NCBI GenBank assembly: GCA_000171835.1
Contig: ABHC01000002.1
Location: forward strand, 124,001 to 188,000
Reading direction: 5' to 3'
Length of the DNA stretch: 64,000 bases
Source of the DNA: an alpha proteobacterium BAL199
Lineage (GTDB): Bacteria; Pseudomonadota; Alphaproteobacteria; Thalassobaculales; Thalassobaculaceae
Part shown: positions 1 to 64,000 of the stretch, piece after piece
How the letters are laid out: each line of letters starts with the position of its first letter
Position numbering within the stretch: position 1 is the stretch's first letter
Program-made: the position numbers and the translations under genes
The notes under the pieces: model-generated
Databases searched by the model: none
The model's input: the letters and a program-made list of their open reading frames with translations, nothing else
What the model was told of the DNA's origin: nothing

Positions 1-952
1 TCCGCCCGTCCTGACTCGCCTGGACGAGGCCGGACGCCGTCGGATCAGCGATCACATGGCCGATCAATGTACGGCTGGACGTAACGCCGCCCTTGCACGG
101 ATACCCGGTTCGGATTTGCAACAGCCGCTGAGCAACCTTTGGCAGGAACACCGCACCGTCGGGCAACCGAACGGCCGGCTCCGACATCAGTCCCAACTCC
201 GTAAGCTTGGAAAGCGTGGCGGACTCCGTCTCGCGAGGTTCCTTCAACGTCAGGGCCGGCCAGACGCAGACAGCATCAGTCTCTGCTGGACTGCTTTCGC
301 TGCGTCGCTGTACCGGGGCCGAGCTCACGGAAGCCTTCTCGAGCCGAACGCCAGTCTCGAGCGTTTTGGCCGCTGTGGCGGCTGCGACAACTGGAGGAAC
401 TCTCAACTGGGTGCCGGGCTTGCTGAAGCCGACACTGGTTGGCGTCGATCCCTTGGACGGCCCTTCAAGCGATGGTGTGAGGTTCGCCTGTCCGGTTCCA
501 GTCCAGGCGCCAAGCCGGGCGTCTTCCGCGGCAGTGGGTGCTTGCGACAGCGCCGGGGCCCGCGCAGACCCAGCCGTTGGTTCGGTTTGAACCGACACGA
601 TACCGAGTGAGGTGACAATATGAGTCCCGACGATGCCGCTGGTCTGCAGCAACTCGCTGCCGAGGTAGTAGGCACCAAGCGCCAACTGCCAACTGGTAGC
701 CGAAACTGTATCGGCAACAGCAAGCGCCGTTGTGCCAGTCGACTCGACCATTGATGGAGATTTTGCGTCGGACTCCTGAGCGACGACCGACCCATTTGGT
801 GCCGGTGCCGCGACAGCCAAGTCAGCCAGGGGCACTGGCAAGGGTGCACTACCGACGTTCGACCGATCCAACGCGGATCCAGCCGACACGTAAACACCCA
901 TAGCTAAAGCGGCCGCTGTGACGGCTGCTGCCCCGATCGCTCCGCGTCGCAT
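1..952 (-). CDS. RND/HlyD-type efflux periplasmic adaptor, N-terminal part (runs off left edge)
   Basis: An open frame without stop runs leftward from ATG at 952 to the window edge, 317 codons so far. The start has a strong purine-rich Shine-Dalgarno (AGGAGGGG) about 7 bases upstream. Residues 1-25 look like a signal peptide or anchor (MRRGAIGAAAVTAAALAMG). Residues about 25-245 are rich in Ala, Ser, Thr and Pro with no recognised fold. From about residue 247 the protein resembles heavy-metal RND adaptor (CzcB/CusB-like) N-termini: FLPKVAQRLLQIRTGYP, then GHVIADPTASGLVQASQDGR. In that family the adaptor links the inner-membrane pump to the outer-membrane channel; the pump gene would lie to the left, outside the window. 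The 220-residue extension before the adaptor core is odd. The family call is by motif recognition; the C-terminal domains are not visible. Confidence 0.6.
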   Translation of the reverse strand, partial: MRRGAIGAAAVTAAALAMGVYVSAGSALDRSNVGSAPLPVPLADLAVAAPAPNGSVVAQESDAKSPSMVESTGTTALAVADTVSATSWQLALGAYYLGSELLQTSGIVGTHIVTSLGIVSVQTEPTAGSARAPALSQAPTAAEDARLGAWTGTGQANLTPSLEGPSKGSTPTSVGFSKPGTQLRVPPVVAAATAAKTLETGVRLEKASVSSAPVQRRSESSPAETDAVCVWPALTLKEPRETESATLSKLTELGLMSEPAVRLPDGAVFLPKVAQRLLQIRTGYPCKGGVTSSRTLIGHVIADPTASGLVQASQDGR

Positions 953-1165
953 GGACGCCCCTCCTGCTCCTTATGCCCGTTCTGGGTACCGGACACTAAC
1001 TTAACTCGACCGGTGATGCCCCATCAATAACTTAGACGTGGTCGCGAGTGTTCCGGTGGGGCTGGCGATGCCACCACTGGCTGGTCGCCGACAAGCCCCG
1101 ACCAGTTGACCTGATCTTCCAAGATCTGGCAAGCATGATTCAGGCCAAAGTACGGAACAGCGAAC

Positions 1166-1984
1166 ATGCGACGCATAACCGCCGACGAACTCGTAATGGT
1201 ACAAGATCCTTCGGCGGTACCGAAGGATAAGCGTCTTTCGAACGCGTCGCTGCTGATTTTGGTCGGCCTGACCGGCGCGGGCAAGTCTACTACCGTCGAG
1301 CGATTGACCAACGATCTGCCGGTTGCGGCACTCCTGCCCGATCGGCGGTCGGTGACCGACGAGTTGATCCTTCCGATGATGACAGGGAACAGGTCGCCGG
1401 TGTCGGACCGTGTCGAGCGGTTCAGGTTGACGGCGGCGTTCAAGGAACGGCATCCCGGCGGCATGGGCGACGTTCTGCGGTGGCTGACTCTGCCTGCCGT
1501 CCTGCCGTCGGGGGCCATTCTGTTCGACGGGCTGCGGGGCGAAGCGGAGGTTACGTCGGCGTTAGCGTTGCCGGCGGCGCGGTTCCTTGTGCTGGAGTGC
1601 GCGCCGGAGGAACGGCTGTGGCGTCTGTGCGGTCGGAACGACCCCTTCGACGGCACCCATGGTCGTGAAACTGCCGCGACAGGCGAGGGCGCAGAGTCGA
1701 TCCGTGCAGGGCTGGTCGAGCAGAAGTTTGACTCCCTGGTGTCCGGCGATGTGCTCGATCGACTCACGCGGTCGCTGGCTGATCTGAACATCGATCCGGC
1801 TGTCGTGTCGCGCGGCGCGGCGATTATCGTCGAGGAGTCCCGACACTATGACCCTGACGCGGCGACAGCGGCGCTGCGCCGTCTGGCGCCGAACCGAACT
1901 CTGGTGGTTGACACAGCGGCGACCCGGCCAGCTGACGTTGCCGCTGCAGTCGCGGCCAAATGGCCCGACCTGATGGATGTTTAG
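1166..1984 (+). CDS. P-loop NTPase of unknown role
   Basis: 272 residues. A Walker A motif (GLTGAGKSTT) lies at about residues 34-43, preceded by the hydrophobic strand LLILV. A later hydrophobic segment (FLVLECAP) could carry the Walker B strand, but no clear second motif stands out. The C-terminal region ends in a strand (TLVVDTAATRPADVAAAV) resembling the final strand and helix of small nucleotide or phosphate kinases. Start at ATG 1166; the ribosome site is weak. It diverges from the efflux adaptor across a 213-bp gap and is followed 117 bp later by an SDR. The family could be a zeta-toxin-like or kinase-like P-loop protein; the substrate is not predictable. Confidence 0.7.
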   Translation: MRRITADELVMVQDPSAVPKDKRLSNASLLILVGLTGAGKSTTVERLTNDLPVAALLPDRRSVTDELILPMMTGNRSPVSDRVERFRLTAAFKERHPGGMGDVLRWLTLPAVLPSGAILFDGLRGEAEVTSALALPAARFLVLECAPEERLWRLCGRNDPFDGTHGRETAATGEGAESIRAGLVEQKFDSLVSGDVLDRLTRSLADLNIDPAVVSRGAAIIVEESRHYDPDAATAALRRLAPNRTLVVDTAATRPADVAAAVAAKWPDLMDV

Positions 1985-2101
1985 GCGACGCGTGCGCAGG
2001 ACTCGTTCAGATCAGCGTTGGCGTGGGCATTTGCGCCCGGCCCGCTCGACCGCATTGGTGGCCACGTGACGACGATCGAAGAGCGGGCAGGGAGATCAGA
2101 G

Positions 2102-2869
2102 ATGGTGGATGGGGCGGTTTATCCAAGCCTTCAGGATCGGGTGGTGCTGGTGACGGGCGGCGCGTCGGGGATCGGGGCCTCGATCGTCGAGCACTTCTGT
2201 CGGCAGCGGGCGCGGGTGGGCTTCGTTGACTGTGACATCGAAGCAGCCGATGCGTTGATCGCCCGACTGTCGGATGCCGGGCTTGCTGTACCCGCGTTCC
2301 GAGCATGCGACCTGACCGACATCGATGAACTGCGTACCGCAATCGATGCGATCCGGCATGATCTCGGTCGGATCACGGTGCTGATCAACAACGCGGCTCA
2401 CGACGAGCGTCACACCATCGATTCCGTCACGCCAGAGTACTGGGACGACCGGATGGCGGTGAACCTTCGCCATCAGTTCTTTGCAGCGCAAGCGGTATGG
2501 CACGGCATGGCCGAAGCCGGCGGTGGTGCGATTGTGAATCTCGGATCGGTCAGCTGGATGATCGGGCAGGGCGGAATGCCGGGATATTCTGCGGCCAAGT
2601 CGGCAGTGGTCGGCCTGACACGGTCTCTGGCCCGCGATCTCGGTGTACACAACATCCGTGTGAACTCGGTGCTGCCGGGATGGATAATGACCAAGCGCCA
2701 GATCGACAAGTGGCTGACGCCGGAAGGCGAGGCCGAGTTGATGAAAAACCAGTGCCTGAAGCGGAAGCTCGAGCCTGCCGATGTCGCCCGCGTGGTGGTG
2801 TTCTTCGCCTCCGACGAGGCCGCTGCCTGCACCAACCAGAACTACATCGTGGATGGCGGCTGGGTGTAA
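2102..2869 (+). CDS. SDR-family NAD(P)-dependent oxidoreductase
   Basis: 255 residues of a classical short-chain dehydrogenase. The dinucleotide-binding motif TGGASGIG is near residue 20, INNAA is the NNAG-type structural motif, the catalytic Ser lies in LGSVSW, and Tyr and Lys are in YSAAK. The tail DGGWV is typical of the family. I chose ATG 2102 because AGGGAGAT sits about 7 bases upstream; an in-frame start at 2018 would add an N-terminal tail unlike the family. The substrate is unknown. It lies downstream of the P-loop gene and converges on the leftward STAS gene with only 16 bp between stops. Confidence 0.88.
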   Translation: MVDGAVYPSLQDRVVLVTGGASGIGASIVEHFCRQRARVGFVDCDIEAADALIARLSDAGLAVPAFRACDLTDIDELRTAIDAIRHDLGRITVLINNAAHDERHTIDSVTPEYWDDRMAVNLRHQFFAAQAVWHGMAEAGGGAIVNLGSVSWMIGQGGMPGYSAAKSAVVGLTRSLARDLGVHNIRVNSVLPGWIMTKRQIDKWLTPEGEAELMKNQCLKRKLEPADVARVVVFFASDEAAACTNQNYIVDGGWV

Positions 2870-2885
2870 GGCCGCCAGGTCGAGA

Positions 2886-3218
2886 TCAGACCCGGGCGAC
2901 TGCCTCGTCGCGGTTGGCGCAGACGGTCAACACGTTGATGAAGCCGCTGATCTCGAACACTTCGCGGACGTGATTGGTAAGCGAATGCAGGACCAGGCCG
3001 CCGCCGGCAGCCTTCACCCGTTTGGCAACCACCAGAAAGACCCGCAGCCCGGCGCTCGACAGGTAATCCAGCGCAGAGGCATCGACCACGACCCGCTTAT
3101 GTCCGGCCTCGATCTGCGCCACGATCTTGGCTTCCGTGTCGGCGGCGTTGGTGCTGTCCAGCCGTCCGGTCAGGACGACGATGGCCAGGCCGTCCTGGCT
3201 CTCGATGGTCATCGTCAT
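2886..3218 (-). CDS. STAS-domain anti-sigma factor antagonist
   Basis: 110 residues forming a single STAS domain of the SpoIIAA/RsbV type. The conserved loop DYLSSAGLR at residues 51-59 holds the serine (Ser55 by alignment to SpoIIAA) whose phosphorylation by a partner kinase switches binding in this family. It lies 26 bp downstream of, and is co-directional with, a histidine-kinase-fold anti-sigma gene, the usual partner. In known partner-switching modules the unphosphorylated antagonist binds the kinase and frees a sigma factor or another target. No sigma factor gene is visible nearby, so the target may be a different protein, possibly one encoded divergently. Confidence 0.88.
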   Translation of the reverse strand: MTMTIESQDGLAIVVLTGRLDSTNAADTEAKIVAQIEAGHKRVVVDASALDYLSSAGLRVFLVVAKRVKAAGGGLVLHSLTNHVREVFEISGFINVLTVCANRDEAVARV

Positions 3219-3244
3219 GGCGGTGGTACCTCTCGTCTATACGC

Positions 3245-3721
3245 TTAAAGGTTCTTCGTCAGGGTCAGGTGGTTGGTGCCTTGGCGGCGAACGTAGCTCA
3301 GGCCGTCCAGCAGAGTCTTGGCGAAATGGACACCAAGGCCGCCGATCGGCCGGTCTTCAATCGGCGCGTCGAGTTCCGGTGCCTTGGTCTCAACGGTAGG
3401 ATCGAACGGTGTACCCTGGTAGCTGATCTCCATGATCAGACGCTTCCGCTCAAGGCGGAGCATTACGGTCATCTGAAGGTCGGGCGGCGGTGGGTTGTGC
3501 TCGATCGCGTTGGTAATCAATTCGTCGGCGGCCAGGATGATGTGATGCGCCGCGTTCCCCTGCACGCCGTGGCGCGCCGCAAACTTCTCGACCGCCAACG
3601 CCAGTCGCCGAATCTCCGAAATTTGGCTGGCGAGACGCAGGGTTTCTGTCGGTACCATCACATCTGGGAGCAGAAGGCTGGATGCGGACTCGCGGATGCC
3701 GGACTCCGGCGACACGATCAT
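3245..3721 (-). CDS. Anti-sigma regulatory factor, RsbW-type HATPase kinase
   Basis: About 158 residues. The N-box ADELITNAIEHN and the later glycine-rich GGLGVHFAK mark a GHKL ATPase of the RsbW/SpoIIAB serine-kinase type, with no histidine phosphotransfer domain. Such proteins phosphorylate a STAS antagonist, and one is encoded directly downstream. The start is uncertain: ATG 3721 is given; TTG 3751 and ATG 3658 are in frame and none has a good ribosome site. ATG 3658 begins closest to where the conserved domain starts. The gene diverges from the paralog pair, whose first start is about 80 bp away, so the two transcripts share a promoter region. Confidence 0.85.
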   Translation of the reverse strand: MIVSPESGIRESASSLLLPDVMVPTETLRLASQISEIRRLALAVEKFAARHGVQGNAAHHIILAADELITNAIEHNPPPPDLQMTVMLRLERKRLIMEISYQGTPFDPTVETKAPELDAPIEDRPIGGLGVHFAKTLLDGLSYVRRQGTNHLTLTKNL

Positions 3722-3802
3722 CAGAATTGTATATAGGTTTGATGCTCTCAACGCTAGGTGATCCGAGCGACGGAACCAATTCTACGGCGACCAGGCACAG
3801 AC

Positions 3803-4945
3803 GTGAACAAGGCGGATCGGACACGGGCGTCCATGGACGCAATCGACCGACGGATCCTGTCGATCGGACAGGGCGGCGGTGCATTGCCTACCGTGTCTGT
3901 GAACCAGATGATCGCGATGCTCGACACTCACGGACGGGCGGTCCGAGACGCCCGTGCCGATCACCTGACGATCCGCGGTCCGATCTGGCAGTCGGTCGAG
4001 ACGATCTCCAGGCACTTGCAGACATGCTTCTGTCCGTTGGTGCTTGAGCGGTTCGACCGTCTGCTGCCGACGAGCGATCGGACCTTCGCGCAACGTGACG
4101 CCGATGAGGCCTCGCTGATCGACTACGCCGAAGCCGTTGCGGCGGTCTATGCGTGGGAGGCGGCGGTCGGAAAGCACGTCCTGCTGCGATCCGAGATCCG
4201 CAAACGCTTGCAGTCGGTGTCCGCCGCCTGTCTGGCCCGGATCGACGCACATCTGTCGATCGCTGACGAAGCCGACATCCCGGACTTTCGACAACTCGCC
4301 CGGGAGATCCTGCGGGCCGAGGTGGCGGAATGGGTTCTTAGTCTGGCCGGGGCGCCCGAGCATTCCACCAAAATCCTGCAGCGGGCAAGCCGGGCCGCTC
4401 GGCAGTCCGTCGCGTGGGCCGGACGGGTGTTCGAGCGCTTCCGGACCGATCCGGATGAGTTCAGCCATTTCGATGCGGTGGCGACCCTGGCGGCTGTCGA
4501 CGAACTGCTGGTGGTCATTCTGCGGGTTCACGACAGCGACCGGATGGAGCGCGCTTCCGGCAGCCACCCGTTCGTGCTGACGATCGGTGAGCAGGCGCTC
4601 CAGGAGTTCGTAACCGGCCTGGAGCACATGACCGCGCGCTATCTGGAGATCGCGGAAGACCATCTTCTGGCCAGCGGTGCGGCGGGAGCTTTTGTTCTGT
4701 CGGTGTTGCAGGTGCTGCAACGAATTCTGAGACTCGACCATGTCCTGCTCCCCGTCGTGAGCGTGGTGGGGATAGAAATGAGCCACCGGGCGACCGTCGC
4801 GCGCATGGCGGAGATGCGAGCAAAACTCCAGGCTTCGTTGGGAACCCACAAGGCCCCGCCGGACGCCCTGAAGAGGCTGGGAATTCTGGACACAGCGCTC
4901 TCATCGGTCGAGAAGGAGACGGACGAAACGGTTGGGGCGACCTGA
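3803..4945 (+). CDS. Conserved helical protein of unknown family, first of a tandem paralog pair
   Basis: 380 residues from GTG 3803; GTG 3758 is an in-frame alternative adding 15 codons. The protein has no signal peptide or clear membrane segment and reads as mostly alpha-helical. It aligns end to end with the next gene. The best-conserved stretches are HFDAVATLAAVDELLVVILRV and, beyond it, SGSHPFVLTIGEQALQEFV followed by EHMTARYLEIAE. The N-termini match as well (VNKADRTR against VTNADRRR), which is why I place the start here. I do not recognise a family. Divergence from the anti-sigma/STAS pair suggests a role in the same signalling circuit; that is inference. Confidence 0.75.
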   Translation: MNKADRTRASMDAIDRRILSIGQGGGALPTVSVNQMIAMLDTHGRAVRDARADHLTIRGPIWQSVETISRHLQTCFCPLVLERFDRLLPTSDRTFAQRDADEASLIDYAEAVAAVYAWEAAVGKHVLLRSEIRKRLQSVSAACLARIDAHLSIADEADIPDFRQLAREILRAEVAEWVLSLAGAPEHSTKILQRASRAARQSVAWAGRVFERFRTDPDEFSHFDAVATLAAVDELLVVILRVHDSDRMERASGSHPFVLTIGEQALQEFVTGLEHMTARYLEIAEDHLLASGAAGAFVLSVLQVLQRILRLDHVLLPVVSVVGIEMSHRATVARMAEMRAKLQASLGTHKAPPDALKRLGILDTALSSVEKETDETVGAT

Positions 4946-4995
4946 AGGCCGTGCCGGACAGGCGGGCTCCAAAAGGGAGACCAAAGGGGAGAAGT

Positions 4996-6114
4996 GTGAC
5001 GAACGCCGATCGTCGACGGACAACCTTAGAGGCGCTCGAGCGTCAGATCCTGTCGGTTAACCAGGACTTGGCAAGGATGTCTGGCAGCACCCTTTCTGGC
5101 TTCGCTACTGCGCTGGAGGTTCACGCTCGCGAAGTCCGGGCGAGGCTGTCGGGTACGCTGGCCGTCCGCGGCGCGGCCTCCGGTTCGGCGGCTGCGATCG
5201 CCGAACATGCGTTGGCGCGGGCCTGTCCTGTGATCCTGACGCGCTTCGCCGCCTTGTTGCCGATAACGGCCGATGATCACCCGGCAACCCGCGACGCCAA
5301 CGAGGCAACGGCGGTGGAGTATGCGGAGGCGATCGCGGCGATGGCGGGGTGGGAAGCTGCCGTCGGCCCTGACACGCGATTGCGAACTGCGATCCAACAC
5401 CGCCTGTCGACGATAGCTCAGACTTGCCGTAGCTGCATCGAGGGGCATCTGCACGCAGGTAGCGACACTGACATTCCCGACGTCCGGCAATTGGCGGTCG
5501 ACATACTGAGGGTCGAGGCGGTCGAGTGGGTGATCGAGATCGCGGGAGGCTCCAGCCATTCAGAACAGATCCGGCTGTTGACGCACCGTGCTGCCCGACA
5601 ATCGGTGGTCTGGGCGGGCGTGGTGTTCGAGCGGTTCAAGATCCGGCCGGACGAAATGAGTCATTTCGACGCCGTGGCAACACTGTCGGCGGTCGACGAT
5701 CTTCTGGTGGTTATCCTGCGGGTGCTGCAGAGCGATCGCGATGAACGGCGGTCCGGTAGCCATCCGTTCGTTCTGACGATCGGTGAGCAGGCAATGCAGG
5801 ATTTCGTAAATGGGCTTCGGCACATGACCGGCCGCTATCTCGATATCGCCGAGCAACACCTGTTGAGCGCTGGTGCCGCGGGGGACTTCGCCCAATCGGT
5901 TCTGCGGGTCCTGCACCGCGTTCTGTTGTTTGGTCACGCGCTGCTGGCGTCAGTTGAGCTCGTGGACATCCGCTTGAACCACGAAACCGCCTTGACGCGG
6001 ATGGTGGGGATGCGGGCAAAGCTGCAGGCGTCCCTCGACATGCCGGGGGCATCGGAGCGCTATCTCACGCGGTTGCAGGTGCTGGACGTCGCCCTGCGCG
6101 ACGTTGGCGCATGA
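4996..6114 (+). CDS. Conserved helical protein of unknown family, second of a tandem paralog pair
   Basis: 372 residues. GTG 4996 is chosen because GGGGAG sits about 6 bases upstream; GTG 4951 is in frame and would add 15 codons. It is paralogous to the preceding gene throughout, most strongly over the C-terminal half (HFDAVATLSAVDDLLVVILRV; SGSHPFVLTIGEQAMQDFV). In the middle, W(E/E)AAVG and the DIPD-RQLA segment are also shared. The gene follows its paralog after 50 bp and is probably co-transcribed with it. No catalytic motif, membrane segment or known domain was recognised. Tandem duplication followed by N-terminal divergence is the likely origin. Confidence 0.75.
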   Translation: MTNADRRRTTLEALERQILSVNQDLARMSGSTLSGFATALEVHAREVRARLSGTLAVRGAASGSAAAIAEHALARACPVILTRFAALLPITADDHPATRDANEATAVEYAEAIAAMAGWEAAVGPDTRLRTAIQHRLSTIAQTCRSCIEGHLHAGSDTDIPDVRQLAVDILRVEAVEWVIEIAGGSSHSEQIRLLTHRAARQSVVWAGVVFERFKIRPDEMSHFDAVATLSAVDDLLVVILRVLQSDRDERRSGSHPFVLTIGEQAMQDFVNGLRHMTGRYLDIAEQHLLSAGAAGDFAQSVLRVLHRVLLFGHALLASVELVDIRLNHETALTRMVGMRAKLQASLDMPGASERYLTRLQVLDVALRDVGA

Positions 6115-6262
6115 CTGAACGGACCAACTCGCGACGGCGGTCAGAATCGGCTCTCAGCCTGCGGTGTGTTCGGAAGTTAGAGCGGTAGATGGAGACACCT
6201 GTTAACAACACCGCAACTGCCGGACAGGATTGGTCGCACAGCCAGGTGAGACGCCGCCACTG

Positions 6263-7021
6263 ATGACAGACATCAACATATTGGCGTTGACCCGCCTCCA
6301 ACCGGTACGCAGTGACGTTGACCTGCACCATCTCACGCCGAGATCGTTTGATCGATTTGAACTGATCGGCGGAGCGCCGGGGATTCATTTGGGCCTGGAT
6401 GACAGCGGCTTTCCCGGCGTGCGGGAGATGTATGAACGCTACCACCGTTCGGTCTTCACGGCGCTGGTCTGTCGTCTGGATGCCGACGGTCTGTTCGTTC
6501 CGACGATCGATCTCTGGAACTGGTCGTCCACCGCGCTGTATCTGATCGCGGCGCAGGCTGGCGCGCTTTCGGACTCGGCTTGGCAGTCCGTTGAAGCCGG
6601 CACGGTGTCCGCCCTTTGCGACAATCATTCCTGGAGCACCCTGCGGGACATCCTGGAACTCGGTGGCGCCCCGATCCGCGACGACGAACGCGGCGCTGCG
6701 GAGGAACTCAAGGCGGACTGGAGCCGTCGCGGTTGGCTGGATGCCCTGTACGATCGCGACAGATCCGCTCTCAGCGAAATGCTTCGTGCCTTGCGAATGG
6801 CGTGCCCGATCTTGTCGGCCCAGATGGATCTGTTCTTCCTGCCGCCCGAGTTCCTCGAGTCTGTTCGGCGTGACTTGAGCGGTCGGCTGATGTCGGCGGG
6901 TCTCTCTGGTTTCACCTATAAAAGCGCCTCCGGAAACGGTGATGCGATCCTGGTTGTCGATCCGTCCGCCATCCGTATCGTGTCCCGGCAGCCTCTGACT
7001 GCTGCCGGGACCGGTTCCTAG
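6263..7021 (+). CDS. Hypothetical protein downstream of the paralog pair
   Basis: 252 residues from ATG 6263; TTG 6230 is an in-frame alternative. The protein has no recognised domain, signal peptide or membrane segment. The N-terminal third contains LTRLQPVRSDVDLHHLTPRSF and a Trp/Tyr-rich stretch (IDLWNWSSTALYLIAAQAG). The middle carries many acidic and arginine residues (RDDERGAAEELKADWSRRGW), and the C-terminal part reads as a mixed alpha/beta fold ending GDAILVVDPSAIRIVSRQP. It is co-directional with the paralog pair, 148 bp downstream, so shared transcription is possible but not shown. A sensory or signalling role is only suggested by context. Confidence 0.65.
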   Translation: MTDINILALTRLQPVRSDVDLHHLTPRSFDRFELIGGAPGIHLGLDDSGFPGVREMYERYHRSVFTALVCRLDADGLFVPTIDLWNWSSTALYLIAAQAGALSDSAWQSVEAGTVSALCDNHSWSTLRDILELGGAPIRDDERGAAEELKADWSRRGWLDALYDRDRSALSEMLRALRMACPILSAQMDLFFLPPEFLESVRRDLSGRLMSAGLSGFTYKSASGNGDAILVVDPSAIRIVSRQPLTAAGTGS

Positions 7022-7125
7022 CTTCTCTACCCCTGCCGGGAAATCCGCCTAAGATCGCCGCCCCATCACTGTTGCGTCCGCGTGTATGTTGCGGCGCGGA
7101 TCCGACTCCATCAGAGGAAACCACT

Positions 7126-8202
7126 ATGAAGACGCATCGTATCGCGAGCATTCCAGGCGACGGCATCGGCTCCGAGGTGATTTCGGCTGGCGTCGAGGTC
7201 CTGAAAGCGGTGGCGCTGCGTGACGGTGGGTTCACGTTAGACGTCGAAACTTTCCCCTGGGGGGCCGACTACTACCGGGCGAACGGCGTGATGATGCCGG
7301 AGGATGGTGTCGACACCCTTCGCGCGTTCGATGCGATCTATTTCGGCTCGGCCGGTGATCCGCACCTGCCGGATCACATCACCTTGTGGGGCCTTCGGCT
7401 GAAGATCTGCCAGACTCTGGACCAGTACGCCAATGTACGGCCGTCGCGGCTGCTGCCGGGCATCGACGGGCCGTTGAAAGGCGTCGGGCCAGATCGGCTC
7501 GACTGGGTGATCGTGCGGGAGAACTCCGAGGGTGAGTATTCCGGGGCCGGCGGGCGGGTCCACCAGGGGCTGCCGGAAGAGGTCGGCCTGGACGTATCGG
7601 TGTTCACCCGTGTCGGCGTCGAGCGGATCCAGCGCTTCGCCTTCGAGTTGGCGCGCAGCCGGCCACGCAAACTGCTGACCCTGGTGACCAAGTCGAACGC
7701 GCAACGCCACGGCATGGTGTTCTGGGACACCGTGTTCGACGGCATCAAGGGCGACTACCCGGATGTGCGCACCGACAAGATGCTGGTCGATGCCATGACG
7801 ACCCGCATGGTCCTGAAACCGGAGAGCCTGGATACAGTGGTCGCGACCAACCTGCACGCCGACGTGCTGTCGGACCTGGCGGCGGCATTGTCCGGTTCGC
7901 TCGGCATCGCTCCCACCGGGAACCTGCGGCCCGAGCGCGACGGGCCGTCGATGTTCGAACCGATCCACGGCTCGGCCTTCGACATCATGGGCCAGGGCAT
8001 CGCCAACCCGATCGGTTCGTTCTGGAGTGCAGCCATGATGTTGGAGCACATCGGTGAGCCTCAAGCGGCCGCGCGCCTGATGGCTGCGGTTGAACGGGTC
8101 ACTGGAGCCGGCAAGACGATGCCACGGGATCTTGGCGGCATGGCGACGACCCGTCAGGTTACCGATGCCGTGCTGGAGGCGTTGCGCACCGACAACGTCT
8201 GA
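7126..8202 (+). CDS. Isocitrate/isopropylmalate-type dehydrogenase, tartrate/D-malate dehydrogenase-like
   Basis: 358 residues. The start motif IASIPGDGIGSEVI is the family N-terminus, and the metal and substrate region VTKSNAQRHGMVFWDTVF carries the conserved lysine. VATNLHADVLSDLAAALSGSLGIAPTGN and FEPIHGSAFDIMGQGIANPIG are the cofactor-side signatures. The substrate loop (LPDHITLWGLRLKICQTLDQYANVRP) is of the TtuC/DmlA type rather than LeuB or Icd. Members oxidise tartrate, D-malate or related 2-hydroxyacids with NAD and metal and then decarboxylate. ATG 7126 is preceded by AGAGGA at good spacing. The gene stands alone between unrelated genes. Confidence 0.85.
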   Translation: MKTHRIASIPGDGIGSEVISAGVEVLKAVALRDGGFTLDVETFPWGADYYRANGVMMPEDGVDTLRAFDAIYFGSAGDPHLPDHITLWGLRLKICQTLDQYANVRPSRLLPGIDGPLKGVGPDRLDWVIVRENSEGEYSGAGGRVHQGLPEEVGLDVSVFTRVGVERIQRFAFELARSRPRKLLTLVTKSNAQRHGMVFWDTVFDGIKGDYPDVRTDKMLVDAMTTRMVLKPESLDTVVATNLHADVLSDLAAALSGSLGIAPTGNLRPERDGPSMFEPIHGSAFDIMGQGIANPIGSFWSAAMMLEHIGEPQAAARLMAAVERVTGAGKTMPRDLGGMATTRQVTDAVLEALRTDNV

Positions 8203-8282
8203 ACGCACGCGGCCAAGCGGCGGAACCTCCTCGCTCCCTGAGAGTTTGCCCGTCATGTCCATTGTGGATACGGAGGGATCGG

Positions 8283-8549
8283 GTGAACCGTCGGTCATTG
8301 ATCATCTGCGCAGCTCTTGCTCTCGCAATGATGGCTGGTGGAATCGCGGCGACTGTACCGTTGTTGCTCTCTCTGCACGAAGCGAACCAACCCTTGTACC
8401 GGGCTCCGTCGTCGGATCTGGAGAGGTCGCGGCAGATGGTTTTAGGGTCGATGGATCGCACGCTAGTGGTGAAAATCAAACGGGTGAGTCCGTCTGGATC
8501 GGCAGATTTCCGCCATGCGTTTGCTGATGCACGGGTTTCATCTGTCTGA
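8283..8549 (+). CDS. Small putative membrane or exported protein
   Basis: 88 residues from GTG 8283, with GGAGGG about 8 bases upstream. After two arginines a hydrophobic run (LIICAALALAMMAGGIAATVPLLLSL) forms a single membrane segment or uncleaved signal anchor. The remaining 55 residues are polar and basic with no recognised motif. It lies between the dehydrogenase and the urt promoter region. The ribosome site and the positive-inside membrane segment support a real gene; no function can be given. Confidence 0.45.
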   Translation: MNRRSLIICAALALAMMAGGIAATVPLLLSLHEANQPLYRAPSSDLERSRQMVLGSMDRTLVVKIKRVSPSGSADFRHAFADARVSSV

Positions 8550-8689
8550 TTCCCACCACTAGCGGATATTTCGCGTCGCGCTGAATCACTCGATGCGCTC
8601 GGAGGCTTGTTGGTCGATGCAGGGGCGCGACAGGAGCGTTCTTCTCTCGTGTCCGTCCAAAAAAACGGTGACAGAGCGCGATAAAATTG

Positions 8690-8704
8690 TGCACTACCTG
8701 TGCA
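8690..8704. promoter_or_regulatory. Palindrome upstream of the urt sigma-54 promoter, candidate enhancer site
   Basis: The sequence TGCAC-TACCT-GTGCA is an inverted repeat of five bases with a five-base spacer, in the AT-richer 338-bp region between 8550 and 8887. It lies about 110 bp upstream of the sigma-54 promoter, a usual distance for an NtrC-type enhancer. The arms match NtrC half-sites (TGCAC/GTGCA), but the spacing is two bases shorter than the canonical site as I know it, so assignment to NtrC is tentative. Confidence 0.4.
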
Positions 8705-8811
8705 ACTGCTTAATTCTGCAACATTGTGCGACGCAGCATTTGCGGTAATCTGAAAATCAAAATTTGAGATATGATAATTAAATAACAATAGATTAGATCG
8801 AAATACCTCCT

Positions 8812-8830
8812 CAAGGCACACCTCTTGCAG
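8812..8830 (+). promoter_or_regulatory. Sigma-54 (-24/-12) promoter of urtABCDE
   Basis: AAGGCACACCTCTTGCAG gives GG at 8815-8816 and GC at 8827-8828 with exactly ten bases between, matching the sigma-54 consensus (TGGCAC, four bases, TTGCA) at all but the first base. Transcription would start near 8840, about 48 bases before the urtA start. A sigma-54 promoter fits known nitrogen control of urea transport operons. Confidence 0.72.
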
Positions 8831-8887
8831 CGCATCACTGATCGCGGGCGAGGGGGCTCCCCGTGAAACAACATGAGGAGGCGGGGA

Positions 8888-10186
8888 GTGAAAGCACACT
8901 TCCGGACAAATTTGGTAGCAGCAGCGGCGCTTGTGGCAGGAACCCTGTTCGGTGCTCAGGCTGCTAGCGCGGCCGACGACACCATCAAGGTTGGCATCCT
9001 GCATTCCCTGTCAGGCACCATGGCGATCAGCGAGACCACGCTGAAGGACGTCATGCTGATGCTCATCGAGCAGCAGAACGCCAAGGGTGGCTTGCTCGGC
9101 AAGAAGCTCGAGGCGGTGGTCGTCGACCCGGCGTCGAACTGGCCGCTGTTCGCGGAAAAGGCGCGCGAACTGATCGCCGGCCAGAAGGTGTCGGCGGTGT
9201 TCGGATGCTGGACCAGCGTGTCGCGCAAGTCGGTTCTGCCGGTGTTCGAGGAACTGAACAGCGTGCTGTTCTATCTGGTGCAGTACGAAGGCGAGGAGAG
9301 CCAGCGCAACGTGTTCTACACCGGTGCGGCGCCGAACCAGCAGGCGATCCCGGCGGTCGACTACCTACGGGATGTCGAAGGCGTTAAGCGCTGGGTGCTC
9401 GCCGGCACCGACTATGTCTACCCGCGCACCACCAACAAGGTGCTTGAGACCTATCTCAAGGACAGTGGCGTGCCGGCTGAAGACATCATGATCAACTACA
9501 CGCCGTTCGGGCATTCCGATTGGCAGACCATCGTCGCTGAGATCAAGAAGTTCGGCTCGGCGGGTAAGAAGACCGCGGTGGTGTCGACGATCAACGGCGA
9601 CGCCAACGTGCCGTTCTACAAGGAACTAGCCAACCAGGGCATCAAGGCCCAGGACATTCCGGTCGTGGCCTTCTCGGTCGGCGAAGAAGAACTCGCCGGC
9701 ATCGACACCGGCCCGCTGGTCGGTCATCTGGCCGCGTGGAACTACTTCATGTCGGTCCCGGCGCCGGAGAACGCCGAGTTCATCAAGTCCTGGCAGGCGT
9801 TCACCAAGAACGCCAAACGGGTCAGCAACGATCCGATGGAAGCCCACTATATCGGCTTCAACATGTGGGTGAAGGCGGTCGAGAAGGCCGGCACAGTCGC
9901 CCCCGACGCGGTGATCGACGCGCTGATCGGTGTCGCCGTGCCGAACCTAACCGGCGGCTACTCGGCGATGATGCCGAACCACCACATCACCAAGCCGGTC
10001 CTGATCGGCGAGATTCAGGACAACGGCCAGTTCGACGTGGTGTGGAAGACCTCGGGCCTGGTTCCGGGCGACGCGTGGTCCGACTTTCTGCCGGACTCCA
10101 AGGACCTGATCGCGGATTGGCGCAAGCCGATGTCGTGCGGGAACTTCAACGTCGCGACCGGCAAGTGCGGCGGTAAGGGCAGCTGA
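8888..10186 (+). CDS. urtA: Urea ABC transporter substrate-binding protein
   Basis: 432 residues. A signal peptide of about 28 residues ends ASAADD. The mature protein begins IKVGILHSLSGTMAISE and contains FGCWTSVSRKSVLPVFEE and LFYLVQYEGEE, characteristic of UrtA-type urea-binding proteins in the branched-chain-like periplasmic binding family. It would capture urea in the periplasm for the UrtBC permease. GTG 8888 is chosen because AGGAGGCGGGGA lies just upstream; ATG 8873 is in frame but sits on top of that ribosome site. First gene of urtABCDE, directly behind the sigma-54 promoter. Confidence 0.93.
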   Translation: MKAHFRTNLVAAAALVAGTLFGAQAASAADDTIKVGILHSLSGTMAISETTLKDVMLMLIEQQNAKGGLLGKKLEAVVVDPASNWPLFAEKARELIAGQKVSAVFGCWTSVSRKSVLPVFEELNSVLFYLVQYEGEESQRNVFYTGAAPNQQAIPAVDYLRDVEGVKRWVLAGTDYVYPRTTNKVLETYLKDSGVPAEDIMINYTPFGHSDWQTIVAEIKKFGSAGKKTAVVSTINGDANVPFYKELANQGIKAQDIPVVAFSVGEEELAGIDTGPLVGHLAAWNYFMSVPAPENAEFIKSWQAFTKNAKRVSNDPMEAHYIGFNMWVKAVEKAGTVAPDAVIDALIGVAVPNLTGGYSAMMPNHHITKPVLIGEIQDNGQFDVVWKTSGLVPGDAWSDFLPDSKDLIADWRKPMSCGNFNVATGKCGGKGS

Positions 10187-10281
10187 CGCCCGACATCGTG
10201 TGGCCTGGACGCGCCCCGGGGCCGCTGATCGCGGTCCCGGGGCCGACCATCTCCGCTCTGCCCGGCCCAGGAGACCTACCC

Positions 10282-11904
10282 ATGCCCTTCGGGATCACCC
10301 TCCGGCGGATCGTGCTTGCGGTCGCGCTGGCTGTTGTCGGTGCATCCGGTGTCGGCGCCCATGCCGATACGCTGCGTGCCCGGATCGACGCGCTGGCGAC
10401 GGCCGACTTCGCGGCTAAGGAAGCGATCATCAACGAGCTGGCGGCCGCTGGCGATGCCGAGGCGGTTCCCGCTTTGACCGCGTTGGGCAATGGCGACCTG
10501 CAGGTCCGCAAGACGGACGGCAAGGTCATCATTGCCGTGCGCGACGGCAATTCCTACAAGGCGATTGATCCGGTCTCAGCCGCCGACCTTGGTCCGGTTG
10601 ACCGGGCGGCGCTCGACAAGATCCGGGTGAACAACAATCTGCGCCGGGTGATCAGCGCGGTGGTCGGGTCGCTTACCCTGCGCAGCAAGGATCCGTCAGT
10701 GCGCCGCGCGGCGGCCGACGCGGTGTTCAAGAGCCGCGACGCCAGCGCCCTGGACGTCCTGGACGAAGCGATCGCCGCGGAAACCGATAACGGCATCCGA
10801 CGGCGAATGGTGCTGGCGCGGGCTGCGGCGATCCTGCAGACCAACCGCCCCGAACCCGACAGGCTGGCGGCAATCGCGGTGGTGGCCGAGCACGGCAACC
10901 AGGATGCCAAGGACCTGCTGTCGTCGGTCGCCGCTTCCGCCGACGGCGAGGTCAAGCGCAAGGCGACGGCATCGATTGCCCTGATCGAACAGTCGCTGGC
11001 GATGTGGTCCGTCGGCCAGAACATCTGGTACGGGCTGTCGCTGGGATCGGTGCTGCTGCTGGCGGCGATCGGGCTGGCGATCACCTTCGGGGTGATGGGC
11101 GTCATCAACATGGCGCACGGCGAGATGGTGATGATCGGGGCCTACGTCACCTTCATGGTGCAGGAGGTGATCCGCACCTCGGCGCCGGCGCTGTTCGACG
11201 TGTCGCTGCTGATCGCTCTGCCATTAGCATTCCTGACGGCGGGCGCGGTCGGCGTGGTGATCGAGCGCGGGATCATCCGTTGGCTGTATGGCCGGCCGCT
11301 GGAGACGTTGCTGGCGACCTGGGGGCTGTCCCTGGTGCTGCAGCAGGCGGTCCGTTCGATCTTCGGCCCGACCAACCGTGAAGTCGGGGCGCCAAGCTGG
11401 ATGAGTGGAGCGTTCGAGTTGGGCGGGCTGACCCTGACCTACGGACGGGTGTGGATCATCGTGTTCGCCATTGCGGTGTTCATTTTATTGTTGGTCGTGC
11501 TGAAGCGCACAGCCTTTGGGCTGCAGATGCGCGCGGTCACCCAGAACCGCCGGATGGCCAGTTCCATGGGCATCCGCACGACCTGGGTCGACGCACTGAC
11601 TTTCGGTCTCGGCTCCGGTGTTGCCGGCATCGCCGGGGTGGCGCTGTCGCAGATCGACAATGTCAGCCCGAACCTTGGCCAGTCCTACATCATCGACAGC
11701 TTCATGGTGGTGGTGTTCGGCGGGGTCGGGAACCTCTGGGGAACCCTGGTGGGTGCCTTGACCCTGGGGGTCGTCAACAAGTTCCTTGAGCCGTACGCCG
11801 GTGCCGTCCTCGGCAAGATCCTGGTGCTGGTGTTCATCATCCTGTTCATCCAGAAGCGGCCGCGCGGGATGTTCGCCCTGAAGGGCCGGGCGGTGGAGTC
11901 ATGA
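10282..11904 (+). CDS. urtB: Urea ABC transporter permease UrtB with N-terminal HEAT-like domain
   Basis: 540 residues. A signal peptide (to about residue 28, GVGAHADT) leads a periplasmic helical-repeat region of about 200 residues (AAGDAEAVPALTALGNGDL; RAAADAVFKSRDASALDVLDEAI), the usual N-terminal extension of UrtB. From about residue 243 it is a LivH-type permease: NMAHGEMVMIGAY, GVVIERGIIRWLYGRPLETLLATW, and TFGLGSGVAGIAGVALSQI. It forms the urea channel with UrtC. ATG 10282 has AGGAGA upstream. Its stop overlaps the urtC start by four bases (ATGA), so translation is probably coupled. Confidence 0.92.
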   Translation: MPFGITLRRIVLAVALAVVGASGVGAHADTLRARIDALATADFAAKEAIINELAAAGDAEAVPALTALGNGDLQVRKTDGKVIIAVRDGNSYKAIDPVSAADLGPVDRAALDKIRVNNNLRRVISAVVGSLTLRSKDPSVRRAAADAVFKSRDASALDVLDEAIAAETDNGIRRRMVLARAAAILQTNRPEPDRLAAIAVVAEHGNQDAKDLLSSVAASADGEVKRKATASIALIEQSLAMWSVGQNIWYGLSLGSVLLLAAIGLAITFGVMGVINMAHGEMVMIGAYVTFMVQEVIRTSAPALFDVSLLIALPLAFLTAGAVGVVIERGIIRWLYGRPLETLLATWGLSLVLQQAVRSIFGPTNREVGAPSWMSGAFELGGLTLTYGRVWIIVFAIAVFILLLVVLKRTAFGLQMRAVTQNRRMASSMGIRTTWVDALTFGLGSGVAGIAGVALSQIDNVSPNLGQSYIIDSFMVVVFGGVGNLWGTLVGALTLGVVNKFLEPYAGAVLGKILVLVFIILFIQKRPRGMFALKGRAVES

Positions 11905-13052
11905 GAGCCGTCGCGATGCCCCTGGGCCTCAGCCGGATCGGCGTTGCGTTCCTGCTGTCGCTTGCCGTGGCAGCGGTTCTGGTGCCGGTCCTGAACCTGA
12001 CGGTGGCGTCGGACTCCACCTGGCACGTGTCGACCACCAACGTGGTGCTGTTCGGCAAGTACCTCTGCTACGCGCTGCTGGCGCTGTCGATCGATCTGGT
12101 CTGGGGTTATTGCGGCATTCTCAGCCTCGGTCACGGCGCCTTCTTCGCCCTCGGCGGCTACGCCATGGGCATGCACCTGATGCGCGAGATCGGCAGCCGC
12201 GGCGTCTACGGCAACCCGGTCCTGCCGGACTTCATGGTGTTCCTCAACTGGAAGGAGCTGCCCTGGTACTGGTACGGCTTCGACCAGTTCTGGTTCGCCG
12301 CCCTGATGGTGGTGTTGGCGCCGGGAGCGCTGGCTTTCGTGTTCGGGATGTTCGCGTTCCGCTCGCGGGTTACCGGGGTCTATCTCTCGATCATCACCCA
12401 GGCGATGACCTTCGCGCTGCTGCTGGCGTTCTTCCGCAACGACATGGGGTTCGGCGGCAACAACGGTCTGACCGACTTCAAGGGCGTCCTGGGATTCGAC
12501 CTACAGAACAACGCCACCCGCTGCGGCCTGTTCGCCCTGTCGGCCATCGCCCTGGCTGGCGGCTTCCTGGCGTGCCGGGCCATCGTGTCGAGCAAGCTCG
12601 GCAAGGTACTGGTCGCGGTCCGCGACGCCGAGAGCCGGACCCGGTTCATCGGCTACCGGGTCGAGCACTACAAGCTGTTCGTCTTCACCGTGTCGGCAAT
12701 GATGGCCGGCGTAGCCGGCGCGCTGTACGTGCCGCAGGTCGGGATCATCAATCCTGGTGAGTTCGCGCCCGCCAACTCGATCGAAGCGGTGATCTGGGTG
12801 GCGGTCGGCGGTCGTGGAACGCTGGTCGGTGCCGCACTCGGCGCCCTGGTGGTGAACGTCGGCAAGAGCTGGTTCACCGGAGCGTTGCCGGAGCTGTGGC
12901 TGTTCGCGCTGGGCGGTTTGTTCATCTTCGTGACGTTGTTCCTGCCGAAGGGCCTGCTCGGCCTGGTCCGATCCCGGCGTGTCGCGTCGGCGGCACCGGT
13001 GGAGGCGCCGGGTGAACCGGTGACCGTGATCGACCGACAGGCGGCGGAGTAG
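11901..13052 (+). CDS. urtC: Urea ABC transporter permease UrtC
   Basis: 383 residues of a LivM-type inner-membrane permease with about ten hydrophobic segments. Family motifs include DLVWGYCGILSLGHGAFFALGG near residue 65, MGFGGNNGLTDF near 185, and VAVGGRGTLVGAALGALVV near the C-terminus. It pairs with UrtB to form the membrane channel. The start overlaps the urtB stop. The next gene, urtD, begins four bases after its stop. Confidence 0.93.
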   Translation: MRAVAMPLGLSRIGVAFLLSLAVAAVLVPVLNLTVASDSTWHVSTTNVVLFGKYLCYALLALSIDLVWGYCGILSLGHGAFFALGGYAMGMHLMREIGSRGVYGNPVLPDFMVFLNWKELPWYWYGFDQFWFAALMVVLAPGALAFVFGMFAFRSRVTGVYLSIITQAMTFALLLAFFRNDMGFGGNNGLTDFKGVLGFDLQNNATRCGLFALSAIALAGGFLACRAIVSSKLGKVLVAVRDAESRTRFIGYRVEHYKLFVFTVSAMMAGVAGALYVPQVGIINPGEFAPANSIEAVIWVAVGGRGTLVGAALGALVVNVGKSWFTGALPELWLFALGGLFIFVTLFLPKGLLGLVRSRRVASAAPVEAPGEPVTVIDRQAAE

Positions 13053-13056
13053 GGCG

Positions 13057-13806
13057 ATGACCGAACTTTCCAAATCCCTGCTGTACCTCGACGGGGTCAC
13101 CGTCAGCTTTGATGGGTTCCGAGCCCTCAACAATCTGTCGCTGGTGGTCGGCCACGGCGAAATGCGGGCGATCATCGGCCCGAACGGCGCCGGCAAGACC
13201 ACCATGATGGACGTGATCACCGGCAAGACCCGTCCGGACAAGGGCGACGTGCTGTTCAACGGTGAGCGCGACCTGACCAAGCTCGACGAGGCGGAGATCG
13301 CCGAACTCGGCATTGGCCGGAAGTTCCAGCGCCCGACGGTGTTCGAAAGTCACAGCGTGCTCGACAACATCGTTCTGGCGCTGGAAGGGCCGCGCGGCGT
13401 GTTCTCCAGCCTGTTCGCCCGCCTGACCGGGCGCGAGTGCGATCGGATCGACGAGGTGTTGGCGACCATCCGCCTGTCCGACCGCCGCGACGAGTTGGCG
13501 GGCAGCCTGTCGCACGGCCAGAAACAGTGGCTGGAGATCGGCATGCTGCTGGCGCAGGACCCGGCACTGCTGCTGGTGGACGAGCCGGCCGCCGGCATGA
13601 CCGACGCCGAAACCGCCGAGACCGCGGCGCTGCTGCGGCGGATCGCCGAGACCCATTCCGTGGTGGTGGTCGAGCACGACATGACCTTCGTGCGCGATCT
13701 CGGCGTGCGGGTGACCGTGCTGCACGAGGGCTCGGTCCTTGCCGAGGGATCGCTGGATCAGGTCAGCGCCGATGAGCGCGTCATCGAAGTCTATCTGGGG
13801 CGGTAA
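13057..13806 (+). CDS. urtD: Urea ABC transporter ATP-binding protein UrtD
   Basis: 249 residues. Walker A GPNGAGKTT lies at about residues 41-49, the Q-loop in GRKFQRPTVF, the signature LSHGQKQWLEIGMLL near residue 150, and Walker B LLLVDEPAAGMTDAE after it. The H-loop is VVVVEHDM. The LSHGQKQWLEI signature and PAAGMT segment are typical of UrtD in the LivG class. It powers urea uptake together with UrtE in the cytoplasm. It lies between urtC and urtE with gaps of four bases on each side. Confidence 0.93.
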   Translation: MTELSKSLLYLDGVTVSFDGFRALNNLSLVVGHGEMRAIIGPNGAGKTTMMDVITGKTRPDKGDVLFNGERDLTKLDEAEIAELGIGRKFQRPTVFESHSVLDNIVLALEGPRGVFSSLFARLTGRECDRIDEVLATIRLSDRRDELAGSLSHGQKQWLEIGMLLAQDPALLLVDEPAAGMTDAETAETAALLRRIAETHSVVVVEHDMTFVRDLGVRVTVLHEGSVLAEGSLDQVSADERVIEVYLGR

Positions 13807-13810
13807 GACG

Positions 13811-14506
13811 ATGCTGGAAGCCGAGCGGATCGACCTGCATTACGGCGCCGCGCAGGCACTGTGGGGCGTTGACCTCAAAGTTGAGACCGGCAAGGTTACC
13901 TGCGTGCTCGGGCGCAACGGCGTCGGCAAGAGCAGCCTGCTGCGCGGCATCGCCGGCCACCATCCGATCAGCAGCGGCACCGTGAAATGGGAAGGCGAAG
14001 TGCTGGGCAACCTGCCGCCGTTCGAGCGTGCCCGGCGAGGCATCGCCTATGTGCCGCAGGGTCGGGAAATTTTCCCGCTGCTGACCGTGCGCGAGAACCT
14101 GCAAAGCGGATTCGCCGCCTTGCCGCGATCACAGCGGAGCTTGTCGGACACGCTGTTCGAACTGTTCCCGGTGCTCGACGCCATGATGGACCGGCGCGGC
14201 GGCGACCTGTCCGGCGGTCAACAACAGCAGTTGGCGATCGCGCGAGCACTCGTCACTCGACCGCGTCTGTTGATCCTGGACGAACCGACCGAGGGCATCC
14301 AGCCGTCCATCATCAAGGACATTGGCAACGCCATCCGGTTTCTCCGCTCGACCGGCGAAATGGCAATCCTGCTGGTCGAGCAATACCTGGAGTTCGCGCG
14401 TGAACTGGCCGATACGGTCTCGGTGCTGGATCGCGGGCGGGTAGTGGCATCCGGTGATCCAAAGGGTGCGCTAGGCGCCGAACTGGAACGCCATATGTCG
14501 GTGTGA
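13811..14506 (+). CDS. urtE: Urea ABC transporter ATP-binding protein UrtE
   Basis: 231 residues of a LivF-class ATPase. Walker A LGRNGVGKSSL is near residue 35, YVPQGREIFPLLTVRENL contains the Q-loop region, the signature LSGGQQQQLAIARAL is near 135, and Walker B is LLILDEPTEGIQPSII. The segments EGIQPSII and VLGRNGVGKSS are usual in UrtE. ATG 13811 begins four bases after the urtD stop; an upstream in-frame start at 13739 would overlap urtD and is unlikely. Last gene of the urt operon; it converges on a leftward acetyltransferase with three bases between stops, so no separate terminator is seen. Confidence 0.92.
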   Translation: MLEAERIDLHYGAAQALWGVDLKVETGKVTCVLGRNGVGKSSLLRGIAGHHPISSGTVKWEGEVLGNLPPFERARRGIAYVPQGREIFPLLTVRENLQSGFAALPRSQRSLSDTLFELFPVLDAMMDRRGGDLSGGQQQQLAIARALVTRPRLLILDEPTEGIQPSIIKDIGNAIRFLRSTGEMAILLVEQYLEFARELADTVSVLDRGRVVASGDPKGALGAELERHMSV

Positions 14507-14509
14507 CGC

Positions 14510-15085
14510 CTACAGGCTGCGCCGCATGATCGGGCGGGTTTCGGAGCGTCGGGCAACTTCCTGGAAGCCGGCCCGCAGGAACACGGTCTCGAACCCGGTC
14601 CAGGCATACGTGTCGGGGTAGGGCGTCTTCAACGGCGCCACCGGATAGCCCTCCACAACGGTCGCACCGTGTTGCCCGGCAAATCGACAGGCCGCATCGA
14701 GCAGGTCGACCGCCACTCCGCGACCCCGATGCGTCTTCGCGATCAGGAAGCACGACACCGACCACACCGGCCGGTCATCGACCAGCTGCATCACCCTTGA
14801 TGTCTCCAGCCTCGGGAATGCATCGCGCGGCGCGATCGAGATCCAGCCGACCGCCCGTTTGTCGTCATAGGCCAATAGCCCCGGCGGCGGTCCCGCTTTC
14901 ACCACGGCGTGGATCGCATCGCGGTTGGCATCGCCCTGCATGGCATCATAGTCGCGCTTGCGCAGCCGCCACAGCATGCACCAGCACCCGCCACAGCCGC
15001 CTTTAGGTCCCATCAGCGTCTCGAAGTCGGGCCAGCGCTCCGGCGTCAGTGGCGCTATGGTGATCTCAGGCTGAACCATCGTCAT
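14510..15085 (-). CDS. GNAT-family N-acetyltransferase
   Basis: About 191 residues. The N-terminal GPKGGCGGCWCMLWRLRKRDY is a Cys-rich motif seen in a subgroup of GNAT enzymes. The acetyl-CoA loop is in AKTHRGRGVAVDLLDAACRFA, followed by VVEGYPV and a C-terminal GFETVFLRAGFQEVAR. Start choice is uncertain: ATG 15085 and the nearby ATG 15079 begin just before the conserved domain, and ATG 15121 is also in frame; none has a clear ribosome site. It diverges from the phosphopantetheinyl transferase gene. The substrate is not predictable from sequence. Confidence 0.82.
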   Translation of the reverse strand: MTMVQPEITIAPLTPERWPDFETLMGPKGGCGGCWCMLWRLRKRDYDAMQGDANRDAIHAVVKAGPPPGLLAYDDKRAVGWISIAPRDAFPRLETSRVMQLVDDRPVWSVSCFLIAKTHRGRGVAVDLLDAACRFAGQHGATVVEGYPVAPLKTPYPDTYAWTGFETVFLRAGFQEVARRSETRPIMRRSL

Positions 15086-15194
15086 CGGATCGACACGTGT
15101 GGGCTTTGAGGCTGTTATCATTCACCATTGTCGGGGCGGCGTCATGCGCCGCAAGCGCGCCGACGCCGGTTGCTGATGGAGTTCTGGAGAGACG

Positions 15195-15917
15195 ATGACG
15201 CCCGCGTCGATACCACCGGTCAGGCTTTGGGCGATGCCGACGGCGGAGTTGACCGAAGACGATGTCGCCGCATGGCTGGATGTCCTGGACGACACTGAGC
15301 GATCCCGTGTGGCTCGGTTGGCGATCCCGCGTACCAGGATCGAGTACGCCTCGGCCCATGCCCTGACCCGAGCTATGCTGAGTGCGGCGAGCGGAGAGGC
15401 GCCTACGGCGTTCCGGTACGAGATCGGCTTCAAGGGCAAGCCCCGCGCATTCATCGGCGACCGACCGCTGGATCTGCACTTCAACATTTCGCACACCGAC
15501 GGGCTGGTGGCGGTGGCAGTATCGCGCCACTGTGAGCTTGGCATTGACGTCGAAGCGGTTGATCGCAGCGTCGACTTGGCCGTCGCCGACCGGTATTTCT
15601 TCGGCGCCGAGGCCGACTGGCTGGCCGTTCAGCCCCGTGACCGGCAATTGGAAAGCTTTCTGCGACTGTGGACCCTGAAGGAGGCCTACATCAAGGCGAC
15701 CGGCCGAGGGCTGTCGCAGCCGCTTGACGAGTTCTGGTTCGACGTCGATCCGCCGCGCATCCGGTTCACGCCTGCGATCGATGACGACGAACGGGCTTGG
15801 AGGTTCCACCAGCGGGTGCTGGCCGATCGGTTCATGGTATCGGCGGGATGGCGAAGCGCCGGTGGAGTAGACCTAGGGCTGGTGGTCGAGATGAAGCGGT
15901 CGGCCGAATTGTTCTAA
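15195..15917 (+). CDS. 4'-phosphopantetheinyl transferase, Sfp type
   Basis: 240 residues. The paired motifs of the Sfp superfamily are present: LHFNISHTDGLVAVAV, GIDVEAVD (metal-binding Asp and Glu), and LWTLKEAYIKATGRGLS (catalytic Glu and Lys). Members transfer the phosphopantetheine arm from CoA to carrier proteins of fatty acid, polyketide or peptide synthetases. ATG 15195 has GGAGAG about 6 bases upstream. No carrier-protein or synthetase gene lies in the window, so the client is elsewhere. Confidence 0.92.
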   Translation: MTPASIPPVRLWAMPTAELTEDDVAAWLDVLDDTERSRVARLAIPRTRIEYASAHALTRAMLSAASGEAPTAFRYEIGFKGKPRAFIGDRPLDLHFNISHTDGLVAVAVSRHCELGIDVEAVDRSVDLAVADRYFFGAEADWLAVQPRDRQLESFLRLWTLKEAYIKATGRGLSQPLDEFWFDVDPPRIRFTPAIDDDERAWRFHQRVLADRFMVSAGWRSAGGVDLGLVVEMKRSAELF

Positions 15918-15947
15918 CAGGCTCGCTCCGCTCGTTCTGGCCTTGTA

Positions 15948-16889
15948 GTGTCGCGCCGGATTCGAACGCCAAGGGAGGGTGCTCTGACCCCGGAAATTCT
16001 GGTCGCCGATGGCTGGGCCGACTATTCCCTGCTCGACAGCGGTGACGGCCGCAAGCTCGAGCGGTTCGGCCGGCATATCCTCGATCGACCCGATACTCAG
16101 GCGATCTGGAGCCCGAGCTTGTCATCGGTGCGGTGGTCGACCGCCGATGCCCGCTTCCTCGCCGGCCGGGAAGAGGACGGGGCTGGGCGCTGGGAGGCGA
16201 CGGGCCGCAGGGCGCCCGAGCCATGGCCGATCGCCTATGGTCCGGTGCGGATAGAGGCGCAGCTTACGGCGTTCCGTCACCTGGGCTTGTTTCCGGAACA
16301 TCAAGTGCACTGGAATCGGGTATTGGCGGCGGTAGAACAGCGCGCAAGGGCAAGGGTAGGGAACGAGCCGCCGACGGTGCTGAACCTGTTCGGCTATACC
16401 GGCATGGCTTCGCTGCTGCCGGCCGCTGCCGGTGCGAAGGTCACCCATGTCGACGCTTCGAAGAAGGCGATCTCCTGGGCGCGCGCCAACCAGGAAATGT
16501 CGGGGTTGTCGGCGGCACCGATCCGCTGGATCTGCGACGACGCCGCACGCTTTGCCGCCCGCGAAGTCCGTCGGGGCAGCCGGTACGACATCATCGTACT
16601 CGACCCGCCGAAATACGGCCGTGGTCCGAAGGGCGAGGTCTGGCGGCTGGAAGAGCAGTTGCCGCAGCTGCTGACCGATTGCCGCGCGTTGCTCGACCAG
16701 CGCTCGTCCATGCTGATCCTGACCGCTTATGCCACGCACCTGTCGATGCTGACGCTGTGGCGGCTGGTCGGAGACGCGTTCGCTGATCTCGATGGCACGA
16801 TCACGGCCGGTGAGATGGCGTTGCGCGAGGAGACGACCGGGCGGCCGCTGCCGACGTCATTGTATGTCCGCTGGAGCCGCGATGCCTGA
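15948..16889 (+). CDS. Class I SAM-dependent methyltransferase, RlmI/RlmK-like
   Basis: Up to 313 residues. The SAM-binding motif is VLNLFGYTGMASLLPAAAGA, the acidic end of the next strand is VTHVDASKKAISWARAN, and the catalytic-type motif is IIVLDPPKYGRGP. The arrangement and the preceding WNRVL segment match COG1092 rRNA cytosine methyltransferases (RlmI family), here without a PUA domain. GTG 15948 opens the frame but has no ribosome site. GGGAGG sits five bases before CTG 15984, which may be the true start. Its end overlaps the next gene by eight bases. Confidence 0.82.
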   Translation: MSRRIRTPREGALTPEILVADGWADYSLLDSGDGRKLERFGRHILDRPDTQAIWSPSLSSVRWSTADARFLAGREEDGAGRWEATGRRAPEPWPIAYGPVRIEAQLTAFRHLGLFPEHQVHWNRVLAAVEQRARARVGNEPPTVLNLFGYTGMASLLPAAAGAKVTHVDASKKAISWARANQEMSGLSAAPIRWICDDAARFAAREVRRGSRYDIIVLDPPKYGRGPKGEVWRLEEQLPQLLTDCRALLDQRSSMLILTAYATHLSMLTLWRLVGDAFADLDGTITAGEMALREETTGRPLPTSLYVRWSRDA

Positions 16890-17694
16890 CCAGAACCCCA
16901 TCGTCATCCGCAGTGCCGCCAATCAGGAGATCAAGGAGCTGCGGGCGCTTGAGACCAAGAAGGGCCGCAGCCAGCAGAACGCCTTCGTCTCCGAGGGGTT
17001 GCGTCACGTGGTCGAAGCGGTCCGACGGGGGTGGCGGGTCAGCCGGCTGGTGCTGTCGGAGAGTGCATCCTCCAGCGAGTTGCTGCGCGAGGCGATCCAA
17101 GGCTGTGAAGCCAGCGGCGGTCGCGTTCTGACCGTGACCGACGAGTTGATGACCCGGATCGCTCGACGCGACAACGCGCAGAGCGTGATCGCGGTGATCG
17201 AGCAGCGCTGGGGAGACCTGGAGGCGGTGATCGCAGCACCGAGGGTCACCTGGCTGGCGCTGGAGGGCATTCGCGACCCGGGCAACCTCGGTTCGATCAT
17301 ACGCAGCGCCGACGCCTTTGCGGTCGCGGGTGTCCTGTTGATCGGAAATACCGTGGACCCGTTCTCGACTGAGGCGGTCCGAGCGTCCATGGGCTCGATT
17401 GTGAACGTCCCGCTGATCCGACTGGACGAGGCGGCCTATCTCGACTGGCATCGCGGCTGGACCGGACGCACGGTCGGGACCCATCTGAGGGCAGAGTTAC
17501 AACCCGAGTCGGTTGAACGGGGATCGGCAACCCTGCTGGTAATGGGCAACGAGCAGAGTGGCCTGCCGGCTCGGATTGCGGCTACCTGCAATCAACTGGT
17601 CCGGATCCCGATGCGGGACGGCGCCGACTCATTGAACCTTGCCGCGGCCACGGCCATCATGCTGTACGCTGTCACGGCTTCGGCCGGGGCATAG
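16882..17694 (+). CDS. TrmH/SpoU-family RNA 2'-O-methyltransferase
   Basis: 270 residues. An N-terminal substrate-binding domain (EIKELRALETKKGRSQQNAF then VSEGLRHVVEAV) precedes a SPOUT catalytic domain. All three SPOUT motifs are visible: LALEGIRDPGNLGSIIRSADA, LLVMGNEQSGLP and IPMRDGADSLNLAAATAIMLY. Such enzymes methylate ribose in rRNA or tRNA. ATG 16882 overlaps the end of the previous methyltransferase by eight bases, suggesting translational coupling. The exact RNA target cannot be read from sequence. Confidence 0.9.
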   Translation: MPDQNPIVIRSAANQEIKELRALETKKGRSQQNAFVSEGLRHVVEAVRRGWRVSRLVLSESASSSELLREAIQGCEASGGRVLTVTDELMTRIARRDNAQSVIAVIEQRWGDLEAVIAAPRVTWLALEGIRDPGNLGSIIRSADAFAVAGVLLIGNTVDPFSTEAVRASMGSIVNVPLIRLDEAAYLDWHRGWTGRTVGTHLRAELQPESVERGSATLLVMGNEQSGLPARIAATCNQLVRIPMRDGADSLNLAAATAIMLYAVTASAGA

Positions 17695-17841
17695 CGCTGG
17701 TCCGACCAGTGCGGGTGACGGTTGGACCAGGGAGAGGCAACCTGACAAGCCCTGGCGCAGGCAGAAGCATGTCGGGTGCTGCAGGATGATCCCGGCTGGG
17801 CGTGACGGGAGCGTCATGGTGCGTCACAGGAGGACGGCCGC

Positions 17842-20121
17842 GTGCCTTTGCCTGGTACTGGTCTGATCGCGTCGGATCCCGGCGCAATCCTGTTGAGCCT
17901 CACGAACCGCGCTCAGTTGCTTCCCGTCGGGCCCAGCATGACGGCAGCGATCCGCGGCGCTGTCCTCGCTCTGCCGTTCGTATCCGGTGTTGAGGTCTTG
18001 CTGCTTGATACCGCGGCAGATGACGGCGCGGTGGACGACTGGACCCACGAATATGAGATCGGCCCCGGTCCGGATCGTCTGGGCAAAGTGCGTCTCAGGG
18101 TGTCGGATGTGACCGGCTTCAAACCGCTGGAACCGATGTTGCGTGATGCCTGCAGTCTTCTTGGGCTGAGTATTGCGCATCGGCGGGCCCAGTTGCGGTT
18201 CGAGACCCAGGCCTTGGCGCAGAGCGAGCAGTTGGAGGAGGGGCGCGAGGAACTCGAGCGGCACGTTGCGGAGAATGCCCGGCTTGCCGAAGTGGTCAGG
18301 CACAGCGCCAATCCGACGTATGTGATGGACCTGGAGTTCCGGTTGGTGTGGATGAACTCGGCGTTCCTCGACACCTTTGGTGTGCTCTGGACGGATGCGA
18401 TCGGGCGTCGACCCAGCGACGTGCTCTACGGTGATCAGGGCGAACCCGCGCTGGTGGCTGAGGTACGGTCGGCACTGACGGCAACTGGCCACTACAGAGG
18501 AGAGATCATGAACCGTGACCGGCTCGGTCAGGAACGGGTCTTCGCCCTGCAGTTGGATCGGTTTCGTTCGGTCGACGGCCAGCATGAAGGCTACGTGGCC
18601 ATCCGCGAGGACATTACCGAGCGCAAACGGGCAGAGCGCGCTCTGGCCGAAAGCGAGGCGCGGTTTCGCGACCTGACGGAAACGGCCTCCGACTGGTTTT
18701 GGGAGACCGATGCCAACCATCGTTTCCTGTCGTTGTCCGGCGCTTGGCCTCGGCCGCAGGACATGGACAGAGACCTGATTGGCGCCAAGCGCTGGGACTT
18801 CGCAGCCGGCGATATGCTTTCGCAACCCTGGCGGCAGCACCTCGACGATTTGCAGAACCATCGTTCGTTCCGGGACTTCCGCTACGTTCTTCACCGGTCC
18901 GGTGATGCGTTGGTCCATGTATCGATCAGCGGTCGCCCGGTGTTCAGCCCGGAGGGCCGCTTTGTCGGGTACCGAGGAACAGGCCGCGACATCACCGAGG
19001 AGGTCAGCGCGCGCGAAACCGTTGACCGGCTGGTCCGTGCGCTCGACTCCATCGAAGATGTGGTGGCGTTGTTCGACGCTGATGAGCGGCTGGTCTTCGC
19101 GAACCGGCCCTATCGCGCGCTTCATCCGCAGTTCGACGGGATCCTTATTCCCGGCAAGAAACTGGGGGAGATCCTCAATGACTTCGCGTTGCGGGGCATC
19201 ATCGACAACCCCGAGACCGAGGTTCCAAAACGTCTGCATCAGTTCCGGAACCCATCCGGTCCGACGGACATCAATCGGTTCGGCCGGTGGTTCAGGGTCA
19301 AGGACCAGAAACTGGGAGACGGTGGCACGCTGCTGATCGCCACCGACGTGACCCACAGCAAGGACGCCGAACTGGAACTGCGCAAGGCAGTTGATACCGC
19401 CGAAGAGGCGAACGCCGCCAAGTCGGGTTTTCTGGCCCGGATGAGCCATGAACTGCGTACGCCGCTGAATGCCATACTAGGGCTTTCGGAGACTCTGATG
19501 CTCATGGAGGACCGGCTGTCGCCGGCCAAACGGCGGGAGTATCTGGGCGACGTTATGCAGGCCGGACGCATTCTGCTGTCTCACATTGACGACATCCTGA
19601 ATTTTGCTCGGCTGGACGCGGACGGGTTTGCCGTCACTCCGCAACCGACCGATCCACGCCGGTCAGTGGCTGAAGTTGTCCGTCTGATGCGGGTGGTGGC
19701 ACGATCCAGATCGGTTCGTCTGGAGGCGGCCCTGGCCAGGAACCTGCCGAGCGTCCTTGCTGATCCGCGGTCAATTCGCCAGATCCTGATCAATCTCCTG
19801 AGCAACGCAGTCAAGTTCTCGCCGAAGCACGGCGTCGTCCAACTGATGGTCATTCAGGACGGCTCCCGCTTGCGGTTCTCGGTGAGCGACCACGGGATCG
19901 GTATTCCCGCCGACCAGATTGACCAGATATTCGAGCCGTTCCATCAGGTCGGTAATCCCTCGCTGGCGGTCCCTGACAGTGGCACGGGGCTTGGCCTGTC
20001 GATCGTCAAATCCCTGGTCGACCGGAACGCCGGGGCCGTAGCGGTCGACAGCACGCCGGGCCGGGGAACGACAATCTCGGTATGGTTTCCGCTCACGCTT
20101 GAGCCGGCAGCGCAACTTTAA
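17842..20121 (+). CDS. Soluble three-PAS sensor histidine kinase
   Basis: 759 residues from GTG 17842, with AGGAGG about 8 bases upstream. No membrane segment is evident. Residues 1-105 form an uncharacterised N-terminal domain (HMM search needed), and about 110-150 look like a coiled coil. PAS domains lie at about 151-270, 270-390 and 400-500. The HisKA box is MSHELRTPLNA with His536, and the HATPase region has the N-box ILINLLSNAVKFS and glycine boxes DHGIGIP and GTGLGLSIVKSLVD. It would autophosphorylate in response to a cytosolic signal, but no response regulator gene is adjacent. It stands alone between RNA-modification genes, separated by 147 and 86 bp. Confidence 0.92.
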   Translation: MPLPGTGLIASDPGAILLSLTNRAQLLPVGPSMTAAIRGAVLALPFVSGVEVLLLDTAADDGAVDDWTHEYEIGPGPDRLGKVRLRVSDVTGFKPLEPMLRDACSLLGLSIAHRRAQLRFETQALAQSEQLEEGREELERHVAENARLAEVVRHSANPTYVMDLEFRLVWMNSAFLDTFGVLWTDAIGRRPSDVLYGDQGEPALVAEVRSALTATGHYRGEIMNRDRLGQERVFALQLDRFRSVDGQHEGYVAIREDITERKRAERALAESEARFRDLTETASDWFWETDANHRFLSLSGAWPRPQDMDRDLIGAKRWDFAAGDMLSQPWRQHLDDLQNHRSFRDFRYVLHRSGDALVHVSISGRPVFSPEGRFVGYRGTGRDITEEVSARETVDRLVRALDSIEDVVALFDADERLVFANRPYRALHPQFDGILIPGKKLGEILNDFALRGIIDNPETEVPKRLHQFRNPSGPTDINRFGRWFRVKDQKLGDGGTLLIATDVTHSKDAELELRKAVDTAEEANAAKSGFLARMSHELRTPLNAILGLSETLMLMEDRLSPAKRREYLGDVMQAGRILLSHIDDILNFARLDADGFAVTPQPTDPRRSVAEVVRLMRVVARSRSVRLEAALARNLPSVLADPRSIRQILINLLSNAVKFSPKHGVVQLMVIQDGSRLRFSVSDHGIGIPADQIDQIFEPFHQVGNPSLAVPDSGTGLGLSIVKSLVDRNAGAVAVDSTPGRGTTISVWFPLTLEPAAQL

Positions 20122-20207
20122 CCCCGTATCCAACAGACGTGACGGGCGCTCTCTCGGTCTGTATGACCGGCCGGTAGCGCCGACCTTCGCTGGAAGCGAG
20201 CCTCGTC

Positions 20208-21182
20208 ATGTCCCGCCGTACTACACACCCTTCGGAAGCCCGCCGCCGCGACCGCTTTGTGGGACGTGTGGCCAGCGTTTGGGGTGTCCGTCCCGAAGAG
20301 GTCGTGCGCCGCTTAAGTGGAGATCGGCGTTCCAGCGTACGGATCAACCCGCTGGCCGGACGGCCGGTCGAGGAGATCCGCCGGGACATCGAGGCGTTGA
20401 CGGATTTGGAGCCGATCGGCTGGTGTCCGGATGCGTTTCATATCGTCGGCGATAAGCGGGCGATTACGGCAAGTGCACCTCACGCGGCCGGCGAGGTTTA
20501 TGTGATGAACGCCTCGTCGCTGGTGCCGGCGCTGGCTCTCGACCCGCAGCCGGACCAGGACATCCTGGATGTGTGTTCGGCTCCTGGCGGCAAGGCGGCG
20601 CATATCGGGGCGCTGACCGTCAACCAGGCTCGATTGTGGGTCAATGATGGAATAAAGTCACGCCTTAGAAAACTTCAGGAAGTTATTGAATTATTGAATG
20701 TAAATGTAACTGCTGTGACCGAACATCCGGGCCAGTACCTGGACAAGTTCGTCGAGGAGACATTCGACCGAATCCTGCTGGACGCCCAATGCTCTGGGGA
20801 GGGTATGGCCGACCTGTCGCGTTCCGATGCGTTGCGGTTCTGGACGCCCGAGCGGGTCGAGCAGATGAGCCGCCTGCAGCAGCGTATGCTGGTGGCATCG
20901 TTCAAGCGGCTGCGGCCCGGCGGCATCTTGGTTTATTCGACCTGCACCGTCTCGCCGGAAGAGAACGAGGCGCCGGTCGACCATCTGGTTCGGCACAACC
21001 CTAGCGCCGTCATCGAGCCGATAGACTTGGCAATTCCCGAGGCGGTTCCGGGGCTGACCCGGTGGGAAAAGCGCGACTATGATCCGAGCCTCGCGAACGC
21101 GTTGCGGGTCGTGGCCGGCCCGTTCATGGAGGCGTTTTTCGTATGCCGGATCCGCAAAGTCGAGCAGGAGACAGCGGCGTGA
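20208..21182 (+). CDS. RsmB/RsmF-type RNA (cytosine-5) methyltransferase
   Basis: 324 residues. SAM motif I is ILDVCSAPGGKAAHIGAL, motif IV is DRILLDAQCSGEGM (DAPCSG in most relatives), and the second catalytic Cys is in VYSTCTVSPEENE. The N-terminal SVRINPL segment is a family marker. It would methylate rRNA or tRNA cytosines. The bases encoding roughly residues 145-168 (20641-20710) contain only 21 G or C in 70, far below the surrounding gene, although the reading frame is intact. Its stop overlaps the rsmI start. No NusB-like domain is seen. Confidence 0.9.
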   Translation: MSRRTTHPSEARRRDRFVGRVASVWGVRPEEVVRRLSGDRRSSVRINPLAGRPVEEIRRDIEALTDLEPIGWCPDAFHIVGDKRAITASAPHAAGEVYVMNASSLVPALALDPQPDQDILDVCSAPGGKAAHIGALTVNQARLWVNDGIKSRLRKLQEVIELLNVNVTAVTEHPGQYLDKFVEETFDRILLDAQCSGEGMADLSRSDALRFWTPERVEQMSRLQQRMLVASFKRLRPGGILVYSTCTVSPEENEAPVDHLVRHNPSAVIEPIDLAIPEAVPGLTRWEKRDYDPSLANALRVVAGPFMEAFFVCRIRKVEQETAA

Positions 21183-21883
21183 TCGAACTGGTGGCGACGC
21201 CAATCGGCAATCTGGAAGACCTTAGTCCTCGCGCCCGCGCCGCGTTCGAAGCGGCCGACGTGGTGGCCTGCGAGGACACCCGGCGGACCGGCCGCTTGCT
21301 GTCCGCTGCCGGCATCAAGGCCCGGATGGTCGCCTACCATGAGCACAACGAGCGACCGATGGCCGAGACGCTGGTGCGTTGGTCGATCGAGGGCAAGCGC
21401 ATCGCGGTGGCGACCGACGGTGGCACGCCCGGGGTCAGCGACCCGGGCTTCTCGTTGGTCCGTGCGGCGGCCCGAGCCGGGGTGCCGGTTACCATGATGC
21501 CGGGCCCGGCGGCGTTCGTGATGGCGGCGGTGCTGTCGGGCCTGCCGGTTCACGGGATCACGTTCCGGGGGTTTCCACCAAAGAAGGGTGGGCCGCGTCG
21601 GCGATTCATTGAGGTGGACGCGGCCTCTCCGCACACCCTGGTTTTCTATGAGAGCCCGTACCGGGTCGCGAAACTGATCGAGGATGCGATCGCCGTCCTG
21701 GGCGACCGGCCAGCGGCCTTCGCCCGCGAACTCACCAAGCTTCACGAGGAGGTGGTGAGGGGGCGGTTGTCGGAATTGGCGGCAGTGCTGGAAGCTCGTG
21801 GCGGCCAATTGATCGGGGAGTGTTGCGTCGTCATCGGCGGCGCCGAGGTTCCGGGTGATTGGTTTGAGGCGGACGCGCAGTAA
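21179..21883 (+). CDS. rsmI: 16S rRNA (cytidine(1402)-2'-O)-methyltransferase
   Basis: 234 residues, shorter than the roughly 280 of E. coli RsmI because the C-terminal domain is missing or very short. Tetrapyrrole-methylase-fold signatures are present: VATPIGNLEDLSPRA at the N-terminus, VVACEDTRRTGRLL, AVATDGGTPGVSDPG, and VTMMPGPAAFVMA. The GFPPKK segment and FYESPYRV are typical of RsmI. GTG 21179 overlaps the previous stop and has AGGAGA 7 bases upstream; ATG 21143 is in frame but lacks such a site. Confidence 0.9.
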   Translation: MIELVATPIGNLEDLSPRARAAFEAADVVACEDTRRTGRLLSAAGIKARMVAYHEHNERPMAETLVRWSIEGKRIAVATDGGTPGVSDPGFSLVRAAARAGVPVTMMPGPAAFVMAAVLSGLPVHGITFRGFPPKKGGPRRRFIEVDAASPHTLVFYESPYRVAKLIEDAIAVLGDRPAAFARELTKLHEEVVRGRLSELAAVLEARGGQLIGECCVVIGGAEVPGDWFEADAQ

Positions 21884-22016
21884 GGCGCAACGAATACGTT
21901 TCGCAGCGGTCCGCCGTTCTGTGTTTGCGCGGGCCGTTCCGTCATGTTCGATTGCCATGGCAGCGTTGCCGACTCACGCGGTTTCTCAATGCATGTCCTC
22001 GCCGTAGAGTCGGATC

Positions 22017-23279
22017 ATGTCCCGCTTTCAGCCCTCCGCGGGCGGACTCGCCGCCCTTGGTGTGCTCGCCTTTTGCTTCGTCATGAACGCGCTTGCCCGT
22101 GGGGCCGGCGAGACCTACGCGGTGTTCCTGCTGCCGATCGGGGACGAGACGGGCTGGCATCGCGGTGACCTGACATCGGTGTACTCCCTGTACATGGCGG
22201 CCAACGGTCTCGCGTCGCCGTTCGTCGGATTGGCGTTTGACAGGTTCGGGCCACGGATTCTCTACGTCTTCGGACTCGTATTGCTTGGCAGCGGATTCAT
22301 GCTCGCAGGCTCTATGGCAAGCCTGTGGGAGATGTATCTCAGCGTTGGGTTGATGGGCGGGCTCGGCATTGCCTCGCTGGGCATGATTCCCGCATCGGCT
22401 CTCATTAGCCGTTGGTTCGACCGACGTCTGGCTACCGCGATGGCGGTCGCCTCGACCGGCCTGGGAACCGGGACGCTGGTGCTGGTGCCGCTTGCCCAAG
22501 TTCTGATTGACGTCGAAGGTTGGCGCACTGCCTATCTCTGGCTCGGAGCGATCATTACTGCGGTTGCGGTACCGGTCGCACTGCTGCCCTGGAGTAGAAT
22601 CACGAGCGGCGCGGTTGCAGACCGGCCGCTGACCGAACGAATTCCCGCCGTCCGACCTGGACTGCTGCGTGTAATCTGCGGACGGCCGTTCTGGGCGTTG
22701 TTCTTCGTGTTCTTCCTGACGGCGGTCGCCATTTATTCGGTCAGCCTGCAATCGGTAGCTTATCTGGTTGATCAGGGGTATTCGCCTCTGGAAGCTGCCA
22801 GCGCGTTCGGCTTTACCGGCGTCCTTTCTATTGTTGGCATGCTGGTGACGGGGATTGCGGCTGATCGCTACGGAAACAGGGTTACGGCGACGGTAAGCTA
22901 TGCCTGCAGTTTCGTTGGCGTTGTCGCGCTGTTCGCAATGCAGGCTGCGCCATCGTTCGCGCTGGTTGTGGTGTTCGTGATCTTCTTCGGGGTCAGCATG
23001 GGCGCGCGCGGGCCGATCGTGTCGACCATCGCGGCTACGTTGTTCGCTGGTCGGGGTCTCGGGACGATTTATGGAACGATCACCACCGGTCAGGGCCTCG
23101 GTGCCGCCGCCGGGTCATGGATCGCGGGCTTCCTGCACGATCTTACCGGTGGATACGATGCCGGATTCCTGATGTCGTCGGTGTTCATAGGTTTGGCGGT
23201 CATCTTGTTCTGGACAGTGCCTGAACTTGTTGCCCGACGCTCAAGACCTGCACAGCCGGAGTCAAAGGCGCTACCGTAA
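22017..23279 (+). CDS. MFS transporter
   Basis: 420 residues with about twelve hydrophobic segments. The loop between segments two and three, GLAFDRFGPRILYVFG, is the MFS motif A region. The N-terminus GETYAVFLLPIGDETGWHRGDL and the central basic loop after VALLPWSRI are usual for the oxalate/formate-antiporter-like subgroup. It would carry a small organic acid or amine across the inner membrane. It is 133 bp downstream of rsmI and precedes an amidase by 122 bp, in the same direction, so a shared catabolic role is possible. Confidence 0.88.
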   Translation: MSRFQPSAGGLAALGVLAFCFVMNALARGAGETYAVFLLPIGDETGWHRGDLTSVYSLYMAANGLASPFVGLAFDRFGPRILYVFGLVLLGSGFMLAGSMASLWEMYLSVGLMGGLGIASLGMIPASALISRWFDRRLATAMAVASTGLGTGTLVLVPLAQVLIDVEGWRTAYLWLGAIITAVAVPVALLPWSRITSGAVADRPLTERIPAVRPGLLRVICGRPFWALFFVFFLTAVAIYSVSLQSVAYLVDQGYSPLEAASAFGFTGVLSIVGMLVTGIAADRYGNRVTATVSYACSFVGVVALFAMQAAPSFALVVVFVIFFGVSMGARGPIVSTIAATLFAGRGLGTIYGTITTGQGLGAAAGSWIAGFLHDLTGGYDAGFLMSSVFIGLAVILFWTVPELVARRSRPAQPESKALP

Positions 23280-23282
23280 TGC

Positions 23283-23318
23283 AGCGTTTATTGTAGAAAA
23301 TCATTTTTAGCGTTTATT
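23283..23318 (+). repeat. Direct repeat in the amidase upstream region
   Basis: AGCGTTTATT occurs at 23283-23292 and again at 23309-23318, with a period of 26 bp, in an AT-rich tract between the MFS and amidase genes. It could be a regulator binding site or part of a promoter. No terminator hairpin is evident. Confidence 0.4.
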
Positions 23319-23401
23319 CTAAGGCGTGAGCGTGCTCGCATGCCGATCGCTCGAAAATCGCGAAGCGCATTATCGTGGAGCGTCAGGACGCGAGGACTTC
23401 C

Positions 23402-24856
23402 ATGCCCGACATTGCATTTTTGTCAGCGACACAGCTTGCCGCCCGGATCCGGGAGCGGCGGATCGGCTGCCGGGAACTGCTCGATCACATGCTCGACCGG
23501 GTCGAGCGGTACAATCCTTCCATGAACGCCATCGTCGTGCTGGACGTGGAGCGTGCTCGTGCTCGAGCCGATGCGGCCGACGCGGCACTTGCCCGTGGCG
23601 ACGTCTGGGGGCCGCTGCACGGCGTTCCGATGACCATCAAGGAGAGCTACGACGTTGAGGGCCTGCCGACGACGTGGGGGCTGCCGACCCTGGCCGACAA
23701 TCGGGCCGTTCGCGACTCCACGGTCGTCCGTCGGATGCGCGAGGCCGGGGTGGTGCTGTTCGGGAAGACCAACGTGCCGGTCTTGCTCGCCGACTGGCAA
23801 AGCTACAATCCGGTGTACGGCAGCACCGGAAACCCCTGGGATCTGTCACGAACTCCGGGCGGATCGTCGGGGGGGAGTGCTGCGGCCCTGGCCGCTGGAC
23901 TAACGGGCATCGATGCCGGGTCGGACATCGGTGCATCCATCCGGAATCCGGCGCATTATTGCGGCGTCTACGGCCACAAGCCGACCTACGGGATCGTGTC
24001 GCCTCGCGGGCACGCGACGCCCGGTGTGCTTGCTCAAGCGGACATTTCGGTCGTGGGACCGCTGGCGCGGTCTGCCGAGGATCTGGAGACTGCACTGGAC
24101 GTCATGGCCGGCGCCGATGGTCTGGACGGCGAGTGTTGGCGACTGAACCTTCCCACTGATGTTCGAACGCAGCCTCGCGAATTCCGTGCAGCGGTCATGT
24201 TGACCGACCCGAACTGCGCCCAGGACGACGACCTGACAGCTAAGCTTCAGGAAACGGTGGACGCGCTGACGCGGATCGGGGTTACCGTTTCGGACACGGC
24301 TCGACCGGCGGTCGACACCACGGAATCGCACAGGCTGTACATTCACCTGCTCAGGGCGGCGACCTCCGCCCGAATGTCGGACGCGGACTACGCAGAACAG
24401 CTGGCGCTTAGCGAAACCGCCGAGCCCGACGACTACGGCTACCTGCCGATGGTGGCTCGGGCGGTAACCCAGCCTCACCGCAACTGGCTGCGAGCCCATG
24501 AACGCCGCACCCATCTTCGCGAGGCCTGGGCGCGGTTCTTTCACGAGTGGGATGTTCTGCTCTGTCCGACGGCGGCGTCGACGGCATTCCCCCATCAACA
24601 GGAAGGTCAGCGGCACGAGCGCACAATTTTGATCAATGGTCGTCCGCAACCGACGGTCGACCAGTTGTTCTGGGCCGGCCTGTCGTCGGTGGTCTATCTG
24701 CCGAGTACGGTTGCCCCGGTGGGTCTGGCCAAGGATGGATTGCCATGTGGACTGCAGATCATCGCGGGGCATGGGCGGGATAAAACAGCCCTAGCATTCG
24801 CCAAAATGATCGAACGGGAGCTTGGTGGGTTCGTTCCGCCGCCCGGATATGACTGA
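23402..24856 (+). CDS. Amidase-signature family hydrolase
   Basis: 484 residues. The Ser-cisSer-Lys triad is visible: Lys80 in MTIKESY, the cis-Ser in GGSSGGSAAA at about 154-163, and the nucleophile Ser179 in SDIGASIRNPA. The signature region GLTGIDAGSDIG continues into HYCGVYGHKPTYG. Such enzymes cleave amides to acid and ammonia. ATG 23402 has GAGGA about 5 bases upstream; an earlier in-frame start at 23375 is less likely. It follows the MFS permease, which may supply the substrate. The substrate is unknown. Confidence 0.9.
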   Translation: MPDIAFLSATQLAARIRERRIGCRELLDHMLDRVERYNPSMNAIVVLDVERARARADAADAALARGDVWGPLHGVPMTIKESYDVEGLPTTWGLPTLADNRAVRDSTVVRRMREAGVVLFGKTNVPVLLADWQSYNPVYGSTGNPWDLSRTPGGSSGGSAAALAAGLTGIDAGSDIGASIRNPAHYCGVYGHKPTYGIVSPRGHATPGVLAQADISVVGPLARSAEDLETALDVMAGADGLDGECWRLNLPTDVRTQPREFRAAVMLTDPNCAQDDDLTAKLQETVDALTRIGVTVSDTARPAVDTTESHRLYIHLLRAATSARMSDADYAEQLALSETAEPDDYGYLPMVARAVTQPHRNWLRAHERRTHLREAWARFFHEWDVLLCPTAASTAFPHQQEGQRHERTILINGRPQPTVDQLFWAGLSSVVYLPSTVAPVGLAKDGLPCGLQIIAGHGRDKTALAFAKMIERELGGFVPPPGYD

Positions 24857-24923
24857 AGATCGTCAACCCTCCCTTAACGAGTCTCCTTTAAGGAAGAGCT
24901 TGGAGAAGATGCAGGGTCTATGA

Positions 24924-25496
24924 ATGACGAGTGCGAGCACGGCATCGCCTGACGGGCCGGCTGTTCCTGACAGCAAGGCGGTTGCAACGGCGATCAAGCT
25001 TCACGACCGATACGTCAAGCGTCTACCGGGTGGTCGACGCGCCCAGCTTGCTAATTTGCGTCTGGACGGTATCAACCTTGGTGGACGCCGACTCGATGAG
25101 ATTGACTTCACCGGGTCGTCATTGGTCGACGCTCGGCTTGAGAAATCGGTTCTGTGCTTCGCGAACTTCTTTGGCGCCGATCTGACACGGGCGCGCCTCA
25201 ACGGTGCCGATCTGACGCGAGCCGACCTCCGTGGCGCCTGCTTCCGCGGTGCCGACCTGTCGGGGGCGAACATGACCCAGTCGGACATCCGCGAAGCGGT
25301 GCTTGTGCGGGCAGGGCCGGGTGGCGCGTCGGATTCCGAGTACTCCCAAGACGCAGCGAAACACGGATCGGACCTGTCGGGGCTTCGGGCACACGGCGCC
25401 GACCTCACTGCGGCCCGCATCGGAAATTCCTTTGCGGTCCGAGCGGATTTCACCGGTGCGCAGATGCGTGGCGTCTCGTTCCAGGGGGCCGACCTG
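24924..25496 (+). pseudogene. Pentapeptide-repeat protein, 5' part, interrupted by IS256-family element
   Basis: 191 codons before the insertion point. After about 55 residues of non-repeat sequence come A(D/N)LxxA-type repeats: FANFFGADLTRARLNGADLTR and CFRGADLSGANMTQSDI. These build a right-handed quadrilateral beta-helix. The frame is cut after GVSFQGADL by the element that starts at 25497; read-through into it ends at 25547. Joined to the part beginning at 26935, the codons run on without a break (GADL followed by RTAVFRNANLEGARF), giving a 447-residue original protein. ATG 24924 is the likely start; the ribosome site is weak. The function of the intact protein is unknown. Confidence 0.9.
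25489..25496. repeat. 8-bp target-site duplication, left copy
   Basis: CCGACCTG directly before the left inverted repeat of the element; the identical octamer follows the right end at 26927-26934. Eight bases is the normal duplication for the IS256 family. Confidence 0.9.
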
Positions 25497-26926
25497 GGGG
25501 ATGTCCCTCGCCGTGTTGAAATTTGCTCGGCAGGCGCTGTTGGTTGACGATGCTATGCGGCGACCGCCTGCTGTTCAAGGTCGTGGTTGATCGCGTTCCT
25601 GTCCTGGTGGGCCGCCAGGGCTCGGCGCAGGCTCGGGAGTTGCTTGTGGGCCTTGAGGCGGCGGAAACCCTTGGCGGCCTCGAGCATGGCAGCGGCGGTC
25701 CAGCGCAGCGCCATGGCCGCGTCCTGCCAGCGTTTGACGTTGCGGCAGACCCGGCGGACGGTTCCGTTCATGTTCTCGATGATGTTGGTGCAGGCGAGCG
25801 ACCGGCGTAGTTCGACTGGCAGACCGAGGCGGGTGACGGTGAGGATCTCGTCGAGGCCCTCCAGGATGCTGGCCGACACGCCCGGGGCGTCGCGCTCCAG
25901 GCGACGGGCGAGGTTGCGGATCAGCTTCTCGGCCTTGTCGGCGTCGTCCAGTTCCCAGGCCTGACGCAGCGCCTTGCGGACGCCGGCCTGCAAGGACTTG
26001 GGCAGGCGCTCTGCGATGTTGCGGGCCTTGTGGACCTGGCAGCGCTGGATCGGGGTGTCGCGGCCGAAGGTGTTGCGAATCGCCTTCGACAGCGCCTTGG
26101 CGCCGTCGATGATGAACAGTCGGCAGACCGCGGGATCGAGGCCGCGGCCGACCAGGTTGTCGAGCAGCGCCTGGGCCACGGCGGCGTTCTCGCTGGCCCC
26201 CTCGATCACGCCGAGCGGATGCTTGTCGCCGATGCCGTCGATGCCGACGGCGGCCAGCAGCATCAGGTCTTCCTCGATGTGGATGCCGTCGATCTGGATC
26301 GCCAGCAGGTCCAGGGCGGACAAGTCGGCGGCCATCCATTCCTTCATGCGTTCCGCCGACAGCGCCACGAACCGCCGCGACACCGCCGACTTCGACACTC
26401 CCGACCCGGGGGCCGCCGGGATGTCGCCGCCCGGCAGGCGGACGGCGCGGCCGAACTTGCGGGTCGAGACGTTGATCAGCATCAGGTTCAGCGCCCACTT
26501 GCCGAGCAGGTCTTCCGACTGCGCCGCCTCCCAGCTCGGCAGCGCCAGCTCGCCGCCGTCGCGAGCACGAACGCGAGGACGATCGATCTCGACCTTGCCG
26601 CCGTGGAAGCCGACCTTCCCCTTGGTCTTGCCCCAGCGATACCCGTCTCGCCCAGCAGCCCGGCCGTAGCGCGGGCCGCACAGCTCGGCCGCCTCCTCAT
26701 CCATCATCGTCGCCAAAGTCGCCAGGCCCGCCGTCAGGCAGAAACGATCGAAGCTGGCTCCGACTTCCTGCCAAGCCTCATCGACGATTGCCGCCGGCAC
26801 CACGCCGGCAGATCTGGTAGCTTTCTTCATGGCGTTGCTCTCCTTCGCGGATTCGACACCCCGAGCCTAATGGCTCAAGGCGGGCAACGCCTGCTCCCCT
26901 ATTTCAACATCGACCGGGACATACCC
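25497..26926 (-). mobile_element. IS256-family insertion sequence, complete (1430 bp)
   Basis: Both ends are defined. The left end reads GGGGATGTCCC and the right end, inverted, reads GGGTATGTCCC. The imperfect inverted repeats extend about 45 bp, sharing TGTTGAAAT and GCAGGCG further in. Identical 8-bp duplications flank it. One transposase gene, transcribed leftward, fills most of the element. The duplication is intact and the transposase frame is open, so the insertion looks recent and the element may be active. Confidence 0.93.
25553..26830 (-). CDS. IS256-family transposase
   Basis: 425 residues, full length for the family. The DDE triad can be placed at Asp181 (IQIDGIH), Asp242 (FIIDGAKAL) and Glu352 (NIIENMNG), with the family marker CQVHKARN between the second Asp and the Glu. 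The N-terminal GYRWGKTKGKVGFHGGKVEI segment is usual for Mutator-type transposases. The start is ATG 26830, about 95 bases inside the right end. The frame is intact with no missing catalytic residue. Confidence 0.95.
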   Translation of the reverse strand: MKKATRSAGVVPAAIVDEAWQEVGASFDRFCLTAGLATLATMMDEEAAELCGPRYGRAAGRDGYRWGKTKGKVGFHGGKVEIDRPRVRARDGGELALPSWEAAQSEDLLGKWALNLMLINVSTRKFGRAVRLPGGDIPAAPGSGVSKSAVSRRFVALSAERMKEWMAADLSALDLLAIQIDGIHIEEDLMLLAAVGIDGIGDKHPLGVIEGASENAAVAQALLDNLVGRGLDPAVCRLFIIDGAKALSKAIRNTFGRDTPIQRCQVHKARNIAERLPKSLQAGVRKALRQAWELDDADKAEKLIRNLARRLERDAPGVSASILEGLDEILTVTRLGLPVELRRSLACTNIIENMNGTVRRVCRNVKRWQDAAMALRWTAAAMLEAAKGFRRLKAHKQLPSLRRALAAHQDRNAINHDLEQQAVAA

Positions 26927-26934
26927 CCGACCTG
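26927..26934. repeat. 8-bp target-site duplication, right copy
   Basis: CCGACCTG directly after the right end of the element, identical to 25489-25496. Confidence 0.9.
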
Positions 26935-27705
26935 CGCACTGCGGTGTTTCGGAACGCCAACCTTGAGGGTGCGCGGTTTGCCGGCTGCAAGGCGGCGAAT
27001 GCCGATTTTCGCGGCGCCATCCTGACCGATGTCTATCTGGAGGACTCCGATTTCGCCGGAGCCGATCTAACCGGCGCGATCATCGACATAGCGCTTCTGG
27101 ACCACCCCGCCCTGCACAACGCCACCAAGCCGATGACCGAGCAGGAGGCCGGGCTGGATCTCCCAGCTCTTCTTGCGGACCATAAGGTTTGGGTCGAAAC
27201 CAACGCGGCAAGCGGGTCGCGTCTGGTGCTCACCGGAATGATGCTGCTCAGACAGGACTGGGCGGGCAGCTCGCTGGCGGCGGCATCGCTGCGCAATATG
27301 GTTCTGTTCTCGTCGAATTTGACCGGGGCATCGATGGCGCTGGCCGATCTGACCGGCACCGATCTGCGCCAGTCGAACTTGCGATCCGCTGATCTGCGTG
27401 GCGCGACGTTGAACGATGCACACTTGAACGACGCCGATCTGCGCGGTGCGAATCTCGGTCCTCTGGCGGTTAGCGTGCGTGGCCGGGAGATCGGGGCGAA
27501 TGCGGTTGCGGCCTCGCTGGTCGGAGCGCGACTCGAAGGCGCCAAACTTATGGGCATGAACTTCAGCAGTGCCGACCTGCGTCGTGTGGATCTGACGGAT
27601 GCCGATCTGACCGGAGCGGTGTTGCGCGGCGCAATGCTGGAGGGTGCTCGTCTGCAAGGGGCAGTCCTTGATGGCGTCGATCTCGACGGCGCCCGAGGGC
27701 TCTGA
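26935..27705 (+). pseudogene. Pentapeptide-repeat protein, 3' part, after the insertion
   Basis: 256 codons plus stop, in frame with the 5' part once the element and one duplication are removed. Two blocks of pentapeptide repeats (NLEGARFAGCKAANADFRGA onward; then SNLTGASMALADLTGTDLRQ onward) are separated by a non-repeat region around LPALLADHKVWVETNAASGSR. A last block ends ADLTGAVLRGAMLEGARLQG. A GTG at 26944 could allow internal initiation, but there is no strong ribosome site. The stop lies two bases before the histidine kinase start, so the two genes were probably one transcript. The central DUF-like region resembles that of PilZ-linked or signalling pentapeptide proteins only vaguely. 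Confidence 0.88.
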
Positions 27706-27707
27706 CG

Positions 27708-28874
27708 ATGGTGCAGGTGGGCAACATCGCTCAGCCGCTGGACGACCGGACGATCGTTGCCGGTGGTGGAGTGTCGATCGAGGCGCTGCCCGCTGCGGTT
27801 ATCGTGTTGAGCAACGACCGGATCGTTGACGTCAACACCTTCGGACTTCGTTTGGCTGGTGCAATCGACCGATCGGAACTGATTGGCCGGACGTTTGCTG
27901 AGGTGGTCGTGGTCGGTGACCCGGTGTCAGCTGATCTCGAGAATGCTGCCGCGTCTGACGGCGCCGGGACGCGATGGAGACACGCACTGATCCGTCCCAT
28001 CGCCGGAAACGCGGCTCCGGTATTGGTATCCCAAGGTCCGGATTGGATGGTTGATGGTCAGACCACCCGCTTGCTCCTTCTGGTCCCGTCGATGTCAGAC
28101 GGCAACGAGGCATTGGACGCTGACGCCCGCCATGAGGCTCGTGGTAGAATTGCCGACGTCTTTGCCAATCTGGCGCATGAGATGCGCACTCCGCTCAACG
28201 CGGTCATCGGGTTTGGTGAGATACTGGTCGGCGAACACTTCGGTCCCCTGGCGGCGCGCTACAAGGACTATTCTCGCGATATCGTAGGGGCCGGCTATCA
28301 CCTGCTGGCCCTGGTGAACGGCGCCCTCGACCTGGGCCGAGCGAGCGCTGGTCCAGACACTTTGGACGAACGCCCGGTGGAGTTGCGTGCGGTCCTGACG
28401 TCGACCATCGCCATGCTGCAACGTTCGGCGACTCTCAAATCCATCACCGTGGAGGTCGCCGACCTGGCCGGATTGCCGTTGATCTACGCCGACGAAACCC
28501 GAATGCGACAGCTTTTCGTCAACCTCGTAAGCAATGCCATCAAGTACTCGCCGGTTGGACGAGGTGTGACGATCAAACACTGGATCGAGGACGACGGACA
28601 GGTGTGCATAGACGTGGTTGATGGTGGCGTCGGTATGTCGATTGACGAGGTTGCCATAGCGCTTCTGCCGTTCGGTCGTACCGAATCTGCAATGCGAACC
28701 GGCGAAGCGGGGACCGGGCTTGGCCTCCCGATCTGCAAGGCGATCGTTGAAGCGCACGGCGGTCGACTGACGATCGACAGCGCCCCGAGGCGGGGGACCA
28801 CCATTTCGGTGGTTCTCCCGGCGAACCGCCTGGTGGCAGCACCCGGGCACGGCGGTCTGCTCAACCTCCTATAG
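27708..28874 (+). CDS. Soluble PAS-domain histidine kinase linked to the pentapeptide-repeat gene
   Basis: 388 residues, no membrane segment. Residues 20-125 form a PAS-like domain (LPAAVIVLSNDRIVDVNTFG). HisKA follows with LAHEMRTPLNA and His157. The HATPase has the N-box LFVNLVSNAIKYS and G-boxes DGGVGMS and GTGLGLPICKAIVEAHGG. ATG 27708 lies two bases after the pentapeptide-repeat stop, implying translational coupling. The IS element upstream may exert polarity on it, unless a promoter within the element or the 3' fragment serves it. No cognate response regulator is adjacent. Confidence 0.9.
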   Translation: MVQVGNIAQPLDDRTIVAGGGVSIEALPAAVIVLSNDRIVDVNTFGLRLAGAIDRSELIGRTFAEVVVVGDPVSADLENAAASDGAGTRWRHALIRPIAGNAAPVLVSQGPDWMVDGQTTRLLLLVPSMSDGNEALDADARHEARGRIADVFANLAHEMRTPLNAVIGFGEILVGEHFGPLAARYKDYSRDIVGAGYHLLALVNGALDLGRASAGPDTLDERPVELRAVLTSTIAMLQRSATLKSITVEVADLAGLPLIYADETRMRQLFVNLVSNAIKYSPVGRGVTIKHWIEDDGQVCIDVVDGGVGMSIDEVAIALLPFGRTESAMRTGEAGTGLGLPICKAIVEAHGGRLTIDSAPRRGTTISVVLPANRLVAAPGHGGLLNLL

Positions 28875-28948
28875 CGCGATCCGACAATCATTGTTCCATC
28901 GCCGATCGGCGGGCATCATCGCGTTCGCCTGCACGCTCGGAGGATGGC

Positions 28949-30130
28949 ATGACCCGGATCGATCGCGTTGAGGTTCACGAGTTTGGATTCGATGCGGTGA
29001 ACCTCGGCCGTGTAGCCGAGGGTGGCAGCATCGGTTCGCTCAGCTACCGTAAGGGGGCAACGTCGCGGATCTCAAAGTATGCGGTTCGGATCCAGACCGA
29101 GGACGGGTGCCGCGGCGAGTACGTGACCCATTGGGTGGCATCGCCCTCGGCGTTGGGGCAAACCCTGATGCTGGCCCCGCTGCTGGTCGGACGGCACGCC
29201 GAACAGCGCGAAGGAATTTGGGACGATTTGAAGCGCGAGGCTCGGCAGTTCGACCATATGGGCCATGGACCGATCGACATTGCCCTGTGGGATTGGACCG
29301 GCAAGCAGTTGGGATGCTCGATTTCGACGCTGCTGGGCGCGCATCGTGAACGCCTGCCAGCCTACGCCTCGACCTACCACGGCGACCGCGACGGTGGCCT
29401 GGACAGCCCGGAGGCATTCGGCGAGTTCGCGCTGCAGTGCCGGCAGATGGGGTACCGGGCCTTCAAAGTGCATGGCTGGCATGAAGGGGATCGTCGGGAG
29501 GAAGCGGCCAACGTCCTGAAGGTCCGGGAGATGGTCGGCGACACCATGACCCTGATGCTCGACCCGGCGTGCGAGCTTCGGACGTTTGCCGACGCTTTGT
29601 ACGTCGGCCGCGCGTGCGATGATGCCGATTATTTCTGGTACGAGGACCCGTTCCGGGACTCCGGTGTGTCGGCGTTTGCGCATAAGCGGCTGCGCGAGAT
29701 GATCAGAACCCCGATCCTGCAGACTGAGCACATCCGCGGCGTCGAGCCGAAGGCGGATTTCCTGATCGCCGGCGGCACGGACTTCCTACGATCCGATCCT
29801 GAGTACGACATGGGCATTACTGGTGCGATGAAAATCCATCACCTGGCCGAGGCGTTTGGGATCGACGTCGAAGTGCACGCCGCCGGTCCGGCGCATCGCC
29901 ATGTGATGGCAGCGACCCGCAATAGCAATTACTACGAGGTTGCGCTGGTGGGCCCCGACTGCCCGAACGCGGTGCCGCCGGTCTACACCTGCGGTTACAC
30001 CGATCAACTCGATTGTGTCGGCACCGATGGCTGCGTTCCGGTCCCGACCGGCCCAGGCCTGGGAGTGGTCTATGACTGGGACTTCATTGAGGCGAATCGC
30101 ACCCGGTACGAGGTGTTCGAGAACCGATGA
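28949..30130 (+). CDS. Enolase-superfamily protein, mandelate racemase/dehydratase-like
   Basis: 393 residues. The C-terminal barrel carries the metal ligands Asp205 (MLDPACE), Glu232 (WYEDPF) and Glu260 (QTEHIRG). On the second strand Lys173 and His175 (FKVHG) stand where many relatives have KxK, and His310 (EVHAAGP) is a candidate base. This fits an acid-sugar dehydratase rather than a racemase, but the substrate is unknown. ATG 28949 has GGAGGA about 5 bases upstream. It is followed by an IS630 remnant and the leftward vgrG gene. Confidence 0.82.
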   Translation: MTRIDRVEVHEFGFDAVNLGRVAEGGSIGSLSYRKGATSRISKYAVRIQTEDGCRGEYVTHWVASPSALGQTLMLAPLLVGRHAEQREGIWDDLKREARQFDHMGHGPIDIALWDWTGKQLGCSISTLLGAHRERLPAYASTYHGDRDGGLDSPEAFGEFALQCRQMGYRAFKVHGWHEGDRREEAANVLKVREMVGDTMTLMLDPACELRTFADALYVGRACDDADYFWYEDPFRDSGVSAFAHKRLREMIRTPILQTEHIRGVEPKADFLIAGGTDFLRSDPEYDMGITGAMKIHHLAEAFGIDVEVHAAGPAHRHVMAATRNSNYYEVALVGPDCPNAVPPVYTCGYTDQLDCVGTDGCVPVPTGPGLGVVYDWDFIEANRTRYEVFENR

Positions 30131-30156
30131 CTGCACCATGTTCGATCCGCCTTTTG

Positions 30157-30385
30157 TCAAAAGCGTCTGACGGCGGCGAGGATCTCGTCGGCTGACGTGG
30201 CCCAATGATAGGCATTGGCTGTAGGTTGTGGATCTTGATGAAGGTCTGGATATCGGCTTCCAGTTGGCACACCGAAGTGTGAGCTCACGCTGGATCTGCT
30301 TTCGGGCCAGCTCGGCGAACCGGCGTTCGACCCGGTTGATCCAGAAGGCGATGTCGGAGTGATGCGGACCTGATAGCGCGGTCGT
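30157..30385 (-). pseudogene. IS630-family transposase, decayed C-terminal fragment
   Basis: On the leftward strand one frame reads SDIAFWINRVERRFAELARKQ, a second frame continues TSVCQLEADIQTFIKIHN, and a third ends YHWATSADEILAAVRRF and stop. Put together these match the C-terminal end of IS630-type transposases (conserved catalytic Glu in NRVERRF). At least two frameshifts separate the pieces, and the N-terminal part is absent. The rest of the 336-bp gap between 30131 and 30466 shows no other gene. Confidence 0.72.
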
Positions 30386-30466
30386 CAGGCCAGCCATGTC
30401 CTGCTGAGAACCCTTCGACAATCCCAACGAGCGCAAGGTAGTGAAGCCAACGTCAGCTCCGTATGA

Positions 30467-32899
30467 CTAGTTCAGGTTGATGATGCCGCCCTTCACGGTC
30501 AGCGCGCCGCCACCGTCGACGGTGCCGCTGGCGGAGCCTTTGATCGACATTGTTGTTCCGCCCTGAAGGTCGAGAGCGGTCCCGGCCTTGCCGGTAAGCC
30601 CGGTGCCGCTGGAGATAGTCATGCTGGACCCTGCCTTCACCGTCGTCGACCCACCGGCCTTCGCGGTCATCGACCCGTCGGCATCCATCGTCATGTCTCC
30701 GTGGGACTTGAGGGTCATGTCCCCGTGGGAGGTGAGTGTCATGTTGCCACTGGTGTCGATACTCACGTCGCCGGTGACCTTGATTGTCAGCTTGCCACCG
30801 ACGGTCTGGATGTAGTCGGTGCCGGTTTTCAGATTCGCTGCTGCTGCCGCGACGATGTCGACATTGCCCTTGGTGGCAGTCGCCGGCACCGAGTTGTCGG
30901 TCAGGGTGGCTTTCGACGCCTCGATGCTGACGCCCTGGGCGATGACCTGGTACTGCGTCTTTGCCACTGTGAAGTGGTTGGTGGCGCTCATCCGTCGGTC
31001 GGCAACGACGTAATCCAGGCGGTTGGCGCCGACCTGGCTGTAGCTGGCACCGTCGATCAGCGAGGTGCGGTCGCCGGCGGTGTACTCGAAGAAACCGGCG
31101 TCGCCGGCGTCATCACCTCCCGTCATGTTCGACATGTCGGCCGTGCGGCTGTCCTCGGTGCTGTCGGTCGGCTTCGAGCCGAGCCGCCAGTAGCTGTCGG
31201 TGCCAGCGGTTACCTGAAGTCGGGCGTAGGACGAGGTCGCGCCACTGGAGGATTCGGTGCTCGACTCCGGGCGTTGCGTAGCAAGGGACTGAGTGACGGT
31301 CGGCCGTTCCAATGCGGGTCCCTCCAGGGCCCGTTGCGGTGCCAGGGTGGCACCTGAGGATGCCCCGCTTCCGCCACCACCGCTGGCCGGGCCGTCGTCG
31401 ATCTCGAACAGGGTTCCGGCGGTGGTTCGCATGCGGTTCTTGGTATTGCTCTGGGCATTCACCACGCTCGGATACGGCTCGTTTTGCATGGCGCCGACAA
31501 TGACCGGCCGGTCCGGGTCGCCGTTTACGCATGCCAGGATCACCTCGGTGCCCTTGAGCAACGGGAAGTGCATGCCGGAGTTGACGCCACCATAGGGTTC
31601 GGACTTGCGCATGTAGCGAGAGGCCTGGCCGGCAGCCTCGCCGCGCTGGTCGAACTGCTGGCGGATCTTATAGCGACCGGTCGCATCCAGTTCGGCACGC
31701 TGGCCGGAGCCGGCGGCATCGACAACGGCGTTCGACAACCCGGACATGCGCGGCTTCGGGGTCCTGCGAACGGGGCGAAAGTCGACCGTTTTCGGCAAGC
31801 ATCCGAATCGGTTGCGGTAGGCACTCTGGTGGCCTGGCCCAGTAAAATCGGCGATTCCAGGCAGTGCCTGCGTCGCCTCGTGCTCGACCCAAGTCAGCAG
31901 GTACCCGGCGTTGAAGCCGTTGCGGAAGTGGCCCGTCAGGGAGAAGACGCCGCCGGCAATCATGTGGACGTCGTCGCTTTCGCCCTGGAACACCTGCTTA
32001 CGGCAGAGCAACTCCTGTGCCCGCACCCGAGCAAGGTCCCGGCCCTCCTGTGGCGTTCGGAAATGTGCGCCGAACTCGACGACGACTCCGTGGCCCTTCG
32101 GGTCGACCGGTTCGCTGACCTCCAGCGTCAGATTGGGGGTGCGGTAGTTGTAGTCGCGCAGGCAGATCTGCGACGGCAGCAGGCTCGAACGGCCGGAAAA
32201 CCGGAAGACGGCCGCGTCCCCGGCGTTCGTCAGGCCGCTGGCCGGTCGGTAGGCGACGTTGCCCGGGCCGCCGATCTGCGGGAACGCGACCCGGTAGTCG
32301 CCGAACACCGCAATGTCGCGGCCGCTGTCGTGAGTGAAGTAGTAGAAGATGCCGTAGTGCTCGCACAGCCGCGAGATGAACGACAGATCGCTCTCGTCGT
32401 GCTGCACGATGTAGTCGCGCTTCGGGTAGGTCTGGCTCAGTCGGAGCTCGAAGTCGTTGGTGTTGAGGCGGCCGGAGACCGAGGAGGCGGGGCCGCCCTT
32501 CAGGTTGCTCGCCGATAACTGCTCGGTGAGCACCTCGCGCACCGACACCGGTACCGCTGTTCCGTGGATCTGATTCTGCCTGGACAGTTCGAGCCGCTGC
32601 AGCCGCGGCACCAGCACCGCCTTGTAAATGTAGTGCGACCGCGGCGTGGCGGCGTGCAGTTCGATGCTCTCGAGCATGCCGTGCACTTTGCGGGTCTGCT
32701 CCAGACGGGTGACCGTGAGCGTGGCGTCCTTGCCGGCTAGGGCGTCAAGAGACAGGTTCGGGTCGTCGGACACCAGATCGACCTCGAAACGGAACATCTC
32801 CGATATCGCCTCACGGCCGGACATCCGAAACACCGCGAAGGTGTCCGCGGGCTGGTCGTCCACGATGAACTCCAGCTTCTGTGCGTAACTGTTCGCCAT
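30467..32899 (-). CDS. vgrG: Type VI secretion spike protein VgrG
   Basis: 810 residues. Residues 1-350 are the gp27-like VgrG N-terminal domain (RFEVDLVSDDP; VSVREVLTEQL; DESDLSFISRLCEHYGIFYYF). About 430-500 is the gp5-type OB fold (MHFPLLKGTEVILACVNGDPD, VIVGAMQNEPYPS). The C-terminal 170 residues form a repetitive beta-helix needle (GDMTLKSHGDMTMDADGSM). VgrG tips the contractile needle and can carry effectors. The start is ATG 32899, with GTG 32902 adjacent. No other T6SS structural gene is in the window, so this is an orphan spike island. Downstream lies an IS630 remnant where an effector gene might be expected. Confidence 0.93.
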   Translation of the reverse strand: MANSYAQKLEFIVDDQPADTFAVFRMSGREAISEMFRFEVDLVSDDPNLSLDALAGKDATLTVTRLEQTRKVHGMLESIELHAATPRSHYIYKAVLVPRLQRLELSRQNQIHGTAVPVSVREVLTEQLSASNLKGGPASSVSGRLNTNDFELRLSQTYPKRDYIVQHDESDLSFISRLCEHYGIFYYFTHDSGRDIAVFGDYRVAFPQIGGPGNVAYRPASGLTNAGDAAVFRFSGRSSLLPSQICLRDYNYRTPNLTLEVSEPVDPKGHGVVVEFGAHFRTPQEGRDLARVRAQELLCRKQVFQGESDDVHMIAGGVFSLTGHFRNGFNAGYLLTWVEHEATQALPGIADFTGPGHQSAYRNRFGCLPKTVDFRPVRRTPKPRMSGLSNAVVDAAGSGQRAELDATGRYKIRQQFDQRGEAAGQASRYMRKSEPYGGVNSGMHFPLLKGTEVILACVNGDPDRPVIVGAMQNEPYPSVVNAQSNTKNRMRTTAGTLFEIDDGPASGGGGSGASSGATLAPQRALEGPALERPTVTQSLATQRPESSTESSSGATSSYARLQVTAGTDSYWRLGSKPTDSTEDSRTADMSNMTGGDDAGDAGFFEYTAGDRTSLIDGASYSQVGANRLDYVVADRRMSATNHFTVAKTQYQVIAQGVSIEASKATLTDNSVPATATKGNVDIVAAAAANLKTGTDYIQTVGGKLTIKVTGDVSIDTSGNMTLTSHGDMTLKSHGDMTMDADGSMTAKAGGSTTVKAGSSMTISSGTGLTGKAGTALDLQGGTTMSIKGSASGTVDGGGALTVKGGIINLN

Positions 32900-33022
32900 C
32901 ACCTAATGACCCCTGTGCGATCTCGGACATCCGCTCGGACGATCCACTCGAGATGGTTTCAATTTCGCTAAAATGTGATGACGTTGCTGCGTTTTCGGGA
33001 AGACCGGTATACCGGCGGCGGC

Positions 33023-33688
33023 CTAACGGGCGGCTCGGCCAGTCTGCTTATCGTCTATGTACTGGACGACCGACACGACCTCGCCTTTATCGTCGAACTC
33101 CATCTCCGGACCGTTCTTCATGCCGAATTCGTACATCGTGCGGCGGATCAGGTGTCCTTCGCCGTCGAAATCTTCCGTTGGGCCGTGCGGCAGGTCGTCC
33201 TCGAAGGCGATGGTGCGCTGGTACGAACCGTCGGGTCGAAAGACCGAGGTGACGCCCTGCCGGAGACCGGCGACGTACGGTGTAACCATCGCGATCGCGC
33301 CGGCCTCGCTGTAATTGTACAGGTTGCCGTCCAGGACGTCGGCCGCGTAGCTGGCGTGCAAAACCCGGCGTCCCTTGGCGTAGATCACGCAGGGCCCGTT
33401 GCGCGCGCCGTTGACATAGCGCGCCTTGGCGGTAACCCGGCCTTCCGTATCGTAGTTGACTGCCACCCCATGGAGGACGCCTTGCTGGTATTCGGCCTCG
33501 CGGATCAGTCGACCGGCGTCGTCATACTGGCAAAACGGACCATGCAGCACGCCGCTGGCAAACGTCGCGGTCTCGACCACCACGCCAGCATCGTTCACGC
33601 GTGTCACGACGCCATGGAGCCGGCCGACGCCGTCGCCACTGTCGGAGGATGCCACGCTTTCTATCTGGTCCTGGGTAGCCTGATCCAT
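33023..33688 (-). CDS. YwqK/MORN-repeat-like protein in the vgrG island
   Basis: 221 residues built of repeated units of about 22 residues such as GVLHGPFCQYDDAGRLIREAE and GVLHGVAVNYDTEGRVTAKA. The G-x-x-x-G-P/V-x-x-x-Y-D/T-x-x-G-R pattern is that of MORN_2/YwqK repeat proteins. YwqK-like proteins are known as antitoxins or accessory proteins next to secreted toxins, and they occur in VgrG neighbourhoods. The gene lies between the DUF4280 gene and vgrG, same direction, with 120 bp to vgrG. An immunity or effector-loading role is inferred from position only. Confidence 0.78.
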   Translation of the reverse strand: MDQATQDQIESVASSDSGDGVGRLHGVVTRVNDAGVVVETATFASGVLHGPFCQYDDAGRLIREAEYQQGVLHGVAVNYDTEGRVTAKARYVNGARNGPCVIYAKGRRVLHASYAADVLDGNLYNYSEAGAIAMVTPYVAGLRQGVTSVFRPDGSYQRTIAFEDDLPHGPTEDFDGEGHLIRRTMYEFGMKNGPEMEFDDKGEVVSVVQYIDDKQTGRAAR

Positions 33689-33728
33689 GGTGCGAAACCT
33701 AGCAGTCTCGGAACAACGCGCGTAGGCG

Positions 33729-33756
33729 ATTCAGCGGGCCCCAGAGCGCGCTGAAT
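33729..33756. terminator. Hairpin between the DUF4280-like and YwqK-like genes
   Basis: ATTCAGCG and CGCTGAAT form an 8-bp stem around a 12-base loop. No T-run follows on either side, so it may be a processing or weak termination structure. Confidence 0.35.
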
Positions 33757-33833
33757 GGCTGGAGGCTTCGTCGATCGGGAATTGGGATCGGGCATTGGCA
33801 CGACGCGCCTCCCGACCAGTTCTAGGCGGGTTC

Positions 33834-34223
33834 TCAGGCCACGTTGACCGTGAACTGTCCAGGGGTGGTGAGCGAAATCGATCCACCGTACATGCACATC
33901 AGCTTGCACCCGTCGTTCAGGGCTGGCTTGCCGCCGATCATCACGGTGGCGCTGCCTGGAGTCCAAGGCGCCGTGGTCGCCGGGATGCAGGGCATCGGAG
34001 TCAGCGCGCCCAGCGCGGCCGCAGTCGCCGAGGCGACCGTCGGGTTTGCCAAGCTGGAGCACATGGCAAACGTCGGAACGTTCACCAATGGTGCGTAATC
34101 CATGATGGTTGCGGCCGGCAGAGCGCCGGCATTGACCATCGCGGTCGGGATCACGCTGAGCACTGCCGGAGCTGTGCCGAAGCTGCAGCTCAAGGCGGCG
34201 ACCGAGACGACCTGGATCGCCAC
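33834..34223 (-). CDS. DUF4280/PAAR-like protein
   Basis: 129 residues from GTG 34223, with AGGGAAGG upstream. Family features are the ALSCSFGTAPAVL segment, a conserved Cys in FAMCSSLANP, MPCIPAT, and TVMIGGKPALNDGCKLMCMYGG. DUF4280 proteins are PAAR-like tip proteins that sharpen the VgrG spike or bind effectors. It is first in the leftward set DUF4280, YwqK, VgrG. Confidence 0.85.
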   Translation of the reverse strand: MAIQVVSVAALSCSFGTAPAVLSVIPTAMVNAGALPAATIMDYAPLVNVPTFAMCSSLANPTVASATAAALGALTPMPCIPATTAPWTPGSATVMIGGKPALNDGCKLMCMYGGSISLTTPGQFTVNVA

Positions 34224-34768
34224 CGCTATGCCTTCCCTGGGCGGCCAGCCGCCCGGACTCCGCAGTGTTTCATGTCCCAGAACTCATTTTCAAAAGGCTG
34301 TTGGTTCAGGATATCGGCGCCGATGACGACGTTCAAGCGAGCTTGGACCGAGCCGGCTCCGCATGCTGCCGGACTGGCCAGGGACCAATACGACGCCTCC
34401 GTTTGACCTGCCCAAGAAGTTGGATCCGGTCAAGGTCAAAGTCTCGGCGGTCGCCGCGCCTTTCGGCGCAGGATGAGCCATAGGCGTCTGGCCGAACGGG
34501 TCGGGGTTGTGCAGCCGGCCGTCTGTCACGGTGAGACCTGGTGCGCAGGCGTCAGTGTCTGCGAAGGATATTACCTTGCGCTATTTTGGTCGTTGCCCAG
34601 TCAGCCGCCTGCTACCGGCATCGCGACGGTACTCACCTATTATGCCAGAAAACGACAGCGCGCCACGCTTGGCCGTCGGGTTCTCTTGATGCTGGGATTG
34701 TTACGGCATCCATCCGATACTTGGCCAAGCCGCTGAGACGTCCCCTTTTGACCGGAGCGCCTGACGTT
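34224..34768. other. 545-bp gap with decayed coding traces, no intact gene
   Basis: On the leftward strand one frame reads LTLTGSNFLGRSNGGVVLVPG (about 34370-34500) and another frame reads LNVVIGADILNQQPFENEFWD before a stop at about 34228, just upstream of the DUF4280 start. On the rightward strand another plausible tail (FDLPKKLDPVKVKVSAVAAPF) ends near 34476. I cannot tell which is genuine. This is most likely the eroded end of a gene at the edge of the vgrG island. From 34500 to 34768 I see nothing beyond the promoter region of the next gene. Confidence 0.4.
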
Positions 34769-35866
34769 ATGTCCATAATCCAAACCGTCGTCGCGCGTCT
34801 GTTCCGAATTCCGCTAGCCGAGGTTCTGAGCGACGCCAAGCATGGCGACCATTCACATTTCGAGTTGGTGACGGTCACGGTTACGTTCGATGATGGCATT
34901 GAGGGGACCGGCTATACCTACACCGGTGGCCGGGGTGGGAGCGCTATTCTTGCCATGATCCGTCACGACCTTGCGCCCTTCCTGATCGGACGGGACGGTG
35001 CCGACGTGGAGGCGCTGCATGATGACATGCAGTGGCATGTGCACTACGTCGGGCGCGGCGGCATCGCGTCGTTTGCCATTTCGGCGATCGACATTGCGCT
35101 GTGGGACGGTCGCGGCAAGCGGCGCGGCGAGCCGCTTTGGAAGATGGCCGGCGGTGCTGGGCAATCCAGCAAAGCGTATTGCGGTGGCATCGATCTGAAT
35201 TTCCCGCTCGAGAAGCTGCTGGTCACCGTGCAGGGCTATCTCGATCGAGGCTTCAACGGGGTGAAGATCAAGGTCGGCAAGGCCGATCTGGCCGAGGACG
35301 TGGCCCGGGTGAGGGCGGTCCGCCAACTGATCGGCCCTGACGTCGCCTTCATGGTGGACGCCAACTATTCATTGAGCGTGGACGAGTCGATTCGTGCCGC
35401 CAGGGCGTTCGAACCGTACAATCTGGTGTGGTTTGAAGAGCCGACGATTCCGGACGATTATGCCGGTTACGCCCGAATCGCCGATGAGACCGGCATGCCG
35501 GTCGCGATGGGTGAGAATCTTCACACCATTCACGAATTCGAGCATGCCTTTGCCCAGGCTAAACTCGCGTTTATCCAGCCTGATGCGTCGAACTGCGGAG
35601 GGATCACCGGCTGGCTGCGCGTCGCGGAATTGTCGCGTCGGCACGGGCTGCCTGTGTGCAGCCATGGGATGCAGGAACTGCACGTAAGTCTGATGGCGGG
35701 GCAACAGAACGCCGGTTGGATGGAGGTTCATTCCTTCCCAGTCGATGCCTACACGATGCGCCCACTCGTTGTGGAAGGTCAATTGGCAATAGCGCCTAAT
35801 GTTCCTGGATCAGGGGTCTCTTTTGACTGGAGTAAGCTGGAGGCGGCGCATGATGCGCAGGTGTAG
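34769..35866 (+). CDS. Mandelate racemase/muconate lactonizing enzyme family protein, MR subgroup
   Basis: 365 residues. The MR-subgroup catalytic set can be placed: Lys166 and Lys168 (VKIKVGK), metal ligands Asp197 (VDANYSL), Glu223 (WFEEPT) and Glu249 (GENLH), and the Asp272-His299 dyad (QPDASN and CSHGMQ). These positions nearly coincide with Lys166 and His297 of mandelate racemase. It would abstract an alpha proton from a hydroxyacid; racemase and dehydratase cannot be told apart. ATG 34769 is the natural start; the longer upstream frame is not protein-like. It differs clearly from the other enolase-superfamily gene at 28949. Confidence 0.87.
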
Positions 35867-36061
35867 ACTCAGGTTCTGGTTAAGATAGGCGACGGCCTAT
35901 TGGGGATTGAAGCTACCGCAAAAGCGCGCCGGATCGTTCGTTTCATCCGTACGCCTTCGTTATATCGAACATAGCTAATGCTTTGTTAAGGATCTATTTT
36001 AATTCACTGTTTGCACCAATGGGGTATCCTCCGCAGACGTTTGGAGCGGGGGGCGAAAAAG

Positions 36062-38026
36062 ATGGTTCGGCATTCCAGGGCCGTGGTTGTCGTTGTGGGG
36101 AGCATTGCGGCGTCGACGTCGGTCGGGCACGCGGCATTGCCAGACTACGCGGACCTCTCTCTCGAACAGTTGATGAAGATCGAGGTGACCTCGGCGGCGA
36201 AGCGCCCAGAGTCGATCCTCAACACACCGGCTGCGGTCTTCGTCCTGACCAACGAGGACATCAGACGGATGGGTGCCCGCTCTGTTCCCGAGGCGCTGCG
36301 GATGGTGCCGGGCCTGAACGTAGCGCAGATCACAGCCAGTACCTGGGCGATCTCGGCCCGCGGGTTCAATGGCCGGTTCGCCAACAAACTCTTGGTGCTG
36401 GTTGATGGCCGGACCGTCTACACGCCGCTGTTTTCAGGAGTGTACTGGGACCGTCAGGATACGATCCTGGAGGATATCGAGCGGATCGAAGTGATCCGTG
36501 GGCCCGGCGCGGCACTGTGGGGAGCCAATGCCGTCAACGGCGTGATCAACATCATCACCAAGAACGCCCGGGATACTCAGGGCGGGTATGCGCAGGTTGG
36601 CGCCGGTTCCGACGATCAGGCGCGCGGCGAAGTCCGCTACGGCGGTGCGCTCGGCGAATACGGTCACTACCGGGTGTTCGGAAAGGCCTTCACCGAGGGT
36701 AACCGGCCCGAGTCGAACGGAACTGATGGTGCCGATGACTGGCGTTCGGGACGCGCGGGCTTTCGAGCCGACCTGACGGATCCGTCAGGCGACACGTGGC
36801 ACTTCCAGGGAGGCTCGTTCACCACTGTCGCCGGTGACGCGTACTCGTCGCCGTCACTGACCGCGCCCTACGCCCAGCGTCTCGCCACCGACTCCGATGC
36901 GTCCGGCAACTATTTCCTGGGGAGTTGGGGCCGCGATCTTGCAGTCAGCAATCGAGTTGAAGTTCGTGCCTTCTATCAGCAAGAGGCGTTCAGCGATCCG
37001 CGTATTTCCGAAGACCGAAGCACCCTTGATGTCGAGGCGTCGCACCGGTTCCTGATTGGCGATCGGCATAACTTTGTCTGGGGTGTGGGTGGCCGCTACA
37101 GCCATGACGACATCCAAGACAGCTTCCAGTTTGGCTTCGAGCCGGACAGCGGAGAGCAATATCTGGTGAATGCCTTTGCCCAGGACACGATTGCCCTGTG
37201 GAACGGTGCCGTCGAACTGACGCTCGGGACCAAGCTCGAATACAACAACTACACCGGGGTTGAGATTCAACCGAACGCGCGGGCGCTTTGGCATCTTGAT
37301 GAACGCAATTCGGTGTGGACGGCGGCATCCCGCGCGGTTCGAACGCCGTCGCGTGCGGAGAACGATGTCGCGGCGTCTCCGCTGGTGTTTTCACCGTCAG
37401 CCGCGACCGGCGGGCTTCCGACGGTCGTTCAGTACAACGGAAGTCGTTCCCTGGCGTCGGAAGAACTGCTGGCTCTTGAGGCCGGCTACCGTTGGCAGAC
37501 CAGCGACTATCTGTCGTTTGATCTTGCGACGTTCTACAATTTTTACGACCGGTTGGTCTCAGCCTCCACTGGAACATCCTACGTCACAACGACGAATGGT
37601 GTTCCACACATCGTCGTTCCGCTGAACACCAACAACGACGGCGAGGCCGATGTGTATGGCTTTGAGTTGCTGGCCAACTGGCAGCCCAGGAACGATCTGC
37701 GGTTGCAGGGGTGGTACGCGTTCGCCAAGAGCGACGACGACTCTCAGAATCAGGTCGGGATACGCTCTCTGTACAATGTGACGCCGACGGTCACGCTTGA
37801 TGCGACCGCGCGCTACGTCAGTGAGATCGAGAGCGTCGACATTGATGCTTATGCCGAGTTTGGTGTCCGCTTGGCATGGCGCCCGGTTCCGAACGTGGAA
37901 CTCGCGATTGTCGGTCAGAACGTGCTGCACGACGAACGACTGGAGTTCAGCAGCGATCCGTTGGCCGGAACTCAGGCGACAAAGGTCGAACGATCGATCT
38001 TCGGGTCTGTGAGCCTGAAGTTCTGA
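36062..38026 (+). CDS. TonB-dependent outer-membrane receptor
   Basis: 654 residues. A signal peptide ends near VGHAALPDYADL. The segment LEQLMKIEVTSAAKRPE resembles a TonB box region of receptors linked to YfiR-like proteins. The plug domain follows (FVLTNEDIRRMGARSVPEALR; VPGLNV; LVLVDGRTVYTPLFSGVYW; IEVIRGPGAALWGANAVNGVI). The rest is a 22-strand barrel ending in aromatic F. ATG 36062 follows a G-rich ribosome site; the 195-bp region upstream is AT-rich and probably holds the promoter. No riboswitch is seen there. It leads a three-gene operon with yfiR-like and kinase genes; the ligand is unknown. Confidence 0.93.
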   Translation: MVRHSRAVVVVVGSIAASTSVGHAALPDYADLSLEQLMKIEVTSAAKRPESILNTPAAVFVLTNEDIRRMGARSVPEALRMVPGLNVAQITASTWAISARGFNGRFANKLLVLVDGRTVYTPLFSGVYWDRQDTILEDIERIEVIRGPGAALWGANAVNGVINIITKNARDTQGGYAQVGAGSDDQARGEVRYGGALGEYGHYRVFGKAFTEGNRPESNGTDGADDWRSGRAGFRADLTDPSGDTWHFQGGSFTTVAGDAYSSPSLTAPYAQRLATDSDASGNYFLGSWGRDLAVSNRVEVRAFYQQEAFSDPRISEDRSTLDVEASHRFLIGDRHNFVWGVGGRYSHDDIQDSFQFGFEPDSGEQYLVNAFAQDTIALWNGAVELTLGTKLEYNNYTGVEIQPNARALWHLDERNSVWTAASRAVRTPSRAENDVAASPLVFSPSAATGGLPTVVQYNGSRSLASEELLALEAGYRWQTSDYLSFDLATFYNFYDRLVSASTGTSYVTTTNGVPHIVVPLNTNNDGEADVYGFELLANWQPRNDLRLQGWYAFAKSDDDSQNQVGIRSLYNVTPTVTLDATARYVSEIESVDIDAYAEFGVRLAWRPVPNVELAIVGQNVLHDERLEFSSDPLAGTQATKVERSIFGSVSLKF

Positions 38027-38031
38027 TTGAC

Positions 38032-38637
38032 ATGCTTTGTTCTCCAAGCATGGCCAGATTGATCGCCTGCTCTCTGCTTCGGGCGTGTCGCGACGTTGTT
38101 GCGACGTGCTTGATGCTGCTGGTCGTGCTCGGCAGTACGGCGGCCCACAGTCGCTCGACCGACGATTTCAAGACGGCGGCAATCAAGGTGGCGTTCGTTT
38201 ACAACTTCGCCAAATTCACGACATGGCCGCCCGACCGGTTTCGGTCGCCGTCGGAACCGATGCGGTTTTGCGTGCAGCGCGGCGATCTTGATCCAGAAGC
38301 GCTGCGCGCCTTGGAGCAGAAGCAGGTCGGCGATCGGCTGGTGCGGATTGAAACCATGAACCCCGGCGCTGCGATTGGCGGGTGTCATATCTTGTTTGCC
38401 AGCGGGTTTCAGTCCGAGCCTTCGTTGAGAGCGTTGCTGGTTGCAGCGACCCTGAATGGGGTCCTGCTGGTATCGAATATGCCGGGGTTTGCCGTTCTTG
38501 GTGGGCATATCGGCTTGGTCGAGGACAGCAATCGATTGCGGTTCCAGGTGAATCTGGACGCCACCCTTAAAACCGGATTGAAGTTGAGTTCGAAGTTTCT
38601 GCAACTCGCGGAGATCGTCGGGCCGGTGACGCAATAA
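38032..38637 (+). CDS. YfiR/DUF4154-family periplasmic protein
   Basis: 201 residues. A hydrophobic N-terminal segment (VVATCLMLLVVLGSTAAHS) is a signal peptide. The mature part begins KTAAIKVAFVYNFAKFTTWP, the family signature, and ends DATLKTGLKLSSKFLQLAEIVG. YfiR-type proteins are periplasmic regulators that bind a partner membrane signalling enzyme. Start ATG 38032 is given; ATG 38050 is equally possible. It lies between the TonB receptor (5 bp gap) and the histidine kinase (1-base overlap), so the three are likely co-translated. Confidence 0.9.
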   Translation: MLCSPSMARLIACSLLRACRDVVATCLMLLVVLGSTAAHSRSTDDFKTAAIKVAFVYNFAKFTTWPPDRFRSPSEPMRFCVQRGDLDPEALRALEQKQVGDRLVRIETMNPGAAIGGCHILFASGFQSEPSLRALLVAATLNGVLLVSNMPGFAVLGGHIGLVEDSNRLRFQVNLDATLKTGLKLSSKFLQLAEIVGPVTQ

Positions 38638-40223
38638 TGCCCAACTGGTTCTCAAACCTGTCGCTGCGCGCCAAATTCGTGGCGGTGACCATGCTGGTGG
38701 GCATGGTCGTGACCGCGTTCGCGACGATCAGCTTCCTGATCTATGCCAACTCGGCGACACGTTCGAATCTTGTCCGCGAGATGACCGCGCTTGCTCAAGT
38801 CCTGGCCGAGAACAGCAGCGCGGCGCTGGTGTTCAACGATCCCACCGCGGCGGCTCAGACGCTCACGGCACTGCGGGTCAAGCCCGACGTGATCGGCGCT
38901 CGTGTGGTCAGGACATCCGGCGATGTGTTTGCGCAGTTCGGGCAGATGCTGCCGGATGCCGGCGATGCCGTGACGGCCGGCAGCCTTGGCGCGCAGTTCG
39001 GCGAGAACCATCTTCTGGTTAAGTGGCCGATCTTGCTGGACGGGGACAGCCTTGGTTCGGTTGAACTTCTCGTTTCGCTGGATGTCTTACGGAACGAGCG
39101 GAACGCGCTCATTTTGATCGCTGGCGTGATCGTCATTTTCTCCACGTTGATCGCATTCGCTCTGTCCACAACCCTTCAGAGGGCGTTGATCCGCCCGATC
39201 ACGCACCTGGCCGGTGTGATGCATCAAGTCAGCTCGGAAAAGGCTTATGCACGCCGGGCCGTGCGTGAAACCAACGACGAGCTTGGCGATTTGATCACTG
39301 GATTCAATCATATGCTGGAACAGATCGAAACCCAGCATCGTGAGTTGATGGTCTACCGTGAGCAGCTGGAGCGTCTTGTTGATGATCGGACGACCCAACT
39401 CCAGGACGCCAACGTCCGGCTGCATCAGACGGTAGCGGATCTGCAGGAATCGAAGTCCGAGCTAGAGAGCGCCAACCGCTTCAAATCTGAATTCCTGGCG
39501 AACATGAGCCACGAACTTCGAACACCGCTGAACGCGATCATCGGGTTCTCGGACATCATGGTGAACCAGCTCTTCGGCAAGCTTGGCGATGCACGCTATG
39601 AAGACTATGCCAAAGATATCCACTACAGCGCCAATCATCTCATAGAGATCATTGGGGATATTCTGGACACGACCCGGATTGAGTTTGGAAAGCTCGAACT
39701 CCAGGAGGCGACGGTCTCAGTCGATGGACTGCTTGAAGATGCATTGCGGATCATCTCGCCGTCCATCCACGCCCAGCGCATCAAATTGGAGCAGCAGGCA
39801 TTACCGTTACCCGGTCCCAAGCTGCGCTGCGACCCGATACGGGTGCGTCAGATACTGATCAATCTGCTGTCAAACGCAGTCAAGTTCACCGACCCCGGAG
39901 GGGCTATATCCATTGGTGTGAAAATCAGGGATGGCATTGAGATTACGATCACCGACACCGGCATCGGAATCGATGAGGCCGACCTTGAGCGGGTGGTAAC
40001 GCCGTTCGCGCAGGTTGAACACGCGTTTGCCCGCAAGTACCAGGGAACCGGGCTTGGCTTGTCCTTGAGCAAGACGCTGATGGAATGTCATCAGGGTAAG
40101 CTGACACTGAGCAGCCGTTTGGGCGAAGGTACGGCGGTGACGATCTATTTTCCGGCGTTCCGGATGATGGCCCTGGACTCGGACGTCGCGCAATCTGACG
40201 CTGCCGTCGGTGAATTCAGTTAA
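38637..40223 (+). CDS. Membrane histidine kinase of the TonB-YfiR operon
   Basis: 528 residues. Membrane segments lie at about 13-36 and 157-178, enclosing a periplasmic sensor of about 120 residues of CHASE8 type (AENSSAALVFNDPTAAAQTL). A HAMP domain (RPITHLAGVM onward), a coiled coil at about 235-280 and HisKA with MSHELRTPLNA (His292) follow. The HATPase has the N-box ILINLLSNAVKFT and G-boxes DTGIGI and GTGLGLSLSKTL. The start ATG overlaps the YfiR stop. The YfiR-like protein may bind the periplasmic sensor. No receiver domain or response regulator gene is present nearby. Confidence 0.92.
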   Translation: MPNWFSNLSLRAKFVAVTMLVGMVVTAFATISFLIYANSATRSNLVREMTALAQVLAENSSAALVFNDPTAAAQTLTALRVKPDVIGARVVRTSGDVFAQFGQMLPDAGDAVTAGSLGAQFGENHLLVKWPILLDGDSLGSVELLVSLDVLRNERNALILIAGVIVIFSTLIAFALSTTLQRALIRPITHLAGVMHQVSSEKAYARRAVRETNDELGDLITGFNHMLEQIETQHRELMVYREQLERLVDDRTTQLQDANVRLHQTVADLQESKSELESANRFKSEFLANMSHELRTPLNAIIGFSDIMVNQLFGKLGDARYEDYAKDIHYSANHLIEIIGDILDTTRIEFGKLELQEATVSVDGLLEDALRIISPSIHAQRIKLEQQALPLPGPKLRCDPIRVRQILINLLSNAVKFTDPGGAISIGVKIRDGIEITITDTGIGIDEADLERVVTPFAQVEHAFARKYQGTGLGLSLSKTLMECHQGKLTLSSRLGEGTAVTIYFPAFRMMALDSDVAQSDAAVGEFS

Positions 40224-40241
40224 TCGGTAGGGCCAACGACC

Positions 40242-40259
40242 GGTGCCTTTTTAGGCACC
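40242..40259. terminator. Hairpin in convergent intergenic space
   Basis: GGTGCCT-TTTT-AGGCACC is a perfect 7-bp stem with a TTTT loop, centred in the 44-bp gap between the kinase stop and the DUF6285 stop. It lacks a trailing T-run but could serve both strands. Confidence 0.5.
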
Positions 40260-40267
40260 CAGTCTGT

Positions 40268-40681
40268 TCAGCAACGGCTGGGTTGGCTGTACTCCCTGGC
40301 TTCCAGGAAGCGGGGATTGGATTGCTTGAGGCGTTCCACGACAAGAATTCGGAGCACTTCGTAGACAGGACCGAGCAGGGCGTCGTCGTAGTCGCCGTCG
40401 CGGATCTCGCGCGCCAGGTCGCCCATCAGGCCCTGTGCACGCTGAACGGCGTCGCTGCCGGCGCGGTGTACATTGTCCTGACCGTAGAACTCGGCGAAGG
40501 CGTCAAGGACCCTGCGGGCCGGTTCATGACCGGCCTCGATCTCGCGGCGGGCCATGGCGATCGCGCTGGCAACCATCAGGGCGGCGTATTTGGCGGATCC
40601 GTCCAGCGTTGGCAGGACCTCGTCGTTGAGCGTGGCTTCGGCGGCCTTCAAAAGGTCGAGGCGGTCCGGGCGGTCGAGCAT
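40268..40681 (-). CDS. DUF6285-domain protein
   Basis: 137 residues, helical, starting RPDRLDLLKAAEATLNDEVLPTL and continuing YAALMVASAIAMARREIEAG. This is a small family found downstream of phosphotransferase and acyl-CoA dehydrogenase genes, as here. The start ATG overlaps the phosphotransferase stop at 40681. Function unknown; co-occurrence suggests an accessory subunit of the phosphotransferase. Confidence 0.82.
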   Translation of the reverse strand: MLDRPDRLDLLKAAEATLNDEVLPTLDGSAKYAALMVASAIAMARREIEAGHEPARRVLDAFAEFYGQDNVHRAGSDAVQRAQGLMGDLAREIRDGDYDDALLGPVYEVLRILVVERLKQSNPRFLEAREYSQPSRC

Positions 40682-41715
40682 CAGGCAGCCTCATCGATGG
40701 AGCGGATCTGGGCGAGAAGGTCGTATTCCATTTCCGCCGCCTTGCGGGCTGTCAGGGCGAGTTCCATCGAAAACTCGCGCCCGGACAGGTGGCGTTCGCC
40801 CTGGTGCAGAGCGATGATGGCCCAGCGAACGGTGGCCAGTACCTCCCAGTACGGAAGCTCGGCCCAGTCCAGAGTCCGTCCCGTTTCCGCTTCGTAGCCC
40901 CGGCGGAAGTCGTCGAACTCGCCGATGCCGCCGACGGTCCGCGCGTCGGCTCCGAACCGCCAGCACCGTGCGCAGAGCCAGCCAATGTCCTCAAGCGGGT
41001 CCGACCAACTGGCGAATTCCCAATCGAGCACGGCCGTTACTTGAGGGCTCTCCGTCGCGTCGACCATCAGGTTGCCGCAACGGAAGTCGCCGTGACCGAG
41101 CACCGACGCCGGTCGTGTGGGCGCGTTGCGTTCCAGCCAGCGAACTGCCCACTCGATCACCGGGTATGGGTGAGGCAAGGCATCGAGCTGTTCGAGAAAT
41201 TCCGCGATGCGTCGATGGGCGGGCGGGCTCATGTCGGAGCCGAGAAAGTCCAGATCGGGCCGTGGCGGATGGATTGTGTGAATCCGGGCCAATTCGTGTC
41301 CGAGCGTCTCGGTGATGGCCGACCGATGCGGATCGAGCGCCGGGTCACGGGCCAGAGTGCGGGGATTGGCGTTACCGGAGGCACGCCGCATCAGGTAACT
41401 GGGCTTGCCGATGACACTCCCTTCCGGATCGACGGCCAAAGGTTCAGGGACCGTCACGCCGGCCGCAAAGGCTGCGGTCAGGAGGGCGTGTTCTTCAGCC
41501 CGGCTCCGGCTCAAGGAAACCCCGGAAGGTGCGTCGGTGCGCAGCACGAGGCCGAGCGTCCCCGCATACGGCCCGTCGACTATCAGAGCATCGAACGCCC
41601 AGTTCTCCTGAATCGCACCGCCCGACATCTTGGCGGGAGCACCAAGACGTACTTCCGATGCGTTCATCTCGGACGCAATCCATCGGCCGAGTGCCTGAAC
41701 AGCCTCTGGCGTCAT
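40681..41715 (-). CDS. Phosphotransferase family protein (APH/ACAD10-like)
   Basis: 344 residues. The kinase-like fold is marked by the catalytic loop LGHGDFRCGNLM and the metal-binding VLDWEFASWSDPLEDIGW, with the N-terminal nucleotide-side segment GGAIQENWAFDAL. Proteins of this type are encoded beside acyl-CoA dehydrogenases, and eukaryotic ACAD10/11 fuse the two; they phosphorylate hydroxyacyl substrates before dehydration. ATG 41715 begins 4 bases after the dehydrogenase stop. A longer upstream frame would overlap the dehydrogenase and is rejected. Confidence 0.88.
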   Translation of the reverse strand: MTPEAVQALGRWIASEMNASEVRLGAPAKMSGGAIQENWAFDALIVDGPYAGTLGLVLRTDAPSGVSLSRSRAEEHALLTAAFAAGVTVPEPLAVDPEGSVIGKPSYLMRRASGNANPRTLARDPALDPHRSAITETLGHELARIHTIHPPRPDLDFLGSDMSPPAHRRIAEFLEQLDALPHPYPVIEWAVRWLERNAPTRPASVLGHGDFRCGNLMVDATESPQVTAVLDWEFASWSDPLEDIGWLCARCWRFGADARTVGGIGEFDDFRRGYEAETGRTLDWAELPYWEVLATVRWAIIALHQGERHLSGREFSMELALTARKAAEMEYDLLAQIRSIDEAA

Positions 41716-41719
41716 CGGC

Positions 41720-42922
41720 TCAGACGCCCCAGGTCCAGAAGTCGTTCCGCTCCTGCTGGTAGAACCGGGCGAGCACCATCTTGTGCACCTCGGATGCGCC
41801 ATCGACCAGCCGGGCCTGCCGTGCATAGCGATAGATCCACTCCAGCGGCGTGTCCTTGGAGTAGCCACGGGCACCGTTGATCTGGATCGCGGTGTCGACC
41901 GCCTCGTGCAGGGTGTCGGCGACATGAATCTTTGCCATCGACACTTCCTTGCGGGCGAAGTCGCCAGCGGCGAGCTTCCAGGCGGCCTTCATGGTCAGCA
42001 GCCGCCCGATCTCGATCTTGTAGGCGAGGTCGCCCAGCATGGTCTGGATGGTCTCGCGATCCGACAGCCGGACCCCGAACCCTTCTCGGCGCTCGGCATA
42101 CTCGATGGCGATCTCCATGGACCGCTTGGCCAGCCCCAGCCAGCGCATGCAGTGGGTGAGGCGGGCAGTGCCAAGGCGGATCTGGGTCAGCTTCAAACCG
42201 TCGCCGACCTCCATCAACCGGTCGCGGTCGTCGATCTCCAGGTTCTCGAATTCGATCTCGCAGTGGCCGCCGTGTTCCTCCGGTCCCATGATCGGAATCC
42301 GTCGGACGATCCGCCAGCCCGGTTGATCCTTGTGGAACATGAACGCGGTCAAACCCTTACGGGAATCGTCCGAGGTCTTGGCCATCAGGATGAAGTGAGT
42401 CGCCTCCTCGGCGCCGGTGATGAACCACTTGAGACCGTTCACCCGCCAGCGGGCGTTGCCGACCGGCTCGGCGCGGGTCAGCATCATGCTCGGATCGGAG
42501 CCCGATCCCGGCGAAGGCTCGGTCATGACGAACGCCGAGCGTACGCTGCCGTCGACGATCGGCTGCAGCCACCGCTGCTTCTGATCCGGCGTGCCGATCC
42601 GGTTCAGGATGTACATGTTGCCGTCGTCGGGCGCGGCGCAGTTGAAGCACACCGGTCCGAAGATCGAACGGTTCATCTCCTCGTAGGCCGGTGCCATCCC
42701 GACCTGGTCGAAGCCGAGACCGCCGAGTTCCTTCGGCATCTGCGGTGCCCACAGGCCCGCCGCCTTCACCTTGGCCCGCAACTCCGCCAGGCGATCGAGA
42801 CCGATGTTGTCGTGCTCGTCATAGGCGCTGCGGTCGGATTCGACCGGAATGATATGCTCGGCGACGAAGGCGCGGACCGCGATCCGGTAGGCCTCGATGT
42901 CGGGGGCAAGATTGAAGTCCAT
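41720..42922 (-). CDS. Acyl-CoA dehydrogenase family protein
   Basis: 400 residues. FAD-dependent ACAD motifs are present: FVMTEPSPGSGSDPSMMLTRA, WFITGAEEATHFILMAKT, and the C-terminal QINGARGYSKDTPLEWIYRYARQARLVDGASEVHKMVLAR. The substrate class is probably a modified or 4-hydroxy acyl-CoA, given the phosphotransferase and DUF6285 genes behind it. ATG 42922 fits the family N-terminus MDFNLAPDIEAYR. It diverges from the RidA gene over 95 bp. Confidence 0.92.
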   Translation of the reverse strand: MDFNLAPDIEAYRIAVRAFVAEHIIPVESDRSAYDEHDNIGLDRLAELRAKVKAAGLWAPQMPKELGGLGFDQVGMAPAYEEMNRSIFGPVCFNCAAPDDGNMYILNRIGTPDQKQRWLQPIVDGSVRSAFVMTEPSPGSGSDPSMMLTRAEPVGNARWRVNGLKWFITGAEEATHFILMAKTSDDSRKGLTAFMFHKDQPGWRIVRRIPIMGPEEHGGHCEIEFENLEIDDRDRLMEVGDGLKLTQIRLGTARLTHCMRWLGLAKRSMEIAIEYAERREGFGVRLSDRETIQTMLGDLAYKIEIGRLLTMKAAWKLAAGDFARKEVSMAKIHVADTLHEAVDTAIQINGARGYSKDTPLEWIYRYARQARLVDGASEVHKMVLARFYQQERNDFWTWGV

Positions 42923-43017
42923 CGGGGCTCGCTCGGCTGGTTTCGACCGGGCTAAGATACCCGCGCTGCGCTGTCGCGCAACGCACCGACCCCCCAATCC
43001 AACAGGGATATCTTCTC

Positions 43018-43374
43018 ATGACCATTAAACGCTTCCAGACGGCGGCCCGGATGAGCCAGGCCGTGGTCCATGGCGGGACCGTTTATCTCGCCGGCCAGGT
43101 TGCCCAGGACGCCCCGGGCGCCAGCGTCGCCGAGCAGACCAAGAACATCCTGGCGCGCATCGACGCCCTGCTGGCCGAAGCCGGCAGCGACAAGTCGCAG
43201 GCGCTGTCCGCCACCATCTGGCTGAATTCCATGGATGATTTCGCTGAGATGAACGGCGTATGGGATGCATGGGTTTCGCCGGGCAACACGCCGGCCCGCG
43301 CGTGCGTCGAGTCGCCCAAGCTGGCGTCGCCGAAGTTCACGGTCGAGATCGGCATCATCGCGGCTGTGAAGTAA
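43018..43374 (+). CDS. RidA-family enamine/imine deaminase-like protein
   Basis: 118 residues. Typical RidA elements are VYLAGQVAQDAPGASVAEQTKNIL, the catalytic-site Arg in PARACVES, and the terminal VEIGIIAAVK. RidA proteins hydrolyse reactive 2-aminoacrylate-type imines; this belongs to a Rid subgroup without a lengthy N-terminus. ATG 43018 has AGGGA about 9 bases upstream. A strong hairpin directly follows the stop. Confidence 0.9.
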   Translation: MTIKRFQTAARMSQAVVHGGTVYLAGQVAQDAPGASVAEQTKNILARIDALLAEAGSDKSQALSATIWLNSMDDFAEMNGVWDAWVSPGNTPARACVESPKLASPKFTVEIGIIAAVK

Positions 43375-43380
43375 GCACCT

Positions 43381-43420
43381 CGACCGGGGCCGCCATCGGT
43401 GACGACGGCGGTCCCGGTCG
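43381..43420. terminator. Strong hairpin between RidA and the phosphatase gene
   Basis: A 14-base arm at 43381-43394 (CGACCGGGGCCGCC) pairs with 43407-43420 with one G-T wobble around a 12-base loop. It lies in the convergent gap and could terminate both transcripts; there is no T-run. Confidence 0.6.
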
Positions 43421-43434
43421 AAGCGTTTCCGGCG

Positions 43435-43923
43435 CTAGCCGCGGAGGGAGATCTGCCGCAACCAAGCTTCCTGATCGGTGGTCTCAATGGCGCCTGGTCG
43501 GGCCGACCTGACCGCGCCGATGGCATCATCAGGCGCAAGACCGCCAGCGATCAGTAGGGCGGCTACGATCGTGCCGCTGCGTCCACGGCCAGCACGGCAA
43601 TGCACCAGTACTTTTTCGCCGCCGTTGAGACGGCCGATCAGACAGTCCCGCAAGGCGGGCCAAGCTTCATTGAACCGGTCGTCGGGAGCGGCGAAGTCTT
43701 CGATCGGAGCGTTGCGCCATGCCAGCCCGGCCGAGGCGAGATGCCCGGCCAGGTCCGGCACGCCGAGTCCGGCTGATTCTTCGGGCTTGGTCAGGCCAAG
43801 GACTTTGTCGGCTCCCCATGCGGCAATCGCCGACGGATCGTCACTGCCAAGCGGGGCAGGGCCCAGGGCCAACCGCCCTGGCCATGGGCCGTCCTTGATT
43901 GCGGCGATCGGATAGCTGTTCAG
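43435..43923 (-). CDS. Protein tyrosine/dual-specificity phosphatase-like protein
   Basis: About 162 residues. The P-loop HCRAGRGRSG matches Cys-x5-Arg, and a preceding aspartate (APDDRFNEAWP) could be the general acid. In the same reading frame, the sequence upstream of about 43923 lies inside the PHB depolymerase gene and is not protein-like. No ATG, GTG or TTG occurs between there and the conserved part, so the most likely start is CTG 43923, which overlaps the depolymerase stop (CTGA). This start is inferred. It may dephosphorylate protein or nucleotide substrates. Confidence 0.8.
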   Translation of the reverse strand: MNSYPIAAIKDGPWPGRLALGPAPLGSDDPSAIAAWGADKVLGLTKPEESAGLGVPDLAGHLASAGLAWRNAPIEDFAAPDDRFNEAWPALRDCLIGRLNGGEKVLVHCRAGRGRSGTIVAALLIAGGLAPDDAIGAVRSARPGAIETTDQEAWLRQISLRG

Positions 43924-45137
43924 GAGACGTCCCGGATGAAGCGGCCGATGACCGGCGCGATGTTCTCGCGCCATTTGCGGCCGTTGAAGATGCCGTAGTG
44001 GCCGACGGCCTTCTCCAGGTGATCGTGACGGCGGGCGTTCGGGATGTTGGGCGTCAACCGATGGGCGCCGAGTGTCTGGCCGGGGGCGGAGATGTCGTCG
44101 AGTTCGCCCTCCACGGTGAGCAGAGCGGTTTTCCGGATTGCTTCGGGACGGACAGGCAGTCCGCACCACTCCATCGTGCCATTCGGCAGTTGCCGTTCCT
44201 TGAACACCCGCTGGACGGTCTCGAGGTAGTACTCGGCCGGAACGTCCATCACCGACAGATACTCGTTGTAGAACCGCTGCTTTCCCTCGGCCGATTCGCC
44301 GTCACCTTCCACCAGATGCCGGAACATCTCCATGTGGGCGGTCACGTGCCGGTCGGGGTTCATCGCGATGAACGCACCGATCTGCAGGAAACCAGGGTAG
44401 ACCCGGCGGTGTGCGCCTGGATAGTAGGCCGGTACCGTGGTGATGCACCGGGTCTCGAACCAACTCATGTCACGGGCATCGGCCAGTTGGGTGACCACCG
44501 TGGGGGCACCGTCCGGATCGATCGGCCCGCCCATCAGGGTCATCGACGCCGGCTGGGCCGGGTCGTCCTGATCCGCGAGCAGGGCGACCGCCGCCAGCGT
44601 GATCGGTGCTGGCTGGCAAACCGCGATGACGTGAAGATCGGGCGCCAGATGGCGCATGAAATCCATCAGCAGGGTGACGTAGTCATCCAGGTGGAAGAAC
44701 CCCTGGCTCAGCGGGATGCCGCGTGCGTCGGTCCAGTCGGTGATATACACGTCATGATCGGCGATCAGTGCCTGGACGGTTCCGCGCAGCAGCGTGGCGT
44801 AGTGGCCGGAAACCGGTGCAATCAACAGCACCTTCGGATCCTGGCGCTTAGTGTCGCGCTGGACGTGTACTAGGTCACAGAATGGGGTCGACAGGACTGA
44901 TTCGAACGACACGGCGACCGGGCCGTCGGGCGTCTGGGCTGTGTCGATCTCCCAGTCGGGCTTGCCGCGGTACTTGATCACGCTGTCCAGCACCTCGACT
45001 CCGGCTTCGAGCGCTCGGCCGAAAGCGACATAGGACAGCGGCGCCAGCGGGTGACCGTTCATCGCCATGGTCGTCTGAGTGAACAAACGAACCGGCGCCA
45101 TCAGGGCCCGTTGGGTCTCGTACAGGGAATAGAGCAA
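43920..45137 (-). CDS. phaZ: Intracellular polyhydroxyalkanoate depolymerase
   Basis: 405 residues. The family N-terminus LLYSLYETQRALMAPVRL and the Cys-type nucleophile box IAVCQPAPITLA are present. So are ITDWTDARGIPLSQGFFHLDDYV and the final HYGIFNGRKWRENI, which are PhaZ signatures. It degrades stored PHB granules in the cytoplasm. TTG 45137 is preferred because GGAGAA lies about 7 bases upstream and relatives begin near this point; TTG 45176 would add 13 residues. Its stop overlaps the phosphatase start, and a perfect 18-bp palindrome lies about 84 bp upstream. Confidence 0.9.
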   Translation of the reverse strand: MLYSLYETQRALMAPVRLFTQTTMAMNGHPLAPLSYVAFGRALEAGVEVLDSVIKYRGKPDWEIDTAQTPDGPVAVSFESVLSTPFCDLVHVQRDTKRQDPKVLLIAPVSGHYATLLRGTVQALIADHDVYITDWTDARGIPLSQGFFHLDDYVTLLMDFMRHLAPDLHVIAVCQPAPITLAAVALLADQDDPAQPASMTLMGGPIDPDGAPTVVTQLADARDMSWFETRCITTVPAYYPGAHRRVYPGFLQIGAFIAMNPDRHVTAHMEMFRHLVEGDGESAEGKQRFYNEYLSVMDVPAEYYLETVQRVFKERQLPNGTMEWCGLPVRPEAIRKTALLTVEGELDDISAPGQTLGAHRLTPNIPNARRHDHLEKAVGHYGIFNGRKWRENIAPVIGRFIRDVS

Positions 45138-45220
45138 GATGGGGTTCTCCGTTCCGGAATGGAACTGTTCGAACAAAAGTCCGCTATCAGACTCCCCGCA
45201 TCATGAAAGATCAAGGTTGA

Positions 45221-45238
45221 CGGTCCGTTAACGGACCG
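45221..45238. promoter_or_regulatory. Perfect 18-bp palindrome upstream of phaZ
   Basis: CGGTCCGTTAACGGACCG reads identically on both strands. It lies about 84 bp before the phaZ start and 139 bp beyond the hupE stop, a good position for a dimeric repressor operator. Confidence 0.5.
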
Positions 45239-45333
45239 CAGAACCGAAACAACGCGAGGCGTTCCGATGTCCAGGTGTCTTGGTTTCTGTACCGGATGGC
45301 CGCGTGCCGGCCCTTCCATCGGTCCGGAGGAGG

Positions 45334-45365
45334 GACGGCGCCACACAAACAGTGGTGGCGCCGTC
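45334..45365 (-). terminator. Hairpin after hupE
   Basis: GACGGCGCCAC at 45334-45344 pairs perfectly with GTGGCGCCGTC at 45355-45365 around a 10-base loop, starting 11 bases past the hupE stop. There is no T-run, so factor-assisted or bidirectional action is possible. Confidence 0.55.
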
Positions 45366-45376
45366 TTAGGTGTTGT

Positions 45377-46024
45377 TCAGGCCAGAATCAGTGCCTCGAG
45401 GTTCTCGACCAGGAAGGCGACGCCGATTCCGGCGATCAGCGCGCCGGCGAGTCGGGGTTGGATTGCCGATGGGCCGGTCGAGTGCCAGACCCGTAGCGCC
45501 ACGTAGCCTGCAGCCAGCGCCAACGCGTACTGAATTGCGGCAAACCCGACCAGATAGGCCAGCAATGGCGCGGATTCGGCGCCGACGATGCTTTCCCCGT
45601 ATGCCCAGCCATGGAACAGGCCGGCAACGGCGAACAGTCCGATCAGGATGGCGCTACCCTTCGGACGGCCGGACAGCACCAGTATACCGAGCGCGACGAT
45701 CGAGGCGGCGATGACGATTTCAGCGACCGGCAATGCCGTTCCGGCAACCTGAACCAAGCAGCCGGCGATGGTGGCCGCGACGAAGGCCAGCGGTGTCAGG
45801 AAGCGGTTGCCAGTGAACGCGACAGCGAGCCCGACCGCGATCACGAAGGCCAGATGATCGATCCCGATGATCGGATGGCCGATCCCCGAGAGCAGGCCGG
45901 CCGCGACGGTTTCGGGAGTTGTGCCACCCATCGGGTGGTGAGCGAACGCCGGAGTCGCCGAGGCGGCGAGGAAGGCTGGAGCGGCGGCCGTCACGGCCGC
46001 CGCCCATAGGTATTGCGTCTTCAT
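45377..46024 (-). CDS. hupE: HupE/UreJ-family metal permease
   Basis: 215 residues. A signal peptide of 28 residues ends ATPAFA, giving a mature N-terminus HHPMGG, the metal-binding start of the family. About six membrane segments follow with GIGHPIIGIDHLAFVIAVGL, the second His-Asp motif, and LFHGWAYGES. HupE/UreJ proteins import nickel or cobalt; the cobalamin riboswitch upstream favours cobalt. ATG 46024 has GAGGAG 8 bases upstream. It stands alone, ended by the hairpin at 45334. Confidence 0.92.
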   Translation of the reverse strand: MKTQYLWAAAVTAAAPAFLAASATPAFAHHPMGGTTPETVAAGLLSGIGHPIIGIDHLAFVIAVGLAVAFTGNRFLTPLAFVAATIAGCLVQVAGTALPVAEIVIAASIVALGILVLSGRPKGSAILIGLFAVAGLFHGWAYGESIVGAESAPLLAYLVGFAAIQYALALAAGYVALRVWHSTGPSAIQPRLAGALIAGIGVAFLVENLEALILA

Positions 46025-46049
46025 GGAACATTCTCCTCGGTCGTCCACC

Positions 46050-46236
46050 CGACGACCGTTACAGGTTTCAGGGCGGTGGCAGGTCTCCTGGCTCGCGCGT
46101 CCCGGCGTCTCATCCAGCCTTCCCAGCAATGCCAGTGGCCGTGTGGATGACGCTCAGCGCTCACAGTTGCGGGGGCAGCCACGGACTCGCTCCCTGTTGG
46201 GTACGCTTCACCGTGTTCCCTATTATGCCGTCGTCG
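46050..46236 (-). ncRNA. Cobalamin riboswitch
   Basis: On the leftward strand the conserved elements appear in order: AGGGAACACGGTGAAG, CCGTGGCTGCCCCCGCAACTG, CCACTGG, GGGAAGGC and the B12 box AGCCAGGAGACCTGCC. The ends pair as P1 (CGACGAC at 46230-46236 with GTCGTCG at 46050-46056). The element lies 25 bp upstream of hupE. Directly after it the 3' P1 strand can also form a hairpin (GGTCGTC-GGGTG-GACGACC, 46039-46057) that abuts the hupE ribosome site, so P1 and this hairpin exclude each other. This would link cobalamin level to metal import. Confidence 0.93.
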
Positions 46237-46378
46237 CGACCGCTCCGACGGCACCACCGGCCGCGAGTGTTGCGGCGAGCGTGCTCGGTATCAAGGGACA
46301 AATTCCTCCGCTCGATCAACGTCGGGTTCGTGGTCGGTTGCGGCGTGTCCGTGGTAGGATTCGCACCCGTTGACCGGA

Positions 46379-47866
46379 ATGGTTACCCGAATCATGGATG
46401 CGTCATCCGTCTCCCGCGCTCCCCTCGACCCGCCACTGTTGTGCGACGATGCGGAGTCGGTGGTAGCCACGCTCGACCGGCTGTACCGCACGCAGATCGA
46501 GTTCCTGCAGGCCGGTTTCCAGGCGTTCAAGGCCAGCGAACTGCAAGGGCGGGTCAGGGCGGTCTATCCGATGGCGCGCCTGGTGATCGACGAGGACCAT
46601 GCGCCGATCCCGGCAGCGACGTTCGGCTTTGCCGATCAACCGGGAGTGTACGAGGGCAGTTTTACTCGGATCGACCTGTTCCGCGGACACCTGACCAAGC
46701 AGTTCGCGCACATCATCGAGAATCATGACCGGCCGATCGAGGTAGGCCTATCGGAGACACCGATCCCTCTGCCGTTTGCGTTTCCCGACGGGATGAATGT
46801 GGGCGACGGTTTCGACGCGGCGGCGATGACCCGGTTGAAGCGGCATTTCGACATGCCGGCGCTGGCATTGATGGACGACCGGATCGTCAACGGCGACATC
46901 CGGTCGGGACCGGGCGATCCGCTGCCGCTTGGCCTGTTCACCGCGCCACGAGTCGACTACTCGCTGCACCGGCTGCGGCACTATTGCGGAACTGCGCCGG
47001 AGCATTTCCAGAACTTCGTGCTGTTCACCAACTATCAGGTCTATGTCGACGGCTTCGTGCAGCGTGCCGAGGCGCTGGTCCGTGACCCCGACAGCGGCTA
47101 CACGGCGTTCGTTGAGCCGGGCGGCCGGATTCTGCGCAAGGACGGGACCGCGATCGGCGTACCGGCCCAACGGTCGCCGCAGATGCCTGCCTACCACCTG
47201 GTCCGCGAGGGTCACCAGGGCGTGACGATGATCAACATCGGGGTCGGGCCCTCCAACGCCAAGACGATCACCGATCATGTGGCGGTGCTGCGTCCGAACG
47301 CCTGGATCATGCTGGGACATTGCGCGGGGCTGCGGAACACCCAGCGGCTTGGCGACTACGTTCTTGCCCACGCCTACCACCGCGACGACCACGTGCTGGA
47401 CGACGACCTGCCGGTATGGGTCCCGATCCCGGCCTTGGCCGAGGTCCAGCAGGCACTGGAGAAGGCGGTGGCCGACGTCACCGGCCTGGACGCGCTCGGG
47501 GTCAAGCGGATCATGCGCACCGGCACGGTGGCATCGACCGACAACCGGAACTGGGAACTGCGCGAACAGCATGAGCCGGACCGCGCCTTGTCGTTGTCAC
47601 GAGCCATCGCCCTCGACATGGAGAGTGCCACGGTGGCGGCCAACGGCTTCCGGTTCCGGGTGCCCTACGGGACGCTGCTGTGCGTGTCCGACAAGCCGCT
47701 GCACGGCGAGCTCAAGCTGCCGGGAATGGCCGACGATTTCTATCGCCGACAGGTCGCGCAGCACCTCGATATCGGCTTCCGGACCATGGAACTGCTGCGT
47801 GCGTTGCCGCCGGAGCAGTTGCAGTCGCGCAAGCTGCGCAGCTTCAACGAGGTTCCGTTACAGTAA
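46379..47866 (+). CDS. amn: AMP nucleosidase
   Basis: 495 residues. The N-terminal region has YPMARLVIDEDHAPIPAATFG and the C-terminal phosphorylase domain has MINIGVGPSNAKTITDHV and IMLGHCAGLRNTQRLGDYVLA. The DYSLHRLRHYCGTAPEHFQNF and LFTNYQVYVDGFV segments are typical of Amn. It hydrolyses AMP to adenine and ribose 5-phosphate. ATG 46379 is given; ATG 46394 and TTG 46370 are also in frame. It diverges from the riboswitch transcript. Confidence 0.93.
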   Translation: MVTRIMDASSVSRAPLDPPLLCDDAESVVATLDRLYRTQIEFLQAGFQAFKASELQGRVRAVYPMARLVIDEDHAPIPAATFGFADQPGVYEGSFTRIDLFRGHLTKQFAHIIENHDRPIEVGLSETPIPLPFAFPDGMNVGDGFDAAAMTRLKRHFDMPALALMDDRIVNGDIRSGPGDPLPLGLFTAPRVDYSLHRLRHYCGTAPEHFQNFVLFTNYQVYVDGFVQRAEALVRDPDSGYTAFVEPGGRILRKDGTAIGVPAQRSPQMPAYHLVREGHQGVTMINIGVGPSNAKTITDHVAVLRPNAWIMLGHCAGLRNTQRLGDYVLAHAYHRDDHVLDDDLPVWVPIPALAEVQQALEKAVADVTGLDALGVKRIMRTGTVASTDNRNWELREQHEPDRALSLSRAIALDMESATVAANGFRFRVPYGTLLCVSDKPLHGELKLPGMADDFYRRQVAQHLDIGFRTMELLRALPPEQLQSRKLRSFNEVPLQ

Positions 47867-47870
47867 TAGA

Positions 47871-48152
47871 TCAATAGTAATTCTTTTGAATGTGATAATT
47901 GTCTGCTGGTTCATGGTTTCGAATTGTCAGAACAGCACCGTAAATGGTGACCACGTCGTCGTCGACCTCGACCCGCAGACTGGTCCCGGCAGCGGCACGC
48001 AACTCGATTGCCACGTGGCTGACAGCGCGCGGCTGAGCACCGGTTGATGCGAAGAGTGTGGCGATCCTATTGCCCAAGCGACGCAATATACTATCGGCTG
48101 TCGGTGCTGCTGCCCGCATAGCGGTCGGCAGCGGGTAGATCGTTGCATTCAT
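47871..48152 (-). CDS. Small hypothetical protein
   Basis: 93 residues from ATG 48152, with GGAG about 8 bases upstream. The N-terminal half is Ala-rich, and the C-terminal half (HVAIELRAAAGTSLRVEVDDD then VVTIYGAVLTIRNHE) looks like beta strands of a small regulatory fold. No family recognised. It converges with amn and has 5 bp between the stops. The frame is open and the ribosome site is good, but the gene is not confirmed by homology. Confidence 0.42.
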   Translation of the reverse strand: MNATIYPLPTAMRAAAPTADSILRRLGNRIATLFASTGAQPRAVSHVAIELRAAAGTSLRVEVDDDVVTIYGAVLTIRNHEPADNYHIQKNYY

Positions 48153-48236
48153 CGTCGGCACTCCACTGACGTCCAACTGCCAACAATTGTTGCAGTTGTT
48201 TGGCGCCGGACATTGATGCAGCGCAAATCCAACCGG

Positions 48237-49283
48237 TCAGGCGGCGCCTAGCCGCGCTTCTGCCAACCGGTCCGCGGCGACAGACGTTGGAATGCCCCCG
48301 TTGTCGGCCAACCCGAAAATCTCCGTCAACGTGTCGTGAATGCGACCGACATGGGCGAAGGCAGCCTGCCGGTCGTAGGCCCGGCCGGTTCGGGTCGACT
48401 CATAGGCGATATGGATGATGCCGCCCGCGTTGATCGCGTAGTCAGGGGCATAAAGGATCCCCCGATCGGACAGCGCGGCGCCGTGGCGGGCTTCGGCGAG
48501 CTGGTTGTTGGCGGAGCCGGCCACGACCGGTGCGCGCAAATCCGGGATCGTGACGTCGTTCAGTACGGCGCCGAGGGCGCACGGCGAGAAGACTTCGGCT
48601 TCCTGTGTATGAATGTTCGCGGGGTCGGCCGGTTGCGCGTCAAACTCCCGGACTGCCGAGGCAACGCGCACCGGATCGATATCGGCGACGATCAGCTTCG
48701 CGCCGGCTTCGGCGAGAAGACCGGCAAGCCCGACGCCGACGTGGCCGAGTCCCTGGACAGCCACCCGCAGACCATTGACGTCCGACACGCCGAGACGATG
48801 CCGCAGTGCGGCCTTGATCCCGACGAACACCCCGAGCGCCGTTGCCGGTGATGGATCACCCGCACCGCCTTCGGCGATACCCGCGACATGGGTGGTCGTG
48901 CGCCGTACGACTTCCAGATCGGCCACCGACGTGCCGACATCCTCGGCAGTGACGTAGGCGCCACCGAGGCTCTCAATCGCGCGTCCGAACGCCTCCCACA
49001 GGACGTCGGTCTTATCGCGCGATGGGTCGCCGAGCACGACCGCCTTGCCGCCGCCGAAGGGCAACTCGGCAAGCGCGGATTTGTACGTCATGCCTCGCGA
49101 CAGCCGCAGGGCGTCGGCAATGGCATCATCCTCATGCGGGTACAGCCACATTCGGCACCCGCCGAGGGCAGGTCCGCGCGTGGTGTCGTGAAGCGCGATG
49201 ATGGCGCGCAGCCCCGACGAGGGATCGGACGCGAAGACCACCTGTTCGTGATCCGCGAAATCCGGAGCGGTGAAGACGGACAT
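48237..49283 (-). CDS. Leucine dehydrogenase (Glu/Leu/Phe/Val dehydrogenase family)
   Basis: 348 residues. The catalytic Lys is in ELPFGGGKAVV, and AEDVGTS matches the leucine dehydrogenase active-site region. The NAD fold has VAVQGLGHVGVGLAGLL, and the C-terminus contains NNQLAEARHG and DYAINAGGIIHI. It deaminates branched-chain amino acids to 2-oxo acids, feeding their breakdown. It is last in the leftward set after the liv genes, 159 bp behind livM. ATG 49283 has a GGAGGAAG ribosome site about 6 bases upstream. Confidence 0.9.
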   Translation of the reverse strand: MSVFTAPDFADHEQVVFASDPSSGLRAIIALHDTTRGPALGGCRMWLYPHEDDAIADALRLSRGMTYKSALAELPFGGGKAVVLGDPSRDKTDVLWEAFGRAIESLGGAYVTAEDVGTSVADLEVVRRTTTHVAGIAEGGAGDPSPATALGVFVGIKAALRHRLGVSDVNGLRVAVQGLGHVGVGLAGLLAEAGAKLIVADIDPVRVASAVREFDAQPADPANIHTQEAEVFSPCALGAVLNDVTIPDLRAPVVAGSANNQLAEARHGAALSDRGILYAPDYAINAGGIIHIAYESTRTGRAYDRQAAFAHVGRIHDTLTEIFGLADNGGIPTSVAADRLAEARLGAA

Positions 49284-49442
49284 GACCTTCCTCCCACGCT
49301 TTGACGCTATGGAGGAAAGCTTGGGTAGCCGAAGCGGTTCCGCAACAGGAGCAGACGGAAAAGACCGAACCGGTCCTTTTAGCCCTCTTGCCGTGGTCCC
49401 GCGTTACCGGATGGGTCCGATCAGCGACAGAAAGCTGCCCGG

Positions 49443-50459
49443 CTATTCGCCCGGTTGAACACGCGGCGGAGCGGTTCGAGCGGCGAAGGCATCGATGGCT
49501 TTACCGAGCACGCCGCGGGGCATGTAGATGATGAACAGGATCAGCATCAGCCCGTAGATCGTCACGTCGAGGCCGTGGAACTGGTTGCCGAAGCCCAGTC
49601 GCAGACCCTCGCCGAGCAGGATGGTGATGACCGCACCGACCGTCGGCCCGAGTTGGACGAACATACCGCCGGCGATCACCGCAAAGACAATCTGCAGCGA
49701 GATTGCGATTCCCGAGACCGTCTCCGGGTTGATGTACTGCTGGTACTGGCCGTAGACCGCGCCGCCGAACGCGGTCATCGCGGCCGAGATGACGGTTACC
49801 GTAAGCTTGGTGCGGGTGACATTGATGCCGACCGACGCGGAGGCGTCCTCCTCTTGGCTGATCGCCTCCATGGCGTAGCGCAGCATAGACCGGTCGACCG
49901 CCCGCCAGATCAGCAAACCAACCAGCCAGACACCGACGACGATATAGAACCAAACCGACTTGGACGCGAATTGCAGAGCGTAGAACGACACCGGGTTCTC
50001 CGGCGACACCATGCCGACCGGGGTCACGCCGAGCGATCCGCCGGTGTGGTCGCGCAGGGCGACGATCAGCAGCCGCGCCACCTCGGTCAGCGCCAGGGTC
50101 ACCAGTGCGAAGTAGTGGCCGGTGATCTTGAACCGGAAGCAGGGCAGGCCGATCAGCAGGCCCAGGATGCCGGACAGCACGATCGAGATCGGGATGCCCA
50201 CCCACGGGGTCAACCCATAGTGGTTCCACAGCATGGTGGTGCCATAGGCGCCGATGCCAAGGAATGCGCCGTGGCCGAGCGAGACCAGTCCGAACCGTCC
50301 CATGATCGACCAGCTTGTGTAGACGAACGCCCACAACAGGATCGAAATGGCGATGTGCAGGACGTAGTCGCTGAAGCCCAACAGCGGCAGGGTCAGCAAT
50401 GCCGCCAGCAATACACCCTTGAAGGCGTTGGTTCCGGTGAGGAAGCTCGAGGAGCCCAT
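49443..50459 (-). CDS. livM: Branched-chain amino acid ABC transporter permease LivM
   Basis: 338 residues with about nine membrane segments. Motifs include GRFGLVSLGHGAFLGIGAYGTTML, VTLALTEVARLLIV, and the C-terminal GEGLRLGFGNQFHGLDVTIYG and PRGVLGKAID. It partners LivH in the inner membrane. ATG 50459 lies 13 bp after the livH stop; the tail is hydrophilic. Confidence 0.9.
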   Translation of the reverse strand: MGSSSFLTGTNAFKGVLLAALLTLPLLGFSDYVLHIAISILLWAFVYTSWSIMGRFGLVSLGHGAFLGIGAYGTTMLWNHYGLTPWVGIPISIVLSGILGLLIGLPCFRFKITGHYFALVTLALTEVARLLIVALRDHTGGSLGVTPVGMVSPENPVSFYALQFASKSVWFYIVVGVWLVGLLIWRAVDRSMLRYAMEAISQEEDASASVGINVTRTKLTVTVISAAMTAFGGAVYGQYQQYINPETVSGIAISLQIVFAVIAGGMFVQLGPTVGAVITILLGEGLRLGFGNQFHGLDVTIYGLMLILFIIYMPRGVLGKAIDAFAARTAPPRVQPGE

Positions 50460-50472
50460 CAGTCGATCTCCC

Positions 50473-51348
50473 TCAATTCCGCGATCCAAGGATGCCCTGG
50501 GGGCGGATGAACATCATCACGATGAAGAACACGAAGGCCAGCACGTAGCCCCACTCGACCTCGGCGTAGAAGCCGCCGAGTGCGATGAACTCCGCGAAGA
50601 TGAAGGCAGCGATGAATCCGCCGATCATATTGCCCAGCCCACCTAACACACAGACCATGAAGGTGATCGGCCCGAAGGTCAGGCCGATCGCCGGGTGAAT
50701 ATCGTACAGCATCACCAGCAGGCAGGCGCCGAGCCCGGCCAGCCCACCGCCGAGCGCCGAGGTCACGAGATAGATCTTGGCCGGGCTCACTCCCATCAAC
50801 GGCATGACGTCCCGGTCCTGGCTGATCGCGCGGATCGCGGTACCGAGATAGGTCTTCTTCAGGAACACCCAAAGCCCGACTACCGCGACGAGCGAAACGA
50901 CGAAGGCGAGGATGCGCGAGACCGGGAAGAACATGTTGCCGGCCTCGAAACTGCCGAACGACACGCCGAGGTTCCGGAATTCGACGGAGAACAGCATCGT
51001 TGCCAGGCCCTGCAGGAAGAACAGCACACCGCCGGTCACCAGCAACTGGTTGATCGGTTCGGTGTGCAGGATTGGCCTGATGACCAGATAGTGCAGCACG
51101 GTCCCGAGGATAGCGACGACCACTATGCCGGCGGCGAACGCCACCGGTAGCGGGAAGCCGTACTCGGTGTACAGAAAGAAGATCGTGTACATGCCGAGCA
51201 TGATCAGCTCGGCGTAACAGATCCAGACCACGTCGATGACGCCGAAGATGATGTTCAGCCCAAGCGACAGCAGGGCCAGGACTCCGCCGAACAGCAGACC
51301 CTGGATCACCGTCTCCCAAAGGAACGGATCGGTCAGCGAGAATTCCAT
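50473..51348 (-). CDS. livH: Branched-chain amino acid ABC transporter permease LivH
   Basis: 291 residues with about eight membrane segments. The N-terminal GLLFGGVLALLSLGLNIIFGV, the EAA-like region VIRPILHTEPINQLLVTGG, and GLGNMIGGFIAAF are LivH features. The typical NxAHG motif is replaced by WICYAELIMLGMY, a deviation seen in some subgroups. ATG 51348 has GGGAGGG about 8 bases upstream. Confidence 0.9.
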   Translation of the reverse strand: MEFSLTDPFLWETVIQGLLFGGVLALLSLGLNIIFGVIDVVWICYAELIMLGMYTIFFLYTEYGFPLPVAFAAGIVVVAILGTVLHYLVIRPILHTEPINQLLVTGGVLFFLQGLATMLFSVEFRNLGVSFGSFEAGNMFFPVSRILAFVVSLVAVVGLWVFLKKTYLGTAIRAISQDRDVMPLMGVSPAKIYLVTSALGGGLAGLGACLLVMLYDIHPAIGLTFGPITFMVCVLGGLGNMIGGFIAAFIFAEFIALGGFYAEVEWGYVLAFVFFIVMMFIRPQGILGSRN

Positions 51349-51362
51349 GACAGACCCTCCCT

Positions 51363-52067
51363 CTACAGGCCGATATAGGCGCGACGGACTTCGTCGTTCG
51401 CCAGGAGATCGCCGGCCGGCCCGCTCATCTTGATGCGGCCGACTTCCAGCAGATACGCGCGGTCGACCACCTTCAGGACCTGCTGGATGTTCTGCTCGAC
51501 GATCAGCACGGTGTAACCTTCCTGACGGATGCGCCGCACCAGGTCGAAGACCTGCTGCACGATCACCGGCGCCAGTCCGGCCGACGGCTCGTCCAGCAGC
51601 AGCAGCTTCGGACCCGACATCAGGCCACGGCCGATCGCGCACATCTGCTGCTCACCGCCGGACAAGGTGCCGGCCAACTGATGCCGGCGCTCCTTCATCC
51701 GGGGAAACAGCTCGTAGACGAAGGCAAGGCGCTCCTCATAGCGGCTGCGCGCGCTGGCGACGAACGCGCCCATGCGCAAGTTTTCCTCGACCGTCAGGCG
51801 AGGGAACAGCCGCCGGTGTTCCGGGACATGGGCGATTCCGAGTTCGATGATCTGGTGACTGGGCACCTCGTCGATCGATTGACCTTCCATGGCGATGTGG
51901 CCGCCGGTCATGGAGATGACCTTGGAAATCACTCGGAGCAGCGAGGTTTTGCCTGCGCCGTTCGGGCCGATCACCGCCACCGCTTCACCGGCGCGCACTT
52001 CGAGGCTGACGCCGAACAGGGCCTGGAAGGTCCCGTATCCGGCCGACACATTCTCAATGGTCAACAT
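51363..52067 (-). CDS. livF: Branched-chain amino acid ABC transporter ATPase LivF
   Basis: 234 residues. Walker A is GPNGAGKTSL near residue 38, the signature LSGGEQQMCAIGRGLM is near 135, and Walker B is LLLLDEPSAGLAPVIV. The H-loop His is replaced by a glutamine-bearing segment (VLIVEQNI), usual for LivF. The start overlaps the livG stop by seven bases, implying coupled translation. Confidence 0.92.
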   Translation of the reverse strand: MLTIENVSAGYGTFQALFGVSLEVRAGEAVAVIGPNGAGKTSLLRVISKVISMTGGHIAMEGQSIDEVPSHQIIELGIAHVPEHRRLFPRLTVEENLRMGAFVASARSRYEERLAFVYELFPRMKERRHQLAGTLSGGEQQMCAIGRGLMSGPKLLLLDEPSAGLAPVIVQQVFDLVRRIRQEGYTVLIVEQNIQQVLKVVDRAYLLEVGRIKMSGPAGDLLANDEVRRAYIGL

Positions 52068-52861
52068 ACGGCCGCCTCCGTGCCGGTCTCGGCACTGGCG
52101 CGTCGGCCGGCGACCTGGGTCTGAATGGTCTCGGCGTCGCTGCCGAGGTACACTTCGACCACCTTCGGATCGTGAGCAACGTCATGCGGCAAGCCGCTGG
52201 CGATCACCTCGCCGTGGTCCAGCACCACGCACCGGTCGACCACCCGCATCAGCACGCCCATGATGTGCTCGACCCAGATGATGGTGATGCCCTTCTCGCG
52301 GCGGATGTCGCTCAGCATGTCGGCTGCCTGGTCCATCTCCTGCTCGTCGAGACCGCCCAGGCTCTCGTCGGCCAGCAGAAGGCGTGGCTGGGTGGCCAGC
52401 GCGCGGGCCAACTCCAGCTTCTTCAGCCCGGCGGCGCCCAGTCCATCGACCCGGACGCTCGGGTCGTTCGGCAGGCGGGTGAGGGCAAGCGCTTCCTCCG
52501 CCCGTCTCCATGCTTCGGAGCGTGAAATCAGGCTGTTGGCCCCGTAGTAAGCGGCGACTGCCACATTCTCCAGGACCGTCAGTTTGCGAAACGGCCGGGG
52601 GATCTGATAAGTCCGGGCGATCCCCATGTGACACACTTCGGTCGGGGATTTCCCGCCGATCTCCCGGCCGTCCAGCACAATTGAACCGCCCGTCGGCGCC
52701 AGGGCGCCGGCGATGAGGTTGAAGGTGGTGCTCTTACCCGAGCCATTCGGCCCGATCAGGCCAAGGATCTCGCCCTCGTCCAGATCGAAACCGATGCGGT
52801 CGACGGCGGTAAAGCCGCCAAACCGCTTCGTCAGGTCACGCACCTGCAACATGCTTCCCAT
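52061..52861 (-). CDS. livG: Branched-chain amino acid ABC transporter ATPase LivG
   Basis: 266 residues. Walker A is GPNGSGKSTTF, the Q-loop region is ARTYQIPRPFRKLTVLENV, and Walker B is LLLADESLGGLDEQEM, where Glu-Ser-Leu replaces the usual Glu-Pro. The signature LKKLELARALA departs from LSGGQ, as in several LivG subgroups. The H-loop is WVEHIMGVLM. ATG 52861 is given; ATG 52852 is also in frame. It follows the binding-protein gene by 48 bp. Confidence 0.9.
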   Translation of the reverse strand: MGSMLQVRDLTKRFGGFTAVDRIGFDLDEGEILGLIGPNGSGKSTTFNLIAGALAPTGGSIVLDGREIGGKSPTEVCHMGIARTYQIPRPFRKLTVLENVAVAAYYGANSLISRSEAWRRAEEALALTRLPNDPSVRVDGLGAAGLKKLELARALATQPRLLLADESLGGLDEQEMDQAADMLSDIRREKGITIIWVEHIMGVLMRVVDRCVVLDHGEVIASGLPHDVAHDPKVVEVYLGSDAETIQTQVAGRRASAETGTEAAVC

Positions 52862-52909
52862 CGTCGGTCCCCGCGTCGACGTCAGATCATCCGTACTTTT
52901 AGGCAGTTG

Positions 52910-54217
52910 TCAGCGTGCGTAGGAGTGCCCGCTCGGCAACGGCAGTACCGGATCCATCGTCTGGATCGCGGTCGGCCAGACGATCTTGGTCTCGCCGTTG
53001 ACGTACTGCATGACCACCGGGGATGACCGGCTGTTCTGGCCCGCCATCACGTCGCCCGGCGGGTTGAACTTCACGCCGTAGCCCTGGATGGTGCCGCCAA
53101 CCGGGATATCGGTGTCCAGCGCGGCCTTGCGCAGCGCTTCCGGGTCGTAGCCGCCGTAGGTCTTGATGGCGCGGGGCAGAACGTCGGTGAAGAAGACCCA
53201 GGCTTGGTTGAAGCCCATGGAGGTGTGCGGCGGCACCTGGTCGGCGCCGGTCTGGGCCTTGTAGCGCTTGATCATCTCATTGGTCAGGTCACCGAGCCCG
53301 GGGGCCAGGGTCTTGGGGTCGAGCAATTGGGCGGCGACCGGGTCGACGTTGTAGATGTAATCGGCATCCTTGCCGAAAGTGTCTTTCAGCTTGTCGATCT
53401 GGCCGTAGCCGGCACCGTGGCCGATTAGCGCTGCCCATTTCAGGCCCTGTTCCTTGGATTGACGCAGGAACAGCGTGATGTCCGGGTTGTAGCCGGTGTG
53501 CAGGATGACGTCCGGCCGCGCCCGCCGCAGCTTGGTCACCAGGCTCGACAGATCAGGGGCGGTCGCGGCATAGCCCTCCTTGAGGACCACGGTCATGCCA
53601 TTCTTCTTACAGGTCTCTTCGTTGCCGGCGGCCACGCCAGCGCCGTAGGGGCCGTCTTCGTGAATGATCGCGACCTTCAGGTCAGCCGGCTTGATGCCGA
53701 GCTTCTTCTCTGCGTACTCGTTCAGGAACGTGCAGGAGGCCCAGCCGAACTGGTCGGTGTGGACCTGGCCGCGGAACACATATGACAGGTTCTTGCCCTT
53801 GAAGACCGCAGAGGCGGTGCAGACGTTCGCCCACATGAATTTTTTCTGGGCGTCGATCTTCTGGGCCATCGGCACGCAGTGCGCCGACGAGTAGACACCC
53901 ATGATCAGGTCGACCTTTTCCTGATCGAGCAGGCGGCTGGTCTCGTTGATCGCGACCTCGGCCTTCGACTGGGCGTCGGCGGTGATCGCCTCGATCTTGT
54001 GGCCCTCGACGCCGCCCTTCTCGTTGATCATGTCGATGGCGATCTGGTTGCCGATGGCAGCGGCCTGCGAGCCGCCGGCGGCAAACGGACCGGTGAAGTC
54101 GTAGATCACGCCGATGCGGATCGGGTCGGCTGCCTGGGCCGCGGTGAGCGGCAGCGCAACCGCCGCAGCCCCCAGCATACCCCACGCAGCGCGACGCACG
54201 GATGTCGTGAACGTCAT
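52910..54217 (-). CDS. Branched-chain amino acid-type ABC substrate-binding protein
   Basis: 435 residues. A signal peptide ends LTAAQAADP, followed by IRIGVIYDFTGPFAAGGSQAA and the Peripla_BP_6 fold (TADAQSKAEVAINETSRLL). The ligand is probably a branched-chain or related amino acid or small acid, given the liv genes downstream. ATG 54217 has AGGAGGAAG upstream. It is first in the leftward liv set. The 228-bp gap before it contains a 6-bp hairpin (CCGTGG and CCACGG, 54285-54303) and the likely promoter. Confidence 0.92.
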   Translation of the reverse strand: MTFTTSVRRAAWGMLGAAAVALPLTAAQAADPIRIGVIYDFTGPFAAGGSQAAAIGNQIAIDMINEKGGVEGHKIEAITADAQSKAEVAINETSRLLDQEKVDLIMGVYSSAHCVPMAQKIDAQKKFMWANVCTASAVFKGKNLSYVFRGQVHTDQFGWASCTFLNEYAEKKLGIKPADLKVAIIHEDGPYGAGVAAGNEETCKKNGMTVVLKEGYAATAPDLSSLVTKLRRARPDVILHTGYNPDITLFLRQSKEQGLKWAALIGHGAGYGQIDKLKDTFGKDADYIYNVDPVAAQLLDPKTLAPGLGDLTNEMIKRYKAQTGADQVPPHTSMGFNQAWVFFTDVLPRAIKTYGGYDPEALRKAALDTDIPVGGTIQGYGVKFNPPGDVMAGQNSRSSPVVMQYVNGETKIVWPTAIQTMDPVLPLPSGHSYAR

Positions 54218-54445
54218 GACGCTTCCTCCTGAATGATGATACCGGCCGGTGGCCCCGGCTCTGGAACGATGGCGCGGGCAGTGTCCGTGGCAAAACACCA
54301 CGGAGTCAACCGGCTGGCATATAAGATGGCGGTAAAGAAATTGGTTGACGCAGCGCCACCAATGGACCGGGTCGGTGGTCTCTAACGTGTCCAGGTTGGA
54401 TGCGGCGCGTGTGGCCATTGGACAATGTGCGCTGTCCAGCAGGGC

Positions 54446-55243
54446 TCAGTCGAACGTCTCCAGCGCGTCCACTGCCGCCCGGTCGTAGCCGAGCGAGGCT
54501 TTCAGGAGCTGCCGGGTATAGTTGTGCGACGGCTCGGCGCGGCGGAGCTGGTCGACTGTCATCTCTTCGACCACCCGGCCGGCGTTCATCACTGCCATCC
54601 GGTCGCACATGTGGGCGATCACCGACAGGTCGTGGCTGACCAGCACGTAAGTCAGTTTGTGCTCGGCCTTCAGGCGCTGCAGCAGATTCAAGATCTCGGC
54701 CTGCACCGATACGTCCAGGGCTGAAGTCGGCTCGTCCAGCAGCAGGATCTTCGGCTCCAGCATCAGGGCGCGGGCGATCGCTACCCGCTGGCGCTGGCCG
54801 CCGGACAGCTGGTGCGGATAGCGGAACCGGAACTCTGGTCCCAGGCCGACGTCGCGCAGCAACTCGTTCACCCGTTCGTCGATGTTCTCGACTTCGTGTA
54901 TCCGGCCGGGTTCGCTCAGGGTCCGGTCGACCGTGTGGCGTGGATGGAGCGAGCCGTAGGGGTCCTGGAACACCATCTGGACGGTCTCGTAGAACGCCTT
55001 GGTCCGCTTCGGCCCGAGGTCGTCGCCGTCAACCGAGATCCGGCCTGTCCAGTCGCGGGCGAGCCCGGCGATGGCGCGCAGAACCGTTGACTTTCCGGAG
55101 CCGGATTCGCCAACCAGCCCGAAGCTTTCGCCGCGGCGCACTGACAGCGAGACGTCGCGGACCGCGTGCACCTCGTCCTCGTGTTTGCCGAATCGGACGT
55201 CCAGATGTTCGATCAGCAGGGCAGTGTCAGAGGATGCGGGCAT
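54446..55243 (-). CDS. Peptide/nickel-type ABC transporter ATPase, DppF-like
   Basis: 265 residues. Walker A is [10 protein letters not shown], the signature [15 protein letters not shown], and Walker [17 protein letters not shown]. The [16 protein letters not shown] segment is typical of DppF/OppF. The start overlaps the DppD-like gene. It is the last gene of the leftward dpp set. Confidence 0.9.
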
Positions 55244-56090
55244 CGACACCGGGCTCCGTCTTCCAGGCTTCGTCGCGGGTCAGGGTCGACAGCCGCGGGA
55301 TCGGTTGGTCGACCCGGGGCAGTGAGGCAAGCAGCCCACGGGTGTAGGGGTGCTGGGCCTTGTGCAGCTCCGACGCCTTGCAGGTCTCGACGATCTGCCC
55401 GGCATACATGATGATCACCCGGTCGCAGAATGACGCGACCAGGTTGAGGTCGTGGGACACGAACATCAGCCCCATGCCGCGCTGGCTGACCAGATCGTCG
55501 ACGATCGCCAGGACCTGCATCTGCACCGTCACGTCGAGCGCCGACGTCGGCTCGTCGGCGATCAGCAGGTCCGGGTCGGGGATGAGCATCATGGCGATCA
55601 TGATGCGCTGGCCCATCCCGCCGGAAACCTCGTGCGGATAGGCACCGAACACCCGCTCAGGGTCGCGGATCCGCACGGCCTCTAGCATCTCCAGGGTGCG
55701 CAGACGGGCCTCCGAGCGCGAAGCGGCAGTGTGCACCTGGTAGGCTTCGGCGATCTGCCGGCCGACCGTCATCACCGGGTTCAGCGAGAACTTCGGGTCC
55801 TGCATCACCATGGCGATCCGGTTGCCTCGGATCGAGCGGTACTCCCGCTCCGACAGCGCCAGCAGGTCGGTGCCGTCGAACTGCATTTTCCGCGCTTCGA
55901 CGATGCCCGGCGGGCGGATCAGCCCCAGCACGGCCCGGCCGGTCATGGTTTTGCCCGAACCGGATTCGCCGACGATGCCGACCTTTTCCCGCCCGACCGA
56001 GAAGCTGATGTTGCGCACCGCCTCGACCACTCGGTTGCGGGTCGGAAAGCGGACGCTGAGGCCTTCGACCTCGAGCAGCGGGGCACTCAT
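55227..56090 (-). CDS. Peptide/nickel-type ABC transporter ATPase, DppD-like
   Basis: 287 residues. Walker A is GESGSGKTMT, the Q-loop region is MVMQDPKFSLNPVMTV, the signature VSGGMGQRIMIAMML (with Met for the second Gln), and Walker [17 protein letters not shown]. It begins ATG 56090, overlapping the permease stop (ATGA); a longer frame reading upstream is not protein-like. It probably works as a heterodimer with the DppF-like protein. Confidence 0.92.
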   Translation of the reverse strand: MSAPLLEVEGLSVRFPTRNRVVEAVRNISFSVGREKVGIVGESGSGKTMTGRAVLGLIRPPGIVEARKMQFDGTDLLALSEREYRSIRGNRIAMVMQDPKFSLNPVMTVGRQIAEAYQVHTAASRSEARLRTLEMLEAVRIRDPERVFGAYPHEVSGGMGQRIMIAMMLIPDPDLLIADEPTSALDVTVQMQVLAIVDDLVSQRGMGLMFVSHDLNLVASFCDRVIIMYAGQIVETCKASELHKAQHPYTRGLLASLPRVDQPIPRLSTLTRDEAWKTEPGVDARIL

Positions 56091-57019
56091 CGGCCGGACC
56101 TCGGGTCGAGCGCGTCGCGCAGGCCATCGCCCAGCAGGTTGAAGCCGAGGCTGACCGTGAAGATCGCGAGGCCCGGCATAGCCGCGACCCACCACTGGTC
56201 GAGGATGAACTGCCGGCCGGTCGAGATCATCGCGCCCCATTCCGGCAGCGGCGGCTGGGCGCCGAGGCCGAGGAAGCCGAGGCCTGCGGCGGTCAAGATG
56301 ATGCCCGCCATGTCGAGTGTGACCCGGACGATCACGCTCGACAGGCAGAGCGGCATGACGTGCCCGATCACGATGCGCAGTGGCGAGGCTCCCTGCAGTC
56401 TGATCGCCGAGATGAAGTCGGAGTTGCGAATGGTAAGGGTCTCGGCACGCGCGATCCGGGCGTAGGGCGGCCAGGAGGTGAGGGCGATCGCAAGCACCGC
56501 GTTGCCGATGCCCGGTCCGAGGGCCGCCACGAATGCCAGCGCCAGAACCAGGCGCGGGAACGCCAGGAACACGTCGGTCATCCGCATCAGGACCACGTCG
56601 ACCCAGCCGCCGGCATAGCCGGCGACGGTGCCGACGATCAGACCGGCGATCGGGGCGGTGAACACCACCAAGGCAACCACGTACAAAGTGATCCGGGCGC
56701 CGTACAACAGCCGGCTCAGGATGTCGCGGCCGAGTTCGTCGGTGCCGAGCAGATTGCCGGCGGTCCCGGGCGGCAGCAGTCGCCGCGTCAGGTCCTGGGC
56801 CAACGGGTCGTAGGGTGCCAGCAGCGGAGCGAAGATCGCCGCCCCTATCAGCACGAGAACGATGGCGAGGCCGAGCATGGCGAGCGGGTTGCGGGCCAGC
56901 CCGAGCCAGCCGAGGAACCATTGCACGCAGCGCGCCTGCATGCGGCTGCTCGGCGTCTCGCTGGTCAGCCAGGCGAGCCAGGCGCTGCGCCGGCCGTGGG
57001 AGATGGCGTGATCGGTCAT
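56087..57019 (-). CDS. Peptide/nickel-type ABC transporter permease, DppC-like
   Basis: 310 residues with about six membrane segments. It shows the family loop LGTDELGRDILSRLLYGARI, the DVFLAFPRLVLALAFVAALGPG segment and the EAA motif RAETLTIRNSDFISAIRLQGAS. ATG 57019 begins 10 bp after the DppB-like stop. Confidence 0.93.
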   Translation of the reverse strand: MTDHAISHGRRSAWLAWLTSETPSSRMQARCVQWFLGWLGLARNPLAMLGLAIVLVLIGAAIFAPLLAPYDPLAQDLTRRLLPPGTAGNLLGTDELGRDILSRLLYGARITLYVVALVVFTAPIAGLIVGTVAGYAGGWVDVVLMRMTDVFLAFPRLVLALAFVAALGPGIGNAVLAIALTSWPPYARIARAETLTIRNSDFISAIRLQGASPLRIVIGHVMPLCLSSVIVRVTLDMAGIILTAAGLGFLGLGAQPPLPEWGAMISTGRQFILDQWWVAAMPGLAIFTVSLGFNLLGDGLRDALDPRSGR

Positions 57020-57029
57020 GCCGGCCTCC

Positions 57030-58091
57030 TCAGCGGGCGCGCGGGTCGAAGACCCGGTACAGCAGGTCGGACAGCAGGTTCAACCCGACGAACACCAAGC
57101 CGACCATCACCGTCCCGCCGAGCACGGCGTTCATGTCGGCGGAGAGCAGGGCGTTGGTGATGTAGAAGCCGATGCCGGGCCAAGCGAACACGATCTCGGT
57201 CAAAACCGATCCCTCAAGCAGATTGGCGTAGCTGAGCGCGATCACCGTGATCAGCGGCACCATCACGTTTCCCAGCGCGTGCCGCCAGATCACCATCCAT
57301 TCGGACAGTCCCTTCACGCGAGCGGTCGTCACATACTCCTGTGCCAACTGCTCCAGCATGAAGCTGCGGGTCATGCGGCTGATGTAGGCGAGCGAGTAGT
57401 AGCCGAGCACCGAGGCCGGAAGGATGATGTGCGACAGCGCGTTGGCGAACACCTCGGTGTTGCCGGCCAGAAGGCTGTCGATCAGGATCACTCCCGTGAC
57501 CTGGGGCACCACGTCGTCGAAGAAGATGTCGAGGCGGCCGGGGCCGGCTACCCAATCGAGCTTGCCATAGAAGATCATCAGACCCATCAGCCCGAGCCAG
57601 AACACCGGCATCGAATAGCCGAACAGGCCGAGCAGACGGACAATATGGTCGGGCCAGCGTCCGGCGTTGACCGCGGCGATCACGCCGGCCGGAACGCCGA
57701 TGAACACGCCCAGAAGAGTGGCGACGGACGCCAGCTCCAGCGTGGCCGGGAACACCCGGGCGATGTCGTCGATCACCGGCCGCGAGGTCAGCAGCGAGTT
57801 GCCGAAATCGCCGGTCACGACTTCGCCGATGTAGTTCAGGAACTGGATGATCAGCGGATCGTCCAAACCCATCGACGCTCTGGTCGCTTCATAGACTTCG
57901 TTGGTTGCGCGTTCGCCGACCACCGCCAGCACCGGGTCGATCGGCATGACGCGGCCGATCAGGAAGGTGATCAGCAACAGCCCGAGCATGGTAACCGCCA
58001 GCGAAATCAGCAGGCGGCCACCCTTCAAGACGCCCGAACGGGAGGAGAGCCAAGCTCTCCTCCCGCCCGAGGTGGAACCGGTGAGGCTCAT
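57030..58091 (-). CDS. Peptide/nickel-type ABC transporter permease, DppB-like
   Basis: 353 residues with about six membrane segments. Family marks are MGLDDPLIIQFLNYIGEVVTGDFG, the EAA loop EYVTTARVKGLSEWMVIWRHA, and GIGFYITNALLSADMN. It follows the binding-protein gene by 9 bp in the same transcript. Confidence 0.93.
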   Translation of the reverse strand: MSLTGSTSGGRRAWLSSRSGVLKGGRLLISLAVTMLGLLLITFLIGRVMPIDPVLAVVGERATNEVYEATRASMGLDDPLIIQFLNYIGEVVTGDFGNSLLTSRPVIDDIARVFPATLELASVATLLGVFIGVPAGVIAAVNAGRWPDHIVRLLGLFGYSMPVFWLGLMGLMIFYGKLDWVAGPGRLDIFFDDVVPQVTGVILIDSLLAGNTEVFANALSHIILPASVLGYYSLAYISRMTRSFMLEQLAQEYVTTARVKGLSEWMVIWRHALGNVMVPLITVIALSYANLLEGSVLTEIVFAWPGIGFYITNALLSADMNAVLGGTVMVGLVFVGLNLLSDLLYRVFDPRAR

Positions 58092-58100
58092 CGGGTCCGG

Positions 58101-59699
58101 TTACTTCGTCACGGTCCAGTAGTAGACCGACGAGATCGCGCTGCCGGTCACCAGACCTTCCACGCCCTTGCGGACGCCGGTCTGCTCGATCTTCTGGAAC
58201 AGCATCGCGAACGGGCTGGTCTTCTGATGCTCGACCTGGATGGCGCGATACATCTCGGCCCGCTTGGCGGTCTCGGACTCTTCGACCGCGGCGGCAGTGG
58301 CCTTGGTCATCTCCGGGATGTCCCAGGCATTCCGCCAGGCCAGCTTGCCGGTCAGCTTCGCTTCGTCGGTGTTGTTCGGGTTGTGCGCGAAGGTATCGGC
58401 GTTGGTGTGCGGATCCGGATAGTCCGGGCCCCAGGCGCCGAGGTAGATGTCGTGCTCGCGTGCCCGGTATTCACCCAGCGACTGCTTGCCGGTCATCGCG
58501 GTCAGTTCAACCTTGATGCCCGCCTGGGTCAGCGTGCCCTGGATCGCCTGGGCAATCGCCATGGTCTGCGGATCGTTGCGGTGGTTGATCTTCACCGCAA
58601 TGTCGTTGGCGTGGCCGGCCTCGGCCAGGAGCGCCTTGGCCTTGGCGATGTCCAGCGTGTACGGCTTGTCCTTCAGTTCACCGAGATAGGTGAGCGGCAG
58701 GAACGCCTGATGAACCGTGTACTGACCGCGCAGGATGGTGTCGGTCATGCCCTTGTAGTCGATCGCCCACTTGAACGCCTCGATGACCTTCGGATCGTTC
58801 AGCGGCGCCTTCTTCTGGTTCAGCGCCATGTACATGATCCGGCCGCGCAGATCCTCGGCGACCTTGATGTCGGCGTTGCTTGAGACTGCGGCGATGTCCT
58901 CGGGGCTCAGGTTACGGGCGACGTCGATGTCACCCTTTTCCAGCAGCAGTCGCTGGCTGGCCGACTCGGAGATGTGGCGGACGAACACCCGCTTCATCGC
59001 CGGCTTGGCGCGCCAGTAGCCCTCATTGGCCTCGAGAACGTACGACTCGTTCGGCTTCCATGCCTTCAGCGAATAGGCACCAGTGCCGGCCGTGTTGGTC
59101 TTCAGCCACTCGTAGCCGAAATCGCCGTCCTTCTCGTGCTCGAGCGCGGTCTTCTTGTCGACGATCGAGCCGATGGTGGCGCTCAAACAGTTCAGCACGA
59201 ACGACTGCGCGTACTTCTTGTCGGTGACAATCACCAGGGTGCTGGCGTCGGTCGCCTTGATCGTCTCGTTGACGTTGTCCTTGGTGAAGCCGAACTGCGT
59301 CAGGATGAACGACGGGGTCTTCTGCAGCAGCACGGCGCGGCGCAGCGTGAACTCGGCGTCAGCCGCCGTGAACGGGTTGCCGGACTGGAACTTCACGCCT
59401 TCGCGCATTTTCAGGGTGAAGGTCTTGCCGTCCTCGCTGACCGACCACGACGTCGCCAGGCCCGGCTGGTAGCCGGCGCTCAGGTTCTTCGGGTCGAATT
59501 CGACGAGGTGATCGTAGGTGTTCTGCAGCAGGTCGCCGCCGGAGAATTCAAACGCCTCAGCCGGATCGAGCGACACGATGTCGTCGATGCTGGTGGCGAT
59601 CACGAGCGTGTCTTTCGGCGTGGCCGCGAGCGCTGCCGTCGAGGTCATGGCGACCGCGGCAAGCATGCCCGCCGCGAACGCGGACGTGAATTTGGTCAT
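58101..59699 (-). CDS. Family 5 extracellular solute-binding protein, DppA-like
   Basis: 532 residues. A signal peptide of about 26 residues ends TSTAALAATP. SBP_bac_5 features include DIVSLDPAEAFEFSGGDLLQN, LKMREGVKFQSGNPFTAADAEF and the WGPDYPDPHTNADTF region. Such proteins bind peptides, heme, nickel or opines, so the ligand is open. ATG 59699 follows AGGAGG. The 157-bp gap to the SDR gene probably contains a promoter or terminator, though no clear hairpin is seen. Confidence 0.92.
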   Translation of the reverse strand: MTKFTSAFAAGMLAAVAMTSTAALAATPKDTLVIATSIDDIVSLDPAEAFEFSGGDLLQNTYDHLVEFDPKNLSAGYQPGLATSWSVSEDGKTFTLKMREGVKFQSGNPFTAADAEFTLRRAVLLQKTPSFILTQFGFTKDNVNETIKATDASTLVIVTDKKYAQSFVLNCLSATIGSIVDKKTALEHEKDGDFGYEWLKTNTAGTGAYSLKAWKPNESYVLEANEGYWRAKPAMKRVFVRHISESASQRLLLEKGDIDVARNLSPEDIAAVSSNADIKVAEDLRGRIMYMALNQKKAPLNDPKVIEAFKWAIDYKGMTDTILRGQYTVHQAFLPLTYLGELKDKPYTLDIAKAKALLAEAGHANDIAVKINHRNDPQTMAIAQAIQGTLTQAGIKVELTAMTGKQSLGEYRAREHDIYLGAWGPDYPDPHTNADTFAHNPNNTDEAKLTGKLAWRNAWDIPEMTKATAAAVEESETAKRAEMYRAIQVEHQKTSPFAMLFQKIEQTGVRKGVEGLVTGSAISSVYYWTVTK

Positions 59700-59856
59700 C
59701 TGTGAAGCCTCCTGTTCGGGTCGGCGGCCGATGTTTGCCCCGGACCCGCCTTCCATGGACGGGGGGATTGTTACAGCTTTGCTCGCCGCGAGAGAACCGG
59801 ATTCCGCTGGAATTCAATATGGTAGCCAAACCGCCTCTGTGACGGCGGTCGCATGG

Positions 59857-60624
59857 TCAGGTCAACTTCCAGCCTCCGGCCACGTCGACGACCTGCCCGG
59901 TGACGAAATGGCCGGCTTCGGAGGTGAGGAACAGCGCGGCAGCGGCCACATCGCCGGGCGTGCCGAGGCGGCGCATCGGGGTGTCGAGCACGATTGCTTC
60001 GTTGACCGCTGGATCGACACCGCGCATCAACGGTGTGTCGATCCGGCCGGGTGCGAGGGCGTTGACGTTGATGCCCGACGGGCCTAGCTCGCCGGCCAGG
60101 TGCTTGGTAAGGCCGATCAGGCCTGCCTTGGTTGCTGGGTAATGCACGCCGACGAACTCGATATGGGTCTTCGCCGCGACCGACGACTGGTTGACGATCG
60201 AGCCCCAGCCGCGCCGGACCATGCCGGCGCCGAACACCCGCACCCCGTGGAACGCGCCGGTCAGGTTCACGCCCAGCACTTGCTGCCATTCCGCCGGGTC
60301 CATGGTCAGGACCGAGGCCGGCTGCCCCTGGTGCTTCGGCGAGATCCCGGCATTGTTGATCAGGATATCGACGGGACCCAGCGCGACCGCGATCTCCCGC
60401 CCGACGGACTCGACCGCCTCGAACACCGCGACGTCGCAGGTCAGCGCCATGGCCTTGCCGCCGGCACCGGCGATCAATCCGGCGGTATCCTCGGCGGCGT
60501 TGCCGTTGGCATCGAGGATCGCCACGGCGGCACCCGCTTCGGCCAACGCTTGGGCGATCGCCCGGCCGATCCCGGAGCCGCCGCCGGTGACGACGGCGAT
60601 TCTGTTGGCGTGGGTCTTGGTCAT
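59857..60624 (-). CDS. SDR-family oxidoreductase
   Basis: 255 residues. TGGGSGIGRAIAQAL is the cofactor motif, NNAGIS the structural motif, the catalytic Ser lies in NQSSVAAK and Tyr and Lys in YPATKAGL. ATG 60624 has GGAGGAAT upstream; the longer frame through the thioesterase gene is not real. Its start overlaps the thioesterase stop (ATGA). Substrate unknown; it is upstream of the dpp set and may act on the imported compound. Confidence 0.9.
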   Translation of the reverse strand: MTKTHANRIAVVTGGGSGIGRAIAQALAEAGAAVAILDANGNAAEDTAGLIAGAGGKAMALTCDVAVFEAVESVGREIAVALGPVDILINNAGISPKHQGQPASVLTMDPAEWQQVLGVNLTGAFHGVRVFGAGMVRRGWGSIVNQSSVAAKTHIEFVGVHYPATKAGLIGLTKHLAGELGPSGINVNALAPGRIDTPLMRGVDPAVNEAIVLDTPMRRLGTPGDVAAAALFLTSEAGHFVTGQVVDVAGGWKLT

Positions 60625-61136
60625 CGGGATTCCTCCACCGGAGCGTCGAGCGCTCGGATCGCGTTTCGGACGGCGTCGGGGATCGCCACCTTTTCGCCCG
60701 TGGCGTTGATCATAAGCACCAGGACGGCCGTGCAGGTGCAGGCGCAGCCGCTCGGGCCCCAGGCCGCGTACTCCATCACGAACGAGGTCCGCCGCACCGA
60801 CTTGACACGCGCAGTGACGAACACAGGGTCGTGATAGGCAAGCGGCCGGAGGTAGCGCGTCTCCAGGTTCATCATCACCGGACCTGGCGCGTCGACCGAA
60901 TGACGCGGCAGGTCGGCGGCCTCCAAGTACAGGTTTCGTGCCGACTCGAACCACAACAGAAAGCTGGTGTGGTTGGCGTGCCGGAACGCGTCGACGTCGC
61001 GCCATTCGACCAGCCGGGTTTGGCCGAACGCCCAGCCCGGATCGATGCCGAAGCGGGCTCGATCGGCGGGGGTGACACGCAGTTGCGCGAACGAAGGGAC
61101 CGCGAGGTCGGCGGCGGGAGAGGGGATGTCGTTCAT
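60621..61136 (-). CDS. Hotdog-fold thioesterase
   Basis: 171 residues. The hotdog core has TRLVEWRDVDAFRHANHTSF, the Asp of 4HBT-type thioesterases, then NLETRYLRPLAYHDPVFVTA. It would hydrolyse an acyl-CoA thioester. ATG 61136 overlaps nothing upstream and diverges from cbtB across 184 bp. It heads the leftward SDR/dpp set. Confidence 0.83.
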   Translation of the reverse strand: MNDIPSPAADLAVPSFAQLRVTPADRARFGIDPGWAFGQTRLVEWRDVDAFRHANHTSFLLWFESARNLYLEAADLPRHSVDAPGPVMMNLETRYLRPLAYHDPVFVTARVKSVRRTSFVMEYAAWGPSGCACTCTAVLVLMINATGEKVAIPDAVRNAIRALDAPVEESR

Positions 61137-61320
61137 GGCACAGGGGGCGGTTAAGGTTTCGCGGCATCTTTGACGAGGGATTGCCGGCCCGCAACCGCGG
61201 TTCATTGGCAACGGCCGACGGCTCGCGTTGACCGGCGGTCGGCAGTCGACTAGGGATTCGCACTCGGGCAGGTGTTATGCTGCTTGCCCGGCAGATCAAT
61301 GAATGACCATGGAGACCGGC

Positions 61321-61503
61321 ATGACCACACAGGCTTTGAAGCAGGGCGCCGCCCGGGTGACCCGCCGCGAGGCGATGGTCGCCGCGTTCTTCGCGCTGTT
61401 CCTGGGCAGCGTGCTGACCTTCGGTACCGGCCTGGCTGGGCCGAGCGCGATGCACAACGCCGCCCACGATTGGCGCCATTCGATGGGCTTCCCCTGCCAC
61501 TGA
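61321..61503 (+). CDS. cbtB: Cobalt transport accessory protein CbtB
   Basis: 60 residues. One membrane segment (AMVAAFFALFLGSVLTFGTG) is followed by the metal-binding tail HNAAHDWRHSMGFPCH, the CbtB signature. ATG 61321 is chosen for GGAG about 6 bases upstream; ATG 61303 and 61309 are in frame. It is followed 19 bp later by cbtA. No cobalamin riboswitch is visible upstream, unlike for hupE. Confidence 0.9.
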   Translation: MTTQALKQGAARVTRREAMVAAFFALFLGSVLTFGTGLAGPSAMHNAAHDWRHSMGFPCH

Positions 61504-61522
61504 CCGCTCGGGAATCGTCTCG

Positions 61523-62239
61523 ATGATCCGTCAGGTATTGTTCTCCGCGGTGTTGGCCGGACTGCTGGCAGGCTTGCTGACCTCAGCGTTGCAGGCGGTC
61601 ACCACCACGCCGCTGATTCTGCACGCCGAGACGTTCGAGGCGGGCGAGGCGCCTACAGCCCATGACCATGGCGCCGCCCCGGCTGCCGGCCACAGCCACG
61701 GCGAGGATGCCTGGGCGCCGGGCGACGGGATCGAGCGGGCATTTTACACCACGATGGCGAACGTCGTCGGTTCCACCGGCTTCGCGCTGCTGCTGACAGC
61801 CGGATTCGTGCTGCGCGGCGATGCCGTCGATGGCCGGCGTGGCCTGTTGTGGGGATTGGCCGGGTTCGCCGCAATGACGCTGTCGCCGTCGCTGGGCCTG
61901 CCGCCGGAAGTGCCGGGCAGTGTCGCCGCCGAGTTGTCGGCCCGACAGGTCTGGTGGATCTCGGCTGTGGTGACCGCGGCGGTCGGCCTGTGGCTGCTGG
62001 CCTTCGGACGCGCGGCCCTGTGGAAGATTGTCGGTGTGGCGATTCTCGCCGTGCCGCACATTGTCGGTGCACCCCATCCGCATGGCGGTGAGGTGGGTGC
62101 CGCGCCGCCGGAATTGGCGGCCCAGTTCGCTGCGACCTCGATCGTTGTGTCAGCAGTGTCCTGGGCGTTGATCGGCTGGCTTGCCGGCACCTTCTTTGAG
62201 CGGTTCGGACGGCCACGGCTCGCGGCCGTCACCGCCTGA
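61523..62239 (+). CDS. cbtA: Cobalt transporter subunit CbtA
   Basis: 238 residues with about five membrane segments. The N-terminal MIRQVLFSAVLAGLLAGLL and a His-rich loop (AHDHGAAPAAGHSHGED) are usual in CbtA; the last segments contain GAPHPHGGEVG. With CbtB it is a proposed cobalt importer. A weak hairpin (GGTCC and GGACC around 62245-62260) follows the stop. Confidence 0.92.
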   Translation: MIRQVLFSAVLAGLLAGLLTSALQAVTTTPLILHAETFEAGEAPTAHDHGAAPAAGHSHGEDAWAPGDGIERAFYTTMANVVGSTGFALLLTAGFVLRGDAVDGRRGLLWGLAGFAAMTLSPSLGLPPEVPGSVAAELSARQVWWISAVVTAAVGLWLLAFGRAALWKIVGVAILAVPHIVGAPHPHGGEVGAAPPELAAQFAATSIVVSAVSWALIGWLAGTFFERFGRPRLAAVTA

Positions 62240-62338
62240 CACCGGGTCCTTTCGGGGACCGATCACCCTCGCTACACTTCCTCGGCTCCCGACGCGCCTA
62301 CCGGTGCGTTCGACCACAATGACGTTCGAGGATGCGCC

Positions 62339-63283
62339 ATGCCTGAGACCTTCGCCGTTGCCGGCGCCGGCCTGATCGGTCGTGCCTGGGCCATCGTTTT
62401 TGCCCGTGCCGGGGGGCGGGTCCGGCTGTGGGACGGGGTGCCGGCCGCGCTGGACGCCGCGATCCCATTGCTGCGTGCCAATCTGGACGATCTGGAAGCG
62501 CAAGGCCTGATCGAGAGCGCTGCAGACGTTGCCGATCGCATTGAGACCGTGTCGACGCTTGGCGACGCGCTGAGTGGTGCCGCGTGGCTGCAAGAATGCA
62601 TCGCCGAGCAGGTCGAACCCAAGGCGGTGCTGTTCGAGGAGGCCGACCGGCTGGCCGAGCCGGAGGCGATCCTGGCATCATCGTCGTCGGCGATCACCGC
62701 GTCGCGTTTCACCGAGGCGCTGCCCGGCCGGCTGCGCTGTCTGGTCGCCCATCCGGTCAATCCGCCTTATCTGGTGCCGCTGGTCGAGCTGTGCCCGTCG
62801 CCCTGGACCGACCCTGCCGTTGTGACGCGGGCGCGGTCGGTGATGGAGAGCGTCGGCATGGTGCCGGTCGCGGTCAACCGCGAGATCGACGGCTTCGTGC
62901 TGAACCGCCTGCAGGGCGCGCTGCTGGCTGAGGCGTTCAAGCTGGTGTCCGACGGCGTCATCTCCGCTGACGATCTCGACAAGACGGTCAAGGACGGACT
63001 GGGGCTGCGCTGGTCGTTCATGGGGCCGTTCGAGACCATCGACCTGAACGCACCGGCCGGCGTCGCCGACTACTGCGCGCGCTACGGCCCGTTTTACGAG
63101 CGTCTGCAGGCCGAGCAGGCGCCGGTCCTGGCGTGGGACGACAATCTGGTGAAACGCATCGAGGTCGAACGGCGCAAGCATCTGGCGGCCGATGGTTTGG
63201 CGCAGCGCCAAGTGTGGCGGGACCGTCGGCTGATGGCACTGCTGCGTCACAAGCAGCAGGCAACCGAGGACCACGGAGAGTAG
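62339..63283 (+). CDS. 3-hydroxyacyl-CoA dehydrogenase family, lambda-crystallin/L-gulonate-dehydrogenase-like
   Basis: 314 residues. The NAD motif is VAGAGLIGRAWA; the family core CLVAHPVNPPYLVPLVEL follows, close to that of lambda-crystallin (L-gulonate 3-dehydrogenase), and FVLNRLQGALLAEAFKLV completes the C-terminal domain. It oxidises a 3-hydroxy acid or its CoA ester. ATG 62339 follows the cbtA stop by 99 bp and is a separate function. Confidence 0.88.
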   Translation: MPETFAVAGAGLIGRAWAIVFARAGGRVRLWDGVPAALDAAIPLLRANLDDLEAQGLIESAADVADRIETVSTLGDALSGAAWLQECIAEQVEPKAVLFEEADRLAEPEAILASSSSAITASRFTEALPGRLRCLVAHPVNPPYLVPLVELCPSPWTDPAVVTRARSVMESVGMVPVAVNREIDGFVLNRLQGALLAEAFKLVSDGVISADDLDKTVKDGLGLRWSFMGPFETIDLNAPAGVADYCARYGPFYERLQAEQAPVLAWDDNLVKRIEVERRKHLAADGLAQRQVWRDRRLMALLRHKQQATEDHGE

Positions 63284-63299
63284 AACCGGGGCGGCGGCG

Positions 63300-64000
63300 T
63301 CAGCGCTCGACCAGATCGTCCAAGCGGTCGACCCGGCGGATGCCGGGGAACAGCCGCCACCACAGCGCGGTGATCCCGACCGTCACGACCCCACCGACCA
63401 GCACGGCCGCTACCGTACCGATGCCGCCGGCCATCACCCCGGCGCGGAAGTCACCCAGTTCGTTGGAGGCGTTGATCGACACCGAGTTTACGGCACTGAC
63501 CCGGCCGCGCATGCTGTCGGGGGTGGCGATCTGCACCAGGGTCTGACGGATGTAGACGCTGACCATGTCGGCGGCGCCGTAGACGCCGAGGAACAGCAGC
63601 GACAGCCAGAACGTCTCGGACAGGCTGAACCCCACGATCGACAGGCCGAACACGGCCAGCGATGCGAAGAACATCGGTCCCATGTGGCGTGGTGCCGCGA
63701 CCTGGGTCAGGGCCAGACCGATGATCAGCGATCCGACCGCCGGCATGGCCCGCAGCAGGCCGAGCCCGTCCGGGCCGACGTGCAGGATGTCGCTGGCGAA
63801 CACCGGCAGCAGCCCCATCACCCCGCCGAACAGCACCGCCATCAGGTCGATCGAGATCGCGCCCAGCACCAGCTTGTTGGCCCACACATAGGTGAAGCCG
63901 CCGAGCACGGTGGCGAGGCTGAACGGTTCGCGCGCCTGCACCTTCAGTCGGGCGGAGATGGCGGCGGCACAGATGCCGGCGGTCGCGAACAGCGCCAGGG
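63300..64000 (-). CDS. MFS transporter, C-terminal part (runs off right edge)
   Basis: The frame is open from the window edge to a stop at 63300, about 233 codons. It contains ANKLVLGAISIDLMAVLFGGVMGLLP, then VYGAADMVSVYIRQTLVQIA and MRGRVSAVNSVSINASNELG, typical of the enterobactin/multidrug exporter-like MFS group. The start and N-terminal half lie outside the window. Substrate unknown. Confidence 0.88.
   Translation of the reverse strand, partial: LALFATAGICAAAISARLKVQAREPFSLATVLGGFTYVWANKLVLGAISIDLMAVLFGGVMGLLPVFASDILHVGPDGLGLLRAMPAVGSLIIGLALTQVAAPRHMGPMFFASLAVFGLSIVGFSLSETFWLSLLFLGVYGAADMVSVYIRQTLVQIATPDSMRGRVSAVNSVSINASNELGDFRAGVMAGGIGTVAAVLVGGVVTVGITALWWRLFPGIRRVDRLDDLVER

Follow-up and report, generated by a model that had tools for sequence, protein, structure and literature searches.

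A partner-switching locus without a linked sigma factor and a candidate helical client family in an alphaproteobacterium

The locus described here lies within the window, the whole stretch of 64,000 nucleotides of alphaproteobacterial DNA that was analysed. At positions 2886-6114, the genes of a STAS protein and an RsbW/SpoIIAB-type HATPase are divergent from two tandem paralogous genes, A and B. The products of these paralogs belong to a new helical family, for which the name FAM is used. The current proposal, given about an even chance (roughly 0.5), is that the locus is a sigma-less partner switch in which the undescribed, all-helical FAM acts as the non-sigma client or output, released upon STAS-HATPase binding. 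The membership of FAM in the switch module is well supported. Relatives of FAM adjoin the same type of switch across many other bacteria, which makes the two paralogs good candidates for the controlled target.

Because FAM keeps its place next to the HATPase despite rearrangements, and some genomes join it to a kinase, the family is a concrete target candidate in one lineage. If true, this would provide a first functional frame for an uncharacterised family, including its members beside nifH in 40 loci.

Gene layout and the switch proteins

The original prediction of a STAS protein and an RsbW-type HATPase divergent from two tandem helical paralogs is borne out (Table 1). A and B share 52% identity over 370 columns, and B is predicted to be all-helical. 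The first starts of their open reading frames, 3758 and 4951, give longer frames; the GTG starts listed are likely because the N-termini of orthologs agree, and a purine-rich stretch also lies upstream in the case of B. A third protein had been placed in the same module (ORF 6263-7021). This part did not survive, as the ORF has no relatives in the 60 other genomes searched and no same-site counterpart in either congener. It is an orphan present in this genome alone, and the unit therefore stops at 6114.

Table 1. Features of the locus, in positions of the window
Feature	Position	Strand	Basis
STAS protein, anti-sigma-antagonist type, 110 aa	2886..3218	-	PF01740, TIGR00377
RsbW/SpoIIAB-type HATPase, 158 aa	3245..3721	-	PF13581, RsbW 6m36, Foldseek SpoIIAB/RsbW
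Divergent intergenic region, HATPase to paralog A	3722..3802	.	Gene starts, that of A inferred
FAM paralog A, 380 aa, GTG start inferred	3803..4945	+	No Pfam/NCBIfam family; G001 ortholog
FAM paralog B, 372 aa, GTG start inferred	4996..6114	+	No Pfam/NCBIfam family; G001/G002 relatives

The STAS protein matches PF01740 (E 5e-18) and TIGR00377 (E 1e-19), both over cut-off, and its PDB relatives are SpoIIAA-type chains. The candidate phospho-acceptors are S54/S55 (codons 3054-3059), within YLSSAGLR. The SSAGLR portion is kept in 13/13 STAS proteins aligned, with five further STAS proteins outside the alignment. A single STAS domain with a candidate phospho-acceptor serine assigns this protein to the RsbV/SpoIIAA type. 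It is the only free-standing STAS protein found in the genome; of the four PF01740 matches, the other three belong to longer frames, of 495-598 aa.

The HATPase matches PF13581 over cut-off (E 6e-18), while the NCBIfam RsbW models score under their cut-offs. Its best relative in alignment against the PDB is RsbW (6m36, E 1.8e-12) and its best Foldseek match is SpoIIAB (E 3.5e-8). By these comparisons it is a member of the RsbW/SpoIIAB fold family. It is under purifying selection (dN/dS 0.33), and the next PF13581 match in the genome is much weaker (E 3e-6, in a 792-aa frame). The N-box (E67, N71) and the G2 box (G127-G130) are both intact. The Asp of the G1 box is replaced by Tyr101 (codon 3419-3421), and the set of ATP-site residues is incomplete.

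In GHKL enzymes, loss of the G1 Asp abolishes ATP binding. The residue is Tyr, His and Tyr in the three genomes of the window's GTDB genus (g1), and the Asp is kept in 29/29 other HATPases compared. This count excludes the HATPase of L161, which is not beside FAM, and retains that of L157, which is also not beside FAM and lies on the same contig as a kinase-FAM gene, approximately 32 kb away. As the G1 Asp is lost in the window's genus, the "kinase" there may be a pseudokinase rather than an active enzyme. The original term "RsbW-type kinase" thus stands for fold and family (PF13581, RsbW, SpoIIAB) and is questionable as to activity.

A phosphorylation-independent switch in the window's genus is accordingly a serious contender, falling a little short of an even chance. 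Here the pseudokinase HATPase would hold FAM or STAS by mass action, the kinase step having been lost. This would fit both the replacement of the G1 Asp throughout the genus, against its retention in all 29 others, and the absence of a comparable second PF13581 match in this genome. Nonetheless, the STAS serines, the N-box and the G2 box are all preserved, purifying selection acts on the HATPase, and a strong SpoIIE-type phosphatase match is present elsewhere in the genome (G000 contig C55, PF07228 E 4e-49, unlinked to the locus), all of which weigh against it. The explanation is compatible with FAM as client and with FAM as scaffold alike.

The FAM family and its neighbours

Both paralogs are under purifying selection, with dN/dS values of 0.32 for A and 0.26 for B (NG86, against the G001 orthologs). 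In the FAM tree, A pairs with its G001 ortholog; B has close relatives in the congeners G001 and G002, beside HATPase-STAS. The AF2 model of B is all-helical, with 13 helices and a pLDDT of 85. Its best Foldseek match has an E-value of 1.2e-3, the top rows including cullin, armadillo and designed-repeat proteins with no clear relative, and its best Z in VIA is 10.6, below the tool's level of approximately 13 for helical bundles.

Neither paralog has a match over cut-off in Pfam, NCBIfam or PADLOC, and the same holds for other FAM members searched for described families. FAM profiles gave nothing significant against PDB sequences (E 0.018 or worse). The paralogs match no metabolic, toxin-antitoxin or defence family, and such an assignment is rejected; the match to a known metabolic family that would have spoken against the original proposal is absent. 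In open-licence PMC text, no paper was recognised as describing the family.

Family searches, in which members were collected independently of neighbouring genes, returned 88 FAM domains at 85 loci, spread over seven family-level groups that all belong to one class. As only 4 or 5 first-look candidates per genome were scored (23 in one search), distant members may be missed. L092 was dropped before counting as the same locus as L018, and the two matches of G816 represent one gene. The FAM tree holds 62/88 domains, comprising all of those not classed as nif-type and 16/42 of those so classed, with kinase fusions trimmed to their last 345 codons. Since the class label "PS" depends on having a HATPase or STAS gene nearby, evidence is counted solely over the 42 domains outside the nif clade of this tree.

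The distribution of FAM is patchy (12/387 and 11/385 genomes in class draws, own genome counted), and FAM is therefore not a general output of partner switches. In two phylum draws, for which the share of out-of-class genomes is not shown, FAM turned up in the own genome and G086 alone. Two FAM queries found no match in plasmid records.

Recurrence of the paralog family beside STAS/HATPase genes, the check originally set, is confirmed outside the nif clade. An RsbW-type HATPase lies within 5 kb of FAM in 34/42 domains and within 500 bases in 28/42, with the reservation that many rows come from one genus and are not independent. STAS is found within 5 kb in 17/42, either HATPase or STAS in 35/42, and a SpoIIE phosphatase in 6/42. 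The HATPase abuts FAM in 12 T6SS loci, and also in four loci (L018, L044, L107 and L117) where the fetched stretch showed no STAS. Adjacency without STAS is counted in favour of FAM as client because anti-sigma factors stay with their sigma factors. The stretches fetched for L105, L106 and L174 show no HATPase; L113 lies near a contig end and shows STAS alone. The FAM-linked HATPase is the top PF13581 match in 15/16 genomes searched; in the sixteenth (G050), the top match lies approximately 32 kb from the FAM gene. The pairing of two FAM genes with one HATPase is repeated in the congener locus L013 and in L044.

The nif-linked branch comprises 46 domains, 42 assigned by position beside nifH and/or draG and four by the tree. 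By position, nifH is present in 40/42 and draG in 41/42 of these loci, and the stretches fetched show neither HATPase nor STAS. This branch counts against the original proposal; outside it, 35/42 have a HATPase or STAS neighbour. The names nifH, draG, nifD and TssM are confirmed for the neighbours; draT is named from position only.

Fusion to a Hanks-type kinase occurs in 17/42 of the non-nif FAM domains, mostly beside the T6SS gene TssM. For four of the fusions (L020, L111, L115 and L172), the fetched sequence contains no HATPase. In the HATPase tree, the HATPases beside kinase-FAM fusions fall in two places.

Proposed working and competing explanations

In the proposed switch, the unlinked C55 phosphatase would dephosphorylate STAS at S54/S55, and the free STAS would then bind the RsbW-type HATPase. 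The STAS-bound HATPase would let FAM go, and the released FAM would act as a helical adaptor on a downstream target. In the T6SS fusions, the same HATPase-FAM contact would gate the Hanks-type kinase. In the window's genus, where the G1 Asp is lost, the switch may do without ATP-dependent phosphorylation, or its nucleotide binding may be altered. We infer the direction of control, the physical HATPase-FAM binding, the placement of FAM downstream rather than upstream, and the role of the C55 enzyme as cognate phosphatase. Co-occurrence does not separate FAM as target from FAM as scaffold or sensor.

FAM could be part of the module and not its output, serving as a scaffold or input adaptor on the HATPase or STAS, with STAS or an unlinked sigma factor as the output. 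This is rather unlikely. STAS proteins have been proposed as the output in known sigma-less systems (RbaV, SypA and HmpV) (PMC8256260, PMC3999984). The patchy distribution and the helical-repeat-like shape predicted for FAM would also suit a scaffold. The family, however, keeps company with the HATPase more than with STAS (34/42 vs 17/42 within 5 kb), and its fusion to kinases better fits an output-side domain. A chance neighbourhood of unrelated genes would agree with a gene order that varies by clade (divergent, co-directional or split), but it is rejected as highly improbable given HATPase proximity in 34/42 domains against an estimated chance level of about 1% or less, based on 1-5 PF13581 matches (E <1e-10) per ~4-7 Mb genome in 16 genomes.

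The reading of FAM as client can be extended, in a form that is distinctly doubtful. FAM would be a portable helical capture domain that supplies, for one alphaproteobacterial lineage, the long-missing non-sigma client of the RsbW-type HATPases, and that also gates T6SS Hanks-type kinases and has been co-opted beside nifH. The window's genus would then have a pseudokinase HATPase with two FAM clients, in a switch without a kinase step.

Known systems, sigma factors and the phosphatase

The RsbV/RsbW/SigB and SpoIIAA/SpoIIAB/SigF switches resemble the locus in having a STAS antagonist, a HATPase_c_2 protein and a SpoIIE-type phosphatase, with matches in sequence and in HATPase fold. In contrast to them, the unit here has no sigma factor and carries a helical FAM beside the HATPase, and the G1 Asp is missing in the window's genus. 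T6SS clusters can also contain a threonine-phosphorylation pathway, PpkA/PppA, with a Hanks-type kinase. A Hanks-type kinase beside TssM is common to both, whereas here the kinase and FAM form a single protein, and an RsbW-type HATPase usually comes next.

Pseudomonas SiaABC/SiaD is likewise a protein-phosphorylation pathway with a non-sigma output (PMC7647112, PMC8457831). In Foldseek, SiaB-SiaC (6kko) matches the window HATPase weakly (E 0.01). The Sia pathway acts on the diguanylate cyclase SiaD, and its component families are unlike those here.

The RbaV/RbaW/RbaY system of Rhodobacter capsulatus is also an alphaproteobacterial STAS/HATPase/PP2C set for which, in the excerpted account, no cognate sigma factor was found and RbaV is argued to be the determinant regulator (PMC3999984). 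Unlike the locus here, no FAM-like gene is mentioned in those excerpts (PMC3999984). A further report describes the Gram-negative Rba, Syp and Hmp switches as having unknown targets (PMC8256260).

The predicted lack of a nearby sigma factor agrees with the searches, in which none of the eight window proteins of 1166-8202 matched a sigma-factor family. Among 140 other proteins at 20 FAM loci (excluding those of <70 or >900 aa and the FAM, HATPase and STAS genes), no sigma-factor family is found in the 25 most frequent of 143 families. EcfG-like promoters (GGAAC-N15-18-GTT) number 8 in the window vs 5.6 expected, with none inside the module. At 2800-7200, terminator-like sites number 5 vs 2.9 expected (sd 1.6), none clearly at a gene end, and there is one sigma-70-like site vs 0.8 expected (mean of shuffles). 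This lone site, at 3807-3779 on the minus strand, lies at the HATPase/A intergenic region.

SpoIIE is the commonest family among those 140 neighbours, with 7 members against 6 for the next families. The phosphatase is linked to FAM in G005, G034, G151 and four f128 genomes. A substrate-binding protein neighbours the phosphatase in 4/5 genomes.

The STAS/HATPase module and its paralogs

The STAS protein and the HATPase of the window are encoded divergently from two tandem paralogs, A and B, which share 52% identity and belong to the helical family termed FAM here. This arrangement had been read from the sequence in the original prediction and is borne out by gene calls and domain matches. The assembly (G000) is 6.1 Mb in size, and a family scan places an AAA/kinase-like protein, a short-chain dehydrogenase and a relative of isocitrate/isopropylmalate dehydrogenase at the flanks of the module. 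A third unknown protein had also been listed with them. This orphan ORF is set aside, as a search of 60 other genomes gave no relative and the same site in both congeners (G001 and G002, of the GTDB genus g1) is without a counterpart.

Features of the module, its unlinked phosphatase set and the FAM loci of other genomes
Feature	Location	Strand	Basis or remark
STAS protein	window 2886-3218	-	family match
HATPase	window 3245-3721	-	family match
Paralog A (FAM)	window 3803-4945	+	GTG start inferred from ortholog N-termini
Paralog B (FAM)	window 4996-6114	+	GTG start inferred from ortholog N-termini and a purine-rich stretch upstream
Orphan ORF	window 6263-7021	+	coding-like composition; present in G000 alone among 61 genomes searched
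SpoIIE phosphatase, PF04392 substrate-binding protein, uncharacterised divergent protein	G000:C55, L152:5569-10113		
Kinase-FAM fusion loci	L044, L093-L095, L100, L103, L118-L122, L151; also L051, L020		mostly beside TssM and an RsbW-type HATPase
Nif-type FAM loci	L021, L045, L087-L091, L096-L099 and others		

The HATPase is a relative of RsbW/SpoIIAB both by sequence (RsbW 6m36, E 1.8e-12) and by predicted fold (pLDDT 82; best match SpoIIAB 1l0o, E 3.5e-8). It is also, by a wide margin, the best PF13581 match in G000 (E 1.6e-17; runner-up E 3e-6). In GHKL enzymes the Asp of the G1 box contacts adenine. This residue is replaced by Tyr, His and Tyr in the three genomes of the window's genus (G000, G001 and G002; 3/3), and is kept in all 29 other HATPases compared, including that of G030 from genus g12. 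Because of this replacement, the HATPase of the window's genus may be a pseudokinase, as judged from its sequence; its N-box and G2 box are both preserved. The label of an “RsbW-type kinase” holds as to family, while kinase activity may have been lost. The STAS serines and the phosphatase are still present despite the loss of the Asp. The STAS protein matches SpoIIAA-type chains among PDB sequences, and an SSAGLR motif occurs in 13/13 STAS proteins aligned. It is the sole free-standing STAS protein found in G000, the other three of the four matches sitting in frames of 495-598 aa.

The paralogs gave nothing above cut-off in Pfam, NCBIfam or PADLOC and nothing significant among PDB sequences, and no description of FAM was recognised in the literature searched, a partial text collection. 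Paralog B is predicted to be all-helical (AlphaFold2 from eight sequences; pLDDT 85, pTM 0.75). Fold searches returned helical-repeat arrangements only, under the tool's own telling level for helical proteins, and no fold relative is claimed from them. Against G001, dN/dS is similar for A (0.32), B (0.26) and the HATPase (0.33) and lower for STAS (0.14). According to the FAM tree, the duplication that gave A and B took place inside the window's genus.

Distribution and neighbourhoods of FAM

With G000 itself counted, FAM was found in 9/98 relatives, in 12/387 and 11/385 genomes of the class (two draws), in 46/82 genomes of family f52 and in 4/4 genomes of the order of G163. Draws from the phylum gave 2/397 and 1/398, solely G000 and G086, both in-class, the out-of-class share of these draws being unstated. 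Seven family-level groups hold FAM (f1, f16, f52, f57, f61, f116 and f128).

Flanks were fetched around FAM matches, giving 88 domains at 85 loci after removal of duplicates. Four kinds of neighbourhood are seen. In the first, 22 domains lie near a HATPase or STAS gene, with a HATPase within 5 kb of 21, STAS of 16 and a SpoIIE phosphatase of six. The second comprises 17 domains that follow a Hanks-type kinase within a single fused protein (kinase by PF00069 in three fusions scanned, the remainder by a model built from those three); a HATPase lies within 500 bases in 13/17 and TssM, a name confirmed for one locus (TIGR03348), within 5 kb in 15/17. The third consists of 42 domains from f52 beside nifH (within 5 kb in 40) and/or draG (in 41); the gene names were verified in L045 and, in the case of draG, also in L021. 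FAM is upstream of nifH on the same strand in 40/40 loci with nifH, and HATPase and STAS are absent from the stretches fetched. Two nif-type members tested have no Pfam or NCBIfam name, nor has the gene between FAM and draG an NCBIfam name; it occupies the usual place of draT. From the draG-nifH order, genus g63 of f52 presumably resembles Azospirillum. The remaining seven domains are without HATPase, STAS, kinase fusion, nifH or draG.

As the first kind is defined by proximity, a fair count is taken from the FAM tree, in which a nif clade (support 100) also includes four of these seven. Outside this clade, a HATPase or STAS gene lies within 5 kb of 35/42 domains, and the paralog family does recur beside such genes elsewhere, as had been asked of it. 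FAM has the HATPase close by more often than STAS (34/42 vs. 17/42 within 5 kb), with the HATPase within 500 bases in 28/42. The 34 cases are not independent events, many coming from one genus. In the 16 genomes searched, the number of PF13581 matches below E 1e-10 is one to five per genome, from which we estimate chance proximity at ~1% or less. FAM very probably belongs to the module.

FAM as a putative client of the HATPase

FAM and the HATPase abut in L018, L044, L107 and L117, stretches in which STAS was not found, and a kinase-FAM fusion adjoins a HATPase without STAS in 12 T6SS loci. The STAS and phosphatase genes of G086 sit ~10-11 kb off; in G050 the kinase-FAM gene is separated by ~30 kb from a run of HATPase, STAS and phosphatase genes. 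A and B share a single HATPase in the window, as do two FAMs in L013; in L044 the one HATPase has a kinase-FAM on one side and a free FAM on the other. In their tree, the HATPases beside kinase-FAM are split between a position inside f52 and another in f16. Repeated recruitment is no more than suggested by this, as the alignment has 140 columns and the f16 row a long branch.

The preferred reading, with a probability of about 0.5, is that FAM is a client: the HATPase would hold it by a putative binding, and STAS would free it. The main rival, considered rather unlikely, makes FAM a scaffold or input adaptor. Among 140 other proteins encoded near FAM at 20 loci, SpoIIE is the commonest family (7/140; next families 6), and the 25 most frequent of the 143 families seen include no sigma-factor family. 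Systems with targets unknown are listed in a review of STAS-only proteins (PMC8256260), and the Rba study found no cognate sigma factor (PMC3999984).

Candidate input side and other loci

The one strong SpoIIE match of G000 (E 4e-49) is on another contig, C55, with two weak ones elsewhere. It adjoins an ABC-type substrate-binding protein. The phosphatase lies beside the same divergent gene also in G001, G002 (where it is called as two pieces), G026 and G030. The substrate-binding gene adjoins it in G000, G002, G026 and G030, and merely ~300 bases stand at its place in G001. The three-gene set is a possible input side of the switch.

Elsewhere in the window, genes for a VgrG-like protein (30467-32899), a DUF4280 protein, a Mutator transposase and proteins with MORN or pentapeptide repeats occupy 25553-34223, interspersed with a histidine-kinase gene and an enolase-family gene. 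This stretch, ~24 kb from the module, resembles a T6SS spike cluster. A TonB-plug receptor, a YfiR-like protein and a CHASE8-HAMP histidine kinase follow consecutively at 36083-40223 (+), and a cobalamin riboswitch (RF00174, E 1e-28) lies at 46061-46273 (-).
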